Of a stretch of DNA of 38,600 nt, positions 1-38,600 are shown one piece after another; the first letter of the stretch is position 1; each line of letters opens with the position of its first letter. The notes under the pieces were generated by a model. The model saw nothing but the letters and a program-made list of their open reading frames with translations, made no database searches and was not told where the DNA came from. The position numbers were made by a program, and so were the translations under genes. The DNA is from Chrysophaeum taylorii (taxonomy: Eukaryota; Sar; Pelagophyceae; Pelagomonadales; Pelagomonadaceae): assembly GCA_029834535.1 (NCBI GenBank), contig JAQMWT010000244.1:1-38600 (forward strand), written 5' to 3'.

Positions 1-345
1 ATTCACACGAGTACCAACCAATGCTACAGATGTGCTTGGCTTCGTCCTACTGTTCATGAAAACATTCTGTTTGTGACGGTAATTTTGACCACCAGTTATT
101 TGGTTTGTGGCCGAGTGGGTCGGCACTCGAGGCTATGCCTCGCAGTGCTAATAAATTAACAATTTTCCTCACACAATGCCGCGGTAACTTGTAAGGGTTT
201 TTCTCTCCTTCCCCACATAAAGACTGACTGCTCGAGAATTAATTCCATTCTCAGTCTCAAATCCCATCCTGTTTTTAAATGCATGTGTGATTTGTTTGGT
301 CGTGTAAATAGCCCACGCCTTAAAATCGCGTACTGTACATTATTA
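1..345 (-). repeat. Repeat S, partial (left outer copy)
   Basis: This is the reverse complement of 17160-17523 with scattered indels, for example around the shared block CTCGAGAATTAATTC at 232-246. Repeat S is an unclassified interspersed sequence seen four times in the window. No coding frame is supported. An LTR or other mobile-element end is possible but not shown. Confidence 0.7.
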
Positions 346-392
346 CCCCGCACTCACAAACCCTTTTTCAGTCTTATTCGAATCATGTCTAT

Positions 393-683
393 CCCGACCT
401 GGCTGGCCGGTAACACCCGGAAAGTCCGCGCTGGGATGGTGTCGCTTCGGTTGTGCCGAACCGCGACGGAGACAGGTCGATTGTTCGTGGAACACACGTT
501 GCGGCCTGCGGGGGACGCTTTGCCACTACTTCGCACAAGACTCGCGCGCAGTGGCGTCCGTCACAACAGTCCTCGTCCCTCGCCTCAGCCCCACTGCGAT
601 ATTGCCTCTGGGATTCCGGATCGGCTCCTGCCTGCCGGCCGGCTCCCATGCTCGGGAGAGTCTGAAGGTTAGTTCGGTATTGA
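393..683 (+). mobile_element. SINE-like element, left outer copy
   Basis: This mirrors the SINE at 16854-17141. It contains the family hallmarks: a CCGGTTAGCACCCGGAAAG-like head, the CGATTGTTCGTGGA block, GGCTCCCATGCTCGGGAGAG near the 3' end, and a short GTTAGTT tail. Flanks resemble the 13-bp duplication seen in the right arm (GTCTATC is visible before it and TCTATC after it), but with errors. Several one-base indels separate it from the right-arm copy. Confidence 0.75.
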
Positions 684-726
684 AATCTTCTATCAAGCCT
701 TACCCTATTTTTTATAGGGCACAACT

Positions 727-1630
727 ATGTCAAACAAAAAACCAATATCCGACTTACGGATATTTAAAAACAAGAGCAAAATCCTCGTGGATAAAATTAC
801 GCTGGATTGCGCTTGTTCCAAACAATTCACGAAGGTAAGCTTTGTACAATGAATGCCTTCGTCAGCATCTGACAAGTCCATACGTGGACGCGTTTCTGCT
901 TCGTTCGTATGAAGCTTACACACCCTGAAATTCTCCGGCATATACCCAACCCCGTTTCTCGGGAACGAGAAGTTGATTTATGATCATTTTCGCCATGGAA
1001 AGACTGAAAAAAATAAACGACATACACTTATTCCCTAATAAAGATGCCTTGCCTATCATCTTAAAACTTTGGCACTCAACTTCGTCACTCACCTATCAGT
1101 CCCTGTTCGAAATAATCTCGAACGACTTTACTACCATAGTTATACAATCTCGTCGCTTCCCATTAAAGGAGGATTTTAACTGTCTCACTTTATTGATACC
1201 CGACTCCCTAATCAATTGTCATGAACTCATCTCTAAACTAACCCAGGAAATCTATCCTTTACGCCCCCCTCAACAGGTCGCTCTAATGCCGATTGATCAA
1301 ACACTGCGAAACTTGCGCTGGTTTCTTCGCCCTTCTTTAATCTAGAATCACCCAGACACACGCCCCGCTCTCACTCTATGTGCCTCATTAAAGAGTTGTT
1401 ATATTCACTTACCGCAAATCCTAATATAAAAACTAACGTGCAGTATGCTTTTTTTTTGTTTTTTAGCTTTACCCATTACTATGAAGAATGAGAGTCAACC
1501 AAGTATCATTAATTGCCGCTTGCGCTTAATCTCATTTTAAATCGAATATCCTTAAATGTTAATTGTATGGCCCATGTATTTGTCGAACCACCCTTGCTTT
1601 CCAATCTCAGTCAAAGCAATTTACATAGCA
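727..1630 (+). pseudogene. Broken gag-like gene (left-arm copy)
   Basis: This is the mirror of the open reading frame at 15857-16807. The ATG at 727 begins a recognisable start (MSNKKPIS) but the frame is lost quickly, and matching segments continue in different frames (for example LFEIISNDF near 1100 and NRISLNVN near 1540). Many of the differences are one-base indels. Either this is a decayed copy or the left arm was sequenced or assembled poorly. It runs into the CAGA microsatellite at about 1640, as its right-arm partner does. Confidence 0.7.
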
Positions 1631-1639
1631 GTCAACAGA

Positions 1640-1800
1640 GCCGACAGACAGATACAGACAGACAGGCATACCGACAGACAGGTTACGACGAGACAGGCAC
1701 CAAAGACATACAGACAGACAGAGACAGACCCCTGACAGACATTACAGAGACACAGAACAGACACCAGACAGACAGACAGACAGATTAGACAGACAGACAG
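1640..1800. repeat. Irregular CAGA/TCTG microsatellite (left)
   Basis: Interrupted CAGACAGA units with frequent substitutions and indels. The mirror tract at 15846-15972 is almost perfectly regular. This difference in regularity supports the view that the left arm is a noisier copy of the right. Confidence 0.85.
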
Positions 1801-1894
1801 AGAAGACACAGACCATCTCCTTTTTTTGGGGGGGGGACTAAAAGGATAAAAGAGAGTTCGATAGAATGAAAGGAGTAAACGAAAGCGCGCAAGG

Positions 1895-2875
1895 ATTACC
1901 GCCACACGCGACATCTGGAATGGAGGAGCGGCATTGACGGCTCGCACCGGGCGACTCGCCGCGCTTTTCGCGATGGAGGCGCAGCAGCATGAGGGACGAG
2001 TGGATCCTCTACGTCGGGCCCTGACCGGAAGATCAAGAGAGGCGAGGCGATGCGAGCGCGGATGTTCTGAGCGCAAGCAGGTCTGGGTTCAAGAAAATGC
2101 AGGGTGTGTGACCTTAAAACGCTCTCCATCGAGAGATCGGCATTCGAGAGAGGATATCGCAGCCCTCAATGCCCGGCTGGACGACCACATGGGCGCCGCC
2201 GCGCCGCGCAGCTGCGTCGAGTCGCGATTGGTTCGAGTTCCAAGGCCTCGACGCTCCGTCGACCAGCTGCAAGCCGCCTACCGGGGACACTGCCAGATGC
2301 TTCTCCGGACCCTTGCTCTCGACGCCGAGTGTTGGGTTTCTCCGGCGCATTCGCCCATTGGGTCGAGTTGACAAGTACTCGGACATTGGCCGACCTCTTC
2401 GTTGCGACTCAAGGAGCTCGACCGATCGCTCGCCGCCGATGCCGCCGCGCGCGTCATGCGCTGCTAGCGCGAAGAAAGCAGTGCTCGAATGTTCGAGTCG
2501 GAGATCATCGAGGAGGAGGAGGAGGAGAAGGAGGAGAAGGACGACAACGACATCGCGCTCCCCGGTCCGACCGACGACGTATCGGCCTGCTAGCGCCAAG
2601 CTGCACCCGTAAACCGTCGATCGCACCGCGACGGCGGCTGGAAAGAGCAGAGAACCGATGGCGACGGCGACGATACTCACGCTGCGCCGTCGCCGGTAGC
2701 TGTCGACGACCGTCTACGGCCACGAGAGCGCGCTCTGGCGTGCGGATCGGTTCGACGACCTCGGCGCCATCGAGCGCGCCGCCACTCTGCAGGTCGCCCG
2801 CGTTCCTCGGCGACTGAATGTGGACGTTGCCTTCTACAAGTTCATCGAGCACGTCAAATTGAAGTTCAACTCTAA
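1895..2875 (+). pseudogene. Broken coiled-coil gene (left-arm copy)
   Basis: This mirrors the minus-strand gene remnant at 14809-15785. Fragments of the same protein appear in shifting frames, including the glutamate-rich stretch near 2512-2545 and the final segment ending in a TAA at 2873-2875. More indels are present than in the right copy. No function is assigned. Confidence 0.5.
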
Positions 2876-3109
2876 TGCGGGGTCGGGCGACTTCCGAGTG
2901 TTTGCGAGGGACCATTCCGAAGCAGCACGAACTTTGCGGGGTCTGAGATTTGGGATCAAGTGAGCGTACTGGCCTGCACTTGTCTAACTCTCTCAGCCAC
3001 ACGTGCTACGCGCTTCGTTGTCTGTGTCCAACACGTTTCGATTTTTGATTGGGTTTCGACCGCATCAGCGTCGCTCGCGGAGCGAGGGTTTTGGTACGCA
3101 TGTCGGTAT

Positions 3110-3720
3110 TCAGGACTGGTTCCGGTCCGGTACATCCAGGTCCGGGTACATCCCGTGTCCGGGTACGTCCCGGTCCGGATAATACCCGCCCCGGACCACC
3201 GGTATCGCACCTTCACCCGAAATTCGCCGGTATACCCAATGGCCGGGCACCCGCATGAACGAGAGAAAGTCGGTTACCGGTACGGGCGGGGAGGCGAGGG
3301 CGTCGGGTATACCGATGGTCAAGAGGATCCGAAAAAAGCGCAAAACACGTGCTGAACATGAAAAACGACCTCTTCCAAGTGGGTGTCCCCGAACACACGT
3401 GCCCACTCTCAGAGCGCCTGCCTCATCGACGTACCCGCGCCCCACGCACGCCCACCGTACCCTCCACGTACCCACCCTCCGTGTACCCAGACCCATCACG
3501 GTGCCCGTACCCTCCGTTACCCGCGCCCATTATGCACCCAGACACACCTCCCGTGCCCAGGCCCATCTTGTACCCGCACCCTCCGCGAACCCGTACCCCT
3601 AAGCCCCAAAATAGTGCGTTTTGTAGGTGTACCCGTACCTGTACCCGTCAACCCGCTCCATGCGGGTCTCTCAATACCCGGCTTTTCGGGAAATGCCCAT
3701 ACCCGTATGTGACACTACGT
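3110..3720. repeat. GGGTAC-rich minisatellite (left)
   Basis: Imperfect tandem units built on GTACCCG / CGGGTAC with intervening CCCTCCGTGTACCCAGA-like segments. It mirrors 13970-14590. ORFs through it are proline/arginine/threonine low-complexity and I do not treat them as genes. The flanking 2876-3109 and 3721-4502 hold no supported gene; the latter is the conserved 3' flank of G-alpha. Confidence 0.8.
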
Positions 3721-4502
3721 GTCGAAAGCGGATCTCCGGCTGCTGATGCGCCTGCGCTATCGCGCCAGCGAACTTGGCCCACCGCGAGAGTGGCCAATCT
3801 CACCCATGCTTTCGGCGCGCACCCAGCTAAGGCGTGGCTGCGTCACTTCGATACTAATCGTTTGCTGATGTGGAGCCAGCCTGAGAGTCCCTGCGAGCGA
3901 AAGCTCTACTAATACAGCCTCGTGTGCCAATACGGAAACCGCCCCGCATTATAAACTTTCTAACTCCGACTTACTACACTTGAACATTTGGCTTGCGTCG
4001 CCGCCAGCCCTGCGCGCCCATGGAAATCCATATGCTTAAAAGGGCTGCATGTTCGTGTAGCTGGGGGATCCGTGCCCATCATTATCCAACCTACATAACT
4101 GCGCCAAAATGGCACTGCAATAGAGTGTGGAACACTGGCCAATGACATTTCTAGGAACTCAGCGTGGCATGATCGACGCAAATTGACCACTTACCCAACT
4201 GCAGTGCCACATGTCATCAGCTGTCATGACCCATTACAGTAGACAGAGGTTTAAAATATGAACCCAAGTCACAGGCAGGTGCATTCACACATGACACCAA
4301 GCACCCGGAAAACCTTCTCACAGGAATTCAGTCGTCATCGGCGAGGGAAGCCCCTGGCATGAGAACCACAAGCATATACTTGCTAAGCAGCACATCCTGT
4401 CACATATGAAGCAGTGTGGCTGGTACTTGTGGCTCCAACCATAGACTCCCAATGGTACCGGAGTATCGTAAAATAGATAAAGAGGAAATTATACTAGGTC
4501 CA

Positions 4503-5501
4503 TCACATGAAACCAGACGCCTCCAGGTTGAACTTCAATATTATATCCTGGAAGAGCATGAAAACAACCTTCACGTTCTCAGTGTCCGTCGCACAAGTAA
4601 CATGCGTATAAATGTCTTTATTTTTGTGCTGATTTTTTTCTAGAAACTTATGGAGAAAATAAGTAATACCATCATCATAGTCGAACGCTTTGCCGTGATA
4701 GTCCTGCCAGTCTGCAACATCTCGTATATTTTTCTTTGCAACTTTTTTGGCAAAAGATCACGCTTGTTTAAGAACAGGATCATTGCAGTCTTCTGAAACC
4801 AGCGCGAGTTACAAATCGAGTCAAAAGATGAAGCGTATCAATCATGCGATTCTGAGTTTCATCCTCAAACATCATCTGGTCAAACTCCGACAGCGCCGCC
4901 ACAAAAATAACTGCGTTGACGTTATCGAAGCAGTGGATCCATTTCTTGCGTTCATTACGCTGACCGCCAACGTCTATAATGACGAATTCTACATTTTCAA
5001 TGATGTATGTCTCTTCCACTATCCCACATGTGCGCACTCGGGAAGCCAGGATGTCTTCATCACTAGGAGGTAGTCTGGAGCAGAAACGGTGTCTATCTTG
5101 TGAAAATAAAGCTCGTTGGATTCGATAACTTGGTATTCGCAACGACGTTCCCAGACTTCGAAATCGCTGGATCTGACCACAGTTCTTTTATGTTTTCTGC
5201 AACTCGTGGAGTCAATGATTCACGTTCATTCATGTCCATGATGTAGTAGAAAGCTGACTTGTTGTGTACTCTTCCTTCTGTACCGAATCGGACAGCTGCT
5301 GAACAAATCGCTTTGATAGCTGAAACGGTACCCATGTGTATCTTGGGGACCCAATCACGTCGTTCATCTTCGCTGAAGCCCTTGCCATACAGGAGTTTCA
5401 TCTGCTTAAAAATAGTGCTTTTACCAGACTCACCCGCGCCCAACAGGAGAAGCTTGATGGTCATTTCATCTCTAGCGTGATCTTTCGCGTTCTTTTCTTC
5501 T
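4503..5501 (-). pseudogene. G-protein alpha subunit, 5'-truncated and frameshifted copy
   Basis: This is the mirror copy of the intact gene at 12120-13187, with its stop at 4503-4505. It lacks codons 1 to about 22, including the ATG and the N-terminal lipidation signal, because the gypsy LTR end (5502) abuts directly on the codon-23 region. Single-base deletions relative to the intact copy are visible in the sequence around FLNKRDLF (T5 to T4, near 4757), in the segment encoding LHLFDS (T5 to T4, near 4825) and near 5157 (a missing A before the VWERR segment). The P-loop segment (GAGESGKS) is still readable. It could be a true pseudogene or an unpolished assembly of the same locus. Confidence 0.9.
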
Positions 5502-5823
5502 TATGGCGGCACAGAAAAAGCACTCCCGACCCCCGGGTGACAAAGGGGGTACTCGCCGACTCGTCCTAGACCTCACTGAACGAGGAAAACACGGACTCGG
5601 GGTCGGATATGCTCGCCACACACCTTGCTCACGCCCACCAAGCCTCTCAACAAGATGGAGAGATGGTATATGATAGCAAGAATGCTACAAGAATACTGCA
5701 AGAATGCTTCTCACAAGAGAGATGTATGATGTCACTAGGAAGGTAGGGAAAGGCGTCCCGTTGAACGGGTATCAAGCCTCGAGAAAGGAGGGTAAGCCTT
5801 GGCGGTCAGGAGTTGCCGCCACA
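5502..5823 (-). mobile_element. Ty3/gypsy LTR (left arm, 3' LTR)
   Basis: The reverse complement starts TGTGGCGGCA and ends TGCCGCCATA, giving near-perfect short inverted ends. It closely matches the LTRs at 11469-11789 and 22089-22411. It lies just downstream (minus strand) of the integrase ORF, as expected for a 3' LTR. Its outer end is fused directly to G-alpha coding sequence. Confidence 0.88.
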
Positions 5824-5852
5824 GGACTCCCTGGTGAGAACACGAGCTGCCC

Positions 5853-7700
5853 TCAGCGAGTCCGGCGAGAAGCACGAGCCTTGGCGGAATGAGCATCTCG
5901 GGAACGAATCTTCTTGTAGACACGTTCAACGACAGGTTCGGGAACGCGTCCACTACGCAAAGTGAACTTAGGAATCAACACATCGATCTCATGCGGGGCG
6001 AAGTCGGTGACACAAGGAGCGGTACTGTTGTTGACCTTGGTCTTGTCGGTGAAACTGCGACCGTCCACGTCCTTATATTCCGGCTTAAGCTTGCGAGTAG
6101 AGAGATGTGAGGTAGGCTTGTAATAAGAAACCTTGTCATGGGGACCAAGATCAGCATAGAAATGCAGAGCGACTCGATCATTCACAAAATCATAGGGTTC
6201 ATAAACTTCAGCGACGTAAATCTTCTTTCGCCAATCGGACCGTTTGTTATCCGGAATCCGAAAGATAACGAACTTCCCATGCTTGTAATCATCCCGAAAG
6301 GTCTCCTTGGGCTTGGGCACAGCTCGATCGACCACTGGAGAAACCACCACAGGGGTGATCTGGCTAACATGAACACAACGGCGTTCAGGAGGAGAATCAA
6401 GAGACTCAATCCTGTAAGTGGCCAGGGACAAGCATTCCAAAATAACGAATGGACCGCGCCATTCCGGTCGAAGCTTGTTCTGAATAAAAGGGATGTAGAG
6501 CAGAACATGTGAACCTTCTTCATACTCCACATCGACATGGTCCGCTTTGTAGGCGAGACGTTGACGTTGCTTACGAAGAGCCTTCTCACGAGCTTCGTTC
6601 ACCGTAGCGGTATAGAACTTCAGCCTCTCGCGAGTCTCTGCCACAACATCGGAGCGAGTTTTCGGCAGGCGGCGGACATCAAGATCCATGATCGTGTAAT
6701 CGGTTGGCAATAAAGGCTGCCGGTTAAGACGAAGCATGAAAGGTGAGATCTGACTTCCCGGAATAAACTTACGATTGTAGCAAAAAGCAATGTACTCCGC
6801 GAATTCGGGCCATTCCGTGATCTTGCGGTTTTGAAGGCACGCACGGAGGAAAGCCTTGATAAAACCGTTGACCCTTTCCGCAGGATTAGCCTGAGCATGA
6901 TGCGGAATCGTGGTACTATACCGAACATTGAAGAGATGACAAAACTCTTCCATCAACTTGTTGACGAACTCCTTCCCATTGTCGGTACGAATCCTCTGAG
7001 GCAGATAACCTTTGAGTAATATATTCGCGACAAAAGACTCGAGGATTGACTCAGCAGTCTTATGGTGTAGTACGTCAAGAATCAAGAAATGAGAAAATGG
7101 ATCAAAAAAGATGATCAGATATGTCTCGGGACCAGCACTGGGCAAAGGTCCCAACAAATCCATACAAAGGACGACGCAATCACCATCATACACCGGTTCC
7201 TGAAGCAGACCTGCTCTCTTTGGTTCAGGCGTACGAGCTTTCTTGCACACTATGTAACCAGCAATATAAGCACCCACCTCATTAGACATGTGGGGCCACC
7301 ATAAACGTTCAAGTATCGACTGCACTGTACTTTGACGACCCATGTGACCACCATTGAGAGGTGTGTCATGGTACAATCGGATGATGCGCGTCCGTAAAGT
7401 TCGGGGTGCGACTATCATCGGGTGCAAGTCAGGTGCGGCACGGTAGAGAACTCCTTTCACCACTAGATAGCGATAATCGGCTCCGTACCGACGAAGAGAA
7501 TGGCCCTGAGCCATGCGATAACGAAAGTCCTCGCATGTAGCATCAGTGATCCGCTCTTTGGCTATCTCTTCCAAAGTCAAATTATCCGGAATCTTGTCGA
7601 TGTACTCTTGGTAATCATCGGCATCACGGAAAACACTAGGCTGGGTCTGCAGACGTTGCTTCTGACGTTGTTTCGTAGCATGAGACGCGACCAATTGCAT
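5853..7700 (-). CDS. Ty3/gypsy integrase (C-terminal pol fragment), left copy
   Basis: A 615-residue ORF nearly identical to 9591-11438. It shows the retroviral-type integrase DDE core (D181 in VLCMDLLG, D240 in RTDNGKEF, E275 in NPAERVN) and a GPY/F-like module near residues 410-430. The zinc-binding HHCC motif is damaged: the first Cys (149) is Tyr here (AGYIVC versus AGCIVC in the right copy). Other differences include G278/R, I281/V, S316/T and K493/E. There are no frameshifts, unlike the rest of the left arm. RT and RNase H are missing upstream, where repeat S abuts. The start codon is simply the first ATG after the repeat S junction and need not be a natural start. Confidence 0.92.
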   Translation of the reverse strand: MQLVASHATKQRQKQRLQTQPSVFRDADDYQEYIDKIPDNLTLEEIAKERITDATCEDFRYRMAQGHSLRRYGADYRYLVVKGVLYRAAPDLHPMIVAPRTLRTRIIRLYHDTPLNGGHMGRQSTVQSILERLWWPHMSNEVGAYIAGYIVCKKARTPEPKRAGLLQEPVYDGDCVVLCMDLLGPLPSAGPETYLIIFFDPFSHFLILDVLHHKTAESILESFVANILLKGYLPQRIRTDNGKEFVNKLMEEFCHLFNVRYSTTIPHHAQANPAERVNGFIKAFLRACLQNRKITEWPEFAEYIAFCYNRKFIPGSQISPFMLRLNRQPLLPTDYTIMDLDVRRLPKTRSDVVAETRERLKFYTATVNEAREKALRKQRQRLAYKADHVDVEYEEGSHVLLYIPFIQNKLRPEWRGPFVILECLSLATYRIESLDSPPERRCVHVSQITPVVVSPVVDRAVPKPKETFRDDYKHGKFVIFRIPDNKRSDWRKKIYVAEVYEPYDFVNDRVALHFYADLGPHDKVSYYKPTSHLSTRKLKPEYKDVDGRSFTDKTKVNNSTAPCVTDFAPHEIDVLIPKFTLRSGRVPEPVVERVYKKIRSRDAHSAKARASRRTR

Positions 7701-7786
7701 CGGATCTCCAGAGAGCTACACTATTATGTGTGCGACACTGGAACATTTCACACCTATCTCTACACGAGGGTTTCTCTCCGTAATAC
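7701..7786 (-). repeat. Repeat S, end segment (left central copy)
   Basis: This mirrors 9508-9584. It is the end of repeat S (TCCAGAGAGCTACACTATTATGTG) directly abutting the integrase fragment, and is separated from the rest of S by the SINE at 7787-8173. Confidence 0.75.
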
Positions 7787-8173
7787 ACCTAACCCTGCGA
7801 TCGCTAACCGTTGGTTGCGATGGAGGACGGCGCCTAACACGCTTGCTCCCCGGCGGCCCCGGCCGTCGAGTGAGACGGTGCCTGCTCGCCTCCCGGGCAG
7901 GCCGGTTAGCACCCGGAAAGTCCGCGCTGGGATGGATTCGCTCGGTTGGGCAGAACGCGACGGACAGGTCGATTGTTCGTGGACAACACGTTTCGGCCTG
8001 CGACGCTTTACGACTTCGCACAAAGACCGCGCGCAGTGGCGTCCGTCATCAACGAGTCCTCGTCCTCGCCTCAGCCCCAACTGCGTGATTTTCTCTGTGA
8101 TTCCGGATCGGCTCCTGCCTGTTCCGGCCTGGCTCCCATGCTCGGTAGAGGTCTGAAATTAGTTAGTTCAGTT
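7787..8173 (+). mobile_element. SINE-like element inserted in repeat S (left central)
   Basis: This is the mirror of 9106-9503, with the 5' extension (ACACCTAACCCTGCGATCGC) and 3' end (GGCTCCCATGCTCGGTAGAGG, then an AGTTAGTT-type tail). It splits repeat S. Indels relative to the right-arm copy are frequent, for example CTTTACGACTTCG versus CTTTTGCACGACTTCG. Confidence 0.82.
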
Positions 8174-8498
8174 ATTACGGATTTCCCTCTTACCTTCTTG
8201 ATTACCCTTTCCGCGTGGCTTCATATGAATCATGCATGAAAGCGCCCACATCTGAAGCTCTTTTCATACCTGAGTAGGCCTCAATTTGCGTACCTTCGGG
8301 TACGGGGTTTTTTCTGTTTAATTAATCAGTGACTTCGTTATTGTTTGTAAACGCTTTATTGGAACGAATCCCTTAAGAGAGGTTAGGGATAGAATCCGAC
8401 CTTGAACGTTCATGTACAAGCGGGTTTCTGTACACGCCTAAGAGAAACGCAATCATTACCATTTAAACGGAGAGACTTCAAATCTCTCCAGGTTAGAG
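8174..8498 (-). repeat. Repeat S, left central copy
   Basis: This is a diverged reverse complement of about 8781-9105; shared blocks include GCGTACC, CGGGTACGGGGTTTT and CAAATCTCTCCAGGTTA. It ends at about 8498, where the palindrome loop begins. No coding frame is supported here. Confidence 0.75.
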
Positions 8499-9105
8499 AC
8501 TGAAGAATGGTTAGTTCTCGAGCAGTCAGTGTTTTGTTGGGAATGGAAGGAAGGATCATTTCCGCCTTGTATACGAGTACAATGTGACAATGTGTTTGTG
8601 CCAGTGGTCCCACTCGGTCACCAAATTAACTGGTGGGCACATACCGTCACACAACAAATATGTACAGTAGACCACCGCCAAACACATTGTCGTATTGTAC
8701 TCGTGATCAGGCGTAAATTGATCACTCCATTTAGACGTACAACACAGTTGGGCTGACACAACTACGCATCTGGGCCCATAACCTGGAGAGATTTGACCCT
8801 CTCCGGGTACATGGTAGAGACTGCGTGCAGTCTTAGGCGTGTACAGACCATTCCGCTTGTCACATGCTACTACACAAGGTAGGGATTTAGGCCCTAGCTC
8901 CTTAAGGGCATTAGGTCCCATAGAAGCGTTTACACTGACAACGGGGAACGAAGTCACTGTTAATTAAACAGAAAACCCCGTACCCGACGGTACGCAGCTG
9001 GAGGCCTACTCCATGTTGGAAAAGAGCTTCAGACTGGGTTCTTCATAGTCATGAAACAAAAAGGGCGGAAGGGGTAAGGAAGGAAGGTAAGAGGGAAAGC
9101 CGTAT
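8499..9105 (+). repeat. Repeat S, right central copy (includes palindrome loop)
   Basis: This aligns in direct orientation with 17270-17905: GACTGAAGAATGG, CTCGAGCAGTCAGT, ACTGGTGG, ATACCGTCACACAACA, CATCTGGGCCCATAAC and AAGGGCGGAAG are shared. The first ~280 bases have no mirror partner in the left arm and form the loop. The element is cut at CCGTAT by the SINE at 9106-9503. Confidence 0.8.
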
Positions 9106-9503
9106 AACTAACTAACTAACTTCAGACCTCTCCCGAGCATGGGAGCCAGGCCGGACAGGCAGGAGCCGATCCGGAATCACAGAGGAAAATCACGCAGTTG
9201 GGGCTGAGGCGAGGGACGAGGACTCGTTGATGACGGACCGCCACTGCGCGCGGTCTTGTGCGAAGTCGTGCAAAAGCGTCGCAGGCCGCAAACGTGTTGG
9301 TCCACGAACAATCGACCTGTCCGTCGCGTTCTGCCCAACCGAGCGAACCCCATCCCAGCGCGGACTTTCCGGGTGCTAACCGGCCTGCCCGGGAGGCGAG
9401 CAGGCACCGTCTCACTCCGGGACGGCCGGGGCCGCCGCAGGGAGCAAGCGTGTTAGGCGCCGTCCTCCATCGCAACCAACGGTTAGCGATCGCAGGGTTA
9501 GGT
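9106..9503 (-). mobile_element. SINE-like element inserted in repeat S (right central)
   Basis: About 398 bp. On the minus strand it ends in GGCTCCCATGCTCGGGAGAGGTCTGAAGTT-type sequence and a (TTAG)n tail, here seen as AACTAACTAACTAAC. The uninterrupted repeat S at 17898-17912 reads GCCGTATTACGGAG, whereas here GCCGTAT and GTATTACGGAG are separated by the element, so the insertion point and a GTAT duplication are visible. This copy extends about 110 bp further 5' than the one at 16854-17141. Promoter boxes were not confidently identified. Confidence 0.85.
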
Positions 9504-9507
9504 GTAT

Positions 9508-9584
9508 TACGGAGAGAAAACCCTCGTGTAGAGATAGGTGTGAAATGTTCCAGTGTCGCACACATAATAGTGTAGCTCTCTGGA
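9508..9584 (+). repeat. Repeat S, end segment (right central)
   Basis: Matches 17907-17989 (TACGGAGAGAAAACCCTC through GTAGCTCTCTGGA). It abuts the 5'-truncated gypsy integrase fragment at about 9585. The same S-integrase junction occurs in the left arm. Confidence 0.8.
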
Positions 9585-9590
9585 GATCCG

Positions 9591-11438
9591 ATGCAATTGG
9601 TCGCGTCTCATGCTACGAAACAACGTCAGAAGCAACGTCTGCAGACCCAGCCTAGTGTTTTCCGTGATGCCGATGATTACCAAGAGTACATCGACAAGAT
9701 TCCGGATAATTTGACTTTGGAAGAGATAGCCAAAGAGCGGATCACTGATGCTACATGCGAGGACTTTCGTTATCGCATGGCTCAGGGCCATTCTCTTCGT
9801 CGGTACGGAGCCGATTATCGCTATCTAGTGGTGAAAGGAGTTCTCTACCGTGCCGCACCTGACTTGCACCCGATGATAGTCGCACCCCGAACTTTACGGA
9901 CGCGCATCATCCGATTGTACCATGACACACCTCTCAATGGTGGTCACATGGGTCGTCAAAGTACAGTGCAGTCGATACTTGAACGTTTATGGTGGCCCCA
10001 CATGTCTAATGAGGTGGATGCCAATATTGCTGGTTGCATAGTGTGCAAGACAGCTCGCACGCCTGAACCAAAGAGAGCAGGTCTGCTTCAGGAACCGGTG
10101 TATGATGGTGATTGCGTCGTCCTTTGTATGGATTTGTTGGGACCTTTGCCCAGTGCTGGTCCCGAGACATATCTGATCATCTTTTTTGATCCATTTTCTC
10201 ATTTCTTGATTCTTGACGTACTACACCATAAGACTGCTGAGTCAATCCTCGAGTCTTTTGTCGCGAATATATTACTCAAAGGTTATCTACCTCAGAGGAT
10301 TCGTACCGACAATGGGAAGGAGTTCGTCAACAAGTTGATGGAAGAGTTTTGTCATCTCTTCAATGTTCGGTATAGTACCACGATTCCGCATCATGCTCAG
10401 GCTAATCCTGCGGAAAGGGTCAACCGCTTTGTCAAGGCTTTCCTCCGTGCGTGCCTTCAAAACCGCAAGATCACGGAATGGCCCGAATTCGCGGAGTACA
10501 TTGCTTTTTGCTACAATCGTAAGTTTATTCCGGGAACTCAGATCTCACCTTTCATGCTTCGTCTTAACCGGCAGCCTTTATTGCCAACCGATTACACGAT
10601 CATGGATCTTGATGTCCGCCGCCTGCCGAAAACTCGCTCCGATGTTGTGGCAGAGACTCGCGAGAGGCTGAAGTTCTATACCGCTACGGTGAACGAAGCT
10701 CGTGAGAAGGCTCTTCGTAAGCAACGTCAACGTCTCGCCTACAAAGCGGACCATGTCGATGTGGAGTATGAAGAAGGTTCACATGTTCTGCTCTACATCC
10801 CTTTTATTCAGAACAAGCTTCGACCGGAATGGCGCGGTCCATTCGTTATTTTGGAATGCTTGTCCCTGGCCACTTACAGGATTGAGTCTCTTGATTCTCC
10901 TCCTGAACGCCGTTGTGTTCATGTTAGCCAGATCACCCCTGTGGTGGTTTCTCCAGTGGTCGATCGAGCTGTGCCCAAGCCCAAGGAGACCTTTCGGGAT
11001 GATTACAAGCATGGGAAGTTCGTTATCTTTCGGATTCCGGATAACAAACGGTCCGATTGGCGAAAGGAGATTTACGTCGCTGAAGTTTATGAACCCTATG
11101 ATTTTGTGAATGATCGAGTCGCTCTGCATTTCTATGCTGATCTTGTTCCCCATGACAAGGTTTCTTATTACAAGCCTACCTCACATCTCTCTACTCGCAA
11201 GCTTAAGCCGGAATACAAGGACGTGGACGGTCGCAGTTTCACCGACAAGACCAAGGTCAACAACAGTACCACTCCTTGTGTCACCGACTTCGCGCCGCAT
11301 GAGGTCGATGTGTTGATTCCTAAGTTCACTTTGCGTAGTGGACGCGTTCCTGAACCTGTCGTTGAACGTGTCTACAAGAAGATTCGTTCCCGAGATGCTC
11401 ATTCCGCCAAGGCTCGTGCTTCTCGCCGGACTCGCTGA
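9591..11438 (+). CDS. Ty3/gypsy integrase (C-terminal pol fragment), right copy
   Basis: A 615-residue ORF. The zinc-binding HHCC motif is complete (H111, H119, C149, C152: LYHDTPLNGGH and GCIVC). The catalytic core has D181 (VLCMDLLGPLP), D240 (RIRTDNGKEF) and E275 (ANPAERVN). A GPY/F-like module follows (KLRPEWRGPF, about 409-418). Residues 460-615 are an unusual C-terminal extension with an aromatic/basic segment (RKEIYVAEVYEPYDF, VALHFYADL) that I cannot assign; it is not an obvious chromodomain. Integrase normally inserts the retrotransposon cDNA. Upstream RT and RNase H are absent because repeat S interrupts. The 3' LTR starts 31 bp after the TGA stop. Confidence 0.93.
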   Translation: MQLVASHATKQRQKQRLQTQPSVFRDADDYQEYIDKIPDNLTLEEIAKERITDATCEDFRYRMAQGHSLRRYGADYRYLVVKGVLYRAAPDLHPMIVAPRTLRTRIIRLYHDTPLNGGHMGRQSTVQSILERLWWPHMSNEVDANIAGCIVCKTARTPEPKRAGLLQEPVYDGDCVVLCMDLLGPLPSAGPETYLIIFFDPFSHFLILDVLHHKTAESILESFVANILLKGYLPQRIRTDNGKEFVNKLMEEFCHLFNVRYSTTIPHHAQANPAERVNRFVKAFLRACLQNRKITEWPEFAEYIAFCYNRKFIPGTQISPFMLRLNRQPLLPTDYTIMDLDVRRLPKTRSDVVAETRERLKFYTATVNEAREKALRKQRQRLAYKADHVDVEYEEGSHVLLYIPFIQNKLRPEWRGPFVILECLSLATYRIESLDSPPERRCVHVSQITPVVVSPVVDRAVPKPKETFRDDYKHGKFVIFRIPDNKRSDWRKEIYVAEVYEPYDFVNDRVALHFYADLVPHDKVSYYKPTSHLSTRKLKPEYKDVDGRSFTDKTKVNNSTTPCVTDFAPHEVDVLIPKFTLRSGRVPEPVVERVYKKIRSRDAHSAKARASRRTR

Positions 11439-11468
11439 GGGCAGCTCGTGTTCTCACCAGGGGAGTCC

Positions 11469-11789
11469 TGTGGCGGCAACTCCTGACCGCTAAGGCTTAC
11501 CCTCCTTTCCCGAGGCTTAATACCCGTTCAACGGGACGCCTTTCCCTACCTTCCTAGTGACATCATACCTCTCTCTTGTGAGAAGCATTCTTGCAGTATT
11601 CTTGTAGCATTCTTGCTATCATATACCATCTCTCCATCTTGTTGAGAGGCTTGGTGAGCGTGAGCAAGGTGTGTGGCGAGCATATCCGACCCCGAGTCCG
11701 TGTTTTCCTCGCTCAGTGAGGTCTAGGACGAGTCGGTGAGTACCCCCTTTGTCACCCGGGGTCGGGAGTGGTTTTTCTGTGCCGCCATA
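11469..11789 (+). mobile_element. Ty3/gypsy 3' LTR (right arm)
   Basis: 321 bp, beginning TGTGGCGGCA and ending TGCCGCCATA. A short purine run (AGGGGAG, 11459-11465) lies just upstream and may be the polypurine tract. Internal sequence closely matches 22089-22411 and 5502-5823. The 11790-12119 stretch between it and G-alpha is unique upstream sequence absent from the left arm. Confidence 0.9.
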
Positions 11790-11908
11790 CAGTATCTTAC
11801 TCAGAGGTTCCCCCTGTAGTGAGAGAAGACCGTGGAGGGCCGTTTCGAGACTCGAACGGCTAATGGGCATTTTCGTCTCGCTGCGCTCCGCCGTTCGTGT
11901 AAAAACCC

Positions 11909-11917
11909 TATAAATAC
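11909..11917 (+). promoter_or_regulatory. Possible TATA box upstream of G-alpha
   Basis: TATAAATAC lies about 200 bp before the G-alpha ATG, in the 330-bp region between the gypsy LTR and the gene. There is no supporting transcript data, so this is only a motif match. The left arm lacks the whole region. Confidence 0.3.
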
Positions 11918-12119
11918 GGGGGGTATACATACGTAACTAACCAAGAAAGGCAATGAGCGAAGCAAAGCCTTGTTTACCCATATGGGTTGACTGTACGTGA
12001 GGCATCCCAAACCAACAACAACAAGAGACAGTTGGTCAACAAGAACCTGGTTGAACTCGTGGGAAGGTTCTGTTATCTTGTATCTCAGGCCCGACATTGT
12101 CACTCCCTCTGGCAGCAAG

Positions 12120-13187
12120 ATGGGTTCGTGTGGATCTTCACTCACACCGGATGAAAAAAAAGTAATTGCAAAAACACGGAGCATTGAAGAAAAGAACGCG
12201 AAAGATCACGCTAGAGATGAAATGACCATCAAGCTTCTCCTGTTGGGCGCGGGTGAGTCTGGTAAAAGCACTATTTTTAAGCAGATGAAACTCCTGTATG
12301 GCAAGGGCTTCAGCGAAGATGAACGACGTGATTGGGTCCCCAAGATACACATGGGTACCGTTTCAGCTATCAAAGCGATTTGTTCAGCAGCTGTCCGATT
12401 CGGTACAGAAGGAAGAGTACACAACAAGTCAGCTTTCTACTACATCATGGACATGAATGAACGTGAATCATTGACTCCACGAGTTGCAGAAAACATAAAA
12501 GAACTGTGGTCAGATCCAGCGATTTCAGAAGTCTGGGAACGTCGTTGCGAATACCAAGTTATCGAATCCAACGAGCTTTATTTTCACAAGATAGACACCG
12601 TTTCTGCTCCAGACTACCTCCCTAGTGATGAAGACATCCTGGCTTCCCGAGTGCGCACATGTGGGATAGTGGAAGAGACATACATCATTGAAAATGTAGA
12701 ATTCGTCATTATAGACGTTGGCGGTCAGCGTAATGAACGCAAGAAATGGATCCACTGCTTCGATAACGTCAACGCAGTTATTTTTGTGGCGGCGCTGTCG
12801 GAGTTTGACCAGATGATGTTTGAGGATGAAACTCAGAATCGCATGATTGATACGCTTCATCTTTTTGACTCGATTTGTAACTCGCGCTGGTTTCAGAAGA
12901 CTGCAATGATCCTGTTCTTAAACAAGCGTGATCTTTTTGCCAAAAAAGTTGCAAAGAAAAATATACGAGATGTTGCAGACTGGCAGGACTATCACGGCAA
13001 AGCGTTCGACTATGATGATGGTATTACTTATTTTCTCCATAAGTTTCTAGAAAAAAATCAGCACAAAAATAAAGACATTTATACGCATGTTACTTGTGCG
13101 ACGGACACTGAGAACGTGAAGGTTGTTTTCAATGCTTCCAAGGATATAATATTGAAGTTCAACCTGGAGGCGTCTGGTTTCATGTGA
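12120..13187 (+). CDS. Heterotrimeric G-protein alpha subunit
   Basis: 355 residues, the usual family length, with no introns. The start MGSCGSS (ATG at 12120) is chosen because it gives a myristoylation/palmitoylation signal (G2, C4); an in-frame upstream ATG at 11997 has no such support. All GTPase motifs are present: P-loop GAGESGKS (43-50), switch I arginine and threonine (RVRT, R177/T180), DVGGQ (199-203) with the catalytic Gln, NKRD (268-271) and TCAT (325-328). The helical domain lies between about residues 62 and 175. The protein binds GTP at the plasma membrane and couples seven-helix receptors to effectors. The C-terminus ends ASGFM: Ser occupies the Cys position ADP-ribosylated by pertussis toxin in Gi. 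It resembles the Gi-like class, but the subclass is uncertain. TGA stop. Confidence 0.97.
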   Translation: MGSCGSSLTPDEKKVIAKTRSIEEKNAKDHARDEMTIKLLLLGAGESGKSTIFKQMKLLYGKGFSEDERRDWVPKIHMGTVSAIKAICSAAVRFGTEGRVHNKSAFYYIMDMNERESLTPRVAENIKELWSDPAISEVWERRCEYQVIESNELYFHKIDTVSAPDYLPSDEDILASRVRTCGIVEETYIIENVEFVIIDVGGQRNERKKWIHCFDNVNAVIFVAALSEFDQMMFEDETQNRMIDTLHLFDSICNSRWFQKTAMILFLNKRDLFAKKVAKKNIRDVADWQDYHGKAFDYDDGITYFLHKFLEKNQHKNKDIYTHVTCATDTENVKVVFNASKDIILKFNLEASGFM

Positions 13188-13969
13188 TGGACCTAGTATA
13201 ATTTCCTCTTTTATCTATTTTACGATACTCCGGTACCATTGGGAGTCTATGGTTGGAGCCACAAGTACCAGCCACACACTGCTTCATATGTGACAGGATG
13301 TGCTGCTTAGCAAGTATATGCTTGTGGTTCTCATGCCAGGGGCTTCCCTCGCCGATGACGACTGAATTCCTGTGAGAAGGATTTTCCGGGTGCTTGGTGT
13401 CATGTGTGAATGCACCTGCCTGTGACTTGGGTTCATATTTTAAACCTCTGTCTACTGTAATGGGTCATGACAGCTGATGACATGTGGCACTGCAGTTGGG
13501 TAAGTGGTCAATTTGCGTCGATCATGCCACGCTGAGTTCCTAGAAATGTCATTGGCCAGTGTTCCACACTCTATTGCAGTGCCATTTTGGCGCAGTTATG
13601 TAGGTTGGATAATGATGGGCACGGATCCCCCAGCTACACGAACATGCAGCCCTTTTAAGCATATGGATTTCCATGGGCGCGCAGGGCTGGCGGCGACGCA
13701 AGCCAAATGTTCAAGTGTAGTAAGTCGGAGTTAGAAAGTTTATAATGCGGGGCGGTTTCCGTATTGGCCACACGAGGCTGTATTAGTAGAGCTTTCGCTC
13801 GCAGGGACTCTCAGGCTGGCTCCACATCAGCAAACGATTAGTATCGAAGTGACGCAGCCACGCCTTAGCTGGGTGCGCGCCGAAAGCATGGGTGAGATTG
13901 GCCACTCTCGCGGTGGGCCAAGTTCGCTGGCGCGATAGCGCAGGCGCATCAGCAGCCGGAGATCCGCTT
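13188..13969. other. G-alpha 3' flank, no gene seen
   Basis: Conserved between arms (mirror of 3721-4502). A short plus-strand ORF (13504-13734) is present in both arms but is only 76 codons and is conserved at the DNA level like its surroundings, so it is not supported as a gene. No clear poly(A) tract marks a processed retrogene end. Confidence 0.5.
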
Positions 13970-14590
13970 TCGACACGTAGTGTCACATACGGGTATGGGC
14001 ATTTCCCGAAAAGCCGGGTATTGAGAGACCCGCATGGAGCGGGGTTGACGGGTACAGGTACGGGTACACCTACAAAACGCACTATTTTGGGGCTTAGGGG
14101 GTACGGGTTCGCGGAGGGTGCGGGTACAAGATGGGCCTGGGCACTCGGAGGGTCTGGGTGCATAATGGGCGCGGGTACACGGAGGGTACGGGCACGTGAT
14201 GGGTCTGGGTACACGGAGGGTGCGGGTACGTGGAGGGTACGGGTGCGTCGTGGGCGCGGGTACGTCGAGGAGGCAGGTACGCTCGAGAGTGGGCACGGTG
14301 TTCGGGGACACCCACTTGGGAAGAGGTCGTTTTTGTACGTTTCAGCACGTTTCCGGACTCTCTTGACCATCGGGTATACCCGACGCCCTCCGTACCCGGT
14401 ACCCGACTTCTCGTTCATGCGGGTGCCCGGCCATTCGGGTATACCCGGCGAATTTCCGGGTGAAGGTGCGATACCCGGTGGTCCGGGGCGGGTATTATCC
14501 GGACCCGGGACGTACCCGGACACGGGATGTACCCGGACCCGGGATGTACCCGGACCGGAACCAGTCCTGAATACCGACATGCCCGTACCA
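13970..14590. repeat. GGGTAC-rich minisatellite (right)
   Basis: Imperfect tandem units such as GGGTACACGGAGGGTGC and GGGTACGTGGAGGGTAC, then a second block of CCCGGACxCGGGATGTAC-type units around 14500-14560. The G-rich strand is plus. The 313-codon minus ORF running through it is low-complexity and not supported as a gene. Confidence 0.85.
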
Positions 14591-14808
14591 AAACCCTCGC
14601 TCCGCGAGCGACGCTGATGCGGTCGAAACCCAATCAAAAAAATCGAAACGTGTTGGACACAGACAACGAAGCGCGTAGCACGTGTGGCTGAGAGAGTTAG
14701 ACAAGTGCAGGCCAGTACGCTCACTTGATCCCAAATCTCAGACCCCGCAAAGTTCGTGCTGCTTCGGAATGGTCCCTCGCAAACACTCGGAAGTCGCCCG
14801 ACCCCGCA

Positions 14809-15785
14809 TTAGAGTTGAACTTCAATTTGGACGTGCTCGATGAACTTGTAGAAGGCAACGTCCACATTCAGTCGCCGAGGAACGCGGGCGACCTGCAGAG
14901 TGGCGGCGCGCTCGATGGCGCCGAGGTCGTCGAACCCGATCCGCACGGCCAGAGCGCGCTCTCGTGGCCGTAGACGGTCGTCGACAGCTACCGGCGACGG
15001 CGCAGCGTGAGTATCGTCGCCGTCGCCATCGGTTCTCTGCTCTTTCCAGCCGCCGTCGCGGTGCGATCGATGGTTTACGGGTGCAGCTTGGCGCTAGCAG
15101 GCCGATACGTCGTCGGTCGGACCGGGGAGCGCGATGTCGTTGTCGTCCTTCTCCTCCTTCTCCTCCTCCTCCTCCTCCTCGATGATCTCGACATCGAACA
15201 TTTCGAGCACGTTCCAGCACGCGCATGACGCGCGCGGCGGCATCGGCGGCGAGCGATCGGTCGAGCTCCTTGCCTCGCAACGAAGAGGTCGGCCAATGTC
15301 CGAGTACTTGTCAACCTCGACCCAATGGGCGAATGCGCCGGAGAAACCCAACACTCGGCGTCGAGAGCAACGGGTCCGGAGAAGCATCTGGCACGTGTCG
15401 GTAGGCGGCTTGCAGCTGGTCGACGGAGCGTTCGAGGCCTTGGAACTCGAACCAATCGCGACTCGACGCAGCTGCGCGGCGGCGGCGCCCAGGTGGTCGT
15501 CCAGCCGGGCCTTGAGGCCTGCGATCTCCTCCTCGAATGCGTCGATCTCTCGCTGGAGAGCGTTAAGGTCACACCCCTGCATTTTCTTGAACCCGACCTG
15601 CTTGCGCTCAGACATCCGCGCTCGCATCGCCTCTCTTGATCTTCCGAGTCAGTGCCCGACGTAGAGGATCCCACTCGTCCTCCTGCTGCGCCTCCATCGC
15701 GAAGCACGCTGCGAGTCGCCCGGGTGCGAGCCTGTCAATGTCGCTCCTCCATTCCCAGATGTCGCGTGTGGCGGTAATCCTTGCG
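14809..15785 (-). pseudogene. Broken coiled-coil protein gene (right-arm copy)
   Basis: Minus-strand remnant of about 325 codons. A first segment (about 15785-15630) is in one frame; after a frameshift near 15625 the frame continues MSERKQVGF, a heptad-like helix (LQREIDAFEEEIAGLKARL) and an acidic run of about seven glutamates near 15165-15185. A TAG at 15094-15096 interrupts, but the same frame stays open beyond it and ends at TAA 14809-14811 with a plausible globular end (IGFDDLGAIERAA, NVDVAFYKFIEHVQ). Other short coiled-coil-like pieces sit in alternate frames, so more indels are likely. Family unknown; a nucleoporin-type coiled coil is a loose resemblance only. Introns instead of mutations are possible. 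Confidence 0.45.
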
Positions 15786-15845
15786 CGCTTTCGTTACCCC
15801 TCATTCTATCGAACTCTCTTTCTATCCTTACGTCTAAAAAGGAGA

Positions 15846-16807
<962 letters not shown>

Positions 16808-16853
16808 AGTTGTGACCTATTAAAAATAGGTTATAGGATTGATAGACAGATTC

Positions 16854-17141
16854 TAACTAACGAACTAACTTCAGACCTCTCCCGAGCATGGGAGCCAGGC
16901 CGGACAGGCAGGAGCCGATCCGGAATCACAGAGGAAAATCACGCAGTTGGGGCTGAGGCGAGGGACGAGGACTCGTTGATGACGGACCGCCACTGCGCGC
17001 GGTCTTGTGCGAAGTCGTGCAAAAGCGTCGCAGGCCGCAAACGTGTTGGTCCACGAACAATCGACCTGTCCGTCGCGTTCTGCCCAACCGAGCGAACCCC
17101 ATCCCAGCGCGGACTTTCCGGGTGCTAACCGGCCAGCCCGG
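16854..17141 (-). mobile_element. SINE-like element with perfect 13-bp TSD
   Basis: 288 bp, flanked by GATAGACAGATTC at 16841-16853 and again at 17142-17154. On its sense (minus) strand it starts CGGGCTGGCCGGTTAGCACC and ends with GGTCTGAAGTTAGTTCGTTAGTTA, a TTAG-type tail. Long TSDs and a simple-repeat 3' tail are the signature of target-primed reverse transcription. It carries no ORF. It is 5'-shorter than the copies at 9106-9503 and 19037-19328, as expected for incomplete reverse transcription. Confidence 0.9.
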
Positions 17142-17154
17142 GATAGACAGATTC

Positions 17155-17989
17155 GCATAAGAATGAAGGGTTTCTTGAGTGCGGGTCATATGTACAGTAC
17201 GCTATTTTAAGCGTGGGCTTATTTACAAGACCAAACAAATCAACATGCTATTTAAAACAGGATGACTTGAGACTGAAGAATGGATTAATTCTCGAGCAGT
17301 CAGTCTTTTGTTGGGGAATGGGAGGAAAAACCCGTACAAGTTTCCGCGGCTTGTGTAGGAAAATTTTTAATTTTATTAGCTATGCGAGTGCATATGACCA
17401 GTGGCCGACCCAACTCGGCCACAAACCAAATTAACTGGTGGTCAAATACCGTCACACAACAGATATGAACAGTAGACTACCGCCAAGCACATTGTCGCAT
17501 TGTACTCGTAATCAGGCGTGAATTCATCACTCCATTATACGCACAACACAGTTGGGCTGACACACCTACGCATCTGGGCCCATAACTTGGAGAGATTTGA
17601 CCCTCTCCGGGTACATGGTAGAGACTGCGTGCAGTCTTAGGCGTGTACAGACCATTCCGCTTGTCACATGCTACTACACATGGTAGGGATTTAAGCCCGA
17701 ACTCCTTAAGGACATTAGGTCCCATAGAAGCGTTTACACTGACAAAGAGGAACGAAGCCTCCATTACTTAAACAGACAACCCCATACCTGACGGTACGCA
17801 CCTGGAGGTCTACTCCTTGTTGGAAGTGAACTGCAGATCTAATTCTTCATAATCCGAGATAAAAGGGCGGAAGAGGTAAGGAAGGAAAGAGGGAAAGCCG
17901 TATTACGGAGAGAAAACCCTCTTGCAGTGATAGGTGTGAAAGGCGTGAAATGTTCCAGTGTCGTGCACATAATAGTGTAGCTCTCTGGA
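17155..17989 (+). repeat. Repeat S, right outer copy (uninterrupted)
   Basis: The most complete copy of repeat S, and the one without a SINE insertion: GAAAGCCGTATTACGGAGAG is continuous at 17894-17913. Its 3' end (CTCTCTGGA) is fixed by comparison with 9576-9584; the 5' limit is unclear. The right palindrome arm ends inside it at about 17523. No coding frame is supported. Confidence 0.75.
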
Positions 17990-18070
17990 CAAATGACACT
18001 AGTTGACCAAATGACTTTTTTTTTTGACCAAATGACATTTTTTGGCTGACCAAATGACACCAATCGGCAA
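17990..18070. repeat. Short GACCAAATGAC repeats
   Basis: GACCAAATGAC occurs three times in about 50 bp (around 18003, 18028 and 18049), separated by T-rich runs, with a related ACAAATGACAC just before. No gene. Confidence 0.8.
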
Positions 18071-18204
18071 TAATAATTAATGCGCTCGCGAAACCGTCGT
18101 CGCCAGCTCAGTATATCAGTATGTTGGATACTAAACGGATCGCAAAAACGGGTATTTCAATGTGCGTCCCGTCTGTCCTGTCGGTCTTCCGTGTTTTCTT
18201 TTTA

Positions 18205-18333
18205 CTTGCTAGAAAGAGAAATTACTTATAGTACGCAAGACTGCTTCGGGTGTTCTTCCGGTTTTACTAGCTAGAAAGATAAATTACCTATAGGACGCAA
18301 GACTGCTCCGGACGTCTTCCGCTTTTTTTCTCG
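18205..18333. repeat. Two-copy ~65-bp tandem duplication
   Basis: Two adjacent units share GCTAGAAAGA(G/T)AAATTAC(T/C)TATAG, ACGCAAGACTGCT and CTTCCG. The remaining 18071-18204 has no supported gene. Confidence 0.8.
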
Positions 18334-19025
18334 CGAAAAACCGCGTCATGGCTCGCGCCTTCGTGGCGAGCGACGGCGGACCACCACGTGGCTCGGGATG
18401 ACGAGACAAACCGTCCGGCGGTCAGCGAGGCGGGAGACCACTCGCCGCCCATCGCCGACCCGGACCCGCGGCTCGCCGTCCCGCTTGCCCTCCGCCACGC
18501 CGAAGGCGTCGTCGCCCGCGCAGACGAACCTTGATCTCGGAAGCGCTTCTGACTTGAACGCTGTGTTATATAGTTTCTATATTTCAACCAAAGGCCCTGC
18601 CGCGCCGGCCCTAATTTTCGTGCCCAACTACTCGGATGACCGTCCACGCCGCTCGACCCCAGCTTCTCAGGACTTCGAAAGGGCTCCATGAGTCGTGGTT
18701 TTGAGCCGTTTGCGGGTCGGGTGGCCGAGCACATCGCTCGTACGCCGCTCGCTCGCATTTTCCCTTCATTTACCCGAGAAGAACAGGTACCCTGGAGTAG
18801 TTCTTTCGCGGTGTACCTAGCCTTTGTGATCTTATCTGTCGTCGTTTTGTCCACGATAGACTGCAAAACAGTAGTCGTTGCCGTGGGTGAGACAAGACAT
18901 AGCTGTTGAGCGATCGTGCTTGCTATGGGTAGCTGAATGCTTAAGTGGCTGGCGGTTGCCGTGACTGGGAAATTCCAGAGACATGGTTGCTTTGCGGCAG
19001 TCGTCTTGGCATTAAAGATTGCCAT
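18288..19025 (-). CDS. Hypothetical ORF, 245 aa, doubtful
   Basis: An uninterrupted minus-strand frame with an ATG at 19025, rich in Ala, Ser, Arg and Thr. No domain, signal peptide or membrane segment was recognised, and its 3' end runs into the tandem duplication at 18205-18333. Its GC-rich composition alone can produce such a frame. A plus-strand 73-codon ORF (18688-18909) with a hydrophobic stretch overlaps it. Neither is convincing. Confidence 0.2.
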   Translation of the reverse strand: MAIFNAKTTAAKQPCLWNFPVTATASHLSIQLPIASTIAQQLCLVSPTATTTVLQSIVDKTTTDKITKARYTAKELLQGTCSSRVNEGKMRASGVRAMCSATRPANGSKPRLMEPFRSPEKLGSSGVDGHPSSWARKLGPARQGLWLKYRNYITQRSSQKRFRDQGSSARATTPSAWRRASGTASRGSGSAMGGEWSPASLTAGRFVSSSRATWWSAVARHEGASHDAVFREKKSGRRPEQSCVL

Positions 19026-19036
19026 GAAGAGACTCG

Positions 19037-19328
19037 CAGCTCACCCGGCGTAGGTTGGCACCTATTCGCCTCCCGGGCGGGCCGGTTGGCAGCCGGAACG
19101 TTCGCAGTGGGACGGGGTATGGCCGGGGGGCGAAGACGGAAGGTTATCGACGAGTTGGTTGTCAGTCACATCGCGGTCTCCTCGTCGCATGGCGACAAGC
19201 TTGATGGTCACTCTCCGCCGACCGACCTTTCGTCGCTCCTCGTCTACAGGCCCGTGATTCCGGACTGGCTCCTGTCGGTCCGGCCTGGCTCCCATGCTCG
19301 GGAGAGGTCTGAAGTTAGTTAGTTAGTT
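19037..19328 (+). mobile_element. SINE-like element with perfect 13-bp TSD (diverged copy)
   Basis: 292 bp between two copies of ATGAAGAGACTCG (19024-19036 and 19329-19341). It shares TCGCCTCCCGGGCGGGCCGG, GGCTCCCATGCTCGGGAGAG and the GTTAGTTAGTTAGTT tail with the other copies, but the middle is clearly diverged, so it is an independent insertion rather than a duplicate of the palindrome copies. Confidence 0.92.
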
Positions 19329-19363
19329 ATGAAGAGACTCGTAAGTTCAAAGTCAGACGTCGG

Positions 19364-19575
19364 GAAATGCGTCGAGAGACTTGTGAGGTCACCAACTGAT
19401 ATAGTCGCGAAATGTGTCGAGAGGCTTGTGAGGTCACCAACTGATATAGTCGCGAAATGTGTCGAGAGACCTGTGAGGTCGCCAATTGATATAGTCGCGA
19501 GATGCTTCCAGAGACCTGTGAGGGCGCCAATTGATATAGTCGCGAAATGCTTCCAGAGACACATTGATATACGCC
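19364..19575. repeat. 45-bp minisatellite, about 4.7 copies
   Basis: Units start at 19364, 19409, 19454, 19499 and 19544 (GAAATGxxTC...CTGATATAGTCGC). The period is a multiple of three, so frames stay open on both strands; the plus frame gives a 15-residue repeat (KCVERLVRSPTDIVA). It begins 22 bp after the SINE TSD. Coding use is not supported. Confidence 0.95.
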
Positions 19576-19727
19576 ATCGTAAGGCGTTCGCGGCAAGGCA
19601 TGGGCGCGAGCGGCTTATGTTGGTGATCTGAAGGTCGTGATGCACGTGATGGCGCCGAGAGTCTGTCGAGATGACGAATATCGGGGTGTTAAAAGCGGCG
19701 ACACGGAGAGCCTCGACTTGGTCATGC

Positions 19728-20393
19728 TCAAAGAGCAAGATGGCGTAGTGCGAACAATCCGAAGTCGGTGCCAAAGGAAGTGTGGCGGTCAGCCGAACGG
19801 GCTGCGAGTGATTGCAGATGGGTGCAATGGCTGAGGTGCCATGAGTGAGAATGTCCGGCCTGGAATAAGTGGTCCAGTACGGGAATGCGACAAGGGAGGT
19901 CTCGAAAGTAGAGTGCGAGTCCTCTGGGGTCATATTCATCTAGTGCGATGGAGCCAAGGACAGTGGAGTGGCCAGGCGTCCTGGTTGCATCCTCGATGAC
20001 GGAGATGTAGTGACCAGAGCGGTGAACGCCAAAATGATCAGAGTGACCCAAAGGTGCACAGTGCATGCTAAGTTGCTGGCTTATGACATGCTTCCTCGAA
20101 TGAGGAGGGACGTGCCGAGAGAGAGTGCGCTGTTGAGGAATGCACCGAACGTGGCGAGTGTCCACGTCCGCAGTGGAGTCTACAGTAGGCGTTGAAAATT
20201 CGTCGTGTATCCCATTGATGCGACGATGCTGACATGAAGGGCTTAAGAATAGCGGGTCAGCGAATTGCGCGTGAACGATGTCTGCAGGGAGCGTAACGTC
20301 GAGCTTCCTGAGATAACGCAAGTGTGTGGCGTCCAGAAGGGGGCTGCGCAATCGGACATAAAGGACCGAAGTGGTCGCGATAGTAGCGTTCAC
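19728..20393 (-). CDS. Hypothetical ORF continuing the 20403-21554 frame
   Basis: About 221 codons in the same frame as the upstream minus-strand ORF, from which it is separated by a single TAG (20403-20405) and three further codons. It begins at a GTG, so it has no independent start and may be the 3' part of one long broken frame. Rich in His, Ser, Leu and Thr; no domain recognised. A third minus frame (19319-19939) overlaps its end and runs through the minisatellite, which suggests a frameshift. Confidence 0.3.
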   Translation of the reverse strand: MNATIATTSVLYVRLRSPLLDATHLRYLRKLDVTLPADIVHAQFADPLFLSPSCQHRRINGIHDEFSTPTVDSTADVDTRHVRCIPQQRTLSRHVPPHSRKHVISQQLSMHCAPLGHSDHFGVHRSGHYISVIEDATRTPGHSTVLGSIALDEYDPRGLALYFRDLPCRIPVLDHLFQAGHSHSWHLSHCTHLQSLAARSADRHTSFGTDFGLFALRHLAL

Positions 20394-20402
20394 AGTGTGC
20401 GG

Positions 20403-21554
20403 CTAATCGGAGCGTTCATAACTCTCGAAACCTGTGTCCATGACGGCGGCCATGGTGGTGACATACCAAAAGGCTTGGTCACGTTGAGACGCTGGGGTTG
20501 GCATCCGACAGGGGTGCGTCCTCTGACTGAGAGTCGGAGAGCGGTTGAGCATGTCCTGCGACATCCACTGAATCGTAAGATGGTGAGCGCAAGTGGGTCT
20601 GTGCAACCTGCTGGGCAGTGCCATCAAACGTGTCTGGCCGGGAAGTTGGATGGGGTCATGGCAGCTGAGCTTCCGTGCGTGCCTGTCTTCAGAGGGAGAA
20701 GGCTGCGAGAGGGGACCAATTTGGAAGTAGTCTGTAGCGACTGATGGGGTGGTGTCAAACAAGGCAGTAAAGCTTGGCGAGTCTGTGCTGGCATCTGCAG
20801 ATGAGTTGAGTTCCTGCGGATATTGTGACAACGAGACCATTGACGGCACGTTGTTTCCCTGTAGGTGCAACGTAGCGGAGGCATATCTGAAATCGCAAGG
20901 ATCGAATGGCTGATCAGGATTGGTCGGGAAAACCATCTTCGAGACTAGAGGAGTATGTCTAGCTTTTACACTAGCTTCTTCACTGTTGACATCAGACCGG
21001 GGGTCGTAATCAGATCGGAGGTCGTCAGTAGCCTGCAGCTCTGTTGCTTGGGTCATGGAAGGCGTTGCGTCCATAGAGCCGTGAGTTGTGTTGCCATAAT
21101 TGATGCGAAGAGAATAATCGGGAACATTGCGGAGTGTCTCAATCGTAGATTTGTCGGCTGTGGGAACAAGGAAGCTTGGTGTTCCGTCATCAAAACTGCT
21201 ACCTGGGCCGTTGTGCCCAAAGAGGGAAGGAGCCCTAGTGCATAACGTGGCAGCGTGATGGTGGTCGTGACTATCGTCGATAGAGCTGTCTTTTGCCATG
21301 TCGGAAGTTGTCGACTCGTAGACTTGTTGTTTGTTGTTACTCTGCACTCTGCACGTGAAGAACGTCGCCGGTGGTGGATGTGCGCCCTCACAACTCGAAC
21401 GCGGGTGTGTGGTCGAGTTGGTACGAACCATATGGCCTAGGAGGCGGGCTGGTGCAAAGAGGTACATGAGGAGTGTCGTTTGAGGCGCTAGGTGACGTGG
21501 CAAAGGAGGAGATGCCATTGCAGGAGTTATGGTGAGTGTGGCAGTAACGCCCAT
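20403..21554 (-). CDS. Hypothetical Ser/Thr/Pro-rich protein
   Basis: The frame is open from 21617; the first ATG is at 21554, giving about 383 codons. It is Ser/Thr/Pro/His-rich with no transmembrane segment or known domain seen. Opposite-strand ORFs are much shorter, so this is the best candidate here, but it may be part of a decayed retroelement. It stops at TAG in the SYERSD context. Confidence 0.35.
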   Translation of the reverse strand: MGVTATLTITPAMASPPLPRHLAPQTTLLMYLFAPARLLGHMVRTNSTTHPRSSCEGAHPPPATFFTCRVQSNNKQQVYESTTSDMAKDSSIDDSHDHHHAATLCTRAPSLFGHNGPGSSFDDGTPSFLVPTADKSTIETLRNVPDYSLRINYGNTTHGSMDATPSMTQATELQATDDLRSDYDPRSDVNSEEASVKARHTPLVSKMVFPTNPDQPFDPCDFRYASATLHLQGNNVPSMVSLSQYPQELNSSADASTDSPSFTALFDTTPSVATDYFQIGPLSQPSPSEDRHARKLSCHDPIQLPGQTRLMALPSRLHRPTCAHHLTIQWMSQDMLNRSPTLSQRTHPCRMPTPASQRDQAFWYVTTMAAVMDTGFESYERSD

Positions 21555-21627
21555 TCCCCCACCTGCCTGCCTGCCACATGACTTACCCTGGTTGTTGCCC
21601 TGGTACTGACCTTGCAATTATGGGGGG

Positions 21628-21646
21628 GGGTGTCATCTTGACACCC
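21628..21646. other. G-run and perfect 8-bp hairpin
   Basis: GGGTGTCA-TCT-TGACACCC forms a perfect 8-bp stem directly after a run of nine G. A G-run followed by TGTCA could be a polypurine tract with an LTR start, but no matching LTR end or second copy was found. The rest of 21647-22088 is G/A-rich and holds no supported gene. Confidence 0.35.
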
Positions 21647-22088
21647 TCACCTGCGCTTCCACTGAACCCAATGTACCAGGCATTTGTGTTGCTTTCTTGC
21701 TGTCTTCTTGCTATTACCCTCTTTTGATTGTCCGATTTCGTGATGGCGTGAGGTATTACGCTGAGATCGGGCGTGTGGTGGTTTCACCCGCGGTTCGGGT
21801 TGGGAGAAAGGGTTGTTGAGGCACCTGGTCCGGCCAGGAGGGGCGGGGATCTGAGAAAACCACTACATGAGGCCAGGGGGGCCGGGGAGGGAACCATGAG
21901 AACCGGGTCCAGGGCATCCGTGGAGATGGAGGTGGCGCACGGGTATAAGCGGGAGAGAGGCGTCGGGGAAGGTGGGTTCGGAATGGGATAAGGAAGATGA
22001 TGATTGGATTAGGGAGGAGGAAGATACGAAGCATCATCAGAGGTGGTTGGGGATCTGCCTAAGGAGGTAAGAATGGTGTGGTGGATGG

Positions 22089-22411
22089 TGTGGCGGCAAC
22101 TCCTGACCGCTAAGGCTTACCCCCCCCTCTCTCGAGGCTTGATACCCGTTCAACGGGACACCTTTCCCGATCTTCTTAGTGACATCATACCTCTCTTTTG
22201 TGAGAAGCATTCTTGCTGTATTCTTGTAGTTTCCTTGCTATCATATACCATCTCTCCATCTTGTTGAGAGGCTTGGTGAGCGTGAGCAAGGTGTGTGGCG
22301 ACCATACCCGACCCCGAATCCGTGTTTTCCTCGTTAAGTGAGGTCTAGGACGAGTCGGTGAGTACCCCCTTTGTCACCCGGGGGTCGGGAAGGTTTTTCT
22401 GTGCCGCCATA
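22089..22411 (+). mobile_element. Ty3/gypsy 5' LTR of the methyltransferase element
   Basis: 323 bp from TGTGGCGGCA to TGCCGCCATA, closely matching 11469-11789; differences are scattered point changes and short length changes such as in the C-run near 22121. It is followed by a primer-binding site and gag-pol in the same orientation, so it acts as the 5' LTR. The 3' LTR of this copy is not in the window. Confidence 0.9.
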
Positions 22412-22413
22412 CG

Positions 22414-22431
22414 TGGTGGAGTACACGAGAT
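22414..22431 (+). promoter_or_regulatory. Primer-binding site
   Basis: TGGTGGAGTACACGAGAT starts two bases after the LTR. The TGG start pairs with the CCA end of a tRNA, as in most LTR elements. The matching tRNA is not identified. Confidence 0.55.
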
Positions 22432-22842
22432 CGTGCGACTACATCGGTCGCCGACGAGCGAGTGCTGCCGTACGTGTTGTATTACGTGGTCCGGATTTGT
22501 ACGTGAGCCCTGATCAAGCACACGGAGTTCCATTGGACCGGTTTGCGTTGAGAATATACGCGAACGTTGTTTGTGTTCGTACGATCCGAGTGACGACGAA
22601 CACGCGTGCGAGTTGGAAATCGCAGCGCATTCTCCCGGGAATTTATTTTGGTATAGCTGAACGGTGGAAGCTGTTTAGCGAGTGGGATCACTACCCACGG
22701 GCATTTTTGAATTGCCAGCGGATTGGAATTCCGCGAGTGCTGTTTTTACAGCGACAGATAGCGTTGTTGGAATCAACGTGAATTACTTCGAGTGATCGGA
22801 TCCGGACGTGTTTCGAGATTCTTGATCGATATTTGATACAGT
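22432..22842 (+). other. Leader region with a possible short ORF
   Basis: A plus frame (22371-22781) crosses the LTR end and continues with protein-like sequence (LYVSPDQAHG, AERWKLFSEWDHYPRAF) to TGA at 22779-22781. It has no start of its own outside the LTR. It could be a remnant of a gag N-terminal piece in another frame or a chance frame. Confidence 0.3.
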
Positions 22843-23188
22843 ATGGAGATAAACGCAGACGTGCGTGAGGAAGAATCTCCTCCAGTTCTTCCCGCCGCCC
22901 CTGAGATAGGCCGCGAGGAAGGTGAATTAAGAGAGGCCGAGGCAGTCGACGTTGCTGACGTGCCCCTGATGTGCCTCCGGATACTGCCATTTTTTCGCCG
23001 TTGAGTCCAACGACTCCGGACCGTGGCGAGCGTGTTACTATTGAGCGCGGATCTGCAGCCCGAAGTCGACTTCGTGAAGACCTCGAGCAGAGACGTCGCG
23101 AAAATGAACGATTAGCTGAGCGTTTTGCCAGCAAGATGCGGATAAGCCGTTTGGGAATGCGGATCCGCTGATCTTACGAGATCCTTTT
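22843..23188 (+). pseudogene. Gypsy gag, N-terminal part with two frame breaks
   Basis: ATG at 22843 opens an acidic leader (MEINADVREEE). Similar-quality coding sequence continues in a second frame from about 22971 (TTPDRGERVTIERG, then a charged helix REDLEQRRRENERL) and in a third from about 23140, which joins the 23189 ORF. Two indels, near 22965-22975 and 23140-23150, would account for this. The copy is therefore not functional as written, unless the breaks are sequencing errors. Confidence 0.55.
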
Positions 23189-25558
23189 TTGTGGGGCAAG
23201 AGAACGTGCCCGCACTGTGGGTTCTTCTGGACCACCCATGATGAAGATGAACACGGAAATCGCGTAGTTTGCAACCGCGATCCGGATCGTTACTACTGTG
23301 CGATGTGGAAGCGAATTCGTAAGCAGAAGAAGCAGCCCATATCGCGGTCCGATTGGGCGAAGCGTGATGATGCATCTCATGCGAACGCCACGCACGGATC
23401 GGAGCCTTCTAATGAAATTCAAACGGCCCTCACCGATCTTGGAACCACAATGGCGACCATGGTGAGCGAGGTCAGAAGCATCAAGGATACTACGTCGTTT
23501 TCTACACGACAGCGAGACGGACGATCACCTTCTAGACGATCGTCACGCCGACATCGAAGCCAGAGCCCTGATCGAAAAGCCCATACTGCTCAAAGCAGCC
23601 CGAGTCCTTGCCGTCACCGGAGCTCTAGTCGCAATTCGCGCCGGCGCCGACGTCATCGACATTACGATGACGAGTATGACGGAGGCAGATATCAGGATAG
23701 TTCGGGACATTCGAGCGCAACTTTCGCGTTCCAATCTTTATGCGACGCGCCGCCAATGTCGGGGGTTGTCTTTTACCCGACGGCGCGCCCTGCCCGAGTC
23801 TCCGATGATGTTGCCGATGTCGCTGTGACGAGCAGCCATCGTTTGCAACAGGAGCAACATACCACCAACGCTCGGATCGTTCGGTGGCCTTCTACATCGT
23901 ATGTGAAAGCAATGTCAGATGCTACTTGGGATTCTCCGCACTACTGGGAAGACTCAGATTCGGAGACCGACGAACCCATGCCGCAGGTTCCAGTGTCCCC
24001 CCATTCGTCAATGTGCATGTCTTGCAGGGCAGTTCACGATGATGACGTTAGACCTTTTGAGTTGACGTCGGGGACGACGTCTTCTTTTCCTACGGGGCCC
24101 CCCGAGACCGTTTTAGCCGATGTTTTAGCCGATACCGTTTTAGTCGCAGCAGAGCAGACCACAGCGGCGCCGATGGAGGAGAAGTTGACGGGAATGTCCG
24201 ATTTGATGGACGAGAAACGATTACCAGAAGAGATAAAGGAGGAGATATATGTGCCTCCGATTGAGAAGTGTCAGAATTTGTTGTCAGCGAAACTGGGGAA
24301 TGAAGAAGCAGCCGAAGCGACGAGCGCCAATATAGATTCAGCGGCGAGATGTAGTACGCCAGATATAGCAGCGGTGACGATGCAGATTCCGGGCGATGCG
24401 AAACCGGAGATACGATGTCATCACACTGCACTGTCGCCGAGCGATGGGGAAAAGATCGAGCAAGACCTCATCACCATCGGTTGCCTGGACCCTGGTACCC
24501 TTACGTTTATAGTGGGTCATATTTATAGACGACGAGACGGGCCGAAGTTTGCAACGACTTTAGGCGTGGATGGAATGGCTGATGTCTCTTATATTTGTCG
24601 TGGGATGGTTGAAAAACTGGAAAAGGATAGCATCATCCTTGACCGGGGCGATCTTCCAGTCGAGCGCACTTTGTATGGGTCAGGATTGAACAAAACGACT
24701 ATCCACAAATGGGTTGCATTGCGGATTGCGCTTGCGGACGACGTAGCCGTTCCAGTTGTTGCTATTGTGGCCGATACTAATCATCTATTTTTGCTGGGAG
24801 CGCGCGATATTCGGGTGTTTGGAGCCATAGTGGACTACCCGCGGAATCGCATTGCGTTTCTACGCACACAAGTCGCTTACGGGCGCAAGAAGTTAAAGGT
24901 GCAGGATCGACGAGTAGATTCTCCGATTTTGACGTTCAGAACAACTTATGACGAGAGCAATCCCGTGGTAGTTCAGGTTTATGGGCAACAGCACCATGCG
25001 ATGCAACAAAGCCTGAGCACAGTTGAGAACCGAGTCTACGCTCGCTTGTGCAAGATTGAAGACCTCCAGCGTCCACCGCCGAAACGAGCGGGAGCTTCGA
25101 CGACTTGGGGAGTTCCTCCAGTTACGCCTTCTCAAAGTTCGAACAGCGATGCTTATGAAGTGATAGCCTATGCTGCGCGCACGATGAAGGTCGAGCCTGG
25201 GCGCACCTACTGCGTGCCAGTCGCTCTTTCAGAGCCCGTGGAAACTGGGCAAGTTTTCGTTGCTACGTCTTCTGGGTACGAGCAACTCGGGGTAGTCGAT
25301 GGAATGTGTTCTTCTCCTGAGGATCATGATAAGTTCGCAGCTCGAGTGGCGATATCCTCTACCCAGGATGTGCCGACCGTGATCACTCAAGGTGAAGTCC
25401 TTGCTTTGGGCGATATTGTTCGTTTTGATGACGAGCGGAATGCTGAGACGGTCGACGATTTAACGAAGGATGGTAAGCCGAATCTAACAAGGCTAACCTA
25501 TCATTCACTGTTTCGGTCGCAAACCATCTTACTCAAGGCAATGCGGCTCCCGAACTGA
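23189..25558 (+). CDS. Ty3/gypsy Gag-protease polyprotein segment
   Basis: About 789 codons. Numbering starts at 23189, which is a TTG inside a longer frame, not a real start. Near the N-terminus is a cysteine/histidine cluster (CPHC at 7-10, H16, C29, C37) unlike the usual CCHC knuckle. A strongly Ser/Arg-rich segment follows (about 108-170), suggesting RNA binding. The middle is acidic and low-complexity. Residues about 445-550 look like a retropepsin: GVDGMADVSYI (about 460) in the active-site position and LLGARDIRVFGAIVD (about 535) in the flap/ILG position. The normal D-T/S-G is D-G-M, so catalysis is doubtful. The rest to residue 789 is unassigned. Ends with TGA; the following ORF is in another frame with no overlap. 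Confidence 0.75.
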   Translation: MWGKRTCPHCGFFWTTHDEDEHGNRVVCNRDPDRYYCAMWKRIRKQKKQPISRSDWAKRDDASHANATHGSEPSNEIQTALTDLGTTMATMVSEVRSIKDTTSFSTRQRDGRSPSRRSSRRHRSQSPDRKAHTAQSSPSPCRHRSSSRNSRRRRRHRHYDDEYDGGRYQDSSGHSSATFAFQSLCDAPPMSGVVFYPTARPARVSDDVADVAVTSSHRLQQEQHTTNARIVRWPSTSYVKAMSDATWDSPHYWEDSDSETDEPMPQVPVSPHSSMCMSCRAVHDDDVRPFELTSGTTSSFPTGPPETVLADVLADTVLVAAEQTTAAPMEEKLTGMSDLMDEKRLPEEIKEEIYVPPIEKCQNLLSAKLGNEEAAEATSANIDSAARCSTPDIAAVTMQIPGDAKPEIRCHHTALSPSDGEKIEQDLITIGCLDPGTLTFIVGHIYRRRDGPKFATTLGVDGMADVSYICRGMVEKLEKDSIILDRGDLPVERTLYGSGLNKTTIHKWVALRIALADDVAVPVVAIVADTNHLFLLGARDIRVFGAIVDYPRNRIAFLRTQVAYGRKKLKVQDRRVDSPILTFRTTYDESNPVVVQVYGQQHHAMQQSLSTVENRVYARLCKIEDLQRPPPKRAGASTTWGVPPVTPSQSSNSDAYEVIAYAARTMKVEPGRTYCVPVALSEPVETGQVFVATSSGYEQLGVVDGMCSSPEDHDKFAARVAISSTQDVPTVITQGEVLALGDIVRFDDERNAETVDDLTKDGKPNLTRLTYHSLFRSQTILLKAMRLPN

Positions 25559-25728
25559 TGCTTTTGAGCTCAGTGCAGAAAGCGTCTCCTTCTGCCGATA
25601 AGAAGAAGAATTATCGTCAAGAATCGCTCCGTAACGACGATTTCGACCGACGAACTGACGAGGAGGAAATGAAATGCCGATAAGTTACAGAATGCGGGAT
25701 TCGCCGAAGGTTTGAAAAGGTCCACTGG

Positions 25729-27828
25729 GTGCCGATCACGTATCGCAAGATTGTGATGCTCTTCAGCGGCGCCGGAGGAAGTACTTTAGGACTGCAACGA
25801 GCGAACGAGTTGTGCGGGACGTCGTTTCGAGTCGTCCTTGCTCTTGACTCGTCAACAGCTGCCAACAAGGTTCATCAGACGAATTTTCCGAAGATACCTG
25901 TGGTCCAGCACACGCTCTGTGGACGATATGACTCGACCCTCCGGTTGATCAAGGCTTATTTGCCTGAAGCGGAATGGTCATCGTCGATGTGTATAGCGTC
26001 TCCGCCCTGCGTTCATTCCGCACTCTGCAACTTGACATCCAGAGATGTTGGCAAGGGTGTTACGGCCACTAACTGGACGATGAAGTTGTGCAAGATGGCT
26101 GGCTTCATGATGTGGCTGATTGAACAGGAGGCGTCCATTATTTCGTATATAGCGCGTTTACACCCTCACGTGTACGTCGTCAATTTTCATGATATCACAC
26201 CTACTCTGATGAGCTCTCGCGTGCGATTGTTGGTTTCCAGTCACCCACTGCACTTGCAAGAGGCTCCGAAGACATGTGTGAACATGCAACAAAAATTTGC
26301 TGCAGCTTTAGGTTATGCTCATGAACGCCACCTTCTCCAGCTGAATAATCTTGGCTCGCCCCGAGAAGCAACAGATACGGCTTACACCGTTACGCGGGTT
26401 CCTCTTCGTTTGGGACCGCATCGCTCGGACACTCAGCCTTTGACTCTCAAGATGACGGCCGAGTTGCTCACGATGCCGGTGGATCATGATTGGGCTAGCT
26501 TGTCTAAGACAGATTCGTTCAAACATTTAGCATCTGTCGTCCCTCCAGCTACTCTCGCAATTTTAGCAGTCGATCTGCACAACTCCGTGACCAGAGGTTT
26601 CCGCCAAAGTGGTGAAGTCCTGCCGACCGCGCTGAGCCCGACAGATCGATCCTTTGAGCAGTATTTACGAATCTCCGACACCACCTTTCGTCACGTAGAG
26701 ATTCCGCTGTTAAATACGCGCACTCGTGTCGTTAAGTGGGTGTCAAAGGATGATCTCCAGGATCCCACTAAATGGGAAACGCCAGAAGTTCCTATGCTTC
26801 CGCTTCCAACTGATGCGCCGGGGACGGCTCATGCTTTTTCTGCTGCCCCCCGACAATCGAAAGTGGACGTTCCGCCGGATCCTGAACCTGAACAGGAGCC
26901 GAAAGTAAGGAGCGAGCCGAATGTGCGTGTCAAAGGTGAAAAGACCAATAAGAGCCACCCTGAGGTGAGGTTCAAATACGAAGAAAAATTCGATGTGCCA
27001 TGGAAGGATGCACCGCGCGATGCGGACGGTGTACCGTTACCGCAGATTCCCGAGCACGTCAAGGACAATGATGCGATGAAAGTCGTAATTCCGACGAAGG
27101 AAGAAGTTGAGAAGGTTGTTCGAGATCTAGGAATTCCCGACAACCCGCATCTGGATGATGATGCGAAGATGATGTTGAGCCATTGCGTGCAATACGCGTG
27201 GGCTTTCTTTGATCCGATTATGAGACCCGTGGACTCGCCACCGGTTTCTTTACGCTTTAAAGACGCAAACCCACGACCGATCAAGATGACGCCTTATAGG
27301 TTGACGCCAGCAAAGCTCGAGTGTCTCAGAAAGCAGATCACTGAGTGGTGTCGCGATGGAGTCATCCGACCGGCGAACTCTCTGTGGGGATTTCCTGTAC
27401 TGATGCTGCCTAAGAAGGGCTTTAATGCTCGTAAGCTTCGTAACGCAAAAGTTAAAGCGTCGACAATTTCACCTCGAGACACGTCCTACTATCGCCCACC
27501 TTCTAACTATAATGTCAAAGGTACTAGTTTTGATCGTCCTGTCTACTCCCAGTCTACTAATCGCAACTCACGCTCCAATATGTCATTAATGGACCGAGCT
27601 ACGTTTCAAGTAGACCGTCTTCGCCATTTATTCAGTAAATTGCAAGAAGCGAATCCTAATCCCTCTACCGACTATAAAATGGTACAGGAAGAAATGAAGA
27701 GCTTACTAAGTACACTTTGGACAACCGCTTCTCAAGCTTATACACAGTCTCTCGATCCCGAAGAAGCTACTCAAGTTCTGCAGAGAAATCTGCTGCCTCT
27801 TACCCTTATCCGTCCGTTGAGAACGTGA
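25729..27828 (+). CDS. Retrotransposon ORF: C5-cytosine DNA methyltransferase + RT N-terminus
   Basis: The frame is open from 25684; 25729 is a GTG and the first ATG is 25756. Residues about 8-285 (from 25729) carry C5-cytosine methyltransferase motifs in order: motif I LFSGAGGSTLGL (11-22), motif II-like VVLALDSSTAANKVHQTNFP (35-54), motif IV with the catalytic Cys ASPPCVHSA (C94), an IEQ in the ENV position (131-133), motif VIII-like SSRVRLLVSS (162-171), motif IX-like SPREATDTAYTVT (210-222) and motif X TAELLTMP...ASVVPPATLAILA (243-280). A long charged linker follows. Residues about 460-563 are the start of a Ty3/gypsy reverse transcriptase (MTPYRLTPAKLECLRKQI, DGVIRPANSLWGFPVLMLPKKG). 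After 27417 the frame continues in unrelated sequence to a stop at 27828. Its product would methylate cytosine in DNA; the target sequence is unknown. Confidence 0.88.
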   Translation: MPITYRKIVMLFSGAGGSTLGLQRANELCGTSFRVVLALDSSTAANKVHQTNFPKIPVVQHTLCGRYDSTLRLIKAYLPEAEWSSSMCIASPPCVHSALCNLTSRDVGKGVTATNWTMKLCKMAGFMMWLIEQEASIISYIARLHPHVYVVNFHDITPTLMSSRVRLLVSSHPLHLQEAPKTCVNMQQKFAAALGYAHERHLLQLNNLGSPREATDTAYTVTRVPLRLGPHRSDTQPLTLKMTAELLTMPVDHDWASLSKTDSFKHLASVVPPATLAILAVDLHNSVTRGFRQSGEVLPTALSPTDRSFEQYLRISDTTFRHVEIPLLNTRTRVVKWVSKDDLQDPTKWETPEVPMLPLPTDAPGTAHAFSAAPRQSKVDVPPDPEPEQEPKVRSEPNVRVKGEKTNKSHPEVRFKYEEKFDVPWKDAPRDADGVPLPQIPEHVKDNDAMKVVIPTKEEVEKVVRDLGIPDNPHLDDDAKMMLSHCVQYAWAFFDPIMRPVDSPPVSLRFKDANPRPIKMTPYRLTPAKLECLRKQITEWCRDGVIRPANSLWGFPVLMLPKKGFNARKLRNAKVKASTISPRDTSYYRPPSNYNVKGTSFDRPVYSQSTNRNSRSNMSLMDRATFQVDRLRHLFSKLQEANPNPSTDYKMVQEEMKSLLSTLWTTASQAYTQSLDPEEATQVLQRNLLPLTLIRPLRT
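27418..27778 (+). other. Unrelated sequence fused in frame to RT
   Basis: After LPKKG the RT should continue with its D/G-rich palm residues, but the reading frame instead encodes Ser/Asn/Thr-rich sequence and a helix-like part (MDRATFQVDRLRHLFSKL). Codon and base composition shift here toward A/T. It may be the tail of another gag-like element joined by insertion or deletion. The frame ends inside the inverted repeat at 27826-27828. Confidence 0.55.
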
Positions 27829-28092
27829 TCTTTTCCTTATCCTTCTTCTTCCTTTCTACACAATCAAATAGTCCTCTGATTTGTGCCTACGCTCATCATC
27901 ATGGTCTAGCACGTCCCGAGGTATCTAGCACCATACACGTTACCTTTCTCGTGTAGTTCTAGATGCCGCCTGTCGTGTTCTGAGGATATAGGGAACATAC
28001 CTTTTCATTCCCCGAATTAACTACTTCCAGACGTTCATGATGAGACGGGATGGTTTCCCAGGTGACTTACCACTGCTTGCTAAATGCTCTGC
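27779..28092 (+). repeat. 314-bp inverted repeat, left arm
   Basis: TGCAGAGAAATCTGCTGCC... matches the reverse complement of 29688-29999 along its length, with scattered differences (for example the tract around 27930-27950). The inner boundary is at CTCTGCA (28086-28092). No obvious target-site duplication flanks the pair. Confidence 0.92.
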
Positions 28093-28620
28093 AGGTTATG
28101 GGCCCAGGCGGGTCCCTGAGAAACCATGTGTTAAAACGTGCACGTAACCTGTGGGTTTTGAACAGTTACCGCGCCTGTTTAGCCTCTACACGAAAACACA
28201 CTTGTGAATCCAACGCCATTACCCAATGGTTGGGCTGTATATAATTTTTTTTTTGCACACGTGACCGTGCAACCTTGTGTGCACCTGCTCATAGCATCGT
28301 ATTGTCATGTCAATGTTGATGTGTGTGTAATTGGCTAACCTGTACTCTTGCACACATGTTATGGAATATTTTGGGTACGTCCACTCGTACATTCCATGGC
28401 AATGCACTTAACAAGCTCCTTGGGAGCACCAAAACTAACCAGCTGCCGGAGTGACTACGCTTAGCGACACTACTCTGGACTCACAGCTTGCACCGTCGTC
28501 AAATAGACATCTTTCCATCGAAAACGATGAGTGTACATAGACACCGATAGACAGACCCCCTTAGAATGTCTAGACAGTGTCAACTGAGTGACTGAACCCA
28601 CAGGTTCCCCGTCAAGTGCT
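28093..28620. other. Upstream region of the gag-like gene, no gene seen
   Basis: A/T-rich sequence between the left inverted repeat and the ATG at 28621. A TATATAATTTTTTTTT stretch occurs near 28237. No supported ORF or RNA gene. Confidence 0.5.
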
Positions 28621-29700
28621 ATGGCAGAACATGCAGCACGAGCCGCACCCAAGGCGATCACAGGTGCGGATATATTTAAGCTCGAAGCTCCTGTAGTTGA
28701 GTTTCTTAACGACGGAAATCGATTTCAGCTTCAGACTCGCAAGGTATCCTTGCAAATCAAACACATTAAGCAATTATTACGGTCCAGTCATGCCGATGCT
28801 TTCCTCGAGTACGACTCGTACGAAGCATATACTCGGTCATGCAAGGACTACGAGATCCTCCGGAATCAAATTCTCGATCGCGTTTTCCTGGAATGGAAGA
28901 CCGATAGGGCTGCTGATCTCCGTTTAGCTGTTGATGAATTGCCCCCTGAGTATCAGGAATGGCATTTCACGAACGAAGCTTTCCCCCACTTACCTGATGC
29001 AGAAGTAGCTCAGCTAGCTACTGTCTGTTACGATTATGAAGTCAAGGCATTACGTCCTGAAATCAATGCTCGTTTCTTAGAAGAGGAACGAATCTTAAAT
29101 CGCGCGCACCCGAAGGCACTAGCTTTCGACACCCGTGTTCGTGCCCCTGTTACCATGTTTTCGTTAACTGCTGCTGACTGGCACACTTATCAGAACACGT
29201 ATGCTACATTCTTGCATACTTACTTCAATCTTGAAAGTGTTGGAAAACCGGCACTTGCGGCCTGGCCCGCCATCAATGAGGTATACAACAAAAGTTATTT
29301 ACCCAACAAGGCTCGAGCTATTATGCTCATCGCCTTTAGTCACTACGAGTCTGTTACGACTACTGATGTGTCCTATTTGAAACAGCAATTTAACTCTGTT
29401 GTTTATAATCCTAACTGGTACGTCCATGTATTTATCGAAGCTGTCCTAGCATTTAGGCAAATCTCTTACCAACTTAACCAGGAAGAGACTGACCTTCAAT
29501 TCGACTTTGGCACTCTTTGTATAAAAATCTATGAAGAGATACATCGGCATTATGCCGATAATACCAGCAACAATCGTTACGATCGTGGTTGGGTAGATTG
29601 GTGTTATATGTACGAAACCCGATCTTCATCTCGACCTGTGCCAGAAGCTGAACGATTGTGTCACCCTACCAACCCTATCTATATTTTGCAGAGCATTTAG
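28621..29700 (+). CDS. Gag-like protein, family unknown (full-length paralogue)
   Basis: The frame opens at a GTG (28588); the first ATG is 28621, giving 359 codons. It is a paralogue of 15857-16807 over most of that protein: KVSLQIKHIKQLL, YDSYEAYTRS, FLEWKTDRAADL, WPAINEVYN, PNKARAIML, NPNWYVHVFIEA. The C-terminal 85 residues, lost in the other copy, include a Trp/Tyr/Cys-rich segment (YDRGWVDWCYMYE). No catalytic triad, nuclease or zinc knuckle is recognised. The last codons (ILQSI) and stop lie in the right inverted repeat. It may be the only gene of a 2.2-kb mobile element; a structural Gag-type role or a novel transposase are both open. Confidence 0.7.
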   Translation: MAEHAARAAPKAITGADIFKLEAPVVEFLNDGNRFQLQTRKVSLQIKHIKQLLRSSHADAFLEYDSYEAYTRSCKDYEILRNQILDRVFLEWKTDRAADLRLAVDELPPEYQEWHFTNEAFPHLPDAEVAQLATVCYDYEVKALRPEINARFLEEERILNRAHPKALAFDTRVRAPVTMFSLTAADWHTYQNTYATFLHTYFNLESVGKPALAAWPAINEVYNKSYLPNKARAIMLIAFSHYESVTTTDVSYLKQQFNSVVYNPNWYVHVFIEAVLAFRQISYQLNQEETDLQFDFGTLCIKIYEEIHRHYADNTSNNRYDRGWVDWCYMYETRSSSRPVPEAERLCHPTNPIYILQSI

Positions 29701-29999
29701 CAAGCAGTGGTAAGTCACCTGGGAAACCATCCCGTCTCATCGTGAACGTCTGGAAGGTTAATTCGGGGAATGAAAGGTTATGTTCCCTATATCCTCAGAA
29801 CACGACAGGCGGCATCTAGCACTACACGAGAAAGGTTAAGTGTATAGTGCTACATGCCTCGGGGCGCGCTAGACCATGATGATGAGCGTAGGCACAAATC
29901 AGAGGACTATTATATTGTGTAGAAAGGAAGAAGAAGGGTAAGGAAGAGATCACGTTCTAAACGGACGGATAAGGGTAAGAGGCAGCAGATTTCTCTGCA
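29688..29999 (-). repeat. 314-bp inverted repeat, right arm
   Basis: Reverse-complement partner of 27779-28092; it ends GGCAGCAGATTTCTCTGCA at about 29999. It contains the last four codons and stop of the gag-like gene. The following 30000-30155 is purine-rich (GAAGAAAGAAAGAAAGAGG) with no gene. Confidence 0.92.
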
Positions 30000-30155
30000 C
30001 CCCCTCGAGGTGTCTTAAGCGCAAGGTGCGACTGTAGAGCATCTCTTGAGAAAGATGATGATGAAGAAGAAAGAAAGAAAGAGGAAAGGAAGGAGAATAC
30101 AGTCTTGATGGTCGCAGAGGTCACATAAGAGGCATCAAGAGTGTAACAGGGTGTC

Positions 30156-31007
30156 TTAGGGCTTGGACTTGGTGGAACTGAGAGTCGACTTGACGCTTTT
30201 GAACAGAGCATCATTACGAAACACGGGTACGACAGACAGTGTGTTAAAGCTATCTGAGGTGGTGGACGTTGCTGGTTCGAGAGTATCGGTATCGTCTTCG
30301 TCAGCTTCTGCTGTCAGGTGGTGAACGCCAATAGTAGAATGGTGTGGTACCATACGAAACGTGAGTGCAAGTAAAGCATTCAGTAGGGATGGCACTAGTG
30401 AGTCAAGTTGTAGGGTGTCCAGTTGGTTTTCCAAAAAGTTGGACTCAGCGAACGGATCCGAGAGGATAGAAGGGTCTTCCGATTCACATGCGAAGGGAAT
30501 GCTTTGAATACACGAGAGCAAATTATCGCGTAGACGATGGAGGTGATCGTCCGTGGAGGAATGGTTGGCGGCATATTGATCATGAGCTGTTAGCGTTAAG
30601 CGAGACAGTAGCTTTGTGATCTTGAACAGTGTTACAAGCAACACGTGTGCATTGGCTGTAGGAGGAAAGAGCCGGTTTTCCAGGGAGGTAATTGACGCAA
30701 TGGCTGCCTGTAGTTCTGTGTGCAGAGATAGATTCTCAGCGCTAAGGGTGTTGACCTTGCGAATATATAGGCGAAGAGTTTCCTGGAGTTGTCCGACTTG
30801 TTGACGCAATGCGTCGACATCATCAGGCGAGGCAGAAGGAGCAGGGTGTGTCGATGGCGAAGACATTTCCAGAGTAGATTCTGATGAGGGAAGTGAGTGG
30901 TTAGATGACATTTCGGTCAACACATGCTGTGCAAGTGAGGGGTATTTCGTGTTTAGGAAGTGCAGAAAGTCTTGACGTTCGGCCGAAGTATAGGTGGAAC
31001 CGAACAT
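30156..31007 (-). CDS. Coiled-coil protein, possibly C-terminal part of the 31080-32147 frame
   Basis: 283 codons with an ATG at 31007. A heptad-like helix lies at about residues 65-115 (VDALRQQVGQLQETLRLYI, SAENLSLHTELQAAI), consistent with a coiled coil. The C-terminal part is acidic, then Ser/Thr-rich. The frame is the same as that of 31080-32147, the two being separated by one TGA and 24 codons, so both may be one protein of about 660 residues. No known family recognised. It is intact while the copia pol beside it is decayed. Confidence 0.5.
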   Translation of the reverse strand: MFGSTYTSAERQDFLHFLNTKYPSLAQHVLTEMSSNHSLPSSESTLEMSSPSTHPAPSASPDDVDALRQQVGQLQETLRLYIRKVNTLSAENLSLHTELQAAIASITSLENRLFPPTANAHVLLVTLFKITKLLSRLTLTAHDQYAANHSSTDDHLHRLRDNLLSCIQSIPFACESEDPSILSDPFAESNFLENQLDTLQLDSLVPSLLNALLALTFRMVPHHSTIGVHHLTAEADEDDTDTLEPATSTTSDSFNTLSVVPVFRNDALFKSVKSTLSSTKSKP

Positions 31008-31079
31008 TACATCCCGGAGTAATAGCGGTTCTGTATCGTCTGAGGATGATATGTAGTCGTCAAGGTGTTGTACACGCGA

Positions 31080-32147
31080 TCAGATAACAGTATGAATCAC
31101 ATGGTGGTATTTGGTGGGCTTGAACATAGCCTGAGTTTTACGAGCTTGTGTTTGCTCGGGCGTTACAAGAAAGTTAAGATGCTCCAGGTGCATCTGAGTA
31201 ATAAGCCGAAGATCCAGTGCCAACGGTAATTGAGTAGTGGAGTCTGTGGCTGCATCGGTTACTGATAAGACTAAATGAGCAAGTGACGAATGTTGCGTTA
31301 GATTTCTGGTCAAGAGAATATGTAGCTCCTTTGGCAAATGATACGTGCGTATGATGGTTGCGCGTATATGACCGGCTGAGCATCCATTACAGGAGGGTTG
31401 GAAGGAAGTAGCATTACGTGCACATACGTTAGGTTGTATGGGCGCCTGATCGGTGTTGTGACAAGAACAACAAATGTTAGTGGTGATAGTTGAGATGGGA
31501 ATATGACCATTCTTCTTGTGGTCATCTGTGTTGAGGTGACTCAGTACTTCAGTGGGGAGTTCACTAGGTGGTTGTGACTTCGAATTATATGTGGTAGAAG
31601 CAAGAAATGTACGCTGCCCCAAATCGTTGAGGCATTGCGTACAGTAGGATGACAGGATGAAACGCTCACGTTTGGGGCCTCTGTAGCAGCCAATAGAAGT
31701 AATAGCAGAAGCAGCTTCCCAAAATGTAGTAATGGGTAGGCGCATAGATATGAACGTCGTAAGTTCCACAAACAGTAAAGAGTCAGCAGATTCATATATC
31801 GAGTTGAGTGCCGTAGAGATTTCCGCTCGCATAACAGAAGAGAGAAAGGGCGTAGCAGGAGTACGGAAGCTCTCGAACAGAGGGAATCCTCGTTCAATCA
31901 GGGCAAAATCCATGTTGAGGCCATCCTGGAGTGTTAGGGATTGTAGTAAAACAGGTTCAGCTGGTGTCGGTGAGACAGTAGCAGCCTGGGAGGTAGTAGG
32001 AGTGACAGTGGTTATGGGTTGTCGCTTTTGAACCAACTTGGGAGAAGGCTCGGTCGAGAGCGAGCGTGGAATTGTCCTTCGAACGACTGGAGAGATGCCA
32101 CGGCCACGGCCACGGCCACGGCCACGGGAGTGCCAATAAAAAGACAT
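31080..32147 (-). CDS. Zinc-knuckle protein with ubiquitin-protease-like motifs, uncertain
   Basis: First ATG at 32147 (the frame is open from 32162), 355 codons. An N-terminal Arg-Gly run (RGRGRGRGRG) is followed by a Ser/Thr/Pro-rich linker. In the middle are CxxC pairs (SYCTQC, CCSCH, CNGC) and then YHLPKELHILLTRNL, the kind of LPxxLxxxLxR strand that follows the zinc knuckle in USP-type ubiquitin hydrolases. The USP Cys box (GxxNxGNTCY) is not seen, so this would be inactive or a different fold. It ends at TGA 31080-31082, after which the same frame continues into 30156-31007. As a 3' gene after a copia pol it might be an accessory ORF of that element. Confidence 0.4.
   Translation of the reverse strand: MSFYWHSRGRGRGRGRGISPVVRRTIPRSLSTEPSPKLVQKRQPITTVTPTTSQAATVSPTPAEPVLLQSLTLQDGLNMDFALIERGFPLFESFRTPATPFLSSVMRAEISTALNSIYESADSLLFVELTTFISMRLPITTFWEAASAITSIGCYRGPKRERFILSSYCTQCLNDLGQRTFLASTTYNSKSQPPSELPTEVLSHLNTDDHKKNGHIPISTITTNICCSCHNTDQAPIQPNVCARNATSFQPSCNGCSAGHIRATIIRTYHLPKELHILLTRNLTQHSSLAHLVLSVTDAATDSTTQLPLALDLRLITQMHLEHLNFLVTPEQTQARKTQAMFKPTKYHHVIHTVI
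32099..32128. repeat. GGCCAC hexanucleotide repeat
   Basis: About five CGGCCA units that encode the Arg-Gly run at the N-terminus of the adjacent minus-strand ORF. Confidence 0.9.
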
Positions 32148-32250
32148 GAGTGACACTCGCACGACACGTACAAAAAATTTGGCAAAAGAAGGTAGGGCCA
32201 GGGCTAGTTTGCTAGTTTAACGACGTTGCGGTCACTAGGGTTAGGCATCT

Positions 32251-34210
32251 TCAATCCTGTAAAGGATTGTCGTCAGAGGCATGATGCATGCCGAGTAGAG
32301 AGCGAAAGCTGGAGAACTCAGCAGCAAGTGGCTTTGTAAAACCATCCGCCACGTTTAGCTTGCCAGGAACATGATGGACTCGTATTTTCTGAAGCGATAT
32401 GTACTCACGAATCTTAAACCATCTGGTCGACAGTGCCTTGGATCGAGAGGACCCATCTGGGTTATTAGAGGTGTGAACAGCGGCAGCATTGTCAGACAAA
32501 AGAGGTAGGCTTCTGATGAAGCGCATATCTTCAGCAATTGGGTTGTCATTGTCATCGAAGTCAACAGGGTCAGCGGTGTTCTCACCATTAGCATTGTTGA
32601 CGTAGAAGGTGGGGTTGACGACAAAGGAGAGTTCCAACAGCAACTTGCGTAGCCAAACAGCTTCATCAGCACAAATACTGAGGGCAATCAACTCAGCTTC
32701 GTGAGTTGAGCAGGAGACAATCGGTTGAAGTTTGCTTTTCCAACCAATAAGGCAGTTGAAAAGATAGAAGACAAACCCGGTGGTAGATTTCCTATCTTCC
32801 TGTGCTAAGGAAGGGGCATTGTCAGCGTCAACCATGGCAACTAAAGGGTCAAACTGTCCAGTATATACATCCTGTGGTTGGTAGTCGACCACAGTGGATA
32901 GATCAATTCGATTAGCGGAGACAGTGCGAAGGTGAGCTTCAATGGCATTACCTTTAGGGTGAAACCAGAGGCGAAGTGAGCGGTTTTCCGGCTTCTTGAG
33001 GTAGCGAAGCAAATGCTCTAGCATTTGGACGTGAACATATGTGGGTGCATGCATACCACGCGAACATCTGCCCAAGGCTTGCGAGAAGTCAGGTCTGCAG
33101 GCAACTTGCATGAACACCAGCTTGCCAAGGAGGGTGGCAAAGTGCGAATTGATGTACAACTCTGTTTCAGTGTTGGGAGTGCCATCTTTATACTTGAAGG
33201 ACGATGACATAGGATATTTAAGCGGGGTCAGTTGCTGCAAGACTGGGTGATCAGCGAAGAGTTCATCCAGCTTGGCTTGCACATCCAGAGAAATGGAGCC
33301 GTCAGATGTGCGACACACGCGCATGCCCAGGAGGGTATGGACAGGTTCAAACTGCTCTACAGCATACCGTTTGTGGAGGGCATCCTATAATTCAGTACGA
33401 AGAGGGTCGTCATTGGACACAATAACAATGTCGTATACAGACAGACTGCATACGACGAACTTAGCATGTGCGGATACTCGAGCATATAGGCAAGAGTCCG
33501 AATGCAGGCGTTTGTAACCAAGGCTACGGAATCAGCCGTCTATCTCTTTGTTCCAAAGGGATGGTGATTGCCTGAGTCCATAAAGTGACTTCAGCAGTTT
33601 CGGTAGGCGTCGGCCCTTGTACTTAGCGTCATCGGGGTCGATAAGCTTGATGCCGTCTGGTAATTGAACATAGACATTGGCATCGATGTCAGACTGAACG
33701 AAGGCGTTCGGGACGTCTGCATGGTAGACAGGCAATTGCTTGTATGCTGCAATAGCTAGTAGTACCCGGATTGCGGTCATAGTGGCCATGGGGCTGAAGG
33801 TACCAAAGAAATCGGCGCCAAGAGATGCTAGGAAGCCACGTAGTACGAGGCGAGCCTTGTGCTTAACGTATTTGCCTGCAGAGTCTGTTTTAATCTTCAG
33901 CACCATCTTGCTGTCAATAGGACGAGAGACACCGTCGGGTAAGGAAAGTTTGAAGCAGCCAAAGCGGATAATGTCGTGGAGTTCCTTGGCGATGGCCTTG
34001 AGGTAGGCGTGCCTGTTTTCAGGCGACAAACCGTGGAGGCACTTAAGTTTATATTCGTCAATGGAAACGTCCGCTTCTTGGACCTTATATTCGTCAGGAC
34101 CAACAGTGGCTGGTGAATTATAGTTTAGCGACGTTGCGGTCGAGGCAGTGTGCGCAACTTCGGGATAAGCGGAAACAGCGTCAGTAGGAGTAGTAGGGCA
34201 GATTCCAGTT
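32251..34210 (-). pseudogene. Ty1/copia reverse transcriptase-RNase H, decayed
   Basis: The frame runs from about 34210 to 32251 with two in-frame stops (TGA 33532-33534, TAG near 33388). The RT part has SPENRHAYLKAIAKEL, FSPMATMTAIRVLLAIAA, the first catalytic Asp in HADVPNAFVQSDID and KSLYGLRQSPSLWNKEI, all typical of copia RT. The YVDD active site is replaced by SVYDIVIVSNDD, so the paired Asp are lost. RNase H follows with DRKSTTGFVFYLFNCLIGWKSK, STHEAELIALS, SLPLLSDNAAAVH and HHVPGKLNVADGFTKPL. An active copy would make cDNA in a virus-like particle; this copy cannot. The open frame of RNase H (33324-32251) suggests recent loss or selective read errors. Confidence 0.93.
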
Positions 34211-35970
34211 GGATATGGATAGTAGGGTCGGTACGTAAGACCTGGGTGATAAACTCTGTAGAGACCAGAAGGTATTCCTCCAAGTCAGCCAGAGATGCAG
34301 AAGTAGCGCCAAACTCGGATGAGTTGTGATCAATAAAGCTGGTCGGCGCCAGGTACGTAAGTGCATATTGTAAGGAAGAAGTGCCGAAGGCAGCGCGTGT
34401 TCAGTGAACGCAGATAAAAGGGGCTGAGGAATAGGGCACGTAGGTGAACCATCAGCAGTTAAAAAGGTTGCAGCTGGGATGCTGGATGCGCACTTGGCGT
34501 GGGCGAAGTAACCATCGACGTGCGGGTAGCGGGCAAGTAAGTCAGTACGCAACGGGAGAAGAAGACGAGCTAACAACGCATGTTCCCCCTCTGAGCAGAT
34601 AGCAGACCAGAGGATACCACCACGGAGATGAAGGGCGGAGAGGGCGGGAGACTTGAACGTAAGAAAGTGGTGGCGAAGATCCCAGCGGAAATCGGCGAGC
34701 TTGCCACCAGCGGCTTTGTAAGCACCAATAGTAGACGCTTGTAACCGGGCTCGGATAGTTTTCATAGAAGTGGCCTTGCGAGTGTTAGGCTGTTTGGAAC
34801 CTGGGACAAGAATGAGGTCATCTTGTGCAAAAAGGTCTTTGTAAGAAGGAAGCAAGGGCGGCGGTGACATAGAGCCAGATTCGTCGGCGATAGCGTCAGA
34901 AGAGGGAGAAGAGGCCGGAGTAGGGGACGAAGAAGGAGGAGCTGAAGGAGGTGGGGAGTGCCCCCTCTGAGGATGAGGAGTCCTTGTCCCCCTCTGAATG
35001 ACATGGTCTTGCATAGTGGTGTGGGGTGTGAGCGAGAAAGGCGCGGAAGGAGCGTGTGGCGGAGGAGCTAGTTCAGGATCAGGAGTAGGATGCTGCAACA
35101 TGTAGAGGAATTGCAGCTTGGACGAAACACGAATTTGTCCGTTTTCAGGGTTGAGGACGACGTCAGCGAGATGGTCGACGCGTGGGGAGACGAGCGGGTT
35201 TTGTGCGTTGGCGCAACAGAGATACAGATATTTGCGGCGGCACGGTTCCCACTTGTGGTGTTCATGGGGCTCCAATAGGAGGTAACATTCAGCGCCAAAA
35301 ATCTTGAGCAAATCGTGTTGGGAGCGCTGAGTTGGTTGTAGAGTAGCTGTTGCGGACTCAGAATAGCATGATGAATGCGCTCGAGCGTGGCGTTCGGGAG
35401 TTGTAGCTTTGAACGGTGTGTATCACCGCCCATGGGAACATGATAGCGGGTTCCACGATCTTGGCGCCACGATAGTGAGCATTAAGGAGAGAACGAAGGC
35501 GAGTTGAGGAGGCGGAGGCGATGAAACCGATGGCAGACTCAACTTCAAAGTTAGTGGTGCATGTACGGCGGGAAGGCATGAGTTGAATGCCCTTATCGAC
35601 GGTACGGGGAGGTAATGCTGGCTAAAGTAGGCTTCGCATCGGAGAGGGTGCGTGTGCACATTGAGTTGTGTACGACAGTCATACACAAAATCCAGAGCTT
35701 GAGTGAACTCCGTGGCGTTGGTGGTGCGTGTAAAGTACACCAAGAGAAATTTCGATGAGTTCCCAGACGATTATGTGTGGCCTCCCCATTCGGATGGGAT
35801 GGTCACATAGCCGCCGTCGCACGCCCAGACTTCACCGGCTTTGTGGGTTTGCTCAAAGAGGCTTGGTCGCAAATGCTTGTGCGGGTGGCGCTTGTTGTGT
35901 GCGATGCAGTCGGTGCATAAGTCGCGATAGGTGTCAGAAGCAGAGAATCCAGGGCGCAAGTACGTTGGCC
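34181..35970 (-). pseudogene. Ty1/copia integrase and spacer, frameshifted
   Basis: Pieces in several frames, in integrase order on the minus strand: a Cys/His end (CTDCIAHNKRHPHKHLRP) and first catalytic Asp region (GEVWACDGGYV) at about 35930-35790; RTTNATEFTQALDFVYDCRTQ at about 35720-35660; a later SSTRLRSLLNAHYRG segment at about 35520-35460; and the post-core FGAECYLLLEPHEHHKWEPCRRKYLYL at about 35300-35220, the FGC(x)A/RKYIFLG-type region of copia elements. A long Pro/Ser-rich spacer then leads to the RT. At least three frame changes are needed, including one near 34200. Confidence 0.85.
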
Positions 35971-36900
35971 TTGGCAGCGACGTTGTCGGGGCAGTGATGC
36001 ACCCGGTGAGCGATTGGCACGTTCTTTGGCATTGAGATATCGGTGGATCCGTGTGCGAGGACTTACGAGAAATTGATGAGCGGAATGCCGTTTGCGCCGA
36101 ACATCGAACTTGAGTTCGGTGTCTAAGGCAGGGGAAGGCGGTGCGTCGTCATCCTGGTGCACAGCAGGGTCACTTGAGGTGCATCCTCATTATCACGAGT
36201 AGGAGTATCTTCGTAGGACGATATATAGTTTAACGATTTATCGGTAGTTGCTGGAAATAGACATCATAAAGCATTGTGCCAAAGATGCCGTATCCAGCTG
36301 CACGGTGGAGGCTTGGTCAACGGTCATGAAATTGGATACATGCTTCTTCGTCACGGCACAGTATGTTGGAAGGTAGGGTCCAACATATGGATTTAATATC
36401 GGCGACGATGAGCTGTTGTGCTTACGAGTGCTGTACGTACCGGCAGGCGACATTGCTGAGCATGTCACAGCAAAGGTCATGGCGTAGAGACAAGAGGAAG
36501 ATCCTGTTGTTTGGTGTGGTTGTTAGCACGAATCAACTCCGGTCGAGTGGGGTAGCGTAATTTCCCGTTGCGAGGGTCGAGTAAAATAATATTGGCTACC
36601 CTCGGACGGTTGGCAATGGAGCAGCCATTATGGATTTTAGAGCCGAGTTTGCGGTCACTTCCACGAAGGTACCCTATATAGCGACTATGAGATGCGATGA
36701 TCTTCCAGAGAAAATGAGAAACCTGTAATCGAAAGAGTCGGTGGCCTTGTAGGTAAGGCAGCCAGGCATCACGAGAGCGCATCTGGACACGAGGTTTGTA
36801 TGGCGGTGCCATAGGTGGTAGCGGAGCCAACTTGGGAAGCGGCTTGACTATCCACAAGTAACCATAAACGGCTCCAGATATATGACCTGTCCCGGTCGCG
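35971..36900 (-). pseudogene. Probable copia protease/GAG-pre-integrase zone, degraded
   Basis: Short minus-strand pieces only: a RTRIHRYLNAKERANRS segment at about 36060-36000, in the place where GAG-pre-integrase usually lies, and a VQLDTASLAQC stretch near 36300 that could be a worn DTGA protease site. A 126-codon frame (36477-36857) with KLRYPTRPELIRANN is not assigned. Identification rests mainly on position upstream of integrase. Confidence 0.35.
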
Positions 36901-38600
36901 GGGGATGTCGCCAGAACGCATATGCTTCCAAAGTCGTCGATGGGAGTGGATTTTTGTGGTGGCGTTCTCTATGGTGAGGTCGCCGTCGGAATGGTGGCCA
37001 CCAGTTAATAGTAGGAGTGTGTGATGTTGATGAGTTTAAGCACAACCTGTGACGGTTGGTTAGTTTCGAAACGGTTATGTAATAGGACACAGGAGTGGGC
37101 AGTTATGTGTTGGCGTCCGTTATGATGATTGTCCACGTGTATAGCATGTTGCATTGGGTAACGGTCTTATAGAGCGTTGCTTAAAGCACAACCGATGATA
37201 AGTACACTCGGATTGAACAGAGTGAGTACGCTCGTGAGCCTGTTGTGAGTGAAGGCGAAACAGTAACATATTGAGGATTCAAGGTCAGCCATAGTAAGCT
37301 GAACGCAGACCTGTGCGAGTAAGGTGCAAACGTTTTAGGAACGGGTATGTATGGAGGATCGGGGAACACCCATCCAGTCTGATGCTGTGGTTAGGTAGCC
37401 AAAGGCGCTTGGGAATGTGTAGATCATCCACGATCTTTAGGAAGGGGCGTGGATGGAGGATGGGCCACGATGATGCTTAATTGGTCCAGTAGAATATCTG
37501 CGTGCGATGCATATCCACCTTTCTAGATTGGTAGTCGCCACAGGTAGGTCAAAACCATCAACATCGACACAGTAACGCGGTAGTATAGATAGGGTTGGCC
37601 ACTGTTATGGTCTTGATGACAGTACTTATGCGGCGTCATCTCAGCCAGTAGTACCAAGGGCTGAGTAACTTGATGACAGACAGCATGCTGTCGAAAAGAG
37701 AATCGTCCAGCAGGCTGTGTAAGTCTTCCTACTTTTGTTGTTTTAGTAACCCTGTTTGTGCATGATCTCAATTATATCAATAGAATGTGCGCCTTTCCTC
37801 TGGTGAGATTAGGTGAAGATGGTTAATAAAGGCGGGAGAGATTCAAATAATAGTACAGTAGGAAAACCAGGCGTAACATACGAACAAGCGTATCATCAGA
37901 CTCAACAACTTTACATTGATATTTAAGCCTAAGTCATTAGTGGCTTGAGACAGGAACGCCGGAGTTGACAAACCAGAACAAAGTAACATGACAGGGTTTG
38001 CGGAGATTGGACTTGTGAGAGAAACACTGCGTGAGCAGTAGTCAGTTAATGGTTGGTATTTGCTGAACATTTGTTCTGTTTCCGAAGATTTAGAACCAAA
38101 GGGCGAATCCACGGCGATCTGGTAAAACCTGTTGAGTGCGCTTGTAGTATGCCAGTAGATCCCTGTTTTCCAGGTATCGCTTGAGAGGAAATGCAAGGAA
38201 GCGAAGTTCGAGCCGCCTGTCGCGCGCGATGTTGTAAGTGAGACAAGGGAGAGCAGGTAATTGTGCCGCTACGCGTATGGGCACGCCATCTTTGTCTATG
38301 CGGCTCAGACAGCGCTGAGCTTGGGCTCAGCTCTAACGTCGGTGGTAAAGATTCGTCTGGTTCCACTCGAGCATGCTCGGATAGCGAGATGTCGGTCATG
38401 CACTGGCTGAAATAAGCGAAAGTCGATCTTAACATAGCCAACTTAGCCTATGGTAGGGGAACAACAATGTCAGCGTGTTAACATCATGGTGATGCTCCGT
38501 TGTTGTCCGTAGCCGTCTGAATAAGCATCGGCGTGTATTTAACCACGGAATTATATTATTGTACAAATGCGTGATCGTACCGCTTGCATTTGAGCACACA
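36901..38600 (-). other. Expected copia gag region, no clear gene
   Basis: Upstream of a minus-strand copia pol one expects gag and the 5' LTR. Only short frames are present, for example 38284-38090 (LPALPCLTYNIARDRRLELRFLAF, LAYYKRTQQVLPDR), with overlapping frames at 38046-38441 and 37843-38196. No zinc knuckle was found, and no LTR pair could be matched inside the window. Confidence 0.35.

Follow-up and report, generated by a model that had tools for sequence, protein, structure and literature searches.

Introduction

The nearest precedent for the element described here is KnitGypsy-Dnmt3 of Klebsormidium nitens, a gypsy element with a DNMT in its Pol (PMC5890265). In the parts of that report available to us, the Klebsormidium enzyme gave no activity in yeast, a result that its authors consider inconclusive, and the SymbioDIRS enzymes brought about de novo CG methylation in yeast (PMC5890265). 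SymbioDIRS-Dnmt3 and SymbioLINE-Dnmt of Symbiodinium are, like the present enzyme, high-copy retrotransposon C5-methyltransferases; the SymbioDIRS enzyme also lies in Pol beside the RT, and the SymbioLINE enzymes form an orphan lineage, just as the gypsy enzyme here is without a class. However, DIRS elements have a tyrosine recombinase (and split repeats) and LINEs an endonuclease, whereas the element here has an rve integrase and direct LTRs (PMC5890265). An earlier note on this DNA had named both Klebsormidium and dinoflagellate gypsy elements as precedents. The former is indeed gypsy; the latter, as described in the available text, are LINE and DIRS elements (PMC5890265).

Are there precedents among copia elements, or closer to the present host? 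An LTR Copia with DNMT3 is mentioned in the available part of Sarre 2025, citing de Mendoza 2018 (PMC12344493); the copia enzyme reported below differs in matching no solved DNMT. De Mendoza 2018, as far as its text was available, describes gypsy, DIRS and LINE cases and a Symbiodinium Copia without a DNMT (PMC5890265), and the Copia mention may be a slip, gypsy being meant. DAM- and DCM-encoding Ty3/Gypsy and DIRS elements are reported from stramenopiles, red and green algae and charophytes (PMC6338049). The available portion of that report does not separate adenine from cytosine enzymes and names neither a stramenopile gypsy C5 case nor copia; on its account, finding elements with a methyltransferase in a stramenopile would not be entirely without precedent. 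Within the open-licence PMC literature, subscription papers being outside this scope, we found no gypsy or copia element with a C5-methyltransferase described from a fucoxanthin-type alga.

The capture of a DNMT by gypsy is therefore already known in kind, the Klebsormidium case being published (PMC5890265). Judged from the available text, KnitGypsy-Dnmt3 and the present element are both LTR gypsy elements whose Pol frame includes a C5-methyltransferase, and in both the catalytic residues are conserved and selection is purifying. They differ in enzyme (DNMT3 there, no DNMT3 affinity by sequence here, the two being compared by description only), in repeats (DIRS-like there, direct LTRs at both ends of two copies here) and in host, here a fucoxanthin-type alga with about a thousand first-look candidates. 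As far as our literature searches show, what is new is a described C5 case in such an alga, an enzyme without an assigned class, old subfamilies sharing their layout with a protein from an ENA record, and a separate copia capture in the same genome.

The copy in the window

The window, that is the whole stretch of 38,600 nucleotides analysed, is contig C244 of a genome of 70.8 Mb in 697 contigs. Its features are collected in table 1.

Table 1. Positions of the gypsy copy, its methyltransferase motifs and related features; positions are those of the window unless a contig is named.
Feature	Position	Strand	Basis or remark
5' LTR of gypsy copy, 324-bp match, start TGTGGCGG	22089..22412	+	LTR similarity
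5' element part, LTR to first long ORF	22413..23119	+	continuous match to other copies
Gag/protease part, Cys/His cluster near start	23120..25558	+	open frame, 812 codons
Retroviral-protease-like region, atypical active site (VDGMADVSYI ... LLGARDIRVFGAIVDYPRNRI)	24530..24865	+	by eye
Open frame: methyltransferase, linker, RT start	25684..27828	+	714 codons; other sequence past 27419
C5-cytosine methyltransferase domain	25729..26625	+	PF00145, predicted fold, catalytic residues
Motif I, LFSGAGGSTLGL	25759-25794	+	
Motif IV, SPPC, catalytic cysteine	25999..26010	+	Cys in 36/36 copies
Motif VI equivalent, I-E-Q-E-A (IEQEAS)	26110..26136	+	Glu in 36/36 copies, invariant in A3
Motif VIII, SSRVRLL (xxRxR)	26212..26232	+	both Arg in 36/36 copies
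IX-like motif	26434-26478	+	
Motif X, FKHLASVVPPATLAILA	26518-26568	+	
Start of Ty3/gypsy RT, through LPKKG	27232..27420	+	cut at 27419
Other repeat sequence past gypsy break	27420..30000		inverted repeats 27779-28093 and 29687-29999 flank ORF 28588-29700
3' end (integrase and LTR), another copy of same gypsy subfamily	5502..7715	-	H2C2 5.6e-14, rve 3.3e-11; 94% to L033, 96% to L039
Inverted duplicate of that 3' end	9576..11790	+	I1 arms 99% complementary
Ty1/copia family with own C5-methyltransferase ahead of integrase (L043, L046, L049, L050)	C96:61700-69000		

How much of an element does the window hold? Its 5' LTR is 98% identical to the 3' LTR of L039 and 94% to one LTR of L025. From 22089 to 27419 the copy aligns unbroken to L040 (96.8%), and from 22129 to 27419 to L034 (97.2%); beyond 27419 the sequence is different. 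Since the matches to other copies end there, the window copy is the 5' half of an element, with an intact methyltransferase frame. The RT start gives a weak PDB match (residues 519-597, E 0.18). Of the profile checks that the earlier note had proposed, PF00145 succeeds here and RVT_1 finds nothing in the window copy, because its RT stops at LPKKG.

A Pfam search assigned no family to the Gag/protease part, whose Cys/His stretch is present in 14 of 20 element loci. The usual active-site pattern of a retroviral-type aspartic protease is D-T/S-G. By eye, against this pattern, we take 24530..24865 to be protease-like; this region has no Pfam match, is wholly or partly matched in all 20 loci, and carries V-D-G-M-A at the putative active site in 18 of them (24560-24595 in the window).

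The window also contains a large inverted duplication (2367-5831 against 11461-15315, in blocks 96-100% complementary). One arm holds an intact G-protein alpha gene (12120-13187), the other a broken copy of it; the GC content of the intact gene is 0.43, compared with 0.64-0.67 for three sampled regions of host genes. The ORFs at 28588-29700 (+) and 15857-16816 (-) resemble each other by eye and have no Pfam family. The former is flanked by inverted repeats some 310 bp long and could be part of a mobile element not yet described.

The methyltransferase domain

The earlier note had read C5-methyltransferase motifs I, IV, VIII, IX and X followed by a gypsy RT start in one frame, and all were located where it had placed them. 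To these we add IEQEAS, which resembles motif VI. The usual motif VI of C5-methyltransferases is ENV, replaced in the gypsy enzymes by E-Q-E or E-H-E. The catalytic Pro-Cys, the motif VI Glu and the motif VIII Arg occur in the expected order. Motif IV reads SPPC in 34 of the 36 copies compared, PPPC in one and SPLC in one, and its Cys is also kept in the more distant relatives described below (lineage C and P0002).

The window domain matches PF00145 with E 4.9e-5 and 23.3 bits, against a Pfam cut-off of 22, over an N-terminal stretch only. Other copies lie further above this cut-off: L021 at 26.4 bits (5.8e-6, the alignment again confined to the N-terminal part), and the lineage C copies L044 and L045 at 37.6 bits (2.3e-9) and 34.2 bits (2.5e-8), with two aligned stretches each. 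A structure model built from 17 close copies had a pLDDT of 36 and was discarded. In the model retained, the C-terminal half is of low confidence; the 50 best structural matches listed for the predicted fold are all C5-methyltransferases. By profile, catalytic residues and predicted fold, the domain belongs to the C5-cytosine methyltransferases and is predicted to methylate cytosine.

To which class might it belong? Foldseek places DNMT2 first (E 9.5e-10), and its list includes, at E 1e-7 to 1e-6, both bacterial enzymes and DNA-methylating DNMTs. VIA-align is headed by 8yf3 (14.9) and HhaI (14.1), DNMT1, DNMT5 and DNMT3 tying at about 13; DNMT2 is absent from the best 50 VIA-align entries listed, an absence that does not exclude it. 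Sequence matches to DNMT2 are non-significant (E 0.19-0.37, confined to the N-terminal part); for comparison, the DNMT2-like gene of the host scores 3.9e-39. Sequence searches of solved structures gave a best E of 0.048 (8yf3, for L044) and otherwise at least 0.18. The NCBIfam model dcm reached 16.5 bits for the window and 20.4 against a cut-off of 100.65, and stayed far below cut-off for L044, L043 and L041 as well. With no significant sequence match to a solved structure and dcm below its cut-off, the gypsy enzyme is left without an assigned class; on present sequence comparisons it appears to fit no DNMT class among those testable. The entry 8yf3 is a C5-carboxymethyltransferase that uses carboxy-SAM; it ties with HhaI as top VIA-align match and is the lone, non-significant, sequence match of lineage C. 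The earlier note had also thought the domain unusually compact, a view that does not hold: it has 299 residues, against 264-291 in the listed single-domain DNMT3 chains.

The gypsy family in the genome

The methyltransferase was matched at least 131 times in the genome, the window included, at 79-100% identity (131 of 1,007 first-look candidates were scored), and 106 of the 131 listed matches have no stop. They fall into subfamily A, that of the window, and subfamily B, at about 80% identity. We examined 20 loci of about 10 kb, mostly chosen for long frames. In all 20 the RT lies downstream on the same strand, and in 18 the integrase does too. The longest element frames exceed 3,000 codons. 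One such frame, in L021, searched in separate pieces, holds the full set in the order N-terminal part, protease-like part (both without a Pfam family), methyltransferase, RT, RNase H and integrase (RVT_1 1.1e-12, RT_RNaseH 7.7e-26, H2C2 zinc finger 1.5e-18, rve 6.7e-12).

LTR ends are clear in two pairs and ambiguous in two more. The L030/L051 pair measures 312 bp at 95% identity, with a 5-bp target duplication, ACCAT; the L025/L052 pair measures 323 bp at 93% identity, and no target duplication was seen. From the RT-RNase H-integrase order and the direct LTRs, the element is a Ty3/gypsy LTR retrotransposon. We have very little doubt that its polyprotein carries a C5-methyltransferase between the protease-like region and the RT, the position proposed in the earlier note and repeated in 20 of 20 loci.

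Older relatives and selection

A PF00145 search of the genome, in which 123 of 474 candidates were scored, exposed a further lineage, C, 42% identical to the window enzyme. It has at least 139 matches, some of them pieces of one copy (130 of 892 candidates scored). In L045, PF00145 (2.5e-8) and RVT_1 (4e-13) occur in one frame. Of the 62 matches that span 290 or more of the 302 residues, at least 34 are followed on the same strand, at a distance of 0.7-1.1 kb, by an RT match; with 150 of 889 candidates scored in the search for RT, some missed RTs are to be expected. The earlier suggestion of a family in its own right is borne out, and the family is multi-copy.

Is the family found elsewhere? 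Queried with residues 1-302 of L045, about 5.8 billion proteins (1,780 candidates) yielded a sole relative, P0002, an ENA record of 982 amino acids with 35% identity (E 7.3e-40), in which RT and RNase H follow the methyltransferase domain. Its motif I is altered and a PF00145 search gave no match; it is likely from a different organism than the window. Profile A1, run against about 5.8 billion proteins (7,996 candidates scored), produced one non-significant match, P0001, and the 28 pattern matches in viral contigs included no relative.

Between subfamilies dN/dS is 0.05-0.07, a rough value because synonymous changes have almost saturated between A and B and have fully done so towards C. The L040 RT, whose frame has stops, is excluded from this range (0.09-0.11 against B). 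Pairs within subfamily A, with few changes, give 0.18-0.64, and dN/dS is higher for the methyltransferase than for the RT. No substitution of the catalytic Cys, Glu or Arg occurs in any of the 36 copies, nor between lineages that are 35-42% identical. We conclude that the methyltransferase is under purifying selection between subfamilies. Judging from these divergences, it has been kept over a span in which the family diverged into lineages 80% and 42% identical.

A second capture, in copia

A copia copy on contig C96, L043, has a distinct C5-methyltransferase with canonical PCQ and ENV (PF00145 2.2e-8). BLASTP, with an E limit of 10, aligns it with none of the lineages A, B and C. Further along its frame come a copia-type integrase (rve 0.0019, short of the curated cut-off, with zinc and catalytic residues recognised by eye) and then a Ty1/copia RT (RVT_2 3.4e-39), the RT being read in the L043 copy alone. 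This enzyme has at least 138 genome matches, some being pieces of one copy (127 of 642 candidates scored), and in 43 of the 48 best-scoring a copia-type integrase follows on the same strand after 0.4-2.2 kb. It found no relative among about 5.8 billion proteins (3,188 candidates) and no match among solved structures. By sequence comparison, then, the copia methyltransferase is apparently a second capture, separate from the gypsy one, in the same genome.

Within the window, the stretch 20432-19995 (-) aligns at 29% identity with the copia methyltransferase (E 2.7e-10) and contains a stop; it gave no Pfam match in the part searched and may be a diverged relic. A copia RT at 33178-34083 (-) shares 35% identity with the RT of the copia family that carries the methyltransferase; a tblastn search turned up no copia methyltransferase next to it.

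Host enzymes and the CpG record

Chlorophyll-binding proteins give 84 matches in this genome, and fucoxanthin-type light-harvesting genes lie on element-bearing contigs (C96, C351, C390, C552). The one such gene compared is closest to fucoxanthin chlorophyll a/c proteins, its top entries being presumably diatom proteins. Judged by these genes, the host contains chlorophyll c and is probably an ochrophyte. Two likely host DNMT genes were recognised, the DNMT2-like L041, whose motif IV is SPPC, and the DNMT5-like L042 (5.2e-131). Among the PF00145 genome matches, four of them read and most judged by their place in the profile, no host DNMT1 or DNMT3 was recognised, in a survey that could miss intron-bearing genes. 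DNMT5 is described as a maintenance enzyme. The available part of one report places DNMT5a in diatoms and pelagophytes and finds that a diatom DNMT5a knock-out loses CG methylation (PMC9998398).

Have the elements been marked by lasting methylation? For the 20 loci with their flanks, observed/expected CpG ranges from 1.13 to 1.36, and for L045 it is 1.06; it exceeds 1 in three sampled host gene regions and is lower, 0.76 over 324 bp, in the window LTR alone. Differences between C and T are not enriched at CpG in subfamily A (0.044 against 0.046 overall, 6 copies) or subfamily B (0.050 against 0.053 overall, 12 copies, L023 and L031 excluded). With CpG above expectation and no CpG bias in C/T differences, the element bodies bear no footprint of lasting CG methylation. 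Either any mark lies outside CG, or it is transient, or deaminated sites are repaired. Among the copies L021-L040, C/T differences show a mild excess at C before T, where they are commonest, A[C]T reaching 0.090 against 0.053 overall in subfamily B.

What might the enzyme do?

The methyltransferase would be made as part of a Gag-Pol polyprotein, packaged together with the RT, and could then methylate the freshly synthesised double-stranded cDNA or the insertion that arises from it. On entering the genome the element would thus already be marked, and the host DNMT5-like enzyme could copy the mark. The benefit may be the shielding of unmarked cDNA from host attack; alternatively, fast silencing after landing might lower the cost to the host. 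Fusion of the enzyme to the RT, together with the de novo CG methylation obtained with SymbioDIRS enzymes in yeast, makes the element's own cDNA or a fresh insertion the likeliest target. On the other hand, the copies lend this no support, since neither their CpG content nor their mutation patterns carry a footprint. A gypsy lineage with a long-held methyltransferase that marks its own cDNA is, as a whole, the best explanation, to which we give a probability of roughly 0.55; that such marking is the main function we hold at even odds.

DNMT2 is a tRNA methyltransferase, and the gypsy enzyme might likewise act on RNA, either the element transcript or a tRNA primer, aiding packaging or priming. 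DNMT2 leads the Foldseek list and is among the best, non-significant, sequence matches, motif IV is SPPC as in the host DNMT2-like gene, and RNA methylation has been raised, in the available text, for SymbioLINE (PMC5890265). However, since DNA-methylating DNMTs stand in the same list, Foldseek does not favour an RNA enzyme, and a position beside the RT is equally compatible with a DNA product; we consider action on RNA unlikely. Somewhat less probable still is a non-catalytic role, in nucleic-acid binding or in stabilising the polyprotein. The PF00145 alignments of the window and L021, confined to the N-terminal part, and P0002, with its altered motif I, are what such a role might leave, but the same Cys, Glu and Arg have been kept in every copy compared and at 35-42% identity.

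Might the enzyme instead alter host methylation in trans, for example by overloading or redirecting silencing? Copies are many, no DNMT1- or DNMT3-like host gene was recognised among the matches read, and an effect of this kind is proposed for Symbiodinium in the available text (PMC5890265). Linkage to the RT, however, predicts a role in cis, and with CpG above expectation in the three host gene regions we regard a mainly trans effect as improbable. Finally, the window copy is itself cut at 27419, and the earlier note had raised misassembly as a source of the methyltransferase-RT join. The order recurs in 20 of 20 loci, and P0002, from an ENA record, has the same layout; together with at least 131 matches, this repetition rules out misassembly or chance motifs, to which we attach next to no probability.

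Implications

DNA methylation is the usual weapon against transposons, and elements that keep a methyltransferase therefore need explaining. The presence of methyltransferases in two element families suggests that they help elements to spread or settle. It is conceivable, as a long shot, that each of two LTR superfamilies acquired its own C5-methyltransferase and that together they now provide the de novo methylation missing from the host, whose DNMT5-like enzyme only copies it; if this were true, the methylation pattern of the genome would be written by transposons. With a gypsy and a copia capture, each of more than 100 matches, some in long intact frames, in a small host genome, this alga offers a test bed that could settle whether such enzymes mark their own cDNA, and whether DNMT5 preserves methylation started by transposons.
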